Positions 1-64,000 of a stretch of 64,000 nucleotides of DNA are shown here, piece by piece (the stretch's first letter is position 1; each line of letters begins with the position of its first letter). The notes beneath the pieces were generated by a model. It was not told where the DNA came from, ran no database searches, and was given only the letters and a program-made list of their open reading frames with translations. Source of the stretch: a virus. The position numbers were made by a program, and so were the translations under genes. The DNA is taken from positions 1 through 64,000 of the IMG/VR virus record IMGVR_UViG_3300006916_000044. One strand, written 5' to 3'.

Positions 1-3000
1 ACAAACAACCATATCATGATAGAGATCCTAATACTACTTGGAATAGTGCAACAGATGGAGCAGGAAATCCAACACCATGTTGGAAAGCAGATCATGATGA
101 ATTTGTAATTCAAAGAAATTTATGGATGTCTGTTGATGCTTCAAGACAATCTAACTTTTTTATGTACCCTTCAGAACCTCAAAATGTAGGTAATGGTCAT
201 AGACCATTTCCATTACATTGTTTAGGAGCTATTACATCAGGTGATAAAACTCCACTTGATGGTACATTAAATACAGCACCTACTAGTTTAGTTGCAAATC
301 CACAACTTTTAACTCCTATAACAACATCAAATCCATATTTTGCATCAGGATATGGTGCATTAGATCAACATGGTTGGGGAACAAATGTTGCTATGCTTCC
401 ATTTACTGCTGCAACATTTCAAGCAGATTTAAATGAATTTGTTGATATACAAAGTTGTAATGATTCAGAATGTTTTTTATTTGTTGTAAAAGATCAACAT
501 GGAAATCCAGTAGAAGATCATCCTATTAAAATAAATACAGAAACAATTGGATATACTGATGAATACGGTTTATTAAGATGGTGTGTAAGAGATGCATCTA
601 TAAACACTCAACATATATTAGATTTATGTACATGTCTTACAACTACAGGTGGATGTAGTTCACAAAAAATAAATATGACAATTACTGATAGCCGATTTAC
701 AAATTGTGCTACAGTAAAACCATTTACTGCATGTACTGAACCAGAAGAAACACAATCTTCAGGTAATGATAAACAAGGTTGTACAGATCCTGCTGCAGAT
801 AATTATGATCCAAGTGCTACTGTTGATGATGGTTCTTGTACTTTTTGTAGTAACTTTAATGTTACAGGAACAGTTGTAGATGCTACTGAAAGTGGTGGCT
901 CATGTGCTAATGACGGTTCAATAACATTAGGTGTTGTTGGTGGAGTTGCTCCATATACTTATGCGTGGTTTGGACCAGGAGGTCCACATACTGGAGACAC
1001 TTTAACAGGTTTATGTGGTGGAGTTTATACTGTTTTAGTAACTGATTCATCTACACCACAACCATGTCAAGCACCTGCACAATTTACAGTAAATCAACCA
1101 CCTTCAATTATTTATGGTTGTACAAATACAGAAGCATGTAATTATGATGCTACAGCAACTAATGATGATGGTTCTTGTTTATTTAGCGGATGTACAAATA
1201 CATCTGCAGTTAATTATGATCCTGCTGCAACAGCAGATTGTAATTGTAATCCACCATCATCTCCTTTATACCAGAATGTTGTAAACTGGGATAGTTGTTG
1301 TACAGCATGTGTAGATGGATGTATGGATCCAAATGCTAACAACTATGATGCAGCAGCAACTTGTGATGATGGTAGTTGTACATATAATTATTCATGTATA
1401 CAAGTAGGTTCAAGTACAGGTTCTACTATTAATCCTTGTGAACAATCTGGACTCACGTATATGGGAACAATATCAATGGGTTGGATGAGTTTTTATACAT
1501 TTGATTGGCAAGCTCCTAATACTTCATATACAAATTTACCAATTAATAGTGTTTATTTTGCTAGTTCAATAGGTTCACCATTACCTGATCAATGTACAGA
1601 TGATGACGGTAATCCTATATGGAGAGCTACTTCTATAACTTTTAAATGGGGAAGTATTGATGGTACATCATGCGCATCTACACCTTGGCCACAAAGTTGG
1701 ACAAATGTTGGTTTAGTTCCTGATGTTGTAGGAGGTGATTCAAAAATATTTAATACACAATCATGGGATGATATAATTTATTTATTAAATCTTACAATAA
1801 CACAAGAAAATCAACAATATATAAATCCAAATACAGGTAATCCAATACAAACTTTTACAGGATTTGATTACAATAGTGTGTATCAGATTATGTTAGCTTC
1901 ACAAGGAACTGCTGCTCCAGGTAATTCTCAACCTTCAGCTAATTTACTTATTCCTGAATGTCCTAACTATATATTTCAACCTCAAGCTGGTAAAGCGGCT
2001 TGTGTATGTACTTCAAATGTTACTCCAACTTGTGAATGTCAACAAATGACAGATGGTTCAGGAACTTATGCTACAATAGATCAATGTCAACAAGATCCAA
2101 ATAGTTGTTGTTATACTGAATCTACTGTAAATTATGTTTGTGTTCCTGGTGGAATAACTAATAGTTGTTCAAATAAACAACTTATACCAACTAGTGCCCC
2201 TGTTTCTACTCAAACAAATCTAGGAGATAATTTAGCTCAAGAATGGACATCTGATCCTGTTAATTGGCCAATTGTTCCTGTACATAACTATAAATTTTAT
2301 GTAGATCAAGGAGGAGGAAATTGTCAAGCATTAACTGGTAATTCTGAATGGTTTATTAAAGAAATAAAATTAACACGTGTTGATACAGGAACTTTTGTAA
2401 GTATTGGAGATGTTCCAGTAGCAAACTCTTGGGCTATTTTACAAGGAGCATTAGCAGGTGCTGGTTATGATGGTACTACATATCCTGATTTATCAAATGC
2501 AGATTATATGACAGTTAAAACCACATTAGCTACATCAGAACCAGGTCAATGGACACTTGAAGTATTTGAGCAAATGTGTAATTGTACATCAGATGGTGGT
2601 TGTGATTGTATAGCAGATCCAAATGGAGATTATACTGATTATCAAACTTGTTTGACTACATGTTGTCAATCAACAACTAACCAATATGGGTGTACAGACA
2701 CAACTGCATATAATTATTATCCTCAAGCAAATATGGATGATGGATCATGTTTATATTGTGATGATATAGTTACTCCAATTGATAATGTTACAACTACAAC
2801 CGTTGATCCATCAAGTGGTGTAAATGATGGTATAATAGTTATTAATCTTTCTACTACAGTTCCAAATGGTATGGTTGTAAGAGTTGATCTTTATGATTCA
2901 TCTTATACATTAGTAGGTACTCAAGATATACCAACAGGTTCATCTGGTACTAATCCAGGTTTTGAAAATTTAGGTCAAGATAATTACACAGCAGTTGCAT

Positions 3001-4529
3001 GTTTAAGACATAATACAAGTTATACTAATGCAGATATTTGTTGTTCTCCTGCAATAAATATTACATTAGGAAATCCTAATCCAAATACAACATATGAATG
3101 TATACCAGGAAGTATAACACAAACTCTTTTTCCAGGTTCAAATACTACACTCTCATTAACTGATCCTGGACAACCTAAATATTACTTAAATAATGTTGCA
3201 ACATGGAATGCAAGTAACACACCTAATGGTTATTATACTGGTGTTGATATAAATGCAGCAAATGTTGCTTTTCTTGATGATTGGTCACAAGGAATTCTTA
3301 ATTATGCTGATACAGGTTCTATCTTAGGATCTAATGCTACAGCAAATACATCATTATCTGTTTCAACACCTTGGTTTTTTAATGGTGCACCTTTAGCTGA
3401 ACAAGCTGCTGGTTCAGGTGCATGTTTAACACAAATGCCAGATGGAACTAATGCTGCTATATTTTATTTAAATTACATTCAAATTAAAGATTCAAGTAAT
3501 AATGTTATAGCTGAAATGAATCAAACTAATAGTGTTGGCTATACAGATTTTACTGTATTGATTGGAGCTGCCCTTAATGATCCTAATTTAGTTAATGCTT
3601 CATGGTCTACTATAGCAGCAGCTTTTAGTAGAGGTTCTGCTTATACATATAGCACTAATTTTCAAGCATTTGGTTGTTCTTATGATTGTAGATGTGAAGA
3701 AAGTCCAACAGGAACATTTAATACTATAGAAGAATGTCAAAATTCTGGATGTTGTAATACTGGATGTACAGATTCACAAGCTGATAATTATAATCCTGGT
3801 GCTGGAATTGATATTGGAAATTGTATATATTGTACAAATTTTGAAGCTGTACTTTTAAATTTTCAAGGCCCTCCTGTACCAAATGGAAATAGTGGTAATT
3901 GGAATGGAGCAACAAATTTAAATATTCCTGGATATGTAGTAATAGCTACAGGTTCTGGTGGTAATCCTCAATCTTATGACACAACTTATTATTATGATGG
4001 TTATAATATGAATCAAGCAGTAGATGGTTTTAATTTATTTCCTGGTAGATATACAGTATGTGTTGAAGATGTATCTACAGGATGTAGAGATTGTATAAGT
4101 AATGTAAACGTTGGAGTTATACCTTTAGCTTGTCGTTCAGGAGCTTCTAATTGGTGGCCAATGACTACTTGGAGAAGTGATAATCTGATAAATTTCATTA
4201 ATGCTGGTAATCCAGATTTTGATAATGCAACTAATTTATATTCATATAGTAATAATATTAATATTCAATGGGGTATAAATGCTACTAATACAGGAGCAGA
4301 AGGAACTACGTTTTGGATTCTTAATTTAAATTCTTCAGTAACTTATACAATTAACGTTTATAATAATGCCACTGGGGCATTACATCAAACTGCATCTGGT
4401 GTAACTGGAGCTGGAGTTGGTATTGCAAATGCTGTACCAGGAACAACATATGATATTGAAATTATAAGAGAAAATGAAACGTGTAGTATAATTGGAATGC
4501 CTTATACATTTAGTCCTCCAGGATTTTGA
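1..4529 (+). CDS. DGSC-repeat / SprB-repeat virion surface protein, 5' end outside window
   Basis: The frame is open from base 3 to the TGA at 4527-4529, so the gene is cut by the left edge; the first internal ATG is at 126 but is not convincing as the start. At least 1,508 residues are present. There are six copies of a Cys-bounded repeat of form GC-T-x-x-A-x-NYDP-x-A-x-x-DDGSC, at 777-839, 1116-1178, 1188-1247, 1317-1379, 2688-2750 and 3762-3824. Between the first two lies a segment (about 895-1090) resembling a SprB repeat: GG-x-PYTYAW followed by GGVYTVLVTD and a Cys. The rest is Asn/Thr/Gly/Cys-rich and beta-like, with no enzyme motif. Such repeats are known from secreted and surface proteins of marine Bacteroidota. 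Its place ahead of the ring and muzzle genes suggests a head fibre, decoration or tail appendage, possibly receptor-binding; that role is inference. TGA is followed at once by TAA. Confidence 0.8.
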   Translation, partial: KQPYHDRDPNTTWNSATDGAGNPTPCWKADHDEFVIQRNLWMSVDASRQSNFFMYPSEPQNVGNGHRPFPLHCLGAITSGDKTPLDGTLNTAPTSLVANPQLLTPITTSNPYFASGYGALDQHGWGTNVAMLPFTAATFQADLNEFVDIQSCNDSECFLFVVKDQHGNPVEDHPIKINTETIGYTDEYGLLRWCVRDASINTQHILDLCTCLTTTGGCSSQKINMTITDSRFTNCATVKPFTACTEPEETQSSGNDKQGCTDPAADNYDPSATVDDGSCTFCSNFNVTGTVVDATESGGSCANDGSITLGVVGGVAPYTYAWFGPGGPHTGDTLTGLCGGVYTVLVTDSSTPQPCQAPAQFTVNQPPSIIYGCTNTEACNYDATATNDDGSCLFSGCTNTSAVNYDPAATADCNCNPPSSPLYQNVVNWDSCCTACVDGCMDPNANNYDAAATCDDGSCTYNYSCIQVGSSTGSTINPCEQSGLTYMGTISMGWMSFYTFDWQAPNTSYTNLPINSVYFASSIGSPLPDQCTDDDGNPIWRATSITFKWGSIDGTSCASTPWPQSWTNVGLVPDVVGGDSKIFNTQSWDDIIYLLNLTITQENQQYINPNTGNPIQTFTGFDYNSVYQIMLASQGTAAPGNSQPSANLLIPECPNYIFQPQAGKAACVCTSNVTPTCECQQMTDGSGTYATIDQCQQDPNSCCYTESTVNYVCVPGGITNSCSNKQLIPTSAPVSTQTNLGDNLAQEWTSDPVNWPIVPVHNYKFYVDQGGGNCQALTGNSEWFIKEIKLTRVDTGTFVSIGDVPVANSWAILQGALAGAGYDGTTYPDLSNADYMTVKTTLATSEPGQWTLEVFEQMCNCTSDGGCDCIADPNGDYTDYQTCLTTCCQSTTNQYGCTDTTAYNYYPQANMDDGSCLYCDDIVTPIDNVTTTTVDPSSGVNDGIIVINLSTTVPNGMVVRVDLYDSSYTLVGTQDIPTGSSGTNPGFENLGQDNYTAVACLRHNTSYTNADICCSPAINITLGNPNPNTTYECIPGSITQTLFPGSNTTLSLTDPGQPKYYLNNVATWNASNTPNGYYTGVDINAANVAFLDDWSQGILNYADTGSILGSNATANTSLSVSTPWFFNGAPLAEQAAGSGACLTQMPDGTNAAIFYLNYIQIKDSSNNVIAEMNQTNSVGYTDFTVLIGAALNDPNLVNASWSTIAAAFSRGSAYTYSTNFQAFGCSYDCRCEESPTGTFNTIEECQNSGCCNTGCTDSQADNYNPGAGIDIGNCIYCTNFEAVLLNFQGPPVPNGNSGNWNGATNLNIPGYVVIATGSGGNPQSYDTTYYYDGYNMNQAVDGFNLFPGRYTVCVEDVSTGCRDCISNVNVGVIPLACRSGASNWWPMTTWRSDNLINFINAGNPDFDNATNLYSYSNNINIQWGINATNTGAEGTTFWILNLNSSVTYTINVYNNATGALHQTASGVTGAGVGIANAVPGTTYDIEIIRENETCSIIGMPYTFSPPGF
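777..1379 (+). repeat. Cluster of four DGSC protein repeats
   Basis: Four of the gene's six 20-21-residue Cys-bounded repeats fall here, at 777-839, 1116-1178, 1188-1247 and 1317-1379, with a SprB-like domain between the first and second. The copies share GC, NYD, two acidic residues and a terminal Cys but differ in DNA sequence, so they are old protein repeats rather than recent duplications. The acidic DDG core and paired Cys suggest a calcium-binding or disulfide-stabilised module; that function is inference. Confidence 0.75.
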
Positions 4530-4546
4530 TAAAATTAAAATAATTT

Positions 4547-4562
4547 GTATATTATTAATGTA
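4547..4562 (+). promoter_or_regulatory. Candidate phage promoter motif GTATATTATTAATGTA
   Basis: This 16-base element ends 10 bases before the ATG at 4573. Thirteen positions (GTATATTA-n3-ATGTA) are identical to elements ahead of the genes at 22776 and 56250. It lies in one of the few real intergenic gaps of the window. Promoter function is inferred from repetition and placement. Confidence 0.5.
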
Positions 4563-4572
4563 GAATAAAGAT

Positions 4573-5700
4573 ATGATACCAACTAATTCAAATAATTTAA
4601 CCAATTGTGATCCTATATCATCTAATTGTGTAATTTGGCAAGGGCCAGATTTACCTTGTGTAGAAATATGTACAGGAGATACAATTAGCACTGTAATTGC
4701 TGCATTATGTACAGAACTTCAATTACTTCAAACATTAATTGAAACCGGAGGTGGTTCATCATTTAATATAGCAAATATTGATCAGTCACAATTATCTGGA
4801 GGTCCTGCTACTAATTTAGAAGAGTTAATCCAGTTGATGATAAGCAATATTGTTTTAAATCAAGGAGGATCATCTAGTGGAAGTGGTAGTGGAACAACAG
4901 ATTGTGATGCTGTATTTAAATGTGCATTTACAGTACCTAGTTGTTTTCAAGAAATTACAGGTTCTGGAGCATCTGTTAGTTTAGAAGATTGGATAAACTA
5001 TATTACAGAATTTATGTGTAGTTCATCTACAGGTAGTGCAACTACAAATAATAATGTAACTCAATTAACAACAAGAGTTTCTGCATTAGAATCTCAACCA
5101 ACAGGTGAACCTAATCCAAGGATGTATTCTAGCGGAGTTGCTGCTAAAGGTCAATTGCTTCCTATAGAAACTGATGTACAAGCTTTAGATTCACAATTTA
5201 TAGCTTTAAGAAATACTACTGGTACAACTTCTAATATGTCATCTGGTGTAAATAATGAACCATCAGATTTAATAACTCCAGTAAGTAATGCAGGATATAG
5301 AAAAACATTAAAAACAAGTCCAACTACTGTTGGTGATACAACTTATAATGCTTGGTTAGCTATTGATGACTTAAGAAAAGCAGTAAAAGATATTCAAGAT
5401 AATTGTTGTGCAAATACACAAATAACTAGAATGGGAGGTATAAACTCATTATATGCACCAGGATCTTCATGTGCAACTGCATTAACTGCTGCTGCTACAG
5501 CAAGTAATTGTACAGATATTTGGAATGTTTCAGGTGTACAATTTGATACTACATGTAAAGCATATAACGGCCCTTATAATCCTGGACCAGCAAGTGAACT
5601 TGTTGATGGTCAATGGTATGCATTATGTTCAGGTGGACCAATGGCTCAGTATAAACAAGTAGCTCCACATTGGAGAAACCAAAAATCATCATGCTCTTAA
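4573..5700 (+). CDS. Cys-rich phage structural (appendage) protein
   Basis: A 375-residue protein. Residues about 10-40 carry a block with SSNCVIWQGPDLPC and then CTGDTIS, which I associate with a structural protein family common in Bacteroidota phages; no biochemical role is known to me. A Gly/Ser linker near residues 98-109 (GGSSSGSGSG) is followed by a Cys-containing helical part, a heptad-like stretch near residue 155 (NVTQLTTRVSALESQ), and a C-terminal Cys-rich Gly/Ala/Thr-rich domain. The coiled-coil-like segment followed by a beta-type end fits a trimeric fibre or appendage. It lies downstream of the DGSC-repeat gene behind the 16-base promoter-like motif, and is 11 bases upstream of the 180-aa gene, probably sharing a transcript with it. 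No signal peptide or membrane segment is seen. Confidence 0.85.
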   Translation: MIPTNSNNLTNCDPISSNCVIWQGPDLPCVEICTGDTISTVIAALCTELQLLQTLIETGGGSSFNIANIDQSQLSGGPATNLEELIQLMISNIVLNQGGSSSGSGSGTTDCDAVFKCAFTVPSCFQEITGSGASVSLEDWINYITEFMCSSSTGSATTNNNVTQLTTRVSALESQPTGEPNPRMYSSGVAAKGQLLPIETDVQALDSQFIALRNTTGTTSNMSSGVNNEPSDLITPVSNAGYRKTLKTSPTTVGDTTYNAWLAIDDLRKAVKDIQDNCCANTQITRMGGINSLYAPGSSCATALTAAATASNCTDIWNVSGVQFDTTCKAYNGPYNPGPASELVDGQWYALCSGGPMAQYKQVAPHWRNQKSSCS

Positions 5701-5711
5701 AAATTTAAAAA

Positions 5712-6254
5712 ATGGCTTGTAATAATTGTAATAATACTTCAACTGATTGTAATCATTTAGCATGTGGATGTGCAGACACATCACAAACAATGCCATGTAC
5801 ATATACTGATTGTAGAAAAGGAGGTGCTGAATCTTGTGATGAAATAATGTGTGCAGCATGTATATCATATTGTCATACTACATTTGAAGCATCATTTGGA
5901 AATGATATATTACAAATTGCAAAAGGTGAAAGATTAGATAGAATATTACAAAGATTAGTTATATTTATGACTAATTCAGCATGTGTTAGTACAGCACCAC
6001 AAGTAGTTTCATTAGGAACTATAACTGCAAATAGCATTGTTGTAGAATGGTCAGGTGTTCCTGCAGGATCTACTGTAGATGTAGAATTTAAAATACCAAC
6101 ATCAGGTGGATGGACAACAGCGGTTAGTGGTTTAACAGATTCTACAACATCACACGAAATAACAAATTTAACAGCTAATACAGCATATCAATTTAGAGTT
6201 GTAAACGGATCATGTTCATCAGTTGTATTAACTGGAAGTACATTACCTGTATAA
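5712..6254 (+). CDS. Cys-rich small structural protein with C-terminal FN3-like domain
   Basis: A 180-residue protein in two parts. Residues 1-92 are unusually rich in Cys (about a dozen, many in C-x2-C or C-x3-C spacing) and end in a helical block with GERLDRILQRL, a motif I associate with small structural proteins of Bacteroidota phages found beside the preceding gene's family. Residues about 93-180 look like a fibronectin type III sandwich: a Pro-Gln-Val start, a central EWSGVP strand, TNLTANTAYQFRV near the end and a final strand. FN3 domains in phages are usually on virion surfaces and may bind carbohydrate. It is the last gene before a strong terminator, so it probably closes the appendage transcript. 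Metal binding by the Cys-rich half is an alternative to disulfide bonding. Confidence 0.85.
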   Translation: MACNNCNNTSTDCNHLACGCADTSQTMPCTYTDCRKGGAESCDEIMCAACISYCHTTFEASFGNDILQIAKGERLDRILQRLVIFMTNSACVSTAPQVVSLGTITANSIVVEWSGVPAGSTVDVEFKIPTSGGWTTAVSGLTDSTTSHEITNLTANTAYQFRVVNGSCSSVVLTGSTLPV

Positions 6255-6307
6255 TAATAAAACAAGAAAGTGAGGGTTTTATATTGGTTTTCCTAAACTT
6301 AATTGTC

Positions 6308-6341
6308 AGAGACCTGGGGTTAACACCGGGTCTCTTTTTTT
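6308..6341 (+). terminator. Rho-independent terminator
   Basis: AGAGACCTGG (6308-6317) pairs with CCGGGTCTCT (6326-6335) over ten base pairs with one G-T wobble, around an 8-base loop, and is followed by a run of T to 6341. It sits 54 bases past the stop of the FN3 gene and separates the appendage genes from the metallophosphoesterase gene. It is the only textbook intrinsic terminator I found in the window. Confidence 0.9.
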
Positions 6342-6362
6342 ATATACATACAGAAATTTTTA

Positions 6363-6370
6363 TATATTTG
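6363..6370 (+). promoter_or_regulatory. Possible host-type (Bacteroidota) -7 box TATATTTG
   Basis: The octamer matches the Bacteroidota -7 consensus TAnnTTTG and lies just past the terminator and 20 bases before the metallophosphoesterase ATG, where a new promoter is expected. No good -33 TTTG is seen at the usual distance. In DNA this AT-rich the match could be chance. Confidence 0.3.
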
Positions 6371-6390
6371 CAAATAAAAATTATTAATTT

Positions 6391-7572
6391 ATGGAATCAT
6401 TTATAGACAAAATTAAAGGATCTTTTAAGTGGAAAAAAACATCAGACTACTGTGCTGATAAACTAGGAGTAACCGTAGAAGATTATGAATTATTAAAATC
6501 TTGGGTTAAATCTTCAGAGTTATTAGAAAATAGTAACTCATCATATGAATACAATCTAGAAAAAGGTGAAGCAAAAATGGAGACAATAAGCTCTTCTGAA
6601 CCTAAATCACCTGAAGAAATAATTAATATATTAAATATAGATACTACACAATGGAAATTATCTAGTTATTGGAATAAACAAATGGGTGATCATTGGAGAG
6701 TATCAGCAATGGTTACAAGATTAAAAGATAATGAAGTTGATAATGTAGCTGAATTATTAAAAGGATTTAAGCCTAAAAAATTTAAACCCGTAAAAAGAAT
6801 TAAAACTCCAGGTAAAGTAAAAACAGCTGGAGTTTTGTCATTACAGGATATACATTTTGGTAAAGAAGGAAATGAAACTATTGATCAATGTTTTGAAGAA
6901 ACAATTATTGATTTAGTTGAAAGAGCTACAAATTCTCATCATTTAGAAAAAATATATTATGTAGTAGGAGGAGATCTTATAAACATGGATACATGGAGTG
7001 GTAGTACTACTAGTGGTACACCATTAGATAATTGTATGACTGCTACAGAAGCTTATAAACAAGCTTTTGATGCAATACAATGGAGCATAAACTATATAAA
7101 ACAATTTTGTGATATTTTACAAGTAGTATATATACCAGGTAATCATGATAGACTTTCTTCTTTTCATTTAGCACATGGTCTATCTAAATGTTTTGATGAT
7201 CCAAATATTGAATGGGATGTAGTTTATCTTGAGAGAAAAGTGTTTGTATATGGAGATAACTTTTTTGCATTTGAACATGGTGATGTAAATACTAAAAATT
7301 CTTTAATGTTATACTCTATGGAATATCCAAGAGAATGGGGTAAAACATTATTTAGAACTTTATATACAGGACATTATCATCATAAGAAAAAAATAGAATA
7401 TATAACTGCACATGAAAATACAGGTTTTATGTTAAAAATATTACCTAGTTTATCACGTACAGATTATTACCATTATCATAATAAATTTGTTGGATCAAGA
7501 AGATCTGGGGTATTATCTATACATAGTCCAACAAAAGGAGAAATATGTGAATTAACATATTCTCCAGAATAA
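6391..7572 (+). CDS. Calcineurin-like metallophosphoesterase with N-terminal helical domain
   Basis: A 393-residue protein. Residues about 145-335 show the full metallophosphoesterase motif set in order: DIH (D153, H155), GGDLI (D195), GNHD (N251, H252, D253), EHGD (H296) and GHYHH (H328, H330). These residues would hold a dinuclear metal centre and cleave phosphoester bonds; the substrate (DNA ends, nucleotides or phosphoprotein) cannot be read from sequence. The first roughly 110 residues look like a helix-turn-helix-like domain (Trp-Lys-Lys, then YCADKLGVTVEDYELLKSW) and a second helical part, common additions in phage members. It stands alone behind a terminator and ahead of a promoter-like motif, among virion genes, so it may act in virion maturation or early after infection. 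All catalytic residues are intact. Confidence 0.88.
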   Translation: MESFIDKIKGSFKWKKTSDYCADKLGVTVEDYELLKSWVKSSELLENSNSSYEYNLEKGEAKMETISSSEPKSPEEIINILNIDTTQWKLSSYWNKQMGDHWRVSAMVTRLKDNEVDNVAELLKGFKPKKFKPVKRIKTPGKVKTAGVLSLQDIHFGKEGNETIDQCFEETIIDLVERATNSHHLEKIYYVVGGDLINMDTWSGSTTSGTPLDNCMTATEAYKQAFDAIQWSINYIKQFCDILQVVYIPGNHDRLSSFHLAHGLSKCFDDPNIEWDVVYLERKVFVYGDNFFAFEHGDVNTKNSLMLYSMEYPREWGKTLFRTLYTGHYHHKKKIEYITAHENTGFMLKILPSLSRTDYYHYHNKFVGSRRSGVLSIHSPTKGEICELTYSPE

Positions 7573-7595
7573 CTTTTATTTATCCTCATTTTTTT

Positions 7596-7611
7596 GTAAA
7601 TTATATACGTA
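7596..7611 (+). promoter_or_regulatory. Variant of the phage promoter-like motif (GTAAATTATATACGTA)
   Basis: This differs at two positions from the element at 56209 (A for T at position 4, C for T at position 13), and has the same T-run immediately upstream. It ends 6 bases before the ATG at 7618 in a 45-base intergenic gap. It is probably a weaker or diverged copy of the same promoter class. Confidence 0.4.
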
Positions 7612-7617
7612 AGAGAT

Positions 7618-8139
7618 ATGATTAGTAACTTTAAAAATCCTGATTTAAACAAACCTAGGTACAGAGAAAAGGTTTTAAGTTTATTAAATAGTGAAACATT
7701 TGAAAAATTTAAAGAAAAGTATCCAATGTATTCATCTGTTAATAACAGTAAATTAAATAAAGTTATAAAATCATTTAACGGTAAAATTTGGAATGGTGTT
7801 ATCAATAATAGAAATGGTATAGAATTACCTGAATCATTAGGATACCTTTTTATAGGATCATGCCCTCCAACAAAAAAAATTAACATAGATTATGCATTAT
7901 CAAAGCAATATGGTAAAGTAATACAAAACAAAAATTGGGAAACAAATGGAAACATTGGAAAAATATTTTACACTAATTATTCTCCTAGGTATAAATTTAA
8001 GACTAGAGAGTTATGGCAGTTTAATGCTGTAAGACAGTTTAAAAGAACTGTTGCATCAGTATATCCTACACAGTGGCAAAAATATATTTCTGTTCCTAAT
8101 AAGTTTAGAGTTGCTGATATGTATAAAAAAGATAAATAA
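7618..8139 (+). CDS. Conserved phage protein of unknown function, 173 aa
   Basis: A soluble, basic 173-residue protein without signal peptide or membrane segment. Near the N-terminus it has PRYREKVLSLLNSETFEKFKE; then a block with NGVINNRNGIELPESLGYLFIGSC, and a basic aromatic-rich C-terminal half ending near RVADMYKKDK. The ELPE-x-LGY-x-FIG-x-C block resembles a protein I associate with the structural region of Bacteroidota and crAss-like phages, but I know no function for it. It begins behind a promoter-like motif and ends 2 bases before the next ATG, so it heads the run of tail-assembly genes that follows. It could be a minor virion or assembly component. Confidence 0.8.
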   Translation: MISNFKNPDLNKPRYREKVLSLLNSETFEKFKEKYPMYSSVNNSKLNKVIKSFNGKIWNGVINNRNGIELPESLGYLFIGSCPPTKKINIDYALSKQYGKVIQNKNWETNGNIGKIFYTNYSPRYKFKTRELWQFNAVRQFKRTVASVYPTQWQKYISVPNKFRVADMYKKDK

Positions 8140-8141
8140 TT

Positions 8142-8813
8142 ATGACAACAATAGGTGAAGCAATATCTAGAATACGTGGTCAAATAAAAGCTGGCAGTCA
8201 AGATGCTTTTACAACAGACAGATATATTTATAGCTTAATTAAAAAATATGCTCAGATGTTTATGCGTAGGCAAGATAATGCTAATAAACTAATGAAGTTT
8301 AATAGTGTTTGGCAAGAGCTTAAATATGTTAGTTTAATTGAAGTAGATAAAATAGAAGCAAATTGTGTAGGATTAAGCAGTGGATGTACTATTAAAAGAA
8401 CAGAAAAAAAATTACCTACATTTATGCAAGGGTATTGGGGACCATTAATTAGAACAGTTAGTTCAATAGATGGTTCTGTTGAAGTACAACCAACTCAACC
8501 TGGTACATACACTTCAATGTCTAAAACAAAAACATTTAAATATAATAAAACAAAATACTTTTGGTTTTTAGATGGGTATTTATATTTACCTAATGTATCA
8601 TGGGATGCAATAAAGTTAGAAGGAGTATTTGAAGAAGATATAGCAAAATGGACATGTGATACAGATGATGACTGTGTACCAAGATATTTGCAAAACCTAT
8701 ATATACCTGAATTTTTATTTACAGAAATAGAAAATCAAATATTAAATACTGCTATGAACACTATGAAAGTTCCAGCAGAAGATGGTAATAATAATAAAAA
8801 TATAAATAGGTAA
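8142..8813 (+). CDS. crAss-like ring/tail-accessory-type protein, 223 aa
   Basis: The 223-residue product starts with an amphipathic helical block (TIGEAISRIRGQIKAGSQDAF, then DRYIYSLIKKYAQMFMRR), followed by a mixed beta region with Cys residues and a KWTC-x-TDDDCVPRYLQ segment, ending in a helix. This plan, with length about 220 aa and position directly before the 300-aa protein and the muzzle-type gene, matches a conserved protein of the crAss-like tail module thought to form one of the rings below the portal. The match is by motif memory and gene order. Its TAA overlaps the next ATG by one base (TAATG), so translation is probably coupled. A general head-tail connector is the alternative reading. 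Confidence 0.75.
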   Translation: MTTIGEAISRIRGQIKAGSQDAFTTDRYIYSLIKKYAQMFMRRQDNANKLMKFNSVWQELKYVSLIEVDKIEANCVGLSSGCTIKRTEKKLPTFMQGYWGPLIRTVSSIDGSVEVQPTQPGTYTSMSKTKTFKYNKTKYFWFLDGYLYLPNVSWDAIKLEGVFEEDIAKWTCDTDDDCVPRYLQNLYIPEFLFTEIENQILNTAMNTMKVPAEDGNNNKNINR

Positions 8814-9715
8814 TGAGTGTATCACATAAATATAGAACGTTTGATGAATTATTAGAATCAGTTAAAGTAGACTTTAATACATATAATTTAGAGGGAATGA
8901 TAGAACCTCAACAATTAATTAAAGTTGCTATTAGAGTTAACTATGATCTTGGTTTACGTATTAACAGAACAAATAGTGCTGTAATAGATATAGAAAATAA
9001 TAAAGGACAATTACCATCAGATTTTCAAACATTAAACTTTGCTGCTATTTGTGGTAAATATAGAATTAATACAACTACTCCATCGGGCACTACTACAGAA
9101 ACACAACCTACTACTTATACTCCTGAGCCTGGTTATACAACTCCTTGTGAGGATGGTAAAACATGTAAAGATGTTTGTGTAGTAAAACCATGTAAAGATG
9201 ATAGCTCAAAAGATTACATTGTTGTACAAAGAGTAGGTCCAAGCACGTATAGAGAATTTCATACTTTTATTCCATTAAGAATTGCTGATACATCTGGTGC
9301 GTATTGTACAACAGAATGTCCTAATCTTGGTGTAAGTGCTGTAGATTTTGCTGAATTAAAAGATGGTTTTATTTTAACCAATTTTAAATCAGGTAAAATA
9401 TTTTTAAATTATCAAGCTACATTAGAGGATGAAGGTGGTAACCTTTTAACTTTAGATCATCCTTATTGTAATGAATATTATGAGTATGCATTAAAATCAC
9501 GAATATTAGAAAATATGATATTTGCTGGTGAAAATGTAGTTAATCAATCTCAATTGATTGAACAAAGATTACGTGCTGCTAGAAATAATGCTTTAGGTTT
9601 TGTTAATACTCCAAACTTTGAAGAGTATAGAAAAATATGGGAAGTTAATAGAAAAGCACAGTACAACAAATATTATGATATGTTTTCAAGTTTTGCTACA
9701 AATAGAAGAAGTTAA
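8813..9715 (+). CDS. crAss-like ring/tail-accessory-type protein, 300 aa
   Basis: The product starts with a conserved-looking block, FDELLESVKVDFNTYN, then a helix ending in VNYDLGLRIN and LPSDFQTLNFAAICG. This series (FDELL, DLG, LP-x-DF-x-x-L) recurs in crAss-like and flavobacterial phage structural proteins in the tail-accessory position. The middle holds a Thr/Pro/Cys-rich insertion (residues about 90-135) with several Cys, and the C-terminal part is helical (LKSRILENMIFAGEN, then LIEQRLRAARNNAL). No catalytic motif is visible. It is translationally coupled to the 223-aa gene and followed after 2 bases by the muzzle-type gene, so the three are likely made together for the tail barrel. Which ring it corresponds to cannot be decided here. 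Confidence 0.75.
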   Translation: MSVSHKYRTFDELLESVKVDFNTYNLEGMIEPQQLIKVAIRVNYDLGLRINRTNSAVIDIENNKGQLPSDFQTLNFAAICGKYRINTTTPSGTTTETQPTTYTPEPGYTTPCEDGKTCKDVCVVKPCKDDSSKDYIVVQRVGPSTYREFHTFIPLRIADTSGAYCTTECPNLGVSAVDFAELKDGFILTNFKSGKIFLNYQATLEDEGGNLLTLDHPYCNEYYEYALKSRILENMIFAGENVVNQSQLIEQRLRAARNNALGFVNTPNFEEYRKIWEVNRKAQYNKYYDMFSSFATNRRS

Positions 9716-9717
9716 AA

Positions 9718-12700
9718 ATGGCTAAAAAGCAGCAAAAAAATACAGGTAAAAAAACAGCTCCATCTCAGAAGACTGATATGATAAACACTAACATGTTTAT
9801 CAAAGGTATGAATAAAGATACTGACTCAAGTTATTTTGATAAACAAAGCTGGTATCATGCCCGTAATTTAATAAATAATTCTATTGATGGAGATCTTGGT
9901 GTTGTTGGTAATGAGCCAGCAAATTTAAGATGTGCAGAAATTCCTTATACTATTATAGGAGGTATTCATTTATATGGAGATAAATGGGTTATATATTCTA
10001 CTAATGATACATTAAGTGAAATAGGTTTATTTGATGACAGCAAGTGTGAATACACAATGTTAGTAAATGATCCTTGTCTTAATTTCAATAAAGATAATTT
10101 AATTATAGGTGCAGCTAAAGAAAACTTTGATTGTACTTGGCAAGTATATTGGGATGATGGATTAAATCCTTCTAGAACATTAAACATTGATAATATACCA
10201 TATGTGCAAGTTGTTGATCCAAATACACCTGCAGGATCTTCATGTATAAATTATATAAATGTTGAACCATTACAATTAGATTGTGAAAAAATTAGATTAG
10301 CTCCATTAATTGATATACCATGCATTGAATTAGAAAAAGCAGATCAAGGAGGTTTATTAGAAAATGGTAGTTATCAAGTATATGCTGCATATTGTATAAA
10401 CGATAGACCTGTAACAGATTATTTAGGTATTTCTAATATTCAACCTATTTGGTCTAGAGAAGATACACAAGGTTCTTTAACAATAAAACTTTCTAATTTA
10501 GATACAGAATTTGAACAAATTAGTATTGTTGTTAGATCTAGAATAAAAGGTCAAGCTACTAATACAAAACTAGGAATTTATAGTACTCAAACTCAAACAA
10601 TAAATATTGATTATATAAATCCTGAACTTCCTAAATTATTATCTAGTGAACTACAAAGAAGAATTCCAACATATGAGAAATCTGATGGAATGTTTGTTGT
10701 TAATGATTATTTAATTAGGTCACAACCAACAGAACAATTTGATTTTAATTATCAACCTTTAGCTAATAATATTCAAACATATTGGACTTCTACAGCTTAT
10801 CCTTCTGCTTATTATAGAAATGGTGGTAACAAACCTACACTACTTAGAGATGAGCAATATGCTTTCTTTATAAGATTTGTATATAATACAGGAGAAAAAT
10901 CTAAATCATATCATATTCCTGGTAGAGCTCCAACAGCTGCTGATCAAGTTGCTGTAGCTGGTGCTGGAAATAATTTTGATAATTCACCATTATGGAGAGC
11001 AGGTAATACTGCTACACAAACTCCTGGTGATCCTTTTGTAGCTTCTTTGATAGGAACTACAACAGATGATGGAGGAACAATTACAAATGGTGGTCAAATG
11101 GGTTATTGGGAATCTACAGAAGTATATTCTCCAACTGATCCTGTAAGATGGGCTAATTTATGTGGTTTACCTATTAGACATCATAAAATACCTGATGAAA
11201 GCACTGGTTTTGTAGGAACATCATTATTAAATCCACTTTCTGAAACTATTAATATTCTTGGTGTTGCATTTAATAATATTGCACCACCTTTAGATAATGA
11301 TGGTAATGTAATACCAAACATTATTGGTTATGAAATATTAGTTGGTAGTAGAGCTGGTAATAGATCCATTCTAGCTAAAGGTATTATTAAAAACATGTTT
11401 AGGTTCAGAAGAACTCAAAGTGATGGAACTGCTCCAGGTAATGGAGCTACTAATGCTGCTTCACAATCAACTGGTACTGGATTAATGCCAAACTATCCTT
11501 ATAATGATGTAAGAACTGATCCTTATTTAGTTGGTAGAGATAGCAATAATCAAACACAATTACCTTGGTATGCTCAATTTGCAACACCACCAGAAAATAA
11601 CTGGCATAGAGGTAATATGCCACAAGCAGATGGAACAGGTTTAGCATTTGTTGATCCATTTGCACATACTTTTCATTCACCTGAATTAAATTTTTCTAAG
11701 TTATATTTAAATCCTACTGAAGTTAAAATTTATAAAGTTAATAGTGCTAATGTGGTAGGTAGATTTAAAAAATCTGAAGATCATCCAAAAGCAAAACTAT
11801 TAAAAAATAGAGCAGCAACAATTGCTGCATTAGTAGGTGTTGGTTATGCATTAAATGAAATGCGTGGTAAAAGAGATTATAAAATTGATACCATGCGTTC
11901 TAATTCTGTTGGTGAATTTGGAGCTTATGCTGTTGGATCAGGTACACACATGTCACCATTTATTGGTCCTGGTACAGCACAAGCTGCTGGTAACGTTGGT
12001 GTGTCAAGTGGTTCTCTTTGGATTGGAGCAGCAGCAGATTTAGCTTTTAATAGTGCTGTAGATATTGCTGCTATATTTGGTGCAGGTAAATTAGCAAGAA
12101 CAGTAGGTACACCTATTTACCAACAAGTTGAACTTGCATCTTCTGCACTTGCAGCAGGACACTTAGGACCAAGAAGAGAAGTTGTATATAACGGTAGTGA
12201 TTTTTCATCAGTACCATCAATTATGTCAATAGCTATTGGTATAATTTCATTTTTAAATTATGTTGCAGTAGGTGGTGATAAGATTATTGATTTAATTATG
12301 AATCTTATTGGCTTCCAAGATTATGCAATGAAGTATATATCACATGGATATTATAATCAAGAAATAGCTTATCAAGGTGTACAATTTAGAAATCAAATTC
12401 AAAGAGCTAGATATATTAAAAGTGCATTACAATCTTTTGATGGTGTAGATGTAATTCAAAATAATTTAAGACCATCAACTGTTGTATTTAGAACTGTAGA
12501 TAATTGGGTTTCATCAAGACCAGATGTAAATGGATTAATAGATGATACTAAATTTACAATAGGTTCACAATGTGCAGGTAATGGAACAAGTAGTATGAGC
12601 TGGTATAATCCAGGAGAAGAAGTTGAGTCAACTGCATTTGCAAACTACGGTGCTTTTAAAACTTTAATGGATAATCAATATGGTCAACTAGACAGTATTA

Positions 12701-15700
12701 TTCAACTTACTACACAAAATTGTTATTATTTTAGAGATCAACAAAATATAGATACAGATGGAAATTTAATTCCAATTACACCAATAGATAGTTTTAGTAC
12801 AGATACAGTATATGCAGGTGATTCTTATGTAACAAGATATACTGAAAAAACAATAATGCCATTTTTCTTTACTTTTTTAAAAGAAGGAAGAGATGGTATT
12901 CCATTTGATTATTCTAAATATGCAAACGTACCTTTTCCTAGATTTTGGATGAATACGGAAAAATTCCGTATGGATCAATTTGTAAGACCAATAACAACTT
13001 TAAGTTTTAATTGGAGTAATACTGAGGCATTACCTTCTGGGTATTATAATATGGATTGTCCAGAAAATGGAGGATATTGTGGTGCAACTCAATCTATAGC
13101 ATTTGGTGAAGGCGCATTAGCAGGATCAATTTTGCAAGATGGAACTACAAGTAATAATAATAGTACTGTAACTAATAATGGTACTGGTCTTCCTGGTGCT
13201 CCAGCACTTGGTGGTGGTCCTGCATTTACAGATTTAGCAGATCCATGGAATCAAGCAAATAATAATGCAGCATGGAATAATAGATTTTTAGTTGTAAATG
13301 TGGGTACTAATCTTGACGAAGTTCCTTATACTATAAGTATGAATTCTAATAATACAGAATGGACAATTTTAGGAGCAACTAGCGATACTGTAACATTTAC
13401 CCCTGATCCAAGTATAGCAACTATTTCAAATCCAGTTACAGTAAATCCAATGTTTGATTTAACAATATCTGATCATGGATATGCTGTTCCTTTGAATGCT
13501 GGAAATAATCCACAACCTAATCCAAGCGGATGTCCTGCAATTGGTTTTGTAGAATTTGTTGCAGAAGATTGTGATTTACCATTTGTACCTTCTACATTTT
13601 CTGGTGAAGGTACAGTAACTAATTCAAGATATTTATTTGATTGGTCAACTGGTCTTATTGTTGGAATGACAAATTTAGCTCCAGGTTCATATGCTTCTGA
13701 TAGTACAGCTGTGGTTCCTGGTCAAAATCCTGGTGATCCAATTAATGTTAATGATATAATTAATAATTTTTCTCAATTTAATTTTTCTAGTGATCCAGTT
13801 AGTGGTCAAATATCAAATTGTGGTAGTGGTTGTGGTACATCTACTTTACCAACTAATGCATTTCAAGTAGTAAATGGAGCTAACACATCAGGAGATGTTC
13901 AAGCTGGAGGTCCAGGTAATATTGATACAATAGTTGATGATGCTCAAAGTGCTGGAGAAAATTCTGGTTTTGCTGCAGGTAATACACAAATAAACAACTC
14001 TAATGCTACAGGAGGTTTATTTGTAATTAAAACAGGATTCATGTATACTCACAATTGTGGTATAAATGATTTTTGGGTTGAGTCATCAATGAATCTTGCA
14101 TTTAGAGATTATGAAGATGTACCAAGAAAACAACATTATGATGATGAAAATTATACAGACCTTGTAGAATTATTTCATACTAAAATTGTAAACTTTGATA
14201 ATTATTATTTTTATGATAGATCAACATCAGTAGATAAATTCTGGGGTTCATCTTGGGGACATATTCAAGAAAGTTATTATGATCCTATTGTTGCTGAGAC
14301 ATGTTTTATTAAATATCCTAAAAGATTATTATATTCAATTCCAGCTACCGGATTTAAAGATAAAGCACAATTACAAAGTAAGAATGATGCTAAACAAGAT
14401 TTTTGGAGAGTTTATTTAACTGAAAATTTTAGAGATTTTAAAGATAAAGTAACTACTATTAAACCAATAAATGAAACGGGTGCGTTAATATTTTTCCCAA
14501 CAATGTCTCCTAAATTGTTTCAAGGACAAGATAGATTACAATTATCTAATACAAAACTTACAATTGGTGACGGAGGATTATTTAGTCAAGCTTTTCAAAA
14601 TATAACAAACTCAGATATATCACATGAATATGGATCTTCAGAAAGTGCAAGAAGTGTTTTAAATACACCATCTGGTATTTATTTTGTTTCACAAGCACAA
14701 GGTAAAATATTTAATTATAAACCTGGTGGAGGATTAACACCTATATCTGATATAGGCATGAAGTGGTGGATGAATAAATTTTTACCATCAAAACTGTTAG
14801 AATACTTCCCTTTAATAGAAGATTGTCCTCAAGCAGTAGACAACCCTGTAAATGGTGCAGGTGTACAAACTGTATATGATCCAAATAATGATATAGTATA
14901 TTTCTGTAAAAAAGATTACTTACCATTACCACAGTATCAAGGTAATGAATGTATCCAATATATTCCTTGTGAAGGATTTGTTTATAATGCTACATTATGT
15001 GAAGGATTAGATCAAGTTCCTTCATGCCCTGATGGATACACATTAATACAAGATCCAGTAACAGGACAAAATGTATGCCAGTTAATGTATACTACACCAC
15101 CAATTCTTACACAAACAATAGATTATAATTATGGTGCTGCAATTGGTATAGGTACAGCTGCTGGACTTGCTCCTATAGGTAATAGTAGATTTGGTAGAGA
15201 TTGGCCAATTGTTATTGATAATGTTGCAGTTGATGGAATGCCCTTTGATCAAGCTGATCCTAGTACATGGCATTATATAACCGATAATGGAAATAATACT
15301 TTTTGGAGAAATTCTCCAGCTAATAATATGAATGGTATTGTTAACAGATTAATGCGTGGTGCTAATAATACTCCTGCAGGTCCATTTGCAACAGTAGAAT
15401 TTCAAATTAATATTCCTATTAGTAAAGTTGTACATCTTTTAGCAGCAGCAGATAATGGATTTTCAATTGATATAGATACTGGTGGAGGTTATACTACATT
15501 TGTAAATCCTGTTGATGCTACTTTATTTGGAGCTGTTACTAATGGAGGTGGTATATGGAACCCTCAAGCAGTTGCAGGTGGAAACTTTGCTTGGTTAAGT
15601 GGTGATCAACAAGAAGCATCTCAATATTCTAAAGCTTGGATATATAAATTAGAGCTACCTCAAGGATGTACAAAATTTAGAATGACAGGTACTAATGCTG

Positions 15701-17988
15701 GTTTATTAGCATCTCTTGCTGGTCTTGCTGCTGCAGTTATTGATGTTGAAGATTGGAATGATATACAAAACGCTACTTCATGGGAAGAATTACCTAAAAT
15801 ATGGGATTCAGAAAATTTTGATTTTATAGTACCAAATAGTTTAGAAGGTTTTACATGTAGTGAAGGATTCCAACAATTTACAGATGGTACTGATGGTAGT
15901 ACAGAAGCTTGTCCAGTATGTAGAGAAGAAGTTATAAGATATGATTGTGAATGTGAAGTTGATCAAACATCTGGAATACCAGGAGTTTTATTTGGCATAT
16001 GTCCAGTTGGTACAGATGGTGATGTTGGTAGTTCATATTGTCAATATGAAGCATATGAAGATGTAACACTATTAGATCAAACATTCCCAATAGAAGTACA
16101 AAACGAAAACTATTTTAAAGATATTTCATGGACATTAAGTTATGATCCAAAAGCAAAAGCTTGGTTATCATTCCATGATTGGCATCCTGAATTAGCATTT
16201 AATAGCATAAGACATTTTTTAACTTCAAAAACAGAAACAACTGATGTACCACAATGTCCTCCAGGTTATACTTGGAACGGTCAAGAATGTTGTTTGCAAT
16301 TAAATCATGAAGAATTAGCAGAAGTAACTGTAGATGAATTCATATCTCAATTAGAATTTGTTGATGCTACTGTAAATACTTGGGGTGAAACAGTTGATGT
16401 TGCTATTGTAATTGATGATTCAGGATCTACAACTCCAACACCAATGCCATCTCAATTAGCATTTGTTGAAGAATTTATAAATGGTATGACTCCAGGTATG
16501 TCTACTGGTGCAAATGTAGTAAGAATTAGTCATGGTAGATGGTCTACTAATAATGCTGTTGTACAAGCAATGACAAATGTTGCTGCTACAGCAATAACAA
16601 GTTTAGGTTTACCAGTAGGTGCTGGTGGTGGTACAATTCCTTATCCAGGTACTGGAGGTGGTACAAATTATAATCAAGCAGTTGCACTAGCTAATACTTT
16701 ATTAACAGGTAGTACTGCAGATAAAAGAATTGTATTATTTATAACTGATGCTACTCAAAATTCTCCAGCAAATCCAAATGATTTTACAAATGCAACTCAA
16801 TGTATTGCGGTATTTGCTAATGATGATGCAGTAGAATTAGCATGTAATAATTATGATGGTAACTTAAATACAATGATAACAGCAACTGGTTTAGCTGCTC
16901 CTCATAATGTTGCTACATGTGTTCCAACAGGTAATACTCCTCGTAATATGTATCATGTAGGTGGTCAAATACCTTCAGGTCAACCAGGATCTTTTGATTC
17001 AGTTGCAAATAATATTGTAAATGATTTAACAAATTGTAATTGTCCATCTGGTACAGTATTAGATACTAGTCCTGCAAATAATCCTTGTGAACCTGCACCA
17101 GCACCAGCTCCTAATTGCATTAGTTGCTCATGTCCAAGCGGATATACAATGATAGGTGATTGTAATAATTCAAATGAACCTCCTGTATGTAGAAAAATGA
17201 ATTGTGAATGTGAGTCACCATATTTTAATAATGATGAGACACTAACAACAACTGGTCAATGTGATGATATATATTTATACTATAATGAATTAACAGGTAT
17301 AGGAGATCCATCATATGTAAATAATGATCCATTATTCTGTCAATATGAATATATAGATTGTGTTCCTGCTAATTATGAAAACGGGTATTTCTGGAAACAT
17401 AATGTAAGAACAGATTTATTTAATAATTACTATGATAAAAATTATCCATGGGAAGTAGATATTATAGAACAAACTGGCCAAACAGTTACAACTCTTAGAA
17501 GTGTTGAATATCAAATGGAAGCATATTTATATCAGAATGAAGGTAAAGATAGATTCCATGATTTAGATTACAATTTTGATGAAGCTGTTATTTATAACTC
17601 TGAACAAGTATCAGGATTATTAGAATTAGTTTTAGAACCTAAAAATAATGTTCAGTTATCAATGTTATATCCTATTGTTGGACCAAACAGTATACAAACA
17701 TTATTTAGTAAAGTAGAACAAAAATATAGATTTAATCAATTTTTTGATGTAACAAATGATAGAGGTGAGTTTAGTGCTGCTACAAATACAATTTGGCAAA
17801 CAGATTGGGATGGATATGTTAGAACATTGAATCCAGCTAATTTAGATTATAATAAACCTCAACATCAAAGAAAAAAGTTTAGACATTACTTTAATCATGT
17901 ATTATTAAGAAAATCTGATGAAGCTGCTACAACAAGAAAAATGTTATTAAAATTAGAAAATACTAAATTAAATATATCTTTTAGATAA
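9718..17988 (+). CDS. Giant muzzle-type tail protein with embedded VWA domain
   Basis: 2,756 residues. After a Lys/Gln-rich start, residues about 20-65 read NTNMFIKGMNKDTDSSYFD and then YHARNLINNSIDGDLG, a signature of the large tail protein of crAss-like phages that closes the tail barrel (muzzle). The body is beta-rich, Asn/Gly-rich and Cys-rich. Residues about 2225-2400 form a von Willebrand A-type domain with a complete MIDAS: D2233, S2235, S2237, T2316 and D2344 (LFITDAT). Shorter Cys-rich segments with GYT-x-x-x-x-C flank it. A hydrophobic Gly/Ala-rich stretch lies near residues 700-870. VWA domains bind protein ligands through a divalent metal, so this part may contact a receptor or another tail protein (inference). 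The length far exceeds what I know for crAss-like muzzle proteins, suggesting domain insertion. Its stop overlaps the next start (TAATG). Confidence 0.8.
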   Translation: MAKKQQKNTGKKTAPSQKTDMINTNMFIKGMNKDTDSSYFDKQSWYHARNLINNSIDGDLGVVGNEPANLRCAEIPYTIIGGIHLYGDKWVIYSTNDTLSEIGLFDDSKCEYTMLVNDPCLNFNKDNLIIGAAKENFDCTWQVYWDDGLNPSRTLNIDNIPYVQVVDPNTPAGSSCINYINVEPLQLDCEKIRLAPLIDIPCIELEKADQGGLLENGSYQVYAAYCINDRPVTDYLGISNIQPIWSREDTQGSLTIKLSNLDTEFEQISIVVRSRIKGQATNTKLGIYSTQTQTINIDYINPELPKLLSSELQRRIPTYEKSDGMFVVNDYLIRSQPTEQFDFNYQPLANNIQTYWTSTAYPSAYYRNGGNKPTLLRDEQYAFFIRFVYNTGEKSKSYHIPGRAPTAADQVAVAGAGNNFDNSPLWRAGNTATQTPGDPFVASLIGTTTDDGGTITNGGQMGYWESTEVYSPTDPVRWANLCGLPIRHHKIPDESTGFVGTSLLNPLSETINILGVAFNNIAPPLDNDGNVIPNIIGYEILVGSRAGNRSILAKGIIKNMFRFRRTQSDGTAPGNGATNAASQSTGTGLMPNYPYNDVRTDPYLVGRDSNNQTQLPWYAQFATPPENNWHRGNMPQADGTGLAFVDPFAHTFHSPELNFSKLYLNPTEVKIYKVNSANVVGRFKKSEDHPKAKLLKNRAATIAALVGVGYALNEMRGKRDYKIDTMRSNSVGEFGAYAVGSGTHMSPFIGPGTAQAAGNVGVSSGSLWIGAAADLAFNSAVDIAAIFGAGKLARTVGTPIYQQVELASSALAAGHLGPRREVVYNGSDFSSVPSIMSIAIGIISFLNYVAVGGDKIIDLIMNLIGFQDYAMKYISHGYYNQEIAYQGVQFRNQIQRARYIKSALQSFDGVDVIQNNLRPSTVVFRTVDNWVSSRPDVNGLIDDTKFTIGSQCAGNGTSSMSWYNPGEEVESTAFANYGAFKTLMDNQYGQLDSIIQLTTQNCYYFRDQQNIDTDGNLIPITPIDSFSTDTVYAGDSYVTRYTEKTIMPFFFTFLKEGRDGIPFDYSKYANVPFPRFWMNTEKFRMDQFVRPITTLSFNWSNTEALPSGYYNMDCPENGGYCGATQSIAFGEGALAGSILQDGTTSNNNSTVTNNGTGLPGAPALGGGPAFTDLADPWNQANNNAAWNNRFLVVNVGTNLDEVPYTISMNSNNTEWTILGATSDTVTFTPDPSIATISNPVTVNPMFDLTISDHGYAVPLNAGNNPQPNPSGCPAIGFVEFVAEDCDLPFVPSTFSGEGTVTNSRYLFDWSTGLIVGMTNLAPGSYASDSTAVVPGQNPGDPINVNDIINNFSQFNFSSDPVSGQISNCGSGCGTSTLPTNAFQVVNGANTSGDVQAGGPGNIDTIVDDAQSAGENSGFAAGNTQINNSNATGGLFVIKTGFMYTHNCGINDFWVESSMNLAFRDYEDVPRKQHYDDENYTDLVELFHTKIVNFDNYYFYDRSTSVDKFWGSSWGHIQESYYDPIVAETCFIKYPKRLLYSIPATGFKDKAQLQSKNDAKQDFWRVYLTENFRDFKDKVTTIKPINETGALIFFPTMSPKLFQGQDRLQLSNTKLTIGDGGLFSQAFQNITNSDISHEYGSSESARSVLNTPSGIYFVSQAQGKIFNYKPGGGLTPISDIGMKWWMNKFLPSKLLEYFPLIEDCPQAVDNPVNGAGVQTVYDPNNDIVYFCKKDYLPLPQYQGNECIQYIPCEGFVYNATLCEGLDQVPSCPDGYTLIQDPVTGQNVCQLMYTTPPILTQTIDYNYGAAIGIGTAAGLAPIGNSRFGRDWPIVIDNVAVDGMPFDQADPSTWHYITDNGNNTFWRNSPANNMNGIVNRLMRGANNTPAGPFATVEFQINIPISKVVHLLAAADNGFSIDIDTGGGYTTFVNPVDATLFGAVTNGGGIWNPQAVAGGNFAWLSGDQQEASQYSKAWIYKLELPQGCTKFRMTGTNAGLLASLAGLAAAVIDVEDWNDIQNATSWEELPKIWDSENFDFIVPNSLEGFTCSEGFQQFTDGTDGSTEACPVCREEVIRYDCECEVDQTSGIPGVLFGICPVGTDGDVGSSYCQYEAYEDVTLLDQTFPIEVQNENYFKDISWTLSYDPKAKAWLSFHDWHPELAFNSIRHFLTSKTETTDVPQCPPGYTWNGQECCLQLNHEELAEVTVDEFISQLEFVDATVNTWGETVDVAIVIDDSGSTTPTPMPSQLAFVEEFINGMTPGMSTGANVVRISHGRWSTNNAVVQAMTNVAATAITSLGLPVGAGGGTIPYPGTGGGTNYNQAVALANTLLTGSTADKRIVLFITDATQNSPANPNDFTNATQCIAVFANDDAVELACNNYDGNLNTMITATGLAAPHNVATCVPTGNTPRNMYHVGGQIPSGQPGSFDSVANNIVNDLTNCNCPSGTVLDTSPANNPCEPAPAPAPNCISCSCPSGYTMIGDCNNSNEPPVCRKMNCECESPYFNNDETLTTTGQCDDIYLYYNELTGIGDPSYVNNDPLFCQYEYIDCVPANYENGYFWKHNVRTDLFNNYYDKNYPWEVDIIEQTGQTVTTLRSVEYQMEAYLYQNEGKDRFHDLDYNFDEAVIYNSEQVSGLLELVLEPKNNVQLSMLYPIVGPNSIQTLFSKVEQKYRFNQFFDVTNDRGEFSAATNTIWQTDWDGYVRTLNPANLDYNKPQHQRKKFRHYFNHVLLRKSDEAATTRKMLLKLENTKLNISFR

Positions 17989-20900
17989 TGAAATATAGCA
18001 AAGACGGATATAAAAGAAATAGTAAGGATAGAAATAATCCTTTTAATATAATACCATCAGGTAATATAACTATGAAAGGTGTAGACTTTCCTGTATTTGG
18101 TATGGATAACTTAGGTTATAGTAAAATTATGATGCCAGGTACTAATTATATATTTCCTGGTAGTTCTGTTTTTGAAGTTCCATTAGCAAGAGTTGGTATA
18201 GAATTACCAATATATCAAAATAAAGGAGAAGTTAATCTAGCTGAAAAATATAAATATATACCATCACAATTCTTTACTGTACCAGAAGGAGAGTTTACAT
18301 ATGATTGGACAAATAGAGATGGCACAAAAGAAACTAGAACCGGTGTTTATAATCCACAATGGTTTGAAGCAGGTTTTGAAGATTCAGATGCTTATTATGC
18401 TTTAAGTGATGATGAAAAAATTAATTTTGCTAATAATCCATATATAGATCAATACTCTGGTGATATGCTTCATCCTCTATTGTGGGATGAAGAAAATTTA
18501 GAAAAAGAAAATAAAAAAAGATTTCTTCATGGATTATATCAAAAAATGTATACTAAACAAGATGACGGTAGTTACATTTTAAATCCAGAATATGAAACTG
18601 CACTAGGTGATGCTAGGTATCTTACTACAACAGATGTTCCTTATGCAGATATTCCAGATGAAGGAGTATTTTCTAGTACATTAGCTGCTGATCCAAATAA
18701 TGAAATGTGGTATAAAGAGTTAAAACCAGAGCTTTATACTGAAGGTAAAACAATGACAGGATACGCATGGGATGAAGATAGTCAAGAATATGTATATACA
18801 CCAGATATGACATATAAAGATTTTCTAAAACAGTACAAATACATTAAAGATATGCCTGGAATGGAAGGTATTTCTAGAAGAGATTATAAAAAAAGATTAC
18901 AACAAGGAGATATATATTGGCCTCAACTTCAAAGTCCAACGCAAATAGCTCAATTTGATCAGCAATATAAATCAATAATGAATCCAATTAAAAAGGAGGA
19001 TATAGAATTACAAAAAGAATTTTTTGATAATGCTATAAGTGGAGATTTATATAAACAAAAATTAATTGATCAGGGTTATGAAAATGTTGATGAAATCATA
19101 AACATGAGAAAAAATGCTTTAGCTAATTCTAATGTAATGTATGATCAAGACTCTTCATCTTATTTAGATGAAGCTTATGATCGTGATCCTAATTTAATTC
19201 AAAAAATTCTTGATAAAGTATCTTTCTTAAATGATCAGTATAAAGAGTCAGGTATAGATTATGATTATAAAGATGTGTTTTTTGCAAATCCTTATTATAC
19301 AAGAATAGGTGAAGAAAGAACAGATGCAGATTATGATTATGATAGCATAAAAGCAAGAAATAATGCTGAACCAAATATATATACTGATGATCAATGGGGA
19401 GCTATAATACAATCACAATATGGCCATACAGATGTTCCAGCATTTAGAAATCTGAGTAAACAAATAATGCAAGGTGAAACAGGTAGTAGAACTTATACAT
19501 CAGGATCAAGACAAGGAGATGTTGTATTAGATCCAAGACAAATTCAAGGTTTAAATATAGATATGGGCTTTGAAGGAACTTCCCCTCAATTAAAACAACA
19601 ATTACAAAATGTATTAGCTCATGAGTTAGGTCATCAAATGGGTTCTAGTAGAAATGATATAGATTATAATTTAAATGAAAATGATTATAATTATATACAA
19701 GACAGAATGAATGTTTCTGATGATGCAAGTTCTCATGATCAATCTGTATATGAAAGAAAAGCAGATTTAGAAGCTTTAAGATATGATATGTATAGAACTA
19801 TTGGATATGATTATAGTAAAGATGTTTTAACTCCTGAAGTACTTGAACAATATAAACAATACATTAAAGATAATCCTAGTCCAAATTTACCAACTGAAAG
19901 AATGTTTCAGTTTTTTAATGATGAAGATATTATAGATATTAATAATACTGTAGCACAAAATTATGAAATAGGTGATGACATTTCTGATAATCTTAATTTA
20001 TATTTTGATTTACCTTTAACACAAGCTAAATATGGAACAGAAGATTTTGATGGAAAATTATCTAAATTACAAGATAAAATTAATGTTTATTTAAATGACC
20101 CAAGTGGAAGAGCAAAAGCTTTTTCTGACAGTGATGAAGAATTAACAAACATTGATAATTTAAGACATGCAATGGCAGGTAGATATACTGCTGAAGAACT
20201 TCAAAATTTAGTAAAAGCAATTCCTTATGGAATTGGTAATATCTTAGATACTACAGGTGTTGACAAATTATTTGGATTTTTAGGTTCTAATGCACTTGGT
20301 GTAGGTCATGAACTTAGTACATTAGTTAAAGATGAAAGACCTTTTTTAGCAGCTCTTCAAGAAAGTGGAGAAGATGTTTTTAATAATTTTGTTGGATCAA
20401 TAGTTGGTTCAACAGACGTAAGTTCTGAAAAAAAAGATAATATACTACGTTATCTTTCAGATAATAATCTTTTACCTGATGGATATGTACAAACTGATCC
20501 AGATTTTTCAGAAAATGTATATTGGAAAAATGAAGATGGTTCTATAAAAAAACCTAATTTTAAAAGTTATAAAGATGGTGGTGAAAATGATGAAGACACT
20601 CTAGCTTATTCTAGACTTTTAAAAAGATTTATACCAAGTGCTGCTGTTCTTGCAAAAAATCCTTTACTAACATTTGCAGCATCAATGCTTTATCCTAAAG
20701 GTGCAGGAAAAGGTTCAACTTTACAAACGCCTTCTTTAGAACAACAATATCAAAATTATTTAAATACTACTACTCCTGAAGAAAGAGTAAAAAATGAATT
20801 ACAATATGAACTAATGACAGGTAGACCTTTTTATTTTAATCCTATACCAATATCAAATATTAAAGAACACGGAGGTGAACATAGTGGTTTTGATTGGAAA

Positions 20901-22709
20901 GGTTATTTTAAAGGAGAGCAAGGTTTTATTCCTGATTATGGAGGGAAGTCTACAACACAAACATATCTAGATAATAAAGACGATGTACAAAAAGGACTTG
21001 ATTATGTATCTATGACAGGTATACCAGTAGTAAGTCAATTTGCTGGATATGGTAGTGCAGGTATTGATTTTGGTGATGCAGCTATGGCATATGCACAAGG
21101 TGATTATGATACCGCAAAAAAAGAATTTGCTAAAGGAACTACAGGAGCTGTAATATCTACAATTCCAGGTGGAAAAACTGTAGCTGGATTAACAAAAGCT
21201 GGTTTACAAGCAACTGGTAAAAATTTAGCTAAAGGTACAATAAAAGGTGGAGTAAAAAGTACAATCAAAAATGCAATAAATGAAACTGATGATACACCTT
21301 TATATGCTGAAAATCTTGAAGAACCAATTTATGGAGGTATGCTTCCAGAAACTACGGTAACACCAAAAACAAAATATGGTACAGAGTTGCCTATAGCACA
21401 AACAGGTACTTTTAAAACTTTAGCACAAAAAGGATTAAATGCATATAACAAATATATATTTAACAAATCTAAAGATGCTTTTGGTATATCAGGACGTATG
21501 CTAATGGATGATCTTACACTTCCTGTTGCAAATAGTGCTAATTTAATGTTACATAGATCATTAGATAATACTTATATTCCTAATTTATCTGGCTCAGACT
21601 TAGATAATTATCATAAATTAATAACTCAATATACTATAAATTCTGAACCATTTAAGTTTTCTTCATTTCCAGAAAATCAAGAAGTAAGTTTTCCTATGGA
21701 ACCTTCTTTTATGAATACAGATGGAACTCCTCTTTACACTTTTGATAATAGATTTGCAAGAGAATTAGATAATATTATTAATTCAAATAAAGTTATATTT
21801 AAAGGTGATCAAAATAAACCTCTTACATTAGTAAGAGAGTTTGAAGGATTTACTGATGTTCCTGTTGGCAAAGATTTTTATTTTACTAAAGATTATTATG
21901 GAGATATGAATAAACTTAATTCATATATAGATGCATTAAAATCTGGAAAAACTTTTAATCTTGGTGATATATCTTCATGGTCTGTAGGTGCTAATACAGG
22001 TTTAAATAGGTTTGGAAGTAATAGATTTATTATTGAAAATTTTCCATTAAGTCAAAATGCATTAATAAATAAATATGACTCACCATTATTTTCAAAAAAT
22101 CAAAAAGGTATATTCCGTGAAAGAGAATTATTATTGCCATCAACAACACAATTTAAAGTAAAAGATATACAATTTAATGTACCAAGAAAACCTTATCATT
22201 ATACTAAAGATGATGCTGGTAAAATTACAGACTTTAGTCCACATTATGGTGCTGATATTATATTAGATGTACAAAACAACACTAAAAATATTAAATTCAA
22301 AAAGGAAGGTGGACAAACAAAATATAAAAAATCTGTATTTAATAAAAATAAAATGTCTTTATCTGATCCTAGCAGATTAATAAATCAAATGCTAAAACAA
22401 GGCATATTTAAATCTGAGTTTAAAATGGGAGGTGAACAAAAATTAAGTAATGGATATACAATTAAAAAAGAATTTGATAATACAAATAATATACCTTTTA
22501 TATCATATACAAACGAACCTGATATAGAGGGGAGAGTTTATTATGAATCTGATGATGATGCTCAAATAAATGTTATTGATATAGAAACAAAATTAAATCA
22601 AATAAGATCTAAACATGAAAGAACTAAAAAAATAATTCTTAAACGTAGAGAAGGTAAAGTTTTATCTAATACAGAAAAACAGCATTTAAACTCATTAGGG
22701 TTATTGTAG
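17988..22709 (+). CDS. Virion cargo-type protein: zincin plus C-terminal ADP-ribosyltransferase
   Basis: 1,573 residues. A gluzincin-like site is present: HELGH at 545-549 and a downstream ERKAD (E589) as the likely third zinc ligand. Residues about 1000-1085 are Gly/Ala-rich (FAGYGSAGIDFGDAAMAYA, then KFAKGTTGAVIS-like text) and resemble the pre-toxin region of polymorphic toxins. Residues about 1180-1420 look like an R-S-E ADP-ribosyltransferase: R1283 in LTLVREF, S1330-W-S1332, and E1378-R-E1380 in RERELLLP. Such enzymes transfer ADP-ribose from NAD to a target, as T4 Alt and ModA do in host takeover. Several xGGE/xGGQ motifs (residues 863-866, 961-964, about 1440, 1480-1483) punctuate the chain. 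It follows the muzzle gene directly and ends in TAG-TAA. Delivery with the DNA and a host target are inferred; the target is unknown. Confidence 0.75.
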   Translation: MKYSKDGYKRNSKDRNNPFNIIPSGNITMKGVDFPVFGMDNLGYSKIMMPGTNYIFPGSSVFEVPLARVGIELPIYQNKGEVNLAEKYKYIPSQFFTVPEGEFTYDWTNRDGTKETRTGVYNPQWFEAGFEDSDAYYALSDDEKINFANNPYIDQYSGDMLHPLLWDEENLEKENKKRFLHGLYQKMYTKQDDGSYILNPEYETALGDARYLTTTDVPYADIPDEGVFSSTLAADPNNEMWYKELKPELYTEGKTMTGYAWDEDSQEYVYTPDMTYKDFLKQYKYIKDMPGMEGISRRDYKKRLQQGDIYWPQLQSPTQIAQFDQQYKSIMNPIKKEDIELQKEFFDNAISGDLYKQKLIDQGYENVDEIINMRKNALANSNVMYDQDSSSYLDEAYDRDPNLIQKILDKVSFLNDQYKESGIDYDYKDVFFANPYYTRIGEERTDADYDYDSIKARNNAEPNIYTDDQWGAIIQSQYGHTDVPAFRNLSKQIMQGETGSRTYTSGSRQGDVVLDPRQIQGLNIDMGFEGTSPQLKQQLQNVLAHELGHQMGSSRNDIDYNLNENDYNYIQDRMNVSDDASSHDQSVYERKADLEALRYDMYRTIGYDYSKDVLTPEVLEQYKQYIKDNPSPNLPTERMFQFFNDEDIIDINNTVAQNYEIGDDISDNLNLYFDLPLTQAKYGTEDFDGKLSKLQDKINVYLNDPSGRAKAFSDSDEELTNIDNLRHAMAGRYTAEELQNLVKAIPYGIGNILDTTGVDKLFGFLGSNALGVGHELSTLVKDERPFLAALQESGEDVFNNFVGSIVGSTDVSSEKKDNILRYLSDNNLLPDGYVQTDPDFSENVYWKNEDGSIKKPNFKSYKDGGENDEDTLAYSRLLKRFIPSAAVLAKNPLLTFAASMLYPKGAGKGSTLQTPSLEQQYQNYLNTTTPEERVKNELQYELMTGRPFYFNPIPISNIKEHGGEHSGFDWKGYFKGEQGFIPDYGGKSTTQTYLDNKDDVQKGLDYVSMTGIPVVSQFAGYGSAGIDFGDAAMAYAQGDYDTAKKEFAKGTTGAVISTIPGGKTVAGLTKAGLQATGKNLAKGTIKGGVKSTIKNAINETDDTPLYAENLEEPIYGGMLPETTVTPKTKYGTELPIAQTGTFKTLAQKGLNAYNKYIFNKSKDAFGISGRMLMDDLTLPVANSANLMLHRSLDNTYIPNLSGSDLDNYHKLITQYTINSEPFKFSSFPENQEVSFPMEPSFMNTDGTPLYTFDNRFARELDNIINSNKVIFKGDQNKPLTLVREFEGFTDVPVGKDFYFTKDYYGDMNKLNSYIDALKSGKTFNLGDISSWSVGANTGLNRFGSNRFIIENFPLSQNALINKYDSPLFSKNQKGIFRERELLLPSTTQFKVKDIQFNVPRKPYHYTKDDAGKITDFSPHYGADIILDVQNNTKNIKFKKEGGQTKYKKSVFNKNKMSLSDPSRLINQMLKQGIFKSEFKMGGEQKLSNGYTIKKEFDNTNNIPFISYTNEPDIEGRVYYESDDDAQINVIDIETKLNQIRSKHERTKKIILKRREGKVLSNTEKQHLNSLGLL

Positions 22710-22737
22710 TAAAATTAGTTAAATTGGTTAATTTTTA

Positions 22738-22753
22738 GTATATTAATAATGTA
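22738..22753 (+). promoter_or_regulatory. Candidate phage promoter motif GTATATTAATAATGTA
   Basis: Identical at 15 of 16 positions to the element at 4547 and preceded by ATTTTTA. It lies in a 66-base gap inside an otherwise nearly gapless run of giant genes and ends 22 bases before the ATG at 22776, so it may start a separate transcript for the distal cargo genes. Confidence 0.5.
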
Positions 22754-22775
22754 ACATGTTGTATATAGACAAATT

Positions 22776-25715
22776 ATGAAAAATAAAAGAAGAAATAAAA
22801 ATATTCAAACTTCAGAAGTTTATTCAATGCTTCCTGAATATCAATATGTTACAGGCATGCCAAGATATAAAAATGGTGCAGAGTATTTTAGTTATGATGA
22901 TTACATGACTGATTCAGTATTAGCACAAGTTGGAACAGAAACACAACTTCCACCAAATTTAATTAAATATAACACAAACTCAGAAAATCCTGGTAATACA
23001 CTTTTTGGAACTAAAGTAGAATATGGTGTACCAGAATTTTTACAAAAAAGTAGTCCATTATCTTCTCTTCTAACTGGAATAGGTAAGTTTCAAAATACAG
23101 GACAAAGATTTAAAAATGCATTTAGAAATATAAATCCTAAAACAGGTAACCCTTATAGCAAAATGGATTTTGCTAGAAATACACTTACTAATACTACAGA
23201 TGAAAATGTTTTAATTAATATGCCTAATCTTATCAGTGCTTATGATAAAAAAGGAAATATTATAGATGAAAAAAATACTGCTGAAAATTTATTTATAAAA
23301 CAAAATAAAGCTAAAAGTGATTATTTTAATACATTAGCAAAACAACATTCAGAAACATATGTTGATAATGAAGGAAATCCGTTATTAAGTCAACAAACAA
23401 TGGATGAATTTGGAAATGTTACTTATACTAATCCAGATGGAAATAGAACAGTTGGTGATAAAGCACAAGAACATCTTAAAGATACAAATACACAAAGAAT
23501 AAAATATAATGATGACTTTACAGAAGTAACAGAATTTACAAGATATGATGATGATGGAAACAAACAAATAGAAACATATGATCCAGATAAAAGATATAAG
23601 GAAATGTCATATACAGATACATTTAATATTCAAGATGAATTGAATCTTGGTACTGGATCAATATTAGGATCAGAAGGTTCCCAATATCTTAAAGGTGGAG
23701 GAGATTTTCCAAGAAATAATCTTGCTGCATTTATATACGGTGGAGAAGAAATGCCTCAAGCACAATTTGGGTTTAAAGGAAACTATAAACCGTATACACT
23801 AAGAGATGCTAATCTTACTGTAGGAACTAAAACAATAGCTCCATTAAATAGAATAACAAAGAATTTACCATATGGTACTGTAGACAAAGGTATTCAACAA
23901 GGATATGGATTTAATCTTAATATACCTCTTGTCTCAGGTCAATTTCTTAAAACACCAACATCACAATTAACAGGTAATATAAATTTAGGTAATACTGCAT
24001 ATAGAACACCTGGTAGTAATAGATATGCTACAAAGTATGTAGATTCAGATATGCAAATTATGCAGGATAATGCTCCATCACATTTACATAATGTAGAGTC
24101 TGCATATGGTGCATACCAAGATTATTCTGCTCCTTATATGACTAATGTGGGTACACGTGTTGGTATTGGTGGTGACTATACATATTCACCTTCAGGACTT
24201 GGTAGAGGTACTGCTCTTGATTTAGGTGCTGATTTTGGATTAAATTACAGTAGAGGTGAACTTGGTTCTGATTTTGCATATGTAGATAAATTTGATAATT
24301 TCCATGGTTTACCAAATGACGCAGCTATAAATATTTTTGAAACGGTAACACCTAGTCCTACATCTATGATGGGTCTTGATGCTGGAGTATATGCAGGTTT
24401 AAGAAATCAACGTATAGGACTTTCAGGTGGTTTATATGGTAATATTGGTGGATTAAGAACAACAAATCCAGGAATGCGTTTAGGAGTTAAAGGTAACATA
24501 CCATTATATAGAGGAAAAGGAAACATGCGTGGATTCAATGTTTCAGCTACTCCAGATGTAAGTTATGATTTTCAATCAGGTGCACCTAGATTTAATTTTG
24601 GAATTAGTGCAGGACTTAGAGATGGTGGAGAAAATTTACAAAAATATCAAGGTGATGTAGGCCCAAGTGAAACAAGTGAAAAAACATATACATTTAATGG
24701 TCAACAAGTTAGCAAAGAAGAGTTTGATAGACTGTCTAAAGAAGCACAAAATGAACTTAACGCTGGTACACCTGATTGGGCTAAACAAGGATCATTTGGA
24801 GAAACATTTAAACCTTATACCTTTGCAGATAATAATGAAATTACTTCATCTGATATAGACGAAATTACAGTTTCAGGTGCAAATAATGAAGAAGTTAGTT
24901 CAACAGTAAATCCTGTTATGACTACTCCTTCTATGGATGAAATTGCTGGTGGTACTCCATTAGATTTAAATTTAGGAACTCCAGATTATATGAATCCTCT
25001 TGGGATAAATCAAGAAGTACCAACTAATCCTAATCAAATTACTACATATGAAGTAAGTAATGAAGGTACACCTACTGATAATACTAATATACCAGTTGTA
25101 GAACCACAAAGTCCAGCTGCTCCTTTAACAATGGACTTTGGTTTAAAAGATCTTACTGATGAACAAAAAGCTAATATGACTGATGCAGAAATAAGAGCTT
25201 ATGAAAGAAATGATAGAGCAACTGAAATATATAATGAAGTAAGTGCAGGAATAAATACCGGTGCTACTGGAACAGCTAAACAATTACTACAAGAAGGATC
25301 TAAAGTAATTACAGATGCAGCTGATATTATTAATCCTATTCTTGAAGAAGGCAACCGGGTGGTAAATGAATTAGAAACAAAAAATGAACAAGATGAAGTT
25401 AGTGACTTTATGAATCCTATTGAAGCAAGTAGAGGTGATAAAGGTGATTTTGATGTTAACACAGGAGTATATAGAGCTACAAGTTTAGGATATGGTGATG
25501 GACCTAGAGGTCAAATTGCACAAATGGGTGCTGAAACAAATGGTATGCCTGAACCAGATTATAAAAGTTTGCAAAGATTTTTAAATCAAGCTGTGGTTGC
25601 ATATAATCCTCAAACGTTAATGATGCAAGCAAAACATGGTGATGAAATTATTGATGCAGATATGAAACTAATAAAAGATTTAATGGCAGCAGGTGCTGAT
25701 TTTGAAATTATATAA
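22776..25715 (+). CDS. Virion cargo-type protein with beta-barrel-like domain
   Basis: 979 residues, no signal peptide. The N-terminal third is basic and charged (MKNKRRNKN). Residues about 330-618 look like an outer-membrane-barrel sequence: repeated short strands alternating Gly/aromatic/hydrophobic with polar residues (GTRVGIGGDYTYSP, ALDLGADFGLNYSRG, GVYAGLRNQRIGLSGGLYG, then FNFGISAGL). Past residue 620 it is acidic and Thr/Asn/Pro-rich and probably disordered, ending in a helical segment. Motifs such as GGGD, YGGEE and DGGEN match the punctuation in the neighbouring cargo genes. It has its own upstream promoter-like motif and ends 2 bases before the next ATG. A barrel carried in the virion could help DNA or proteins cross the outer membrane, but this is inference; a soluble beta-sandwich or fibre is also possible. 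Confidence 0.7.
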   Translation: MKNKRRNKNIQTSEVYSMLPEYQYVTGMPRYKNGAEYFSYDDYMTDSVLAQVGTETQLPPNLIKYNTNSENPGNTLFGTKVEYGVPEFLQKSSPLSSLLTGIGKFQNTGQRFKNAFRNINPKTGNPYSKMDFARNTLTNTTDENVLINMPNLISAYDKKGNIIDEKNTAENLFIKQNKAKSDYFNTLAKQHSETYVDNEGNPLLSQQTMDEFGNVTYTNPDGNRTVGDKAQEHLKDTNTQRIKYNDDFTEVTEFTRYDDDGNKQIETYDPDKRYKEMSYTDTFNIQDELNLGTGSILGSEGSQYLKGGGDFPRNNLAAFIYGGEEMPQAQFGFKGNYKPYTLRDANLTVGTKTIAPLNRITKNLPYGTVDKGIQQGYGFNLNIPLVSGQFLKTPTSQLTGNINLGNTAYRTPGSNRYATKYVDSDMQIMQDNAPSHLHNVESAYGAYQDYSAPYMTNVGTRVGIGGDYTYSPSGLGRGTALDLGADFGLNYSRGELGSDFAYVDKFDNFHGLPNDAAINIFETVTPSPTSMMGLDAGVYAGLRNQRIGLSGGLYGNIGGLRTTNPGMRLGVKGNIPLYRGKGNMRGFNVSATPDVSYDFQSGAPRFNFGISAGLRDGGENLQKYQGDVGPSETSEKTYTFNGQQVSKEEFDRLSKEAQNELNAGTPDWAKQGSFGETFKPYTFADNNEITSSDIDEITVSGANNEEVSSTVNPVMTTPSMDEIAGGTPLDLNLGTPDYMNPLGINQEVPTNPNQITTYEVSNEGTPTDNTNIPVVEPQSPAAPLTMDFGLKDLTDEQKANMTDAEIRAYERNDRATEIYNEVSAGINTGATGTAKQLLQEGSKVITDAADIINPILEEGNRVVNELETKNEQDEVSDFMNPIEASRGDKGDFDVNTGVYRATSLGYGDGPRGQIAQMGAETNGMPEPDYKSLQRFLNQAVVAYNPQTLMMQAKHGDEIIDADMKLIKDLMAAGADFEII

Positions 25716-25717
25716 TT

Positions 25718-28700
25718 ATGAAAATTAAATTAAAAAATATACCAGAAGGATTTGAAATAAAAAACGGTAGGCTAATTAAAAAAATGGCTGAAGGTGGTAC
25801 CGTAAATAATACTTTACAACCTGTACCACGTGATGAAGCTAATGTTGAAGCAGAAAAAAATGAAACTGTTTTAACTGATGCAGATCAAGATGGTTTTTAT
25901 GAATTATATAATATTGGTGGTAAAAGACATTCACAAGGTGGTACACCATTAAACTTACCAGAACAATCTTTTATTTATTCTGACACAAGAAAAATGAAGT
26001 TCACAAAAGAAGAACTTAAAGAACTTGGTGTATCAGCATCTAAAAGATTAACTCCTGCAGCAGTTAGTAAAAAATTTCCTATTAACAAATATATGGAAAT
26101 TCTTAAAGATCCTAGCTCAGACGACATTGCAATTCAAAGTGCTGAGGCTATGATAAAAAAGAACAAAATAAAACTTTCACAAATTGCTTTTATGCAAGAA
26201 AGAAAAAAAGATTTTGAAGAAGGTTTACCATTAGCTGCATATCCATATCTATTAGAAAATGGTATAGATCCAAAAGAGTTTGAAATGAAGATTGAACAAG
26301 CAAAACAATCTGAACAAAAAATGGCTCAAGGTATGCAAGAAGGTATGCCACCACAAGGACAACCATCACCTCAAGAAATGGAACAAATGGCCATGGCTAT
26401 GCAACAGCAAAATCAAGGTATGCCTCCTCAAGGTATGATGCCTCCAATGCCTCAAATGGATATGGCTATGGGTGGTATGGAATTACGTGATTTTATATAT
26501 GGTAAAGAAGGTAAAGAAGTACCTACTAACAAAGGATTTCAAGCATTACCACCAGCAGTACAAAAAAATATTATTGATAATATGCAAAATGGTGGACAAC
26601 CGTCAATTATACCTGCAGAAATGATGGAGCAGTATAATGCATGGAGGACAAAAAATAGATTAAAAGACATACCTGAAATACAGATGATGTTTTTAAATAC
26701 TATGAATAACCAGGCTCCTATAATGCCAGGTCATTCTACTATGTTTAAACCTATTGGACCTATGCCAGATGGTTTAAAAGAAATGAAATCAGGAACATTA
26801 CCTGGTTGGAAAGAAACATTAAAAGGTTTTATTCCTGATGATTATGATTATGTAGTAGATGATCCAATGCAAGGAATGAAGGATTTTATAAATTATATAA
26901 ATCCATTTGAAAAAGGTGGTGAGTTTAAACCACACATGATGTTTGATCCTAAAACAGGAAAAGGATACATGGCTAATAAAATGGAAGATCATTTACGTAT
27001 GGCTGACATGGGTTATCTTCATGAAGATGAAATGAAGAAAGCTGGTAAAAAAATGCAAAAAGCTTCTTATGGTGGACCAAAAGGAGAAGCAGCTTATTTA
27101 GAAAGAAGAGATGCTGCTATAAAAAAAGCTATGGCTGAAGAAGCTCAAATGGGTACAGAAACACAACAACTTACTGCTGAGCAACAACAAATGCAAGCAT
27201 TAGTTGATGCACAACAACAATTAGCTCAACAAAGGCAAATGATTATGATGGCTTATCAGCAAAATCCTGAACAGTTTTCTAGTCCTGAAGCTCAAGCCAG
27301 TCTTGAAGAAAGATTAATGTTGTTAGATCAAAACTTAAATCAAGTACAACAACAATTAAAAGTATTGCAAGAAAAAGAATTTTTGCAAGAAACAATAATT
27401 CCTTTATCTGAGTTTGTAGGAGAAACAAATACTCCAGCAAGTTTAAATAATCAAAATTATGATTTTTTTAATCCTAAGTTATTAACGGCAAGTAATGGAA
27501 AAGAGCTACCAACTTATCAAGAAGGAAATGGTGAAGATTCTTTTTCTTATGAAAGCACTGATGATTCTGGTTATCCAATATCATTAAATCCTTATTTTAG
27601 AACATCCCCAACTAGAAGATATATAGATGGTCAAGATAATCCTAATTATGATGCAGAGTTTGAAAGTAATATAGATAAAGGTATAGATGTTCATCAAAAC
27701 TTTTATGATATTATGATGCAAGATAACTTTAAAGGAGTTAGAGATGCGTGGATAAAAGCATATAAAGATTTAGATGATCCTAATAAAATAACAGGTAAAT
27801 CAGATAAAGAGTTATATAAAGCATTTAACGATATGAATATATTGTTTAATGCAGCATTTACAGCTGGTGTAGGTTTTAAAGATGCTGATATTAAAGAACA
27901 ATTAAAAAGAAATGCAGAAAAATTAGGAATGGAAGTTCCTAGTGAAGAACAAATTAAAATGTATCAAGGTATGTATAATGCCTTAGCTACTGTAAAAGAA
28001 ACTGGTACTGATGAGCAAAAGAATTTACTAAAACAAGTTAATGTAAATTATAGTGATAACACTGGTGGTGCTTATGAAATTGTACCAGGTAGTGGTAAAT
28101 TTGTTTCTAAAATTGATGGTAAAGTTGGTGATAACACAAGTCAACAATTTGTTTCTGTAACTGATGCTGAAAGAGAAGAAACAACTGTAGTTGAATATGC
28201 TTGTGATGAAAAAACCAAAAAAGCAAAGATACAAGAGTGTATGGAAAAAGGTCTTCCTTTTGAAGAAGCAACTTGTGAATGCGGTAAAGAACCAGTCATA
28301 ACACCAGCAGGAGAAATTCCACCATATTTAACGTTTCCAGGTGATGACATGAAAGTGGGTGCTTTAGCGGCACTTACAATGCAGAGAGATAAAAAATATG
28401 GAAGAATGCAAAACTATGATCCTCTTATGAGAGATCCTGGTTATGTAGATGATAGAGCTGCTGTAGCTGCTCAAACTGCTTTAGCTAATCAAGCTATGGC
28501 TGTTTCTAGAGATCCTTCTATGGTACAAGGTGCTGCGCAAGATCAAATAGATAAAATTCAAGCTAATAGATATGCAACAAACACTAAAATATTTGACAAC
28601 ACTCAAGCTTATAATGTTGCAGAAATAAATAAAGCTAGGCAAATGAATGATCAATTTATGTCAGATTATATGGATATGGTTAATACTGTAGATCAAGAAT

Positions 28701-29176
28701 ATGATAATGTAAAAGCACAAGATATGATGAATCTTGTTGATGCAGAAATAACTAGAATGGATAATGCTGATAAATTGTATGAACTTAATTTAAGAAATCC
28801 AAATTATTATTTTGATCCTCAGCAACATAGAACTATATTTCAAAACCCTGAAGCACTAGAAGCATTTAGAGGTAATCCTAATATGCAACCTGTAACATTA
28901 GAAGACGCAATTGCATCTTGTAAAAAATCAGGAGTACCAGAAAATCAACTTGTAAACTGTGCTAAATTAAAAATGGAATCTGTAAATAATCCATCAAATG
29001 TTGATTATACAAGAGATGAATTAGCAAATAATAATATTGAAGATAATAATCAAAATGATGATAACACAACAACTGGTAAATATGGAGGATCATTTAAATA
29101 TGGAGGAGCAGTTAGAGAACAAGATTTAATAAACAGTAGAATTAAATTAAGAAATTGGATAATGGGTAATAAATAA
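25718..29176 (+). CDS. crAss-like/Bacteroidota-phage cargo-type structural protein
   Basis: 1,152 residues. The start contains EKNETVLTDADQDG and then GGKRHSQGGTPLNLPEQSF (residues about 48-90), a block I associate with large structural proteins of Bacteroidota phages in this genome position. Residues about 202-256 are a Met/Gln/Pro low-complexity stretch (MPPQG units), and about 480-550 a Gln-rich probable coiled coil. The C-terminal third is helical (QMNDQFMSDYMDMVNTVDQ) and ends with GGSFKYGGAVREQ. No catalytic motif is seen. The long helical and flexible parts suit a protein packed partly unfolded in the tail barrel and threaded out at infection, as proposed for crAss-like cargo proteins. 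It sits between the barrel-like and 1,121-aa genes and is probably co-transcribed with them. Confidence 0.72.
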   Translation: MKIKLKNIPEGFEIKNGRLIKKMAEGGTVNNTLQPVPRDEANVEAEKNETVLTDADQDGFYELYNIGGKRHSQGGTPLNLPEQSFIYSDTRKMKFTKEELKELGVSASKRLTPAAVSKKFPINKYMEILKDPSSDDIAIQSAEAMIKKNKIKLSQIAFMQERKKDFEEGLPLAAYPYLLENGIDPKEFEMKIEQAKQSEQKMAQGMQEGMPPQGQPSPQEMEQMAMAMQQQNQGMPPQGMMPPMPQMDMAMGGMELRDFIYGKEGKEVPTNKGFQALPPAVQKNIIDNMQNGGQPSIIPAEMMEQYNAWRTKNRLKDIPEIQMMFLNTMNNQAPIMPGHSTMFKPIGPMPDGLKEMKSGTLPGWKETLKGFIPDDYDYVVDDPMQGMKDFINYINPFEKGGEFKPHMMFDPKTGKGYMANKMEDHLRMADMGYLHEDEMKKAGKKMQKASYGGPKGEAAYLERRDAAIKKAMAEEAQMGTETQQLTAEQQQMQALVDAQQQLAQQRQMIMMAYQQNPEQFSSPEAQASLEERLMLLDQNLNQVQQQLKVLQEKEFLQETIIPLSEFVGETNTPASLNNQNYDFFNPKLLTASNGKELPTYQEGNGEDSFSYESTDDSGYPISLNPYFRTSPTRRYIDGQDNPNYDAEFESNIDKGIDVHQNFYDIMMQDNFKGVRDAWIKAYKDLDDPNKITGKSDKELYKAFNDMNILFNAAFTAGVGFKDADIKEQLKRNAEKLGMEVPSEEQIKMYQGMYNALATVKETGTDEQKNLLKQVNVNYSDNTGGAYEIVPGSGKFVSKIDGKVGDNTSQQFVSVTDAEREETTVVEYACDEKTKKAKIQECMEKGLPFEEATCECGKEPVITPAGEIPPYLTFPGDDMKVGALAALTMQRDKKYGRMQNYDPLMRDPGYVDDRAAVAAQTALANQAMAVSRDPSMVQGAAQDQIDKIQANRYATNTKIFDNTQAYNVAEINKARQMNDQFMSDYMDMVNTVDQEYDNVKAQDMMNLVDAEITRMDNADKLYELNLRNPNYYFDPQQHRTIFQNPEALEAFRGNPNMQPVTLEDAIASCKKSGVPENQLVNCAKLKMESVNNPSNVDYTRDELANNNIEDNNQNDDNTTTGKYGGSFKYGGAVREQDLINSRIKLRNWIMGNK

Positions 29177-29223
29177 ACTTTAAGAGTTTAATTTATTATA
29201 CATTAAAACTTATAAAATTTTAG

Positions 29224-29231
29224 TATTTTTG
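29224..29231 (+). promoter_or_regulatory. Possible -7-type box TATTTTTG
   Basis: The octamer fits the Bacteroidota TAnnTTTG box, and the surrounding TTTTAGTAT is shared with the phage motif at 22738. It lies in a 59-base gap but ends only 4 bases before the ATG at 29236, which would leave almost no leader. It may be a decayed motif. Confidence 0.22.
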
Positions 29232-29235
29232 TAAT

Positions 29236-32200
29236 ATGGCAACATACCTACCAAACGTAAAAGATTATGTACCTCAAATGAAGGCTTACACGCCTGATTT
29301 TAAGTTTTTATCAGATTCATTAGATTCTAGACAAGACAGGTATAATAAAACAACCAAACAATTAAATAATTTGTATGGTGATGTTGTATATGCAGATCTT
29401 TCAAGATCAGATAATCAAGAAGTTAGAGATAATTATGCAAAAAGACTTGCACCTAAAATACAACAAATATCAGGATTAGATTTTTCATTAGCACAAAATG
29501 TGCAAGCTGCAAAAGGATTGTTTAAACCATTTTATGAAGACGAACATATTGTAAGAGATATTGTATATACAAAAACTTACAAAGATCAAATGGCTTTAGC
29601 TAATAGTTATAAAAAATCACCAGTTGATAAAGAACGTCAAAGATATTGGGAAGATGGTGTACAGTATATGAATTATATGATGGATGATTTTCAAAATAAA
29701 TCTAGATCAGAATCAATGTCTGTACCTTTACCTGAGTATTATGAAAATCCTAATCTGTATGAAAAAGCTATGGAAGTTTTAAATACAGGTGGTCCTGATG
29801 GAAAAGGTTTTAAATCAATTGAAACATATGTTGATCAAACAGGTCAATTTATTGTAACACAAGAAAACGGTGTAGCATTATTAAGTAAACCTACGGGAAG
29901 AACAATAGCTAATCCTAATTTTGATCCTAATCAAAAAGAATCTGCTTCTAATCCTAAAATGATTGAAGAAACATACAATCCTGCCGCTAATCTTATAAAT
30001 CAAAGTATAACTGATGATCCTACTGTAGTTCAAGGTTATCAAATAATGGCTTACAATGATGCAAGAAAGTTTTATGAAGAAGAAGCAAAAAAATCAGGCA
30101 TACCTGTTGATCAACTTAAAAGACAATGGGTTAAAACACAAATAGCACAATTTGAAAAGGAAACTCAACAAACACTTGATAAAGAAAATACAGAATTAAA
30201 TAAAACTAATCAAGAACTTGCAAGTTGGGATGCATATGTAAAAGAAGCACCACTTATTAAAGATTCAGAAGAATATCAAAAGTGGTTTATTGCAATGACA
30301 AAAGGTCAAACAATTCAACAAGGTATTGATAAATTAGAACAAAAAAGAAAAAATATTTTAAATAATCCTGATGTAGAAGATTTAGATGCATATATGAATA
30401 GTGGTTATGCAGCGTTTATTTCAAACAGATTAGGTAAAGATATTTTTGCAGCAGCAAGAGATTATGCTGATCTTACATCACAACATTCATTTGAAGAAAG
30501 TAAAATATACGTTGAAAAACTTAGAGCAAGAAATAATGAAAATCTTGCAAGACTTAAAAGATCATGGAAACTTAATGATGAAATTCAAAAAGCAATAGCA
30601 GAACAAGATGCTGCTACTGTTTTTCCTACTCCTATTGGTGGAGATGCAAGAGAAAATATTGTTGATTATGGTAGCAGAACTGAAGCAAATGCAAACGGTG
30701 AACTAAAAGCTCATAAAGATATTAATAGAAGAATGATTCAAACCATTACTGCATTCTATATGGCTATGGGTGATGATTTAAATACTGAAACAAATTTAAA
30801 TAATATGGCTAACTATACTGTTACGCCTACTAATAAAACTACTGGAGAAGTAAAAACATCAGGTATATTTATTCCTAATTTAAATTCTAATAAGTTACAA
30901 TTTTATAGATGGGAAGATGCAGGGCAAGTATTACTTGATAATCCTGATTTATTAGAATACCACTATAATAGAGTTGTTCAAATAACACAAGATCCAGATA
31001 TGGCAGCTTCATATAAAAAGAGTGCCAATGAAGGTTTAAGAAATACTATAAGTGGGATGATTAGTGATGTTGATTTAAGAACTAGTAAATTAGGTCAAGT
31101 TAAAGACATGCAAGCTAGAGTATATAAAAATGTTATTGAAACTTTGGATTTAAGCAGAATACCAGTTGGTTTATTAGATCTTAATTTACAAGATTTAAAA
31201 ATTGATTTCTTTGATGAAAATGGTTATTTTAAAACAGATACTGAAATATTTGATGGTGTATATACTGGTATAGCTAAAGAATATTTAAAAGGTACTAATG
31301 CAAATATAGATAATGCAAGTGTTGCAAATTTAGCTAATCAATTAAAACAAGTTTTACCTTTAGAATTACCCTCTACTAAAGAACTTACTGATCAATTTTA
31401 TGATAAGAAAAATAGAAATTGGATAACTAAAGAGCAAGATCCACGTTCACCTGCTACTACTGATATGTTAGTACAATTTTCAAATGGTAATGCTACTAAT
31501 GTACAAGGTATTATGCAAGGATATTATGCTGGTTTACTTCAACCTGTGGCTGATGTATTAGGTATAAGAAATGCAGGAGGCTTGTTGAGTCAATTTTATG
31601 GTGAGCCAGACAATGAAAATGAATCTATAAAATTAGCACCAGAGTTTCAAAAAGTAATTAATCTAATGAAAGCTGAGATGTCAAAAGTAATGGATAGTGA
31701 AACTGCTATTCCTTTTGAAACTACATTTGATTTTAATTCATTTTATTATGGTAATCCAACTGAAGGTGATATAGCTATAGCTCCTGTTATTCCTTTTAGA
31801 TATGATGCAGGTACTAAAGATAGAATAGTAAACAAAGAATTAGATAAATTTTTTGGTGCTATTGATAACATGCCAGATAATCAAGTATTTATGACTGAAG
31901 GTGATGCTGGTGCAGCATTTAGTATGGAGTATAGTGAAAATGATAGAAGAACTGCAGAACTTGTTTTAGAAGCTATTAGAGCTGATAGAAACTATAAACC
32001 AGGTGGTGGAGCTGAATCAAGCGGTACACCTGGTTATAGAATAGAATATAGTTCTGTTGGTGGTGGTGAAGAAGCAGGTGGAAAATATGCAATGTATAAA
32101 TTTATATTAGATCCAGATTATGCAAAAAAAATTGCTAGTAATATAGATGTTAATTTTGGAGATGGTTCTACAAAAATTAAAGATCAAACTATTACAGTTT

Positions 32201-32601
32201 TTCTTAATAAAGATTTATTTACTAATGTAGATTTTGATCCAGAAGCACAATATAGATCATATGTAAAAACTTTAATTCTTGATCCAACAAATCAAGGTAC
32301 AGCTTCATTATTAGTTCCTAATGGTGGCCAAGTTAATTTTGAAATGAATCAAGGTATTGTATATGCTAAAACGGCAAGATATAGATATGATGTAAATACA
32401 GGTAATATGGTATTGGATGATTTTATTACAACACCTATGATTGATAATACTACGGGTGCTCCATATTCTGATCAAGGTATTGATAAAGTATATAATCAAC
32501 TACAAGAACAATTACAACAGTTTGCAACAGAAAACTTACAAGCACAAAAAAATCATAAACTAACTCAAGGTTCTGCTGATGAATCTGAAAATGAAGAATA
32601 A
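29236..32601 (+). CDS. Helical cargo-type virion protein, 1,121 aa
   Basis: A largely alpha-helical protein without signal peptide. The N-terminal part (ATYLPNVKDYVPQMKAYTPD, then RQDRYNKTTKQLNNLYGDV and ISGLDFSLAQNVQAAKGLF) resembles structural proteins of Bacteroidota phages coded just before the virion polymerase. Long charged helices occupy residues about 270-470 (Lys/Glu/Gln-rich, coiled-coil-like), followed by mixed domains and an acidic end (QGSADESENEE). No enzymatic motif is evident. It ends 2 bases before the polymerase polyprotein gene, so it is expected to be made with it in equal amounts. By position it would be one of the proteins ejected with the DNA; this rests on gene order and overall composition. 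Confidence 0.7.
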   Translation: MATYLPNVKDYVPQMKAYTPDFKFLSDSLDSRQDRYNKTTKQLNNLYGDVVYADLSRSDNQEVRDNYAKRLAPKIQQISGLDFSLAQNVQAAKGLFKPFYEDEHIVRDIVYTKTYKDQMALANSYKKSPVDKERQRYWEDGVQYMNYMMDDFQNKSRSESMSVPLPEYYENPNLYEKAMEVLNTGGPDGKGFKSIETYVDQTGQFIVTQENGVALLSKPTGRTIANPNFDPNQKESASNPKMIEETYNPAANLINQSITDDPTVVQGYQIMAYNDARKFYEEEAKKSGIPVDQLKRQWVKTQIAQFEKETQQTLDKENTELNKTNQELASWDAYVKEAPLIKDSEEYQKWFIAMTKGQTIQQGIDKLEQKRKNILNNPDVEDLDAYMNSGYAAFISNRLGKDIFAAARDYADLTSQHSFEESKIYVEKLRARNNENLARLKRSWKLNDEIQKAIAEQDAATVFPTPIGGDARENIVDYGSRTEANANGELKAHKDINRRMIQTITAFYMAMGDDLNTETNLNNMANYTVTPTNKTTGEVKTSGIFIPNLNSNKLQFYRWEDAGQVLLDNPDLLEYHYNRVVQITQDPDMAASYKKSANEGLRNTISGMISDVDLRTSKLGQVKDMQARVYKNVIETLDLSRIPVGLLDLNLQDLKIDFFDENGYFKTDTEIFDGVYTGIAKEYLKGTNANIDNASVANLANQLKQVLPLELPSTKELTDQFYDKKNRNWITKEQDPRSPATTDMLVQFSNGNATNVQGIMQGYYAGLLQPVADVLGIRNAGGLLSQFYGEPDNENESIKLAPEFQKVINLMKAEMSKVMDSETAIPFETTFDFNSFYYGNPTEGDIAIAPVIPFRYDAGTKDRIVNKELDKFFGAIDNMPDNQVFMTEGDAGAAFSMEYSENDRRTAELVLEAIRADRNYKPGGGAESSGTPGYRIEYSSVGGGEEAGGKYAMYKFILDPDYAKKIASNIDVNFGDGSTKIKDQTITVFLNKDLFTNVDFDPEAQYRSYVKTLILDPTNQGTASLLVPNGGQVNFEMNQGIVYAKTARYRYDVNTGNMVLDDFITTPMIDNTTGAPYSDQGIDKVYNQLQEQLQQFATENLQAQKNHKLTQGSADESENEE

Positions 32602-32603
32602 AG

Positions 32604-35600
32604 ATGGCTGAAGATATTTCAAATCTAAACATAAACTTTAATCCTCAAGTAAATAATCAACCAACTGAACCAAAAACAGTTAGTACTGAAGATGTTAATG
32701 AGGGTATAATTGAAAGTCCTAATTTTTCAATAAAAACTCCAACAGGTAAATTTACTCCAACAGATATACCTGCTGTAGATGTAGATTTTAATGCTATTAG
32801 AAATGAGTTATTTATACCAAATTCAGGAGAACCTATTCGTACAAGTATTGATCCTACTGTTATTAAAAATGCAGAAGTATTAGCAAATACATTAAATTAC
32901 AATCCTGTTGTTATGGATTATCCATATAATATGGATCCAAACTCAGCATTATTTAAATTAGATAAACCGCAAGATGATAGTTTAGCAAATACTATATTAA
33001 ATTTTGAAGATGTTACAACACCTTCTGTTGCTGACCCTGTTTCTTTACAACCATTAAAGTTTGATAAAAAAGCAACAAACTATGATAGATATAATGCTCC
33101 TGGCTTTAAACATTTATTTAATAAGATAGGTTTTCATCCATATGTAGATAATGAAACTGTATATAATGCAAACTCTACATGGTGGGATGAAAATGCTAGA
33201 ATGAGAGGACAATGGGGTAGAATATTTAGTACTGGGTTTATGAGTACCTATGATGCTATAGGTGATGCATTTGCTGGTAATTATTTAACAGGAGATCGTG
33301 ATGGAGCTGAAGTATTTGAAGATGCTATGAGAATTGCTAACTCTTCTAAGAGTGGTATAGGTGCATTTACAAATAATCTTATGCTTAATTCAGGATATAC
33401 TTTTGGTATTCTTGCAAATATTGCTGTAGAAGAACTTGCGCTTGCAGGTCTTGAAGCTGTAACACTTGGAGGTGCTACTCCTATTGTTGCTTCTAGAACT
33501 GCTTATAATATAGTTAGATTAGGTAAAGCAGCAGATAATGTTTTAGATGTAGGAAAAAATACCGCTAATACAGTTAAGTTACTTGATAAATTAAAAGACG
33601 CTAATTCAGCAAGAGATTATTGGAGAGCTGGTGGTAGATGGGCTTTAAATATATTTACACCTCAAACATATAGAGCTATAAAAGATGTTTCAACTGCACG
33701 TGAAGGTGCAAAAGCTTTATCATTAATGGCTAAAACTGCTAAGACAGCAGGTGGTTTTTACAGAGATGCAAGATCAGTTAACTTAGCTATAGCAGAAAGT
33801 AAATTAGAAGGAGGTCTTGTACAAAATAAACTATATAATGATCTATATCATGATTATGTAGCTAAGTATGGAGAAAGACCTACTGGTACAGCATTAGAAG
33901 AAATAAATGATAAAGCTGCTGAAGCTGCATTTACTACATTAGCATGGAACTTTCCTGTTATTTTCTTTTCTAATCAATTTGTATTAGGTACTGCCTTTAG
34001 AGGATTTAGAGGAGTATCAAGCATTTTAAGTAAATCAGCTGGCTCATTAGGTAATAGAGTAATGAGAAAGTCTGCTAAAAGACTTGCAAAAGAAACAACA
34101 GAAGGTGCTGCAAAAGAACCATTTAAGTTATTAAGTAAAAATAGATTTAAAAGAATTTTTGAAAGAGGTATATACGGTAATTTATCTCAAGCAGGTGCTA
34201 GCTTATTAAGATATTCTTCAGCGAATCTGGCTGAAGGTTTTCAAGAAATAGCTCAAGAAGCTATTGCTGTAGGTGCAGAAGATTACTATAAAAATCTTTA
34301 TAATGATCCAGCAATGGGTGGTCTTGATGCACAAATGGCATCTATATATTCAGGTATAAGTTCACAAATGAGCGGTCAAGGATTTGAAGTATTTATGTCT
34401 GGATTTTTGATGGGTGGTTTAGTTCAAGGACCACAAAAATTAGTATTTAATGGATTACCTAATTTATATACTAGATTTTCATCTCCTGAAGATTTTGCAA
34501 AACAAAAAGAAAATGAAGAAACCTATATAAAAGAAGCTGTAAATACATTAAATAAAATGTATGCAGATCCTATGATGTATTTTGATGCAAACAAAATGAA
34601 TGCAATGTTTCAAAAAGAAGCAAGTCAAGATATGTTTGATTCTACATTTGATGGAGACATAAGATCATTTATGGATAAAAAAGCTGCTTTAGTATTTAAT
34701 CATTTATATACTGCTGCTGAATTAGGTAAACTTAATGATTTTGCATCATTATTTGAAGACATGCTTAAGTTAGATGATGCTATGTTAGCAGAAGCTATGC
34801 CTGATCAAACAGCAGAAGATATAAAATCAGGTAAAACAAGAGAAAGAATTCAAGATATGATTACTAAAGCTGATGATATGCGTAAAGCATATGATAAGCT
34901 TAATGAAGAAATTATTAATCCTTTTGACCCATCAACATTTAAAAAAGGCACAAGAGATTATAATGAAGAAGCAATTAAGTATGCAGCTTTTGATCATGCT
35001 AAAAAAATGGCAATGTTTGCCAGATCTCAATTTGAAAATGCTACAGTTAGAATTGCATCAATGTATTCTGAACTAAGTACAGATCCTATTATTAAAAAAA
35101 TGGCAGCTAATGATATTGATGTGCTTACTGATTTACAAGCATTAATATCTGAAATTAATTTACTAAAAGATGAAATAGAATTAGCTACTGCAGAAACAAC
35201 AACTACTGAAGAAGTTGTAGATGAAAAAACAGGTGAAACAATTATAAAAGAAACTACTGCAAAACCTGAGTTAAGTGCAGATGAGCAAATTGCATTAGAA
35301 CAAAAAACAAAAAAATTAATTGCATTACAAAATGTATTTAATGTATTAACTGATCCAGCTAATGTAAAAGAAAGAGAAGTTTTTTCAGATGCTGAATTAG
35401 AAAAAATAGAAGACTTAACTGAACGTGCAAAAGAAAAAACATCACGTGATAATAGATTAAAGTTAATTGATAAACTAAGGGAAGATATTCTAAGTACAGG
35501 AGTTAGAGATAAATCTCAAGAAATAAAAGAAGTTATTGTTAATGCATTTTCTAACTCTAATTTAATGAACTCACTTGGTGAATTTGATATAGCTAATCGT

Positions 35601-38600
35601 GATAAATTTAAAACTGTACTTGAAGAATATTTAAATGTTCTTGCTGAACAATTAGGTGACACAATACAATCAGATAAAATTGATCAATATGTAGATGCAA
35701 TTTTAGATTCAAAAAGTCTTACACAAAGACAACAAATTTTAAGTAGAGCAGTAAGAACAATTTTAGCTCCAGAAAATCTTGACAAACTTGCAGAAAGAAT
35801 TGAGCCAAGATTTAAAAGAATGTTTCTTGATAACAAAAACAAAGTTGAAGCAAGATTAAGAAAATACCTTGATGTAACTAAAACCAATATTTGGTTAAAT
35901 GAATTATCTGGTATGGGTGTTTATCCTGATCATACTGAATTAATTCAATATTTAGAAAACAACGGCCCTATTCCTCAAACATATTATACAGAAGAAGGTT
36001 TATTAACAGAAGAATCAGCACAATGGGAAAAAGCTAATTATGTTATATCTGCTCAAGAAAATTTAACTAAAAAAGAAACACCACAAGAGACAGCTCAATC
36101 TGAAGATAGTGCTGATATAGAAGATAATATTGACTATGAAGAAAACTTTCTTCAAGAAGATACTGAAGATGTAGAAGGAGTTGATGTAGAAATACCAAGT
36201 AATCAAGGTGATTTATATTTAAAAGGTAAATGGATTAAATATGTAGAAACACAATCAGCAAACAATAAAAAATATTTAGAGTTTTCTGATTGGGTTAAAA
36301 GTAAATTATCTAAACAAGATAGATTACAAGCTGCTGCTATTGAAGATATATATCAACAAGTATATTCTCCATTACTTCTTAAAAATCCAAAACTAGGTTC
36401 TTTTTATACATGGTTAGGTACTCAAGTTGATAATGAAAAAATTCAAGATATTCTTACATTTAGAAATGTGTCTCTTTATAGTTTATTACCAGAGACTAAA
36501 AGTTCAACTATCAAAGTTGCAAATGAAGATGTAATTGATAAAGAAACAGGTAAAAAAGTAAAAGTATATTATCATACTGATGAAAAAGGTAACCGTATAG
36601 ATAATGAAGCATTTCTTACAAAAAAAGAAGCTGTTGAAACAAAAAAGAAAAAAGTTAATGAGAAGAAAAAGAAAAAACCAAATGAATTTACTTATGGAAA
36701 GTTTAATGGTGTAGATAATCCAAAATTAGCTAAAGGTACATTACTAATTAAAAATAATGTTTTGTATGTAGTAAAGTCTACTGATACTATGATTGCTGAT
36801 AAAGGTAACTTATATATTAGAGAGCTATCAAAAGAATCTAGTAAAGATAATAATAACAATATATACTTAACTGTTGAACAAGCAAATGATTATGAAATAG
36901 CATCAAACAAAGATATTAACTATGTAAAAAATACTTCTAAATTAAAAATAGAAGAAGCAACTAAAGTTAATCCAACTTATGATAGATCAATTACTAACAG
37001 AGCAGAACAAATAGAAGCTGGTGTAAATAAACAACAAAATCTTCTTAGAAATCTTACTTCAGATGTAATAGGTGGTTTAAAGTTACGTATATCTTTAGGA
37101 CCTAATCAATCAAACATAAATATACCATTTGAAGATAAAGAAGCTTTTCAATTTGGTACTCAAAATGAAAATCCAAAAATAAAAAAGAATGCTCAACTGT
37201 TATCTGTAGAAATATATGATGCTAATGGTAGTTATGGTTATTTTCAAGGACCTGAAACTTTACTTTTGGCTGATGCTCAAGGTAACCCTATGTCTCCTTT
37301 TCAATTAACTGAAAATAATTTAGCTGAGTATTTTGATATTCCAAAAAATATGTCAACTGCTGATGCACTTAACTATGTTCAATTAAGTTATGCAGAAGCT
37401 TACAAAATTTATGATACATTTAAACCTTTATTATCTACTCAAAGTTTAGTAGAAGTTAATTTAAGTGATTTTCCTGAATTAATGGTAACACTTTCTGAAG
37501 GATCATTAACTAGAAGTAAATCAAATCCTTTAATTACATTTGATTCTCTTGATACAATGTTTGTTGGAGATGATACTTCAGTTACTGTAGATGGTGAAAA
37601 GCCTTTCTTTATAATGGATTATAGTAGAAGGTATACCAGACCTAAGAACAAGAAAGAAAAAATGAAAGTTCAAGGTGTGCCTATTACTAATATTGATCAG
37701 TCATCAAAATTCTTTAATGCTATGATGGCCGAAGTTGATGCTATGGAAGAAAATTATGATGTTCTTAACAGAATGGGTAAGTATATTGCTTATGTAAAAC
37801 TTCCTAATGGTAAAGGTGCTTTTGTAGGTTTAACAGCTCCAGTATATAGTCCAGAAAACTTTAATACATTATTAACAGAAATTCAAGAAAAAGCTTCTGA
37901 TCTTTTAGCTAATAATGTAAATGCAGATGGTACAGTTAAAAGTAAAACTGCAGCTAAAACTATAAATGAAAAAATACAAAATGAAATATATTTAGCTGCT
38001 GAACCAGGTATATATGTTGAATTAAGTCTTGCTAATGATGGATCATTACGTGTTAAATATACTAACATGAATGAAACTAGAAATAGTAAGAAAAGAACAG
38101 CGCAAGGTTTTATCTCTAATGAAGAGTTAATGACATTTAAAGATGTTCAAGAAGTAATAAATAAATTAAATGCTTTTATACAACCTATATATCCAAAAGG
38201 ATTTAAACTAGATTCTATTAAAACATCTATACAAAAAGGTGAAACAGATATTGCTATCTTTGGCACATTAGAAACTCAGTTTACTCCAGAAATAAAAAAT
38301 AATTTTAAATTACAACTAAGAGTAAATCCAAATGTTATTAGTATTGATCAAGTATTAAGAAATGCTTTTAATACTAATATACCTGAGTCAACTGAAACAA
38401 TAGATAATTCTACACCTGTAGTAGAACCAACTGCTGAAGAAAAAGAAGATATAATATTAAATGATTATGAAAATGTTGACGCTAACTACCTTTTAGAAAT
38501 TGTAAGAAAATCACAGCAAGGTAAAGAGTTAACAGACTTTGAACAATCTGTTTTAGATAATACACCTGCAGAAATGATAGCTGGTTTATCAATACAGGTA

Positions 38601-41600
38601 CAAAATGAAAGTACTACTGATATAAGTAATGCAGAAGTTCTTTTAGATCAAAACTATCAAGGAATTAGTTTTAAAGCTGAAGAAGATTTAAAAACATTTG
38701 TTGATAGATATTATGAATCAAGGTATCAACAAATAAAAACAAGTCAGCCTGAATTAACTGATTCAGATATTATTGATATTGTAAATGCTGAAATGAAGGA
38801 TATTGAAACAAATGCTAATAATCCTTTACATTCAGGTTATCTTACATTAAAAAGAATACAGGAAGATGCAGAAGGTAAAGCTTTTAAAATTACAGAAAAT
38901 TTTGATGGCTATGATATTGAAGACATTAATACTTTTACTGATTGGGTTCGTGACAATATAAATACTGATGTCATAAGTTTATCAGTTGATAATCTTCAAA
39001 ACAACATGATTAATGGTCAAATGATTGCAGGTCAATTTTTGATACATACTCATAATTTAGGTTTGTCTGGAGAAATTTCTGTAGGTACTAATAATCCTTT
39101 TAAATATCATGAAGCATTTCACGCTGTGTTTAGAATGTTCTTAACAGAAACAGAAATAAAAAGATATTTAAAATCTGCAAAGAAAGATGTTCTTGCAAAA
39201 CTAAGACGTGAAGGTAAATCATTAACTGATGAATTAGCATCATTTAGAAAATCACATGGTATATATGCTAAACTATCTAGAAAAGAATTAGAAGAAAGAT
39301 ATTTAGAAGAGTTTATGGCAGATGAGTTTGAGGCATTTAAAATGAAACAAAAAACAAATGCAAGCTCTGAAACTAAAAGTTTATTCCAAAAGATTTTAGA
39401 TTTTATTAAAGAGTTACTAGGTTTCCCAACATATAAACTAAACAGATTATACAGAGACATAAACAATGGTAAATACAAACGTGCAGGAGTACAGGAAAAT
39501 AGATTTACTACTGCTGCATCTTCTACACCTTCTGTTGCATATAAGTCTCTTACTTTAGGTACTAAAAAAATTAAAACAGTAACTAATACGGGTGAAAAAT
39601 TTAAAACTATAATAAACTTTATGCCTAGTAATGATCAACATATTATTGTATCATCTGCTGCTAATTTGTTTATTATGAGAAAAAACAATGCAAAAGGTGA
39701 TGTTAATACTGCTGAAATGTTAGATGGTGTTATAAATGATATTATTGAAAACTATAACTCAGAAAGACAGTTCTATAAGGACAAAGGTTTTATGTGGTAT
39801 AAAGACAATATGTTAAAGATCCGTAATTATTATGACTCATTAACACGTCAAAAAAATGATTTAAAAGAACTTGTTAGATTAAGATTAGATGAAGTAAGTA
39901 ATGCTATTTTATTAAATCAAGAAGAATTAGATCAAGAAGAAGCAGATTTAGGAGATATTACAGTTGATCAGTGGGATAAAACTTCTGAAATGATTGGTGG
40001 TTTTGAAAGTGCACCAAAATTAATTAGAGAGTTATTTGCTACAGTTAGTATTGATAACCAAGATATGTTTGGTAACAAGATTATAGGAGAAAACAAAAAT
40101 GAACCTATTAGAGTTGGTGTTAACTATAGTAAAGTATATGATTCAATTTTAAAAGCTGTTGCTAATGAACCAAGTGCTAAAAAAAGAATGAAAAAACTTT
40201 GGGTATGGTCACAAGGTAGCAATGTAGAAACAAGAGCAGTTGTTGTAGAAATGTTTAAACAACTAGGATTATTAAAAGCTGCTCAAGATGGAACATTATT
40301 TGATCCAGCTCAACCATTTCCAAGTTTAGAAAGTGAAACAGGTATAAGATCTACATTGTATAACATGATTAACAATCAGTTTGAAAATTATACCGTTCCT
40401 TATTTAATTCAATTAGTTGATAAAAATACAGGAGTTGTACAAATATTTGAAGCTAATAAAGCTGACGATGCTCATAATACTTTAGTTCAATGGGCAGAAA
40501 GCTTTAATAGAAAATATTCAGAAATAAGAATAGTTGGTAGTAAAGAAAATAAAGCTGCAAGAGATGCTATAAATAGATTATCTGGATTTTTAAATATGCC
40601 ATCTATTCCTGAAAAAATGGATATTATAAATGAATCAATGGTAATATCTGATTTAATTTTTGATACAACAGGTATGAAGTTTGATTCTAACTATATTTTG
40701 TTTAGTCTTTACAATAGATTAATTGATTTAAATATAGAAATTCCTGAGTCACAAAAATTACTATTTGATATGAATCAATTTGCTGATCCTATTTCAGCAG
40801 AAGAATTATCTGAAATTGTACAAGCATTAAACTCAGGTGAAAATTTATTTTTAGATAATCAAGAATTAGATACCGAAGATGTTGATGAAGCTACAGATGA
40901 TACTCAACAATATTATGAAGGTGGTGTTAAAGGTAGATTAAGAAAAATATCTTTAAACAATGCTTATTTTGATGAAACAGTTGGTGCATCTACATTTATA
41001 AATGAAGAAGGCAATAGAATTTACGGACATCAAAGACCTACATTTCATCTTGTTGAATTAGCAAGAATGACTACAGAAGAAAATTATGTAGAGAATAGAA
41101 TTGCAGAAGATCCATTTTTAGAAGATAACTTTTTGTTAACTGATGAAAAGTTTAAATCAATGCAAGAAAAAGGCCAGATTAAAATTATGCGTATGTCTGG
41201 TCAAAAAGTTGGTGTAGCAAATTTAACAGCAGAAGGTATTGTAAAAGAAAATAAAGGTTATAATAAAGCAAATAGACAAGGTACAAAGTACGGTTCTTTT
41301 ACACCTCAACAATTTATTGTAACATTAGTAAATAATTATACTGCTGGATATAATAGAGTAAATCCTGATAAATCACTTAAAGGTAGTTACATTGATCCAG
41401 TAACTAAAGAACCAGTTGATTTTGCTATTTCTCCTAATCTTATACGTGTTATTGAAGCTAGTAATACAGGTGACTTTGCTATGCTTCCTGTACATAAAAT
41501 GATTGAGTTTGATGCAGATGGGACGGTTAATCTTACTGATCAAGGATATAAAGCATTTGAAAATATTATTAAAAGAGATGCTAAGGCTATTCAAAAAGAA

Positions 41601-44600
41601 TTAGACCCAGAGACTGAAACACAAGATGATATTATTGGAGGTAATACAAACAGTAAGGGACAAAGAACTAATTCTGGTAGATTATTTGAATTATCACATA
41701 ATGGTAAAAAATTATTATCACCATTAAAAACTAGAATAAGAAATGTAAGGACATATAAAAATCCTGGATTAGGTGAAGATGTACAAAAAGCTTTACGTTC
41801 TGGTAAACAATCAGTACATTTATTACCTTTAGACAAAACAGATGATGTAGGTTTTACAGAAGGTGCTGAAGGTTTAATTGATGTAACAGTAGTAGAATCA
41901 CAACCTATTTCATTGTTAATGAAAAATGAAGGGTTAATTAATATTGAAAATTTATCAAGTGATCAAGTAGAAAAATTAATTGATGACTTTGGTCCATATA
42001 TAACTACAGAAAAACAAAATAAAAAACAACATGCATTTACTTTATTTCAAGGTACTGATGCAGAACAAGTTTATTATACTTATGGTTTTCAAGTTGCTGA
42101 ATTCTTTAGAGGTAAAGTTTCTTTAGTAAAAATTAGTTTTACAGATCCTGTTTCAGAAAAATCAGATGTAAAAATTCAAACAGATAAAACAGGTCAAGAA
42201 ACTATAGATATTCTTGAAGTTGATTCTACACCTGCTGAAATATTTGAACAATTAATAAATGATGGAGCATCATTTGAAGAAGCATTTAAAGCTGTAGACG
42301 GTAAGCAAATTATAGAAAAAAGACTGTTTGATGAAGCAAACGAATTTATAGCATTGTTAAATGACTTTAAAGCTATAGGTAAAATATCACCTGATATTAG
42401 ATCAGGGTTAGGTATAATTGAAGATAGTGGAAGTGGTACAATTGTTAATGATATAGATATAGAGTTAACAGAAGAAATGATGGAGTTGTATAATTTAGAA
42501 TTTGATGATTTAAAATACAATCTTACTCAAATATTTTTAAATGATTATATAAATACTATTGCAGTTAATGATGCATTATTAGGAGATCAACGTTTATCAT
42601 TAAAAAATGCAATTGATGCTATTAAACGTGCAAAAATGCAAAATGCAGCTGGTTCTAATGTGTATTCTGATATTATAGATCCAGCACTTGGTATAGAGCA
42701 AACTACTGAAGACATAGACATGCTTTTATATAAAGATAGTTTATATGAAAAAGAGTTTGAAAATATACGTAGTGAAGATAAGCAATTAGATTCAGATCCT
42801 GGTGAAAGAGGTGATGGTCAAATGTTAATTACACAAAAAGCAAATAGACATTTTTTACATGGTCTTGGAGAGTTAACACCACAAGTTGCAGCTGTGTTAG
42901 ATAAAATTGAAGCAGGTAAAGAAGTAGAAATAAATGAAGAGTTTTTTGGAACATTAACAGCTGAATCATATAAGCAAATGAATGCTATTATGAATTCACA
43001 AAAGCTTGTATATGGTGATGGTAAAGTTTATCTAAAAATGTCTGCATTTGTTTTAACACCATTACTTACTTCTAGAATGGATGAAAACGGAAACTTTACT
43101 ATTCCTATTCCTGGAAGAGAAAGATTACATAATTTAAGAGTTAAGTTAGAAAAATGGGAACAAGATAATAATGCTATTGCAATTGCAGTTCCTGCTTCTG
43201 CATCTAAGATGATGAAGTCTAACATGTTAGGTAACACTGAAACTTTTAATAATTCTAGTATTAGTGAAGATAATATAACAAAGCTTAATGCTAAATACAT
43301 GCGTAAGCAAATGGTTGTTCCTTCTAATAAAATAGAAATTGTTGATCCACGTCAAATAAAAAATCTAATTACATCTGAACAAGATTTAAATGCTAAAGTA
43401 ATTTGGGATGGTGTTGAGTTTTCAGTAGGTGATGTTGTTGATTTATACCATCAAGCTCAAAATAATAAACTAGCAGTTAATTGGTTTGCAAAAAGAAATT
43501 TAGTATTTAATTTTGATGAAATATTAAATGATTACTTAAATCCACAAACAGCACAAAAAATAAATATTAACTTAAATGCATTTTTAAAATTTGCTATAGC
43601 TGGATTAACATCTTCACAAGCTAAAAGTGATATGTTATCATACTTTGAAATGAATGAAGATGGTACAGGTGAACCTAAATTTAACTTAAACAACCAACTA
43701 ACAAGAAAAAAATTCCAACAATTGTTCTTTACATTCTTAGGAAAAGGAACTATTTCTGCTAGACAACCTGGTATAAGTGCTGCTCTTGTTTCTGATGATG
43801 GTATGTTATTTCCAAAAAAAGTCAAAAGAGTAGATGAAAACGGTGTACCATTAGAATGGGAAGTAATAAGACAAGCAAAATGGGAACAATTAGAAACACA
43901 AGGTGTAGCAGCAAAGTTATCTAATATTGGTTCTTTAAGTGGTTTACCTGAAGGGCTGCAAGTTGGAGATTACTTTTTTGATAGACTTAGATCTGATGTT
44001 ATGATGTATAATGAAGATGGTACTGAGTCAGGAGTAGTTTATACTGAATCTGTCATGCCTCCTCATTTTAAATCTATATTAGAAAATTTACCTGCAGATG
44101 CGGTTATTCCTGATGTATTAGCAATGGCGTATGGTATTAGAATTCCATCTCAAGATAAACACTCTGCTGTAAATATAAAATTTGTAGATTTCTTACCTGT
44201 ATACTACGGATCATCTGCAATGTTTGCTAGAGAGTTAGTTGAATTATCTGGAGCTGACTTTGATATTGATAAAATTTATATGCAAATAAAATCTTTCTTT
44301 GTTGACAAAGGAAAGTTTGTAGAATTTGGTAAAGCAAAAACAGAAAAAGAAAAATACAATCATTATTTAACATGGGCTCTTAATCAAGCTAAACAAAAAG
44401 GTACACCAATTAGAGAATCTATTGATATATATTTAACTTCTAATCCTGATTTAGAATTTAATTTAAATGAGTGGTCTAATATGACACCAGAAGAAATAAA
44501 TATATTAAATGAATCTGAAATTATTGCTAGAATAGGTATGGAAAACATTGGTTTACCAGTTAGTGAAGAGCAGTATAATGCATATAAAGAAAAATATAAA

Positions 44601-47600
44601 GAAAGAGAGCCTTATTCTGATGCTAATGATAATAAAATATTAGATTATAAATTTATTTTACAAGGTAATCCTGGTATGATTAAACCAAGAAATGGTAGAG
44701 AACTAGGTGTAGCTCAAGAACCTGCAAACTTAAAACCATTAACTGATTCAAATGCTGCAGAAGTCTTAGGAGCTGAAAATGCTGGTGTATGGGATTATAT
44801 AAAAGCTAATTTACCACAACTAGCTGAAATTGTATCTGAAGAAGATATTGATATAGATAATCTTAGAGGAAAGCTTTTAGCATTTAAAGCTAATAAAGAA
44901 GGTGCTAAAAATATTGGTTCGTCAGTATCACCAAATTTAGTTATTAATATAGCTAAAGAATTTGGAGTATCTGTAAGAACACTAAAAGATAAAAACGGAA
45001 GAGATATAATTCCTGCTTTAACTATTGATGGTATTCAGTACAGAGATTTTGTTGATTATACAATTGATCCTGAAACAGGCAAACAAGACAATCAAGCTTA
45101 TAGAACTCAATATGTTATTTCTGCTTTAATTACTGCAATGACAGATAATGCTAAAGAAAGATTAGCTGATAAACTTGGTTTAAATAAAACTGCTCTTGCA
45201 ATGGTAACTATGATGACTGGTATGGGAGTTGATATTAAAACTTCTATTTTACTAATGAATCAACCGGTCATTAGAGAAAATTTCTTTAAAGCTATAAATA
45301 AAGAAGATCCTACAGATCCAGGTATTAGAAAGTTGTTAGAAAGAAAAGCTATAGGTATTATTGAATTTATGAAAAACAATAATATTAAAACACCTAAAGT
45401 AGCAATAACAAGAGCTTTATTAGAAGAAAAAGCAAATAATCCATATGAAGTATATGATTTATCTACATTAGATGTAGAAGATATAAATGAAGAAGTTAGA
45501 TTTGCTTTAGCTGAAGAATTACTTACTATTAAAGAATTTTTAGTTGTATATGATCAACAAGAAACGTTAAGAGATGTTACTACTTTGTTAAATTTACAAA
45601 AAACATTTGGTGAAGATTTAATTGATGCAGAGAGAACGCAACAAGCAGCTGAAAATTTAGGTTTTTTAATGAGTGATAAAGAATGGGCTAGTAGTGCAAA
45701 AAATCCTAATACTATTCCTTTTGACTTTAGACCTGTATTTATGTCTAAATATAATACTAAACCTTCTTTACATGTAGACTATTATACAATATTTAGAGAA
45801 TCATATGATTATTTATTCCCTAAATTATTCTTAGAAGCTTCACAAGATTTTAAATATTTAAAAACTCTTATGTTAGACAATATGGTTAACATGATGGAGA
45901 AAAAAGATCAAGAGGAGTTAACTAATAATATAACTACATATTTAAATACATTAGCATATATGAATTCATATGTTAATGTTTCTGAAAATGAGCAAGAAGG
46001 TTCAGGTAAACAAACTACACAAGATACTTTAAATAATGCCCTTATATATAATGGTGATCATTACGGTAATCCTGATAACCAAAATCTTCATATAACTGAA
46101 GTATTTAAAAGATTAATAGCAAATAAAAAATCATACAACTATTTCTTAGATGATTTTTTACATTTAAGAACTGCATTAAATGAAGATAATTATACTGGTA
46201 TAGATAAAATTGTAGCAAATAATTTTACAAAATTAAGTGATTCAGATGTACAAAACATACAAAATTCATTTTTAGATTTGTATAGTGATCCTAATACACA
46301 TATAGATTCTGTTTCTCTAATTCATTATTTATTAGTTAAAGATGGTTTTAATAAAAATAACCGTGGAACTTTTATTGATTTAATTCCTGTAGAACTTAAA
46401 AAACAAATATTAAATTCAATAGATGCAGTACAAACTTTATTTAATTCTAATAAGCAAACAGATGCAGCATTTAATAGAGTATTTGGATTAACTAAACAAG
46501 AGTTAGCTAATTATTTAGTTTTTAATTACCTTCAGTCAACATCAGCTCAATACCATGTTTTAAATGTAGATGTAGACAAAAAAGGTAAATTAGGAAATAC
46601 TCCTGTTACTGAAATTAAAACAGAAGAAATTATAGACGTAGAAATTAGACCTAATGTAATCACAATATTAGGATATGAACCTAAAGGATCTACAATAGTT
46701 GATAATGATACTGAGTCATCAGCTTTATCAATGACAGCACCTAAACAATTTAAATATAAAAATAAAACATACTTTAGTGTTGATCATGCATATCAGGTTA
46801 ATAAAACAGGTACATTTAATCAAGCTGCTGATAAAGATTATAGAAAAAAAGCTAAACAAGATAAAATTGGTGGATATACTAGAAAAACAAAAGGAAGAGA
46901 AAATTTAAATTTATTAACTTTACTTGTTAAATATGCTTTTCAAACTAATTTAAATAAAAATATAGGTGGAAATTCATTAGCAAGTTATGGTGATATTTTA
47001 ACAGATGCTACAGATTTTGTTACAGTAGATATGAAAGAAGATTTATCAGTTGCATATATAAAAGGATTAAAGCAAGCACAATCTCAAATTGTAAAAGTTA
47101 AAAATAACAAAGGAGAAGAAATATATAAAAATAAAACAAACATTCAACTTGATAAAAAGAAACAAGTTGATGCAGCTAAAGAACCATTTGTAATTGATTT
47201 AGATAAAGGTGTTGCAACTATAAAAATGTATGCAGGATTACCAACTTTCTTTAATGATAAAGTTAAAACAGTAAAAGGACAATTTAGCAAAAATCAAAAT
47301 AGTGATGATGTTAAATCTATTCTTAGAGATAATCTAAAAACATTAGGAAGAAAAGGTATTAGATCTCAATATGTTAACATTAGATATGGTAATCAACCTA
47401 ATCAATTTGTTAAAAAGACTCAGTTATATTTACCTTTAGTAATGAGAAAAACATTATCAGACGGAAAAACTGTACTTTTACTTTTAAATAAATATCAGCA
47501 AGATGGTAAATATCAATCAACTTCTGATTTAAATCAATTATTAGAGGAAGGACAAACTCAAGTTGTAGGTAATTATGCTGAATACACAATCATAGAAGAA

Positions 47601-48050
47601 GGTCCTCAAGGGTCTAAAGATCAAAATCCTAATGGATTTTTATTTGGTGATAGACCATCTGAACAACAAATAAATAAATTTGAGGAAGATAAAAGAGATG
47701 CTTTTGCTATTGATATGGAAGGTGCAGAGTTATTAGATGATATTGATGTAGAAGAACCAGTGGATGACGTAGAGGATATTGATTATGGTGATCCAGAAGA
47801 TGTTGATATTGAAACTGATGACGATGTTAACCCAGCAGATGTTTTAATGGCTTTACAATCTACACAAGATGATATTGTAAATGAATTAAAGTTAAGTAAT
47901 GATGCATTAGTTGAATCATTTTATGATAGCTTAACACCAGAAGAGCAAGAAAAACTTGGATCTAAAGATGAAGTAATGAAACCTTATTTATCATATCCAA
48001 TAGATCCTAATGAATATATAGAAAACCTTAAAAAATGTTATCTTAAATAA
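32604..48050 (+). CDS. Giant virion RNA polymerase polyprotein (crAss-like, DFDID) with zincin and NADAR-like domains
   Basis: 5,148 residues in one uninterrupted frame. Residues 1-700 contain hydrophobic helical stretches (FGILANIAVEELALAGLEAV; NFPVIFFSNQFVLGTAF) that may meet membrane. Charged coiled-coil-like linkers follow. At 2169-2173 HEAFH and at 2235-2241 EEFMADE form a zincin metallopeptidase site. At 3885-3889 the loop SGADFDIDK gives the D-F-D-I-D magnesium-binding triad of the single-chain RNA polymerase of crAss-like phages (phi14:2 gp66 family, related to cellular and RNAi polymerases), preceded by RIPSQDKHS and KFVDFLPVYYGS, typical of the double-psi barrel region. Near 4705-4815, YFSVDHAYQVNKT resembles a NADAR domain. 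In phi14:2 the polymerase is carried in the virion and transcribes early genes; the same is expected here. The peptidase might cleave the polyprotein, but this is unproven. Confidence 0.9.
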   Translation: MAEDISNLNINFNPQVNNQPTEPKTVSTEDVNEGIIESPNFSIKTPTGKFTPTDIPAVDVDFNAIRNELFIPNSGEPIRTSIDPTVIKNAEVLANTLNYNPVVMDYPYNMDPNSALFKLDKPQDDSLANTILNFEDVTTPSVADPVSLQPLKFDKKATNYDRYNAPGFKHLFNKIGFHPYVDNETVYNANSTWWDENARMRGQWGRIFSTGFMSTYDAIGDAFAGNYLTGDRDGAEVFEDAMRIANSSKSGIGAFTNNLMLNSGYTFGILANIAVEELALAGLEAVTLGGATPIVASRTAYNIVRLGKAADNVLDVGKNTANTVKLLDKLKDANSARDYWRAGGRWALNIFTPQTYRAIKDVSTAREGAKALSLMAKTAKTAGGFYRDARSVNLAIAESKLEGGLVQNKLYNDLYHDYVAKYGERPTGTALEEINDKAAEAAFTTLAWNFPVIFFSNQFVLGTAFRGFRGVSSILSKSAGSLGNRVMRKSAKRLAKETTEGAAKEPFKLLSKNRFKRIFERGIYGNLSQAGASLLRYSSANLAEGFQEIAQEAIAVGAEDYYKNLYNDPAMGGLDAQMASIYSGISSQMSGQGFEVFMSGFLMGGLVQGPQKLVFNGLPNLYTRFSSPEDFAKQKENEETYIKEAVNTLNKMYADPMMYFDANKMNAMFQKEASQDMFDSTFDGDIRSFMDKKAALVFNHLYTAAELGKLNDFASLFEDMLKLDDAMLAEAMPDQTAEDIKSGKTRERIQDMITKADDMRKAYDKLNEEIINPFDPSTFKKGTRDYNEEAIKYAAFDHAKKMAMFARSQFENATVRIASMYSELSTDPIIKKMAANDIDVLTDLQALISEINLLKDEIELATAETTTTEEVVDEKTGETIIKETTAKPELSADEQIALEQKTKKLIALQNVFNVLTDPANVKEREVFSDAELEKIEDLTERAKEKTSRDNRLKLIDKLREDILSTGVRDKSQEIKEVIVNAFSNSNLMNSLGEFDIANRDKFKTVLEEYLNVLAEQLGDTIQSDKIDQYVDAILDSKSLTQRQQILSRAVRTILAPENLDKLAERIEPRFKRMFLDNKNKVEARLRKYLDVTKTNIWLNELSGMGVYPDHTELIQYLENNGPIPQTYYTEEGLLTEESAQWEKANYVISAQENLTKKETPQETAQSEDSADIEDNIDYEENFLQEDTEDVEGVDVEIPSNQGDLYLKGKWIKYVETQSANNKKYLEFSDWVKSKLSKQDRLQAAAIEDIYQQVYSPLLLKNPKLGSFYTWLGTQVDNEKIQDILTFRNVSLYSLLPETKSSTIKVANEDVIDKETGKKVKVYYHTDEKGNRIDNEAFLTKKEAVETKKKKVNEKKKKKPNEFTYGKFNGVDNPKLAKGTLLIKNNVLYVVKSTDTMIADKGNLYIRELSKESSKDNNNNIYLTVEQANDYEIASNKDINYVKNTSKLKIEEATKVNPTYDRSITNRAEQIEAGVNKQQNLLRNLTSDVIGGLKLRISLGPNQSNINIPFEDKEAFQFGTQNENPKIKKNAQLLSVEIYDANGSYGYFQGPETLLLADAQGNPMSPFQLTENNLAEYFDIPKNMSTADALNYVQLSYAEAYKIYDTFKPLLSTQSLVEVNLSDFPELMVTLSEGSLTRSKSNPLITFDSLDTMFVGDDTSVTVDGEKPFFIMDYSRRYTRPKNKKEKMKVQGVPITNIDQSSKFFNAMMAEVDAMEENYDVLNRMGKYIAYVKLPNGKGAFVGLTAPVYSPENFNTLLTEIQEKASDLLANNVNADGTVKSKTAAKTINEKIQNEIYLAAEPGIYVELSLANDGSLRVKYTNMNETRNSKKRTAQGFISNEELMTFKDVQEVINKLNAFIQPIYPKGFKLDSIKTSIQKGETDIAIFGTLETQFTPEIKNNFKLQLRVNPNVISIDQVLRNAFNTNIPESTETIDNSTPVVEPTAEEKEDIILNDYENVDANYLLEIVRKSQQGKELTDFEQSVLDNTPAEMIAGLSIQVQNESTTDISNAEVLLDQNYQGISFKAEEDLKTFVDRYYESRYQQIKTSQPELTDSDIIDIVNAEMKDIETNANNPLHSGYLTLKRIQEDAEGKAFKITENFDGYDIEDINTFTDWVRDNINTDVISLSVDNLQNNMINGQMIAGQFLIHTHNLGLSGEISVGTNNPFKYHEAFHAVFRMFLTETEIKRYLKSAKKDVLAKLRREGKSLTDELASFRKSHGIYAKLSRKELEERYLEEFMADEFEAFKMKQKTNASSETKSLFQKILDFIKELLGFPTYKLNRLYRDINNGKYKRAGVQENRFTTAASSTPSVAYKSLTLGTKKIKTVTNTGEKFKTIINFMPSNDQHIIVSSAANLFIMRKNNAKGDVNTAEMLDGVINDIIENYNSERQFYKDKGFMWYKDNMLKIRNYYDSLTRQKNDLKELVRLRLDEVSNAILLNQEELDQEEADLGDITVDQWDKTSEMIGGFESAPKLIRELFATVSIDNQDMFGNKIIGENKNEPIRVGVNYSKVYDSILKAVANEPSAKKRMKKLWVWSQGSNVETRAVVVEMFKQLGLLKAAQDGTLFDPAQPFPSLESETGIRSTLYNMINNQFENYTVPYLIQLVDKNTGVVQIFEANKADDAHNTLVQWAESFNRKYSEIRIVGSKENKAARDAINRLSGFLNMPSIPEKMDIINESMVISDLIFDTTGMKFDSNYILFSLYNRLIDLNIEIPESQKLLFDMNQFADPISAEELSEIVQALNSGENLFLDNQELDTEDVDEATDDTQQYYEGGVKGRLRKISLNNAYFDETVGASTFINEEGNRIYGHQRPTFHLVELARMTTEENYVENRIAEDPFLEDNFLLTDEKFKSMQEKGQIKIMRMSGQKVGVANLTAEGIVKENKGYNKANRQGTKYGSFTPQQFIVTLVNNYTAGYNRVNPDKSLKGSYIDPVTKEPVDFAISPNLIRVIEASNTGDFAMLPVHKMIEFDADGTVNLTDQGYKAFENIIKRDAKAIQKELDPETETQDDIIGGNTNSKGQRTNSGRLFELSHNGKKLLSPLKTRIRNVRTYKNPGLGEDVQKALRSGKQSVHLLPLDKTDDVGFTEGAEGLIDVTVVESQPISLLMKNEGLINIENLSSDQVEKLIDDFGPYITTEKQNKKQHAFTLFQGTDAEQVYYTYGFQVAEFFRGKVSLVKISFTDPVSEKSDVKIQTDKTGQETIDILEVDSTPAEIFEQLINDGASFEEAFKAVDGKQIIEKRLFDEANEFIALLNDFKAIGKISPDIRSGLGIIEDSGSGTIVNDIDIELTEEMMELYNLEFDDLKYNLTQIFLNDYINTIAVNDALLGDQRLSLKNAIDAIKRAKMQNAAGSNVYSDIIDPALGIEQTTEDIDMLLYKDSLYEKEFENIRSEDKQLDSDPGERGDGQMLITQKANRHFLHGLGELTPQVAAVLDKIEAGKEVEINEEFFGTLTAESYKQMNAIMNSQKLVYGDGKVYLKMSAFVLTPLLTSRMDENGNFTIPIPGRERLHNLRVKLEKWEQDNNAIAIAVPASASKMMKSNMLGNTETFNNSSISEDNITKLNAKYMRKQMVVPSNKIEIVDPRQIKNLITSEQDLNAKVIWDGVEFSVGDVVDLYHQAQNNKLAVNWFAKRNLVFNFDEILNDYLNPQTAQKININLNAFLKFAIAGLTSSQAKSDMLSYFEMNEDGTGEPKFNLNNQLTRKKFQQLFFTFLGKGTISARQPGISAALVSDDGMLFPKKVKRVDENGVPLEWEVIRQAKWEQLETQGVAAKLSNIGSLSGLPEGLQVGDYFFDRLRSDVMMYNEDGTESGVVYTESVMPPHFKSILENLPADAVIPDVLAMAYGIRIPSQDKHSAVNIKFVDFLPVYYGSSAMFARELVELSGADFDIDKIYMQIKSFFVDKGKFVEFGKAKTEKEKYNHYLTWALNQAKQKGTPIRESIDIYLTSNPDLEFNLNEWSNMTPEEINILNESEIIARIGMENIGLPVSEEQYNAYKEKYKEREPYSDANDNKILDYKFILQGNPGMIKPRNGRELGVAQEPANLKPLTDSNAAEVLGAENAGVWDYIKANLPQLAEIVSEEDIDIDNLRGKLLAFKANKEGAKNIGSSVSPNLVINIAKEFGVSVRTLKDKNGRDIIPALTIDGIQYRDFVDYTIDPETGKQDNQAYRTQYVISALITAMTDNAKERLADKLGLNKTALAMVTMMTGMGVDIKTSILLMNQPVIRENFFKAINKEDPTDPGIRKLLERKAIGIIEFMKNNNIKTPKVAITRALLEEKANNPYEVYDLSTLDVEDINEEVRFALAEELLTIKEFLVVYDQQETLRDVTTLLNLQKTFGEDLIDAERTQQAAENLGFLMSDKEWASSAKNPNTIPFDFRPVFMSKYNTKPSLHVDYYTIFRESYDYLFPKLFLEASQDFKYLKTLMLDNMVNMMEKKDQEELTNNITTYLNTLAYMNSYVNVSENEQEGSGKQTTQDTLNNALIYNGDHYGNPDNQNLHITEVFKRLIANKKSYNYFLDDFLHLRTALNEDNYTGIDKIVANNFTKLSDSDVQNIQNSFLDLYSDPNTHIDSVSLIHYLLVKDGFNKNNRGTFIDLIPVELKKQILNSIDAVQTLFNSNKQTDAAFNRVFGLTKQELANYLVFNYLQSTSAQYHVLNVDVDKKGKLGNTPVTEIKTEEIIDVEIRPNVITILGYEPKGSTIVDNDTESSALSMTAPKQFKYKNKTYFSVDHAYQVNKTGTFNQAADKDYRKKAKQDKIGGYTRKTKGRENLNLLTLLVKYAFQTNLNKNIGGNSLASYGDILTDATDFVTVDMKEDLSVAYIKGLKQAQSQIVKVKNNKGEEIYKNKTNIQLDKKKQVDAAKEPFVIDLDKGVATIKMYAGLPTFFNDKVKTVKGQFSKNQNSDDVKSILRDNLKTLGRKGIRSQYVNIRYGNQPNQFVKKTQLYLPLVMRKTLSDGKTVLLLLNKYQQDGKYQSTSDLNQLLEEGQTQVVGNYAEYTIIEEGPQGSKDQNPNGFLFGDRPSEQQINKFEEDKRDAFAIDMEGAELLDDIDVEEPVDDVEDIDYGDPEDVDIETDDDVNPADVLMALQSTQDDIVNELKLSNDALVESFYDSLTPEEQEKLGSKDEVMKPYLSYPIDPNEYIENLKKCYLK

Positions 48051-48058
48051 AAAGACCT

Positions 48059-51000
48059 ATGGCTACTTGTTACAATAAAAATACAACTGAATACAAAGCA
48101 TTGCTTGGAGAGTATGTTAGTTCATATACTGTAGATTCTATTATATCTGATTATCAAAAAATAGAAAAAACAGATGCTATTCCTAGTGTTATAGATGCTA
48201 AAAATATGATCAAAGCACAAGCTTTGTTAACAAAAGCTAAAGCTAAAAATGAAGGTAAAGTATTATTAAGAAATTTACAGTCAAAAGGTTTTATTAAAAA
48301 AATAGGTAATGATTATTTTATTATAGAAACTAATAAAAGTTTAGTAAGAGATACACATAAACGTATTAGAGATTACTTAACGTTTAACGGTTTTAAACAA
48401 AATTCAATAATATTTAAAGGAACAAAAAAAGCACATATGTTTAGAGCTGTTGTAAATGATACAGTTTTTAATGGCAACACATATATATCAAAAGATTCTG
48501 CTAAGTCTTTACCAGTGTTAGAGCATTTAACTAAAATGTTTCCGCAAGTAAAATATACTGTACTAGAGGCATCTCAAGCAAAAACAATATATGATGCTAT
48601 TCCTTATTACAGAAAAAGAAATGTGCCTTGGAATAAAGTTAATTCATTCTTTTATAATGGTACAGCTGTTTTAATAAAAGGTAGAGTTACTAATGCAACA
48701 GCTATTGAAGAAATGTTACATCCTTTTGTAGATGCATTATATCTAGATAACAGAGCATTATTTGATAATTTACTAGTAGAAGGATTAGAGTTAGATAGTG
48801 AGTTAGCAGAAGAAATAGCTGGTGTATATGATCCTGCATTAGGCTTTCAATCAAAAGATACAGCATTAGAATTTGTAACACAGCTTTTATCAAAACATTT
48901 TAATAAAGAAAGTGGCAAACCTAAAATAGGATTTTTACGTGCTGTTAGAGAATTTTTAAATTGGTTTGCAGATGTTGTAAAATCTTTATATAGCGCATTA
49001 ACAGGTAAAAAACTTACAGTTAAAGATTTAAATTCTAACATGACTCTTACTGATGTAGTTAAAATGTTAAATACAGAAAGTTTGTCATTTGAATTAAATC
49101 CTACAGCATTAGAAGAATTAAGATATTCATTAGCACCAGAACAAAAAACTATATTAGATACAATAAAAAATCAAGCTGCTACAACTGTACAAACACAAAT
49201 TGTTGATCAACTTTTTCATCAAGCATATAGTTCAAAAACTGAAATAGATCAACTTGCTACATCTAGAGTAAAAAAAGAAGATGGTCAATTTATTAATGTT
49301 GATACAGCAGAAGTATTACCAAATATAGAAAATTCTATTCTTGGTGTAGAAAATCATCCTTTAGAAAGTTTAATTTTTGATGAAAGTACAACTGCCATTT
49401 TTAATGGTTTATCAATAGGCGCTCCTTTTGATTCTGAAAAAATAGATTCACAATTTGAAGAAGTATATAAAATGATGTTAGCAAGAATGGAAGGTATGAG
49501 AGATGACCGTTCTGTATTTCTTCCTAATGTTATTGTATCAGATCCTGCAACAGGTTTGACTCAAAGAATAGATTTGTTAAGAGTAGATCCTTTTGGAAAT
49601 ATGCAAATTATAAATTTTGCTAATACAGGATCAATTTCAAAAAATGAATATAATACCACAAATTTTGATTTAGGAGCTAATAGTATACTAGTTAAGAAAA
49701 ATATTCAAACCACCGTAACAGCAAAAATGTTTACAGGTTTGCAAATGGCTTTAACCAAAAGAATATTAGAAAATCTTGGGTTTATGGTTGATGAAGGAAC
49801 TATGACTATAAACTTAGATAGAACAAAAGATGGATTTTTAGATGGTACAATATTACATGCAGCTTCAGAAAATCAATACATAGTTGATCAAATTATTCCT
49901 TTAGATATAGCTGAAGAAAATAAAATGGTAGTTGATCAAATTATGGATCAAATGAGGAATCCAGAAGCAGTAGAAGATTGGGATTCTGATGAATATGCAG
50001 AAGATGTGCTAGACTTTGCATCAGAAGAAAATAGACCTTTATACGATTCATTATTTAAAGCTTTAAAAAACTATAGAGAAGGCTTAATTACAAAAGAACA
50101 AGCAATAAAAAATGCTAGAAGTGTAATATCAATGGATAAAGGTAGAGCTGCAATATTACGTTCTATTAGTATGTCTAGATCTATGATTGAAAATAGTTTT
50201 TTAAATCCAGAAACTATTGATAAAGTATATATTGATTTAGTTAGAGAAAGTATTGATCAAATAGATGAGTTTTTAGATTATGTAGCTGATCCAGATAATT
50301 TTAGTAAACCTGATTACATAAAGAAAGTTTTAGCTTGGCAAAAATTTGTTGAATCATATAGAGGATTAACAAATATTACAGTTAGTGATGGTTTAACAAA
50401 GAACCAACTTATTTATATTAATAAACTAAAAGATAAATTAAATCAGATTGTTGGTATTGTAAGTCCAGATGGTACAACAGTACAAAGAGGATCAATTGAT
50501 CTTGCAATAGAAAATTATGTTAGACAACTAGTGATTGATCAGTCTAGTAGAGATTTTACTCCAGCTGAATTAGATGAACTATTAACAACAGCTAGAGATA
50601 TAGGTTATGTAGAATATCAAACGGGTGATATGGCTACATCAAGAGATACTCTTCTTGCATTAATGGACAAAATATTTAAAAGAGATAGACAAAGAGTATT
50701 AGATAAAATACAAGCAAGAGCTCCTAGAATTAAAAGAGCTGCAATGAAACTTGCAAAATTAACTGGCTCAGAAAGAATTGATTATTCATTTATGATTGAG
50801 TATGATGAAGATGGTGTACCTACTGGTAGATATGTAAAGAAAACTTCTAGTGCTTTCTATGCTGAGTTAAATAGATTAAAGCAACCTCTTATAAATGAAG
50901 ATGGTAGTTGGAAAGAATTTATTGATATTGATAATATTGAAGAAGCAACACAAGAGCAAATAAACTACAATAGAAAATTAATGGCAGACCGTGATGCTTA

Positions 51001-53599
51001 TTTTGCTTTTAAAAGAGCAGAAAACAGAGGAGATGACGGTTACTCAGATGGAGATAATTTTAAATATACTGATGAGTTTAAAAGAGCTAGAAGCAGATTT
51101 GAAATATTTGTAATAAATGCAAATGGTGGTGGTTTTTGGACTAAAAAATCTACTGTAAGTAATAAAGCATATTTAAGATATTTAGCTAAGTATTACAATA
51201 CGTTTGGAGAAGAAGCTAAAATAGCAAAACCAATAACAGATATAAACGGAAACTTTACTGGTCAAGTTTATTATGTAAAAAATGCATCTTATGTTAAACC
51301 AGAATACAAAGAAATAAATTATAGTAATCCTAACTGGGTTAATGATAAATGGTCAAAGTTACAAAATCCTACTACTGAATTAGAAAAGGCACAGAGTGAA
51401 TACTATAACATGTACATTGATGTTTTTGAAAATGAGTTAGTAAACTTACTACCAGAAAATATTAGTATGGTTGGTAAACTACCAACTATAGAAGGTAGAC
51501 CAACTAGCAAACTTAAAGATAAACCAGATTCAGTAGGTTCTATATTTTCTAAAATGTCTACAAAGGTTAGAAATTATTTTTCTCCTAGTACTGTAATTAA
51601 AAGAGCTGTTAGAGATGAGCATGGTAATATTATAACAGATTCATTACCATTATACTATGTTGGCAGTGTTGTTCAAGAAAAAGATATTCAAGAAGCATAT
51701 AACGCCTTAGATCAAATAACAATTTTATATAATAAAGCTACAACAGCTAAAGAAAAAGATAAGTATAGAAAACAACTTTCTGCTCAAAGAGGAAAAATAA
51801 AATCTCTTGAGTCAAAACCAACAGCAAGAACTTTAAATTTAGATTTGACTGAATCTTTAATTAAATTTTCAGCAATGGCTGAGAATTATGAAGTAATGAG
51901 TCAATCAGAAGATACTTTTCATGCTATGATTAAAGTTATTGAAAATAGACAGTATACTAATTCAAAAGGTGATGTTATTATTCAAGATGAAGAAGGTAAA
52001 GAGGTTGGAAAAAAAGGAAAAGTTAAAGGTAACTTAGAAGCTAACATGACTAAGCGTGCTAAGAAGTGGATGAAGATGGTTTATTATGATAATGATAATG
52101 ACACAAAAACATTTTTTGATAAAGTATCTAAAGGTTTAATATCTGCAACATCTCTTGCATATGTAGGATTTAACATTTTTGGTAACCTAAACAACTATGT
52201 TTTTGGTAGAGTATCAAATGCAATTGAAACAGCTGGTGGTAGATTTTTCTCAACAAAAGCTATGATGAAAACTACAGCTAGATTTCAACGTGCTATGTTT
52301 GATAATCTTGCTGGAGCAACAAAAGCTGCTACACAAAAATATAGACGATATGAAGATGACCAACAAAAAGGTAAGTGGAATGCAACTGTAATGTATTTTA
52401 GAATGCTAGACAGTAAACAAGACATGCGTGAAAGTCAATATAAAAGTGAAAACACAAGTGTTAGATCAGCTGCTAAAGATATGTTTACTGAAGGAGGATC
52501 AGATAATGTAATTAGATTTGCAAGATCAGCTTGGGATAAATTTCATGAATTTGGTTATATCATACAGGATGCGGGTGAATATAATGTACAAACTAAAATA
52601 GGTAATGCAATTCTTGAGTCTACTACTATGAAGAATAGTAAGACAGGAGAAACAATGTCATTGTGGGATGCTTTAAGCTGGGATAACAAAGCTTTAACTA
52701 TGAAGGTTAAAGAAGGTTTTGATAAGGTTATATTTTATAATCAAACTAAAGAAAGAAATTGGGATGATAATGCCCGTTATGATTTAAGAAACTACATAAG
52801 AGAGGTAAATAAACAAGTACATGGTAACTATGCCTATGAAGATAGAATGGTAATGCAGTCTACAGCGGTAGGGCAGCTAGCAGCACAGTTCCATAAATGG
52901 GTTGCTCCTGCAATTAAAGCTAGATTTAGACCAGAATACTTTGATGAAAATCTAGGATGGATGGAAGGAAGGTATTTAACTTTTTGGAATTTCTTAGGGT
53001 ATGCGTATAAAAATCTTGGAGACATAGGTAAGATAGCTAATAACTACAAAGAGTTTAATGGTGAGAAAGGCCAAATGAAACTACAGAATGTTTATAGAAC
53101 AATGGGTGAGATTGGTATTATTATGACAACTGTATTGCTTAAGATGTTATTGTCAGAGATGTTGGGAGATGATGATGATGAAGAAAGAGGTGGTAGTACA
53201 AGACGGAATGTTGATGATAGTGATTCAGTTTTAAGAAAAAGGTTGCGTAATGTATTTTTATATCAGTTAGATAGAACACATAAAGATTTAGTAACTTTTA
53301 TGCCTATACCTGGAACAGGTGGTCTAACTCAATTATACCAACTGTTTAAGTCTCCAATAGCTTCTACAAGAACTTTAGGAGAACTTGGAGAAGCATTAGA
53401 GTATACAGTAGGTACTAGTTTAGCATATGTCTTTATGGATGATGAAAGTTTTATGGAGTCTAAATGGGTATATCAAAGACCTAAAGCTAGAAAAGGTGTG
53501 TTAAAACTTGGTAAACAATGGGGTGATGCTCTACCTATTCTATATACAATTAATAGATGGAAGTCTTATGATAATGTAACTGACTTCTTTATCAAGTAA
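48059..53599 (+). CDS. Polymerase-partner virion protein with degenerate zincin and PD-(D/E)XK-like domains
   Basis: 1,846 residues. Residues about 205-290 mimic the zincin of the preceding polyprotein, but the helix reads E217-E-M-L-H221 instead of H-E-x-x-H, so one zinc ligand is lost. Residues about 430-620 resemble a PD-(D/E)XK/RecB-like nuclease fold: RIDLLRVDPFGNMQIINF then a TGLQMALTKRILENLGF helix. D505 of the motif is kept, but the D/E-x-K pair is N519-F-A521, so it is probably inactive. The C-terminal 500 residues carry blocks such as VHGNYAYEDR, AAQFHKWVAPAIKARFRP and EGRYLTFWNF, which I associate with large phage virion polyproteins. It starts 8 bases after the polymerase gene and ends the forward run, so it probably assembles with the polymerase cargo in a structural role. 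Confidence 0.75.
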   Translation: MATCYNKNTTEYKALLGEYVSSYTVDSIISDYQKIEKTDAIPSVIDAKNMIKAQALLTKAKAKNEGKVLLRNLQSKGFIKKIGNDYFIIETNKSLVRDTHKRIRDYLTFNGFKQNSIIFKGTKKAHMFRAVVNDTVFNGNTYISKDSAKSLPVLEHLTKMFPQVKYTVLEASQAKTIYDAIPYYRKRNVPWNKVNSFFYNGTAVLIKGRVTNATAIEEMLHPFVDALYLDNRALFDNLLVEGLELDSELAEEIAGVYDPALGFQSKDTALEFVTQLLSKHFNKESGKPKIGFLRAVREFLNWFADVVKSLYSALTGKKLTVKDLNSNMTLTDVVKMLNTESLSFELNPTALEELRYSLAPEQKTILDTIKNQAATTVQTQIVDQLFHQAYSSKTEIDQLATSRVKKEDGQFINVDTAEVLPNIENSILGVENHPLESLIFDESTTAIFNGLSIGAPFDSEKIDSQFEEVYKMMLARMEGMRDDRSVFLPNVIVSDPATGLTQRIDLLRVDPFGNMQIINFANTGSISKNEYNTTNFDLGANSILVKKNIQTTVTAKMFTGLQMALTKRILENLGFMVDEGTMTINLDRTKDGFLDGTILHAASENQYIVDQIIPLDIAEENKMVVDQIMDQMRNPEAVEDWDSDEYAEDVLDFASEENRPLYDSLFKALKNYREGLITKEQAIKNARSVISMDKGRAAILRSISMSRSMIENSFLNPETIDKVYIDLVRESIDQIDEFLDYVADPDNFSKPDYIKKVLAWQKFVESYRGLTNITVSDGLTKNQLIYINKLKDKLNQIVGIVSPDGTTVQRGSIDLAIENYVRQLVIDQSSRDFTPAELDELLTTARDIGYVEYQTGDMATSRDTLLALMDKIFKRDRQRVLDKIQARAPRIKRAAMKLAKLTGSERIDYSFMIEYDEDGVPTGRYVKKTSSAFYAELNRLKQPLINEDGSWKEFIDIDNIEEATQEQINYNRKLMADRDAYFAFKRAENRGDDGYSDGDNFKYTDEFKRARSRFEIFVINANGGGFWTKKSTVSNKAYLRYLAKYYNTFGEEAKIAKPITDINGNFTGQVYYVKNASYVKPEYKEINYSNPNWVNDKWSKLQNPTTELEKAQSEYYNMYIDVFENELVNLLPENISMVGKLPTIEGRPTSKLKDKPDSVGSIFSKMSTKVRNYFSPSTVIKRAVRDEHGNIITDSLPLYYVGSVVQEKDIQEAYNALDQITILYNKATTAKEKDKYRKQLSAQRGKIKSLESKPTARTLNLDLTESLIKFSAMAENYEVMSQSEDTFHAMIKVIENRQYTNSKGDVIIQDEEGKEVGKKGKVKGNLEANMTKRAKKWMKMVYYDNDNDTKTFFDKVSKGLISATSLAYVGFNIFGNLNNYVFGRVSNAIETAGGRFFSTKAMMKTTARFQRAMFDNLAGATKAATQKYRRYEDDQQKGKWNATVMYFRMLDSKQDMRESQYKSENTSVRSAAKDMFTEGGSDNVIRFARSAWDKFHEFGYIIQDAGEYNVQTKIGNAILESTTMKNSKTGETMSLWDALSWDNKALTMKVKEGFDKVIFYNQTKERNWDDNARYDLRNYIREVNKQVHGNYAYEDRMVMQSTAVGQLAAQFHKWVAPAIKARFRPEYFDENLGWMEGRYLTFWNFLGYAYKNLGDIGKIANNYKEFNGEKGQMKLQNVYRTMGEIGIIMTTVLLKMLLSEMLGDDDDEERGGSTRRNVDDSDSVLRKRLRNVFLYQLDRTHKDLVTFMPIPGTGGLTQLYQLFKSPIASTRTLGELGEALEYTVGTSLAYVFMDDESFMESKWVYQRPKARKGVLKLGKQWGDALPILYTINRWKSYDNVTDFFIK

Positions 53600-53725
53600 T
53601 TATTTAGAAGTTTTAAGTATTAGTGCTTTTAGTTTTTCTTTAAGCCATTCATGATCTGGATGCTTAACTGTAGCTAAAAGTTTAAATGATATTTCTTTTG
53701 CTGTTTTATTTATTATTTTTTCCAT
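53600..53725 (-). CDS. Small basic helical protein, 41 aa (candidate)
   Basis: An ATG at 53725 on the reverse strand opens a 41-codon frame ending in TAA at 53600, one base after the stop of the forward giant gene. The product (MEKIINKTAKEISFKL, then VKHPDHEWLKEKLKALILK) is basic, soluble and helical. It overlaps the end of the thioesterase gene by 20 bases in another frame, a spacing usual in this compact genome. It fills the gap exactly and has a plausible composition, but I recognise no family, so it could be a chance frame. Confidence 0.45.
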   Translation of the reverse strand: MEKIINKTAKEISFKLLATVKHPDHEWLKEKLKALILKTSK

Positions 53726-54104
53726 TGTATTTATCTTTTACTTTATGACTAATTGGTATTGGCTCTCCTTGCTCATCTATTCTAACAAATGTCATGTTAG
53801 TTGATAGAACAACAGCTTGTCTACCGTTATATACATTATGTGATCTAGCTTCTAAACCAAGTTTAATACTTGTTTCTCCTACTTTATGTACTTTACCGTA
53901 TATTTTAATAAGCTGACCTTCTTTTGTTGGTCTTTTAAATATACATTTATCTATAGAGACAGTCACCATTCTAGGTGTGTCACAACATTGAGCTGCAAAA
54001 GCAGCAGCGCTTGCATCTAACCAAGCTAATAATTTTCCTCCAAAAAGATTTCCGTGAAATCCTAAATCTGATTTTTTTACTGGATGTGTATTTAATAAAT
54101 CCAT
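53706..54104 (-). CDS. Hotdog-fold acyl-CoA thioesterase (YciA-like)
   Basis: 132 residues, the usual size of a single hotdog domain. The start VKKSDLGFHGNLFGGKLLAWLD has the family's N-x-x-G-x-x-FGG-x-x-x-x-x-x-D helix, with D30 the likely catalytic acid; VTVSIDKCIFKRP and later LEARSH and STNMTFVRIDE follow the YciA/BACH strand pattern. Members hydrolyse acyl-CoA thioesters to free acid and CoA. No membrane segment is present. Thioesterases of this kind are recurrent accessory genes in marine phages and may alter host lipid metabolism; the substrate is unknown. It lies downstream of the ribonucleotide reductase gene on the reverse strand, with a long hairpin in its 5' region. The C-terminal tail (DKYNGKNNK) is short and basic. 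Confidence 0.85.
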   Translation of the reverse strand: MDLLNTHPVKKSDLGFHGNLFGGKLLAWLDASAAAFAAQCCDTPRMVTVSIDKCIFKRPTKEGQLIKIYGKVHKVGETSIKLGLEARSHNVYNGRQAVVLSTNMTFVRIDEQGEPIPISHKVKDKYNGKNNK

Positions 54105-54125
54105 TCTTAATGTTTAGTTAACATA

Positions 54126-54182
54126 AACTGAGGTTACATTACGTATCTTATTTATATGAAACGTATAGATGTAACCCCAGTT
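54126..54182. promoter_or_regulatory. Long imperfect hairpin between reductase and thioesterase genes
   Basis: AACTGAGGTTACAT (54126-54139) pairs with ATGTAACCCCAGTT (54169-54182): 13 of 14 positions match, the exception being an A-C mismatch. An inner ACGT/ACGT pairing (141-144 with 161-164) extends the stem. On the reverse strand it lies between the stop of the reductase gene and the start of the thioesterase gene. It lacks a T-run on either strand, so a processing or regulatory stem is more likely than a terminator. Confidence 0.55.
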
Positions 54183-54230
54183 GTTTATGTATTGATTATG
54201 ATTATTGTTTTTGCATTAGGTACTATGTGA
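54156..54230 (+). CDS. Tiny hydrophobic peptide, 24 aa (candidate)
   Basis: A forward-strand ATG at 54156 opens a 24-codon frame ending TGA: MKRIDVTPVVYVLIMIIVFA and then LGTM. It reads as a positive N-terminus plus one transmembrane helix. It lies antisense to the gap between the two reverse-strand genes, overlaps the hairpin's right arm and the last 8 bases of the reductase gene. Small membrane peptides are common in phages, but a frame this short can arise by chance. Confidence 0.2.
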   Translation: MKRIDVTPVVYVLIMIIVFALGTM

Positions 54231-56082
54231 TTTCACATGCGCCACCAGCACAAGCAAGTTCACCTTTTAGATCAGTATTATCATCAAGTTCTACAACTTT
54301 TGTAAGATCAACAGAAGTTACTGAGCTTATTAGCTCATTGTATTCTTTTTCTGTTATATCTTCAAATGGAGCTTGAGTATAAGTACCTCCATCATATGGT
54401 AATACAGATAAACCATTGTAATGGTCTCTGTTTTCCCACATCCATTCACCAGCTTGTTCCCATTCATCTTCTTTAAGAGACACTGTAGCAGAAACATTAT
54501 GAGTATTAGATCCTTTTCTATGACCAGGTTTAACCCATTCTGTAGCTATTTTCTTTATTCTCTCTAGTAGATCAAATGGTGATTCAGTTCTAAGTGTTGA
54601 TCCTTCTGGTGCTTTTTGAGGAATACTAATGATTGCAGTATCATGACCACGGAATACACAGTCTTCAATAAGCTCAGGATGATGTACAGAAAGATATGTG
54701 TATATAGCTTCATTCTTACCAACTCTTATTCTTCTTAAATAGTAATCATTATGCCAAGCATGAATACCAGAAGAAGTTCCAAGAGTTAAAGATGTAGTAC
54801 CCGCAGGTTTTACAGTAGTGCATCTTGCTGAAGAGTTAATACCTAATAGTCTAGCAATAAATTCATTTTCTTTTTTTACTATTTTTGCTGCCTCAGTAAG
54901 ATTTAGAGAAGACACTTTACCACTTGCTATTCCTGTCATAGATACACCAATAAGAGCATCTTTTTCAGTTGTTTCTTTCCATATCTGTCTAAGATAGTGG
55001 AAGTTAGTATAGCTAGCTTGAAGTGTTCCAATAAATGCTGCAGCTTTAACTCTTTCATTTAAATCTTCTTGAGACTCAACGTTTGATACATTTACTTCAC
55101 ATAAATTGCAAAATTGAAAAGGACGTAGTGCTATCTCACAACATGGGTTTGTACCCCAATCTTTATCATTATTAAAGTATATACCAGGTTCACCAGCACC
55201 AGACAATTCAACACGTTTCCATAAATCCATAAAGAAAGATTTAGTAATCTTATGTCTCATTAATACAGCTGAGTTGTTAGCTCTACCACGTTGTGGATTT
55301 AGTTCCCACCATGGTCCAGACTTACAACCAATCATTTGATCATCATCTGCACTAAATAAACTAATAAGAGCAGCACGTCTAATACCACCAGCAAGAACAG
55401 CATCAGCTATATAACAAATCATATCATGTACTTCAAGTGTAGATAGTTTATCACCATCTTCTTTAGCGCTTAGTAAACCTTCTAACTTTAATAAACATTC
55501 TTTAAGTGGTTGAGGACCAGGAGCTTTACCACCAGATGTAACTAGTCTAGCACCTTTAGGTCTAATGTCTGAAAAGTCAAATTCTATTTTAGATGATCTT
55601 GTTCCAAAATAAGATTTAACTAAAACTTTAATAGAATCAGCCCAACCTTCAATAGAGTCACCAATTAAGTATCTTTTTGATCTTTTTTTAAACGGTTTAT
55701 TTATAGAAGGAAGCTTGTCTACATGATGTTTCTGTACTGAATAACCAACGCCTGTACCACCTAAAAGTAAAAACATTGTTTCATTAAAAGCATCTAATGC
55801 ATTAATAGGTAAATAAGCACAGTTATATACACGGTTAGGACTAACCTCAATTGGCTTACCGCCAAATTGCATAGATCTCATAGAAGGTAAAATCTTCTTA
55901 TCATATACAAATTTATATACATCCTCTATTTCACCTTTAAGGCCAGGATATTTTTTTATATGCATGTTTTTGTTACGAGTGACTAGTTCTTCCCAAGTCT
56001 CTCTTCTATTGTGTTCAGGTAAGTATTTTGCATACTTCATATGAACAGTAATTTCACTTAAAATTTTGTTACTTAGATTCAT
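54223..56082 (-). CDS. nrdJ: Class II (adenosylcobalamin-dependent) ribonucleoside-triphosphate reductase, monomeric type
   Basis: 619 residues. It reduces ribonucleotides to deoxyribonucleotides, feeding phage DNA synthesis. The catalytic plan of the monomeric RTPR class is visible: C88 in YNCAYLP (redox Cys), a GGTGVGYS loop near 107-114, N312-P-C314-C-E316 (thiyl radical Cys and general acid region), and the C-terminal redox pair C611-AGGA-C616. C315 replaces the Gly more usual after the thiyl Cys. KPAGTTSLTLGTSSGIH is the phosphate-binding segment. The protein is somewhat shorter than the Lactobacillus enzyme, and I do not see an N-terminal ATP-cone. Class II enzymes need B12, so the host must supply or salvage cobalamin. 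The gene is divergent from the 56250 gene and precedes the thioesterase gene on the same strand. Confidence 0.93.
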   Translation of the reverse strand: MNLSNKILSEITVHMKYAKYLPEHNRRETWEELVTRNKNMHIKKYPGLKGEIEDVYKFVYDKKILPSMRSMQFGGKPIEVSPNRVYNCAYLPINALDAFNETMFLLLGGTGVGYSVQKHHVDKLPSINKPFKKRSKRYLIGDSIEGWADSIKVLVKSYFGTRSSKIEFDFSDIRPKGARLVTSGGKAPGPQPLKECLLKLEGLLSAKEDGDKLSTLEVHDMICYIADAVLAGGIRRAALISLFSADDDQMIGCKSGPWWELNPQRGRANNSAVLMRHKITKSFFMDLWKRVELSGAGEPGIYFNNDKDWGTNPCCEIALRPFQFCNLCEVNVSNVESQEDLNERVKAAAFIGTLQASYTNFHYLRQIWKETTEKDALIGVSMTGIASGKVSSLNLTEAAKIVKKENEFIARLLGINSSARCTTVKPAGTTSLTLGTSSGIHAWHNDYYLRRIRVGKNEAIYTYLSVHHPELIEDCVFRGHDTAIISIPQKAPEGSTLRTESPFDLLERIKKIATEWVKPGHRKGSNTHNVSATVSLKEDEWEQAGEWMWENRDHYNGLSVLPYDGGTYTQAPFEDITEKEYNELISSVTSVDLTKVVELDDNTDLKGELACAGGACEIT

Positions 56083-56249
56083 TTTTTTTTAATTTTTACT
56101 TACGTTAATATTAGGTGGGATAAATAAGATAAGAAAATACAATTTACTTTCTTAGTTTTTTTATATAAAATTGATGCAATCATGATTTTTTTATTTTGTT
56201 TTTTTTCAGTATATTATATATGTAACTGATAATTTAAGAGTGCAAAAGT
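56083..56249. promoter_or_regulatory. Divergent intergenic promoter region
   Basis: This 167-base gap separates the reverse-strand reductase gene from the forward small-gene block, so it should hold promoters in both directions. It is extremely AT-rich, with several runs of T. The forward side contains the phage motif at 56209. On the reverse side I see no clear box, only a partial resemblance to the motif near 56101-56114 (TACGTTAATATTAG on the forward strand). Confidence 0.6.
56209..56224 (+). promoter_or_regulatory. Candidate phage promoter motif GTATATTATATATGTA
   Basis: This shares GTATATTA-n3-ATGTA with the elements at 4547 and 22738 and is preceded by a run of T. It ends 25 bases before the ATG at 56250, at the head of the forward accessory-gene block, where a promoter is needed because the genes to its left run the other way. 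Confidence 0.55.
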
Positions 56250-56558
56250 ATGGATTCTCAACAAGATATAATAGTAATGGGGCTAAGAATTGATAATATG
56301 GAAAAAAAATTAGATGAAATTGATAAAAAATTAGATTCTTTAACTATCAAATTATTAGATCCAGATAATGGTTTTGTTACCAGGGTAAATAAGAATACAT
56401 CCTTTAGAGATAAAATGGGTGAGTTTTTACCGTATTATGAGGATACTATTTCAGAAATGGAATCTTTAAAGAAATGGAAAAACAATGTTACTAAAGCACT
56501 TTGGGTAATTTTTACTGCAGTTATTGGTTGCATAGTTAAACTAATGTTCTTTGCATAA
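56250..56558 (+). CDS. Small coiled-coil protein with C-terminal membrane helix (holin-like topology)
   Basis: 102 residues: residues about 8-35 form a heptad-rich coiled coil (LRIDNMEKKLDEIDKKLDSL), the middle is charged, and residues about 78-101 form one membrane helix (VTKALWVIFTAVIGCIVKLMF). This layout, coiled coil then C-terminal anchor, is that of XhlA-type holin-associated proteins, but I see no sequence signature that proves it. It is first in the forward block behind the divergent promoter region, and its TAA overlaps the next ATG by one base. A lysis role is possible; no endolysin gene is visible nearby, so another membrane function is equally open. Confidence 0.8.
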   Translation: MDSQQDIIVMGLRIDNMEKKLDEIDKKLDSLTIKLLDPDNGFVTRVNKNTSFRDKMGEFLPYYEDTISEMESLKKWKNNVTKALWVIFTAVIGCIVKLMFFA

Positions 56559-57130
56559 TGGCACGTTCTAACACAGGAAATAAAGGATTTAATCAACAGT
56601 TAGTTACTGTTACACCAAACACGTGGACAGATTTATTACCACGTGATACTAATGAAAGACGTATAAACCAAAACTTAAGAGGACTTACAATAAACAAATT
56701 AATAATTCAAAATACAGGTACAGATGATATAACTGTATCAGTTAAATTTATATCTAGAGATCCACAAAGCCCGCATGATGAATATGAAGGAGAAGTAATT
56801 TCTGACAAAATTATATCAGGTTCACATAGAAGAGGTAGCAACGGTACTACTACAGCAAATAATTTAATAAATTTTAGTAAGCCTATGGGCCGTGGTGTAG
56901 AAGGTTATGGTTTTGGTGGTCATGATGCAAACACAATTGCTGATTGGAATGGTTTAACATATACAGGAGTATTAGAAATGGATTTTGTAAATTATCAATT
57001 GCAATTTCCAAACATGCAGTCTGTTCAATTTAAAGCTAATGTAGGAAGTGGTTTTATTGCAACTTTAATTATGAATGACAACCAAATAAAAATGAAACAA
57101 ACAGTAGGTGGTAATGGTATAAAAATGTAA
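56558..57130 (+). CDS. Beta-rich protein of unknown function, 190 aa (possible virion decoration)
   Basis: The 190-residue product is soluble and mostly beta, with short strands rich in Thr, Val, Asn and Gly (QLVTVTPNTWTDLLP; LTINKLIIQNTGTDDITVSV; GFIATLIMNDNQIKM). It lacks a signal peptide, membrane helix and enzyme motif. The NTGTDDITVSVKF segment is like the strand pairs of small jelly-roll or decoration proteins of phages. Translation is coupled to the upstream gene (TAATG), and 4 bases separate it from the next. I do not recognise a named family; a capsid decoration or fibre-tip protein is the most likely role, at low certainty. Confidence 0.78.
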   Translation: MARSNTGNKGFNQQLVTVTPNTWTDLLPRDTNERRINQNLRGLTINKLIIQNTGTDDITVSVKFISRDPQSPHDEYEGEVISDKIISGSHRRGSNGTTTANNLINFSKPMGRGVEGYGFGGHDANTIADWNGLTYTGVLEMDFVNYQLQFPNMQSVQFKANVGSGFIATLIMNDNQIKMKQTVGGNGIKM

Positions 57131-57134
57131 TAAA

Positions 57135-57416
57135 ATGGCAAAAGAATTAAATGAAGATACTAGTTTTAAAATAAGTCTAAAAACATTAGGAGGAATAGCG
57201 GTTTTAATTTTTACTCTTGTTGGTATGTGGTTTACTTTACAAGCTGATATTGCTGAAGCAAAAGAGTTACCAGCTCCACCAGATCCAGAAGTTACACGTA
57301 TGGAATTTGACATGAAAGATCAAATGATACGTAGCACAATTATGACTACACAAGAAGATGTTAAAGAAATAAAAGAGTCTCTTGAAAAAATAGAAGATAA
57401 ATTATATAATAGATAA
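57135..57416 (+). CDS. Small membrane-anchored protein with C-terminal coiled coil, 93 aa
   Basis: Residues about 13-33 are a membrane helix (LKTLGGIAVLIFTLVGMWFTL), followed by a Glu/Pro linker (KELPAPPDPE) and a charged, heptad-like helix (TTQEDVKEIKESLEKIEDKL). The expected topology is N-terminus inside with a long helical domain across the periplasm or cytoplasm. I associate this plan (GMWFTLQADIAEAK then ExxRMEFDMKDQMIR) with short proteins of marine Bacteroidota phages, function unknown. It lies in a tight run with the holin-like gene and the small basic gene, so envelope disruption or lysis control is a fair guess; a spanin-like role is another. No lipobox is seen. Confidence 0.8.
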   Translation: MAKELNEDTSFKISLKTLGGIAVLIFTLVGMWFTLQADIAEAKELPAPPDPEVTRMEFDMKDQMIRSTIMTTQEDVKEIKESLEKIEDKLYNR

Positions 57417-57417
57417 A

Positions 57418-57543
57418 ATGAGAAAGAAACCAACAATACAATTTAAAGGTAACAAACGAACCAAAAGACCTGGGGTACACAGCAAAAATGCTAGTAAAGG
57501 TCAAAATGGTTATAAAAACAAATACCGTGGGCAAGGTAGATAA
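57418..57543 (+). CDS. Small basic phage protein, 41 aa
   Basis: The ATG follows the previous TAA after one base; 41 codons end in TAA at 57541-57543. The product (MRKKPTIQFKGNKRTKRPGV, then HSKNASKGQNGYKNKYRGQGR) is very basic, with no hydrophobic core. The RPGVHSKNASK and YRGQG motifs are ones I associate with short conserved phage proteins. Its 3' end overlaps the thioredoxin-fold frame if that gene starts at 57488. It may bind nucleic acid, like the basic proteins near 62.6-63.4 kb; that is inference from charge. Confidence 0.6.
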   Translation: MRKKPTIQFKGNKRTKRPGVHSKNASKGQNGYKNKYRGQGR

Positions 57544-57895
57544 TAATATAAATACTGTATGGAAAATTTTTCTAACATACTTACTGTTGTTATTTTGCTT
57601 GCTTGTCTCATCGGATGCTTATTCTCAGATAACAGTGAAACATTTTAATGCAGGATGGAATAGTGCTAATGATGTAGAATGGTTCTCCAAATTAAAAGAG
57701 TGTGATAAAAGTTCTCTTTTAATAGATAAAGATGACAATCAAAAAAAATATCAAATAGCTGTTGTACCAACTATTATAATATTTAAAGATGATGAAGAGG
57801 TAAAACGTTTTCAAGCAGATCTAAGTTTTAAAATGGTTGCCACTAGAAAAGAAATACAGGATTTTATAGATGAATTAATAATGAGTGATTTTTAA
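57488..57895 (+). CDS. Thioredoxin-fold protein without CxxC, probably exported
   Basis: With the ATG at 57488 the product has 135 residues: a basic lead, a hydrophobic stretch (VWKIFLTYLLLLFCLLVSS) and an AYSQ end typical of Bacteroidota signal peptides, then the domain ITVKHFNAGWNSANDVEW. The later IAVVPTIIIFKDDEEVKRF matches the cis-Pro strand of thioredoxin folds, but GWNSAND stands where WCGPC would be, so there is no redox pair. A second in-frame ATG is at 57506. If the GTG at 57635 is used instead, the protein is cytoplasmic and begins VKHFNAGW; then the hydrophobic bases encode a separate peptide in another frame. I favour export because the next gene and the 61520 gene also carry signal peptides. 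Function unknown; possibly a chaperone or binding domain. Confidence 0.72.
   Translation: MLVKVKMVIKTNTVGKVDNNINTVWKIFLTYLLLLFCLLVSSDAYSQITVKHFNAGWNSANDVEWFSKLKECDKSSLLIDKDDNQKKYQIAVVPTIIIFKDDEEVKRFQADLSFKMVATRKEIQDFIDELIMSDF
57559..57648 (+). CDS. Alternative-frame 29-aa membrane peptide (candidate)
   Basis: In another frame from the thioredoxin-fold gene, an ATG at 57559 opens MENFSNILTVVILLACLIGC followed by LFSDNSETF and TAA. It is a single membrane helix with a lipobox-like LIGC, and its stop overlaps a GTG (57635) that could start the thioredoxin-fold domain. It begins 16 bases after the 41-aa gene, good spacing for a separate gene. Only one of the two readings, or a deliberate overlap, can be right. 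Confidence 0.3.
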   Translation: MENFSNILTVVILLACLIGCLFSDNSETF

Positions 57896-57896
57896 A

Positions 57897-60359
57897 ATGA
57901 AAAAATTTTTATTTATAGTATTTGCAATGATTGCACAAATAGCTGTGTCTCAAAACTCATATGTAGTTATAGAAGCACAGTATGATTCATGGGGACCTGC
58001 AGAATCTCAATTTTATATTACAGATGCTCAAGGTGATACCGTATATCATCATCAACCTACAGTGCAAAGTGAATATTTATTAGATACTTTATTTATAAAT
58101 GCACAACCTCTTACTGCTATTCTTTTAGATCAATATGGAGACGGATGGCAAGATACAGGCATGCAAGGTTATTTTAGAACATGGAATAACTGTCAAGATA
58201 CAATAGTAGAATTTATATCTTCACCTACAAATTACTTTGCTACAGAAATAATAAACTTTAATTTGGGTCCATGTCAACCAAACGGACCTCCACCTCCACC
58301 ATGTTTACCTGCAGTAGTTATAATTAATTTAGATCAGTATCAATCAGAAACGTCTTGGGAGATTACTGATACTTTAGGTTTTGTAGTAGCATCAGGTAGT
58401 GGTTATGGTTCACAACCAGATTATGGAACTGTTGTTGTTCCTGTATGTTTACCACAAACGGTATTAAATTTTACAATATTTGATTCTTATGGGGACGGTT
58501 TAAATGGTTCACTTTGGCAAGGTCAAGATGGATCTTATTTTGTTAAACAATGTGGTGATACATTAGTATATGGTACAGATCCAGCTTTTGGAACAGATAG
58601 TACACACGTATTTGCTATTGATACATGTCCTCCTATATATGGATGTACGGATGATGATTATGTAGAGTGGAACCCGTTTGCAGATACTGATGATGGTAGC
58701 TGTCAAACATTAAAAGTTTTTGGATGTATTGACTCAACAGCATTTAACTATGATTCTACTGCAAATACAATGGACCTTGTTCCACAATGTGAATTTACGT
58801 TAGTGTTGCATGATCTTATGGGTAATGGTTGGGTAGGATCACACTTATCTTTAGAATTACCTGACACTTCTTTCTCTTTTACGCATACTGGAGGTTTTAA
58901 TGATGAATATCAATTTACTATAGATGCACCAGATCCTGCCGTGTTTAGATTTCATATATCTCCACAGGCAACACTAACTACTATAGAATGTGGGTTTACG
59001 CTTATGAATCCAGAAGGTGATACATTAGTTAGTGTTCAACCTCCATTTATACAACCTTTGTTTCCATATTCTTTTATTACTAATTGTGGTAATACATGTA
59101 TAGAAAAAGTTTTTGGTTGTACGGATAGTCTTGCTTTAAATTATTATGATGAAGCTAATACAGATGACAGTTCTTGTTATTATGTGGCAGGGTGTATGAA
59201 TCCGCTGTATTTAGAATATGATACAACTGCTGATTTTGATGATGGATCATGTGTAACTTTAGTTGTTGCAGGATGTATGGATTCAACAGCACTTAATTAT
59301 GATCCGTTAGCAAACGTAGAAATACCAGGGTCATGTATAGCAATAGTAGAAGGATGTATGAATCCTTTAGCATTTAATTATAATCCTAATGCTAACGTTG
59401 ATGACTCAACATGTATACCTGTTATAGATGGTTGTACAAATCCTATAGCACTTAATTATGATTCAACCGCTAATACAGACGATGGCTCTTGTGTATTACC
59501 AATACCAGGGTGTACAGATCCTAATGCACTTAACTATAATCCACAAGCAAATGTAGATGACTCAAGTTGTATAGATATAGTTTATGGTTGTACAGATGCA
59601 TCAATGTTTAACTTTGATCCTTTAGCCAATGTAGATAATGGATCATGTATACCTTTTGTTTTTGGTTGTACAGATTCTACTATGTTTAATTTTAACCCAT
59701 TAGCAAATACAGATGACAATAATTGCATTCCTTTTATTTATGGTTGTACTGATCCAGTTGCGCTCAACTACAATCCGTCAGCTAACACAGAAGATTTTAG
59801 CTGTATTGATTATATTTACGGTTGTACTGATAGCACTGCCATTAACTATGATCCGTTGGCTAATACTGACAATGGTTCTTGCATTGAAGCAATCCCAGGT
59901 TGCATGGATCAGACGGCATGGAATTACGAGTCTTACTATAATGTTAATGATTCTCTTTCTTGCCTGTACGATGCTGGTTGTATCACTGGCCCTGGAAATC
60001 CTTATTGGTTAAATGATGGATGTTATGCTTGGGTAATTGATGTAGATGATTATTGTTGTGAGAATGCATGGGACGCATCATGTCAAACAATGTATGATTA
60101 TTGTGAGTTAGGATGGCCAACAAATTTAAATGATATGTCAGTTATAGGAATTGTAGTTTATCCAAATCCAACATCCGGTATATTAAGAATTGAAACTAGA
60201 TTAAATATAGAAGTTCTAGTAATTGATATGCAAGGTAAAATAATTATAGAAGAAGAAAACATAAATACAATAGATCTATCAACTTATTCAAAAGGAATTT
60301 ATAACTTAAAGATAACAACTGATGGAAAATCATTTATTAATAAAATTATAAAACATTAA
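57897..60359 (+). CDS. Phage-encoded surface protein: signal peptide, DGSC repeats, type IX sorting domain
   Basis: 820 residues from the ATG at 57897, which is preferred over the in-frame ATG at 57885 because it puts the signal peptide (MKKFLFIVFAMIAQIAVSQ) at the very start. Residues about 20-250 contain beta domains with D-x-YGDGW and D-x-YGDGL motifs; a third (DLMGNGW) follows. There are 13 DGSC-type repeats, the last 11 packed into 59115-59963. The C-terminal 70 residues (from Y755-PNPTSG through DLSTYSKGIYNLKI to KIIKH) are a type A sorting domain of the type IX secretion system, which exports proteins through the outer membrane and anchors them on the surface of Bacteroidota. It therefore appears made to be displayed on, or released from, the infected host. 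Purpose is unknown: adhesion, receptor masking or superinfection exclusion are candidates. A host-gene origin is likely. Confidence 0.88.
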   Translation: MKKFLFIVFAMIAQIAVSQNSYVVIEAQYDSWGPAESQFYITDAQGDTVYHHQPTVQSEYLLDTLFINAQPLTAILLDQYGDGWQDTGMQGYFRTWNNCQDTIVEFISSPTNYFATEIINFNLGPCQPNGPPPPPCLPAVVIINLDQYQSETSWEITDTLGFVVASGSGYGSQPDYGTVVVPVCLPQTVLNFTIFDSYGDGLNGSLWQGQDGSYFVKQCGDTLVYGTDPAFGTDSTHVFAIDTCPPIYGCTDDDYVEWNPFADTDDGSCQTLKVFGCIDSTAFNYDSTANTMDLVPQCEFTLVLHDLMGNGWVGSHLSLELPDTSFSFTHTGGFNDEYQFTIDAPDPAVFRFHISPQATLTTIECGFTLMNPEGDTLVSVQPPFIQPLFPYSFITNCGNTCIEKVFGCTDSLALNYYDEANTDDSSCYYVAGCMNPLYLEYDTTADFDDGSCVTLVVAGCMDSTALNYDPLANVEIPGSCIAIVEGCMNPLAFNYNPNANVDDSTCIPVIDGCTNPIALNYDSTANTDDGSCVLPIPGCTDPNALNYNPQANVDDSSCIDIVYGCTDASMFNFDPLANVDNGSCIPFVFGCTDSTMFNFNPLANTDDNNCIPFIYGCTDPVALNYNPSANTEDFSCIDYIYGCTDSTAINYDPLANTDNGSCIEAIPGCMDQTAWNYESYYNVNDSLSCLYDAGCITGPGNPYWLNDGCYAWVIDVDDYCCENAWDASCQTMYDYCELGWPTNLNDMSVIGIVVYPNPTSGILRIETRLNIEVLVIDMQGKIIIEEENINTIDLSTYSKGIYNLKITTDGKSFINKIIKH
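59115..59963 (+). repeat. Array of 11 DGSC protein repeats
   Basis: Eleven Cys-bounded units of 21-22 residues, spaced about 25-27 residues apart, with the pattern GC-x-x-x-x-x-NY-x-P-x-A-N-x-D-D-x-S-C. DNA identity between units is moderate, so they are not recent tandem copies. Some units have changes in the acidic core (VEIPGSC, TEDFSC, VNDSLSC). Two further units lie upstream at about 58641-58703 and 58722-58790. The same type occurs in the virion gene at the left edge. Confidence 0.85.
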
Positions 60360-60362
60360 ATT

Positions 60363-60722
60363 ATGAAGACTAACAACGGAAGAGATAACATCTTAAACGA
60401 TATTAACTCTGCAACAACAGAAGCTATATCACCAAGTGGTACTGTATATATAGGAGCAACAGGAGAAAAATATGAAGCTATTAATGGAACTTTTTTTGCA
60501 TTTACAGCTCTTGAAAATGCTACAATAGATGCAAGCAGGTCTACAACAAACATACTTACTAAAGGTGCTAGTACAGGAGATCCTCTTATTAAAAATGTTA
60601 CAGCTGACATGACTATACCTGCTGGTGTAACAATATATGGAAACTTTTTAAGTATTGAATTAACTGCTGGTAAAGGTATAGCTTATTATAAAGATATGAC
60701 AACAGCTAAAGCAAGTTTCTAA
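60363..60722 (+). CDS. Small beta-rich protein, 119 aa (possible virion decoration)
   Basis: The 119-residue product is soluble, with alternating short strands (AISPSGTVYIGATGEKYEAI; FFAFTALENATIDAS) and an end containing MTIPAGVTIYGNFLSIELTAGKGIAYY. The AGVTIYG-x-F-x-x-I-x-L-x-x-G-x-x-x-AYY ending is one I associate with small structural or decoration-type proteins of phages from aquatic samples; no experimental function is known to me. There is no signal peptide. It begins 3 bases after the surface-protein gene and is followed after 1 base by the LamG-like gene, so the two are probably made together and may belong to the same fibre or capsid feature. Confidence 0.75.
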   Translation: MKTNNGRDNILNDINSATTEAISPSGTVYIGATGEKYEAINGTFFAFTALENATIDASRSTTNILTKGASTGDPLIKNVTADMTIPAGVTIYGNFLSIELTAGKGIAYYKDMTTAKASF

Positions 60723-60723
60723 A

Positions 60724-61518
60724 ATGAATATTCTAGGTTTAGGTTTAGGTATACACAAAGGTTCTACTGGTACTGCTAGTAGCGTATTAACTCCTGCAGA
60801 AATTGCAGGTGGTGCTGATATTTGGTTTGATGCTACTCAAAGAGAAAATGTTACAGAAAATGGTGGTAGAGTTACTAGTGTAAGAAATTCTGGAAATCAA
60901 AGCAGCCAACCTAATCCTGGTGTAGTAGATTGGGTTTTAAACTATATAGGTACAGAAGCAGCTTATGAGCAGACTGGTGGACAAAACAATTTACCATTTT
61001 TAAAATTTACTGGTAGTGAGTCTTTTCAAATAGAACAGACTGATAATCTTGGCACTGCTGCAAATGTGAATTATGGTACAGAATATACAATTATGATAAT
61101 TCAAGATGTTGGAGGAACAGGAACAACAAGAGGAGTAACAGGTGCAAGAAACCCTAATGGATTTGTGTGTAGGTTTAATAATTCTGATGTTTTAATACAG
61201 TCAGTATATAATAGTTCTTCATTAGCAAGTGATTCAATTCTTCCAACAGGAGGTCAAGGTTTTGGTATTATTACATGTAATACAAGTGATACAAATAATA
61301 CAAATAGTGTTAGGTTTAATGCACAGTCTAATGCTCCTGCTACTGTAAGTGGAACTCCTGTAAGTACAAGTAATATTTTTGTAGGTAAAGGAAATAATAC
61401 TACTCAATTTTATGAAGGTAATATATATGAGTGGGCATTATTTAAGTCATCTTTATCTAGTGCTGATTTAGATTTATTAGATGCTTATGTTCAAGACAAA
61501 TATAATTTTACATATTAA
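60724..61518 (+). CDS. LamG/concanavalin-like domain protein (probable fibre lectin)
   Basis: 264 residues. After a short Gly-rich lead (MNILGLGLGIHKGSTGTASS) the chain from about residue 25 (AEIAGGADIWFDATQRENV) to the end reads as one jelly-roll: PFLKFTGSESFQIEQ, EYTIMIIQDVG, and a terminal EGNIYEWALFKSSLSSADLD then YVQDKYNF. The last part, E-x-x-IYE-x-x-x-F-x-x-x-LS-x-x-D-x-x-x-L-x-x-YV-x-x-KY, is the usual end of LamG-like domains in phage and bacterial surface proteins, which bind glycans. No signal peptide is seen, so it is more likely a virion component (fibre tip or decoration) than a secreted protein. Ligand unknown. Confidence 0.78.
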   Translation: MNILGLGLGIHKGSTGTASSVLTPAEIAGGADIWFDATQRENVTENGGRVTSVRNSGNQSSQPNPGVVDWVLNYIGTEAAYEQTGGQNNLPFLKFTGSESFQIEQTDNLGTAANVNYGTEYTIMIIQDVGGTGTTRGVTGARNPNGFVCRFNNSDVLIQSVYNSSSLASDSILPTGGQGFGIITCNTSDTNNTNSVRFNAQSNAPATVSGTPVSTSNIFVGKGNNTTQFYEGNIYEWALFKSSLSSADLDLLDAYVQDKYNFTY

Positions 61519-61519
61519 G

Positions 61520-62569
61520 ATGAAATATTTATTATTCATATTAGCTTTTTTTAGTTGCATGTCAGCAAACGGTCAGGTATTTAAAGATTTTTTTAAGTAC
61601 TCTACTTTATATTCATCAGTTAACGGTGGTAATTCAATATCAGACCAGACAGTATACGATGTTGCTACAGGTACTTTATTAAATGATGTTATAGAAACAC
61701 CATACAATTATACGTTAACGTTTGGGATTAGAAAGATTCAGAGATTTCAATACGAACCACAGTTACCATTTAAAGATGGTACAGAGACATCATTTAACGA
61801 TGCAGCTACTATAGGGAGAGTTAAGAAAGGTTTTGAGTATTTATTTGAGGTTGATTATGCGAGGCAACAGGGAATAGAGTTTATAAATCAAAATCACTTT
61901 TTACGATACAACACAACAAGATGGTTAGCACGTGTAGAATATTTACAAGACGGTTTTGCAGATATAAAATATTTTCAAGGTTCACAAAGATTAAGGATTA
62001 ATTCAAAGGGTAAACTCTCTTTTAACGTGGGGGCATGTCAGAGAATTTCAGAGCCCTATGGATTCAATCCGCTTGAACAATGGATGCTACCTAATGGATC
62101 ATTACACTATACACAATTGGCCCTAGATCAAGGTTACAATGTAATCTTTGACGGAGAAGGCGGTACAGAATATACTGATCCATCAGGCGCTACCGTTGCA
62201 ACAAGTAAAGAAGTGTGGGAAGCAGTAGTGGTTCCAGAAATGCTAGTTGACTATGTTGCTGCTGAGAGAAACAAATTACCTGCTCAATGGGTTCATTCTC
62301 TTATTATAGGTTTTGATTATTATAAGTATACTAAAGATATATGGATTCATGCTTGGGGTAATGTACTACCTTATCACTATAATGACGGAGGCACATATTC
62401 ATATCATAACTTTAATGATGGAGAACAATGGTATGACTATTCTGGCGGTATGATTTTTGGTTATAAAGTAACAAGAAATCTTGGTGCGTTTGTAGAAGGT
62501 AAGTATAATAAATACTGGGACAGAGAATGGTATGATTTCAAATTTGGTATTAACTATAAAGTGTTTTAA
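61520..62569 (+). CDS. Exported outer-membrane-barrel-like protein
   Basis: The ATG at 61520 is chosen over an in-frame ATG at 61481 because it gives a clean signal peptide, MKYLLFILAFFSCMSANGQ, at the start and avoids overlap with the LamG gene. The mature part (about 330 residues) begins FKDFFKYSTLYSSVNGG and alternates aromatic/hydrophobic with polar residues in strand-length segments (YTLTFGIRKIQRFQYEP; FEYLFEVDYAR; GKLSFNVGACQRI; LGAFVEGKYNKYWD), ending in FKFGINYKVF. A terminal Phe after such a strand is the usual outer-membrane insertion signal. I associate this protein with accessory regions of Bacteroidota phages. It probably sits in the host outer membrane and could block other phages or change permeability; this is inference. 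It immediately precedes the basic-protein cluster. Confidence 0.8.
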   Translation: MKYLLFILAFFSCMSANGQVFKDFFKYSTLYSSVNGGNSISDQTVYDVATGTLLNDVIETPYNYTLTFGIRKIQRFQYEPQLPFKDGTETSFNDAATIGRVKKGFEYLFEVDYARQQGIEFINQNHFLRYNTTRWLARVEYLQDGFADIKYFQGSQRLRINSKGKLSFNVGACQRISEPYGFNPLEQWMLPNGSLHYTQLALDQGYNVIFDGEGGTEYTDPSGATVATSKEVWEAVVVPEMLVDYVAAERNKLPAQWVHSLIIGFDYYKYTKDIWIHAWGNVLPYHYNDGGTYSYHNFNDGEQWYDYSGGMIFGYKVTRNLGAFVEGKYNKYWDREWYDFKFGINYKVF

Positions 62570-62571
62570 TT

Positions 62572-62709
62572 ATGGCTAAGAAGAAAAAAACAAAGAGTAA
62601 AAAAGATGCATGTTATCACAAAGCTAAAGCTAAGTACAGAGTATTTCCTAGTGCTTATGCTAGCGGATATATTGCTAAATGTAGAAAACGTAGAGGTAAG
62701 ATAAAGTAA
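62572..62709 (+). CDS. Small basic Cys-containing phage protein, 45 aa
   Basis: 45 codons from the ATG two bases after the barrel gene. The product starts with a Lys-rich lead (MAKKKKTKSKKDACYHKAKA) and continues KYRVFPSAYASGYIAKCRKR. The ACYHKAKAKYRVFPSAYASG-type block with a downstream KCRK is one I associate with a short protein of large aquatic phages, usually beside the two families that follow here. Its stop overlaps the next ATG by one base. Very high positive charge suggests nucleic-acid or acidic-protein binding; no function is established to my knowledge. Confidence 0.72.
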   Translation: MAKKKKTKSKKDACYHKAKAKYRVFPSAYASGYIAKCRKRRGKIK

Positions 62710-62981
62710 TGGCAGTTAGAAAAACAAAAGCAGGAGCTAATCTTAAACGTTGGTTTAAAGAGAAGTGGAAAGACGAAAAGGGTAATCCTTGTGGTTCTTC
62801 TAAAAATAAGAAGACTAAAAAGTGTAGACCTACTAAACGTGTTAGTAAGGAAACACCTAGAACATGGGGCTCTTTATCTAAATCACAAAAAGCTAAAGCT
62901 GTTGCTGAGAAAAAGAAAGTGGGGATGGGCCGTAGAACTAGTTCTATCAGAAAAGGTAAGAAAAAATCTAAAAAGAAGTAA
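62709..62981 (+). CDS. Small basic protein with LKRWFKEKW motif, 90 aa
   Basis: 90 residues with about a third Lys/Arg. Near the start ANLKRWFKEKWKDEKGNPCG and then KKCRPTKRVSKETPRTWGSL give the pattern (G/A)-x-L-x-R-W-F-x-E-x-W then C and K-x-CRP, which I associate with a small domain of unknown function in large phages and giant eukaryotic viruses (DUF5872-like, from memory). Then LSKSQKAKAVAEKKKVG and a Lys/Arg tail. It is coupled by overlap to the 45-aa gene and followed after 2 bases by the next. A DNA-condensing or virion-packaged basic protein is a reasonable guess. Confidence 0.8.
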   Translation: MAVRKTKAGANLKRWFKEKWKDEKGNPCGSSKNKKTKKCRPTKRVSKETPRTWGSLSKSQKAKAVAEKKKVGMGRRTSSIRKGKKKSKKK

Positions 62982-62983
62982 TT

Positions 62984-63247
62984 ATGGCAAGTAAAAAGAA
63001 AGGTGCAATGAAAGGCTGTTCTATTAAGAATGGTTGCAAAAGTAAAAAAGGTGGACTTACTGCTAAGGGCCGTAGAATGATTAATAAAAAAACTGGCTCT
63101 AAACTTAAAGCTCCACAACCAGGAGGAGGTAAACGTAAGAAATCATACTGCGCTAGATCAGCCGGTCAGATGAAAATGCATAACGTTAACTGTAGTAAGA
63201 CTCCAGATAAAAGAATTTGTAAAGCAAGAAGACGTTGGAAATGTTAA
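62984..63247 (+). CDS. Small basic protein with KGGLTAKGR / KSYCAR motifs (DUF6321-like)
   Basis: 87 residues. After MASKKKGAMKGCSIKNGCKS the conserved-looking core reads KKGGLTAKGRRMINKKTGS, LKAPQPGGGKRKKSYCAR and ends RICKARRRWKC. The pattern GGLT-x-x-GR then TGS-x-LK-x-P, K-S-x-CAR and a final W-x-C is one I link to DUF6321-type small phage proteins (name from memory). Where the family often has a Met/Gly-rich middle and KDEKGRPTRK, this copy has QMKMHNVNCSKTPDKRICK, so the C-terminal half is diverged and gains Cys residues. It is the third of four adjacent Lys-rich genes, probably co-expressed. Confidence 0.8.
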   Translation: MASKKKGAMKGCSIKNGCKSKKGGLTAKGRRMINKKTGSKLKAPQPGGGKRKKSYCARSAGQMKMHNVNCSKTPDKRICKARRRWKC

Positions 63248-63248
63248 G

Positions 63249-63434
63249 ATGGCAAAGAAAAAATTAGACATAAAAAAAGCTATAAAAAAGCCTGGCTCAC
63301 TAACAGCTGCAGCCAAGCGTAAAGGTATGACTATAGCACAATACTGTAAGAACCCGCCTAGTAAAAAGGCCGGTTATAGATGTAGATTTGCTAAGACACT
63401 TAAAAAGATTAGTAAAAAACGTAAAAAGAAATAA
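63249..63434 (+). CDS. Small basic protein with LTAAAKRKGMTIAQYC motif, 61 aa
   Basis: 61 residues, close to half Lys/Arg. The core PGSLTAAAKRKGMTIAQYC, then PPSKKAGYRCRFAKTLKKI, forms two helices with conserved-looking Cys (YCKNPP, RCRFAKT). I associate this compact domain with large aquatic phages, usually next to the two preceding families; no function is established to my knowledge. Start and stop are one base from the upstream stop and two bases from the downstream ATG, as expected for one transcript. The high charge suggests DNA packing or contact with the packaged genome. Confidence 0.75.
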   Translation: MAKKKLDIKKAIKKPGSLTAAAKRKGMTIAQYCKNPPSKKAGYRCRFAKTLKKISKKRKKK

Positions 63435-63436
63435 TA

Positions 63437-63886
63437 ATGCCTGTAACAACAAACCCTGTATATGCTTTTAGTACTAGATTAAGTACAACTAGAACATGGC
63501 TCCCTATTGATGGGATTGGTGCGTCCGGAACTCCAACAACTGGAGAGGATAGTGCAAAGTTTGCTACTCTTACTGTTACTAACTCAGGCTATTTAGCTAA
63601 TGATAGAGCTACTCCAATAATCTTTCATATTGCAATCTGGAAGAGATCTTTGCTTGCAGCTAATAATACTACTTTAATGGGGGCAGCAAATCAAATGGTA
63701 TTTATTAGAACTAAAGTAAGTCTAACAGGTAATAATGATGTGTTTGAATTAAAAGACTTATATATAGATAAGTTTGTTCCTAATGATTCAACACCTGAAG
63801 ATGAACCTTTAGTTTGTATTTGGATAGAAGCTACATCAGGATCTGGTGAAGCAAACGCATCATTAGATGTATGTTTAACAAGATAG
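63437..63886 (+). CDS. Beta-rich protein of unknown function, 149 aa
   Basis: The product is soluble and beta-like: VYAFSTRLSTTRTWLPIDG at the start, a strand pair FATLTVTNSGYLAND, then TPIIFHIAIWKRSLLAANN, and a closing SGEANASLDVCLTR. It has no signal peptide, membrane helix or enzyme motif. The overall strand layout is like that of the 190-aa protein at 56558, and both could be small virion or fibre-surface proteins, but I see no clear sequence identity between them. It follows the basic-protein cluster after 2 bases and precedes the membrane-protein gene at the right edge. Family not recognised. Confidence 0.75.
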   Translation: MPVTTNPVYAFSTRLSTTRTWLPIDGIGASGTPTTGEDSAKFATLTVTNSGYLANDRATPIIFHIAIWKRSLLAANNTTLMGAANQMVFIRTKVSLTGNNDVFELKDLYIDKFVPNDSTPEDEPLVCIWIEATSGSGEANASLDVCLTR

Positions 63887-63888
63887 TT

Positions 63889-64000
63889 ATGTGGAAATTA
63901 TTTAAAGATGAAAATGATATAAATGAAAAAGCCATAGTTGGCTTTGCTTCTTTTGTGCTAATGGTAATATTTGCAATATGTGATTTAATTACTGGATGGT
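63889..64000 (+). CDS. Small membrane protein, 3' end outside window (holin-like candidate)
   Basis: The ATG at 63889, two bases after the previous TAG, opens a frame that runs off the right edge; 37 residues are visible. After a charged lead (MWKLFKDENDINEKAIV) comes a membrane helix, GFASFVLMVIFAICDLITGW. The NEKA-x-VGF then FA-x-x-DL-x-TG pattern is one I associate with small phage membrane proteins near the lysis or accessory genes. A holin role is possible, but only the N-terminal part can be seen. Confidence 0.65.
   Translation, partial: MWKLFKDENDINEKAIVGFASFVLMVIFAICDLITGW

Follow-up and report, generated by a model that had tools for sequence, protein, structure and literature searches.

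The window examined here is a stretch of 64,000 nucleotides comprising the first 64 kb of the 91,370-bp virus record IMGVR_UViG_3300006916_000044. Three adjoining genes are of central importance:

8813..9715, + strand: crAss-type tail ring protein 1 (PF24228 CrAss_Ring_1, E 1e-7, above the cut-off)
9718..17988, + strand: muzzle protein of the tail tip, containing a VWA-like insert (PF25731 crAss_MUZ, E 1.2e-28)
17988..22709, + strand: putative modular virion-type effector protein of 1573 aa, recognised by its open reading frame (ORF), its junction with the muzzle gene and its relatives

The genes for ring protein 1 and the muzzle follow each other in this order and both products match above the Pfam cut-off, which identifies a crAss-like structural operon. 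The effector ORF starts within the stop codon of the muzzle gene, sharing 1 nt with it (TAATG junction). No ORF of at least 80 aa lies in the gap from its end at 22709 to 22776, the position of the next structural-type gene, and no adjacent immunity gene was seen.

The muzzle protein is very long (2756 aa), and its insert at residues about 2227-2355 matches VWA_2 with an E-value of 6e-4, which is below the Pfam cut-off; it possibly represents an adhesion module. A muzzle-like protein annotated only as hypothetical (30% identity, E 2e-23) is encoded by the cyanobacterial Leptolyngbya phage Lbo-JY46 (L196, PP438436), which suggests that the crAss-like tail type extends past the phages of Bacteroidota. 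Downstream of the cargo genes, an ORF of 5148 aa (32604-48050, + strand) occupies the position of the crAss virion RNA polymerase subunits. A gene resembling those for B12-dependent (class II) ribonucleotide reductases is located at 54223-56082 on the minus strand. The gene at 57885-60359 (+ strand) encodes an 824-aa protein with a Por_Secre_tail domain for type IX secretion sorting (E 1.5e-13). Judged by its sequence, this phage product looks as if it were addressed to the T9SS of the host, and the domain indicates a host from the Bacteroidota.

The 1573-aa protein is built from the following parts:

17988..18197, + strand: conserved N-terminal header (residues 1-70), which recurs in 43 other proteins encoded after the muzzle and in phi4:1 gp40
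18195..20042, + strand: zincin metallopeptidase module (residues 70-685) with HELGH at 545-549 and the E in YERKAD at 588
20052..20552, + strand: exchangeable module (residues 689-855), 49-68% identical in G030, G031 and G073
20883..21356, + strand: Gly/Ala-rich, pre-toxin-like module (residues 966-1123), 40-50% identical in L118, L119 and L124
21372..21410, + strand: linker motif KYGTELPIAQTGT (residues 1129-1141), fitting the family linker consensus and located directly before the following domain
21441..22274, + strand: very probable R-S-E ADP-ribosyltransferase (ART) domain (residues 1152-1429), assigned from invariant R/SxS/ExE residues, fold searches and a strand signature
22275..22706, + strand: conserved C-terminal tail of 144 aa (residues 1430-1573), common to L114, L115, L118, L122, L123 and L124

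The zincin module gives weak matches to the zincin families of Pfam and recurs with 79% identity within a different protein of 2149 aa in G002 and G004. This protein (P0002, L116:609-7058 in G002) is likewise modular, with the same linkers, the zincin module of the window and a weak lysozyme-like (Pesticin) match. The Gly/Ala-rich module has no match in Pfam and also precedes the linker motif in one of the three phages which share it. Among the six proteins with the C-terminal tail of the window, the middles differ. The polypeptide joins zincin, ART and further modules in the manner of the multidomain polyvalent proteins, and its constant N-terminus followed by an exchangeable effector region, the header recurring in 43 proteins with different middles, corresponds to the organization of polymorphic toxins. 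The initial annotation had described such a toxin-like layout with an upstream zincin site, a Gly/Ala-rich pre-toxin-like stretch and an ART at the end. Site and stretch are both real and the layout is sound as regards constant header and exchangeable middles, but the ART is not terminal, as the 144-aa tail follows it. The domain itself, placed at 21540-22260, is present and better bounded by the coordinates given above.

The catalytic residues are exactly those pointed out in the initial annotation, namely R1283 (21834), S1330-W-S1332 (21975-21983) and E1378-R-E1380 (22119-22127) followed by LLLP, with spacings of 47 residues from R1283 to S1330 and 48 from S1332 to E1380. The bare pattern of R, S-x-S and E-x-E is uninformative alone and no more than chance would provide: a loose form of it turned up in 457 of 500 shuffled versions of the protein, and 457 of the 1220 ORFs of the comparison set contain it as well. 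Relatives were collected by using the muzzle N-terminus as an anchor and then searching for the protein in their records. Two of them (G001 and G002) are 46% identical to the window over the domain, and R1283, S1330, W1331, S1332, E1378 and E1380 are invariant in both, while the middle residue of E-x-E varies (R1379 in the window, T in both relatives). Across the three sequences, R, [ST]-x-S and [EQ]-x-E are conserved in this order, as is characteristic of R-S-E enzymes. The strand following E-x-E, ELLLPSTTQFKV, has what we take to be the usual ART form; when 717,291 aa of ORFs were scanned for the corresponding pattern [EQ]xE[VIL]LLPxx[TS]x[FYLI]x[VI], the three ART proteins were its sole carriers.

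The proteins of G001 and G002 (509 and 513 aa) consist only of the equivalents of window residues 1-66 and 1152-1429 and the C-terminal tail. The ART is therefore a separate, movable module, and it is the sole recognisable enzyme of these two proteins. The known family comprises three sequences, two of which are 91% identical, and searches of viral and genome contigs for further ART relatives returned only the same two. Searches against Pfam, PHROGs, NCBIfam and PDB sequences gave no credible family match for the protein or the ART domain, and PF03496 (ADPrib_exo_Tox) had no match in the window protein and none above the cut-off in 50 relatives. A PDB profile match to NosD (E 0.006) was rejected as spurious, since it spans only the N-terminal half and includes no catalytic residue.

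Two AlphaFold models of the domain were calculated from different query sequences, model 1 from the window and model 2 from G002, and both are of poor confidence (pLDDT 38.6 and 41.3; pTM 0.39 and 0.41). In both, the R is part of a predicted strand, and a further strand begins with E-x-E. When these weak models were compared by Foldseek with 350,542 PDB chains, ARTs were ranked first in each case. The 50 matches listed for model 1 comprise ART toxins, i.e. C3larvin (E 0.015), iota Ia, CDTa, C2I, Vis, C3bot, ExoT and SpvB, and five entries of anthrax lethal factor, which contains an ART-like domain of its own. For model 2, ranks 1-4 are ART effectors (6dre, 6drh, 6gnn). TM-scores were at most about 0.36, E-values were 0.015 or higher, so that no PDB match reached 0.001 with either model, and a fold search of the ART model against BFVD gave no match. 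As no single fold match is significant, these searches support the ART assignment and stop short of proof. Taking the invariant catalytic residues, the unique strand and the ART-topped fold searches together, we strongly infer an ART fold for residues 1152-1429. The domain is very probably an R-S-E ADP-ribosyltransferase, as initially proposed, and presumably catalytically active. In one pairwise comparison each, dN/dS was about 0.7 for the ART and the zincin versus about 0.2 for the header; fast evolution of the enzymes combined with slow evolution of the header agrees with a role as conflict effectors.

The position behind the muzzle is occupied by comparable proteins in many phages. The same header of about 70 aa opens the post-muzzle gene in 43 further relatives (about 41-86% identity), and in 41 of these genes the ATG shares one base with a stop codon, just as it does in the window. 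The header-bearing proteins range from 409 to 3329 aa (median 1391) and share only patches outside header and tail. Their middles contain mostly peptidoglycan enzymes and zincins, and their C-terminal tails are of two types. A scan of 47 post-muzzle proteins, which took in four without the header, detected SLT in 13 proteins, LysM in 12, PG_binding_1 in 7, YkuD in 5, SET in 2 and Amidase_2 in 1, and HExxH was present in 13 of 44 post-muzzle proteins. The SET matches, indicative of protein methyltransferases, are above the Pfam cut-off and belong to post-muzzle phage proteins encoded at L118:2014-5928 and L121:7234-10011.

A further common feature is a linker of about 13 residues with the consensus KYGG[SE][LI]P[KM]AQ[DN]GxE, which occurs in up to six copies per protein (e.g. 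in L135 and L143). Its AQxG portion was counted 74 times in 60,629 aa of post-muzzle proteins versus 11 times in shuffles. The structural ORFs upstream, 234,491 aa in total, contain it 25 times versus 56 times in shuffles. The linker is strongly enriched in the cargo-type proteins and depleted in the upstream structural proteins. It could mark where the protein is processed or where recombination joins modules, or it could mediate binding. A strict module border was rejected, because 12.7% of the shared-module ends lie within 25 aa of a linker versus 5.9% at random, which is a modest bias. Self-processing by a zincin of the same protein was rejected as a general mechanism, since many linker-bearing proteins are devoid of HExxH. 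Somewhat short of an even chance, in our estimation, is a broader reading of these data, by which a large group of aquatic phages of the crAss-like kind would reserve the gene behind the muzzle for interchangeable payloads. The header would load the fused enzyme into the tail or cargo compartment, the KYGG[SE]LPKAQDGxE linker would be the point of processing or exchange, and enzymes that degrade the wall, peptidases, methyltransferases and ARTs that modify the host would take turns as payload.

A connection to the virion is provided by cultured phages. The whole 1573-aa protein gave no match in a tblastn search of phage records, and the header alone matches the Cellulophaga phages phi4:1 and phi17:2 (40% identity, E 4e-5). 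The phi4:1 protein gp40 begins with the header, and the neighbouring gp41 combines a tail lysozyme with two HExxH motifs, the second of which is located within a stretch resembling the zincin of the window (E 1e-6). Both gp40 and gp41 carry the GenBank annotation ‘experimental MS/MS proteomics analysis’, which accords with the virion-type nature ascribed to the window protein at the outset. In crAss001, the post-muzzle product is cargo protein C1. It sits partly within the tail and is presumed to be the first protein ejected, and passage of crAss cargo into the cytoplasm is likewise presumed (PMC10172136). Since header and zincin occur in virion proteins of phi4:1 and C1 of crAss001 has the same gene position, packaging of the window protein is likely by homology. 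For two genes further downstream, homology was suspected by eye, i.e. of 25718-29176 to crAss001 gp45 or phi4:1 gp40 and of 29236-32601 to gp46, and neither comparison was significant.

These observations are probably best explained by a virion-carried modular effector of a crAss-like phage, with enzymatic activity, target and delivery being predicted from homology. The protein would be made within the late muzzle operon and attached by its header of about 70 aa to the tail or cargo compartment. Upon infection, the zincin peptidase, the pre-toxin-like segment and the R-S-E mono-ADP-ribosyltransferase would be ejected into the host. There, the ART domain (1152-1429) would bind NAD+ via R1283 and S-W-S, and E1378/E1380 would direct the transfer of ADP-ribose to a side chain of a host protein early in infection, as in the case of T4 Alt, presumably to the benefit of the phage. 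Arginine is predicted as the modified residue from the E-x-E motif.

The main rival is an envelope-penetration machine, in which the enzymes act in the wall or periplasm and the ART is a captured fold, either inactive or without a function in NAD-dependent takeover. The domain content of the post-muzzle proteins (SLT transglycosylases, LysM, PG_binding_1, YkuD and Amidase_2) and the tail lysozyme with two HExxH motifs in phi4:1 gp41 are in favour of it; with cell-wall enzymes in the slot of most relatives, action in the periplasm, a compartment presumably devoid of NAD+, is conceivable. Yet every catalytic residue of the ART was retained though half of the domain has changed, and in the G001 and G002 proteins no other enzyme is recognisable. 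The SET domains in the same slot are better suited to a cytoplasmic modifier, and crAss cargo is thought to reach the cytoplasm (PMC10172136). We regard this explanation as unlikely.

The location of the gene in a structural operon would also agree with an ART that is made late and used uninjected in the infected cell, for instance to modify proteins of phage or host while particles assemble, or to act against competitors, and T4 ModA and ModB are ARTs made after infection (PMC9503650). It is made very unlikely by the header, which is shared with a virion protein detected by MS/MS and which relatives fuse to many wall enzymes that are most sensible as virion lysins. A chance match to the R-S-E pattern in an unrelated fold could account for the frequency of the bare motif in shuffles, the absence of a family-level sequence match and the low confidence of the models. 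Conservation of precisely the catalytic positions, the unique ELLLPxxTxFxV strand and the first rank of ARTs in both fold searches of the PDB render such a coincidence highly improbable, even more so than late use.

If the virion-carried effector is real, Alt-like ADP-ribosylation delivered by the virion extends to the crAss-like phages, a very abundant group in which early host takeover has so far been known mainly through the virion RNA polymerase. The 70-aa header and the linker are a simple handle to find many unrecognised injected effectors, and laboratories could perhaps use them to pack proteins of choice into phage tails.

In comparison with known systems, the classical example of an ART injected by a phage is T4 Alt (PMC9503650 surveys the Alt/VIP2 ARTs), and the likeness drawn by the initial annotation is reasonable, since the predicted R-S-E enzyme would likewise be carried in the virion for early modification of the host. 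Unlike Alt and the Alt/VIP2 ARTs, it has no family-level sequence match, and whereas Alt is a stand-alone head protein, it is embedded in a multi-enzyme protein of the tail or cargo. This virus-wide survey of ARTs makes no mention of crAss-like phages (PMC9503650). The best fold matches, although below significance, are bacterial ART toxins and interbacterial effectors (C3larvin, Vis, CDTa/iota Ia and the toxin-immunity pair 6dre/6drh), with which the domain shares the S-x-S and E-x-E signature; in contrast to these, it is encoded outside a bacterial secretion locus and no immunity gene was seen. Polymorphic toxins (PMC3482391) similarly possess a constant N-terminal delivery part, a pre-toxin-like segment and exchangeable effectors. 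They differ from the window protein, in which an immunity partner is lacking, a conserved C-terminal tail follows the effector and the phage tail or cargo takes the place of a secretion system. Like Crassvirus cargo C1 (crAss001 gp45), the window protein is encoded immediately behind the muzzle, contains several GG motifs and is likely ejected, a likeness of position and motifs; the product of 25718-29176, two genes downstream, appears more C1-like by eye, although that comparison is not significant.

The closest parallel are the polyvalent proteins of phages and conjugative elements, injected multidomain proteins which join zincins, ARTs and peptidoglycan enzymes or lysozymes (Iyer et al. 2017, PMC5512222), and for which co-injection with the DNA and proteolytic release of the modules have been proposed (PMC5512222). 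As in these, one large phage protein joins zincin and ART, and related slot proteins bear peptidoglycan enzymes. Because injected proteins of this composition are already described, the device is a variant and no new kind, contrary to the new takeover device first envisaged. It differs from them in the conserved header of the muzzle operon, in the recurring GG..LPKAQxG linker and in an architecture swapped as a cassette in crAss-like phages, which is unmentioned in PMC5512222. What is new is that crAss-like phages carry an unassigned ART family, encoded beside the muzzle in an exchangeable slot which the header defines.
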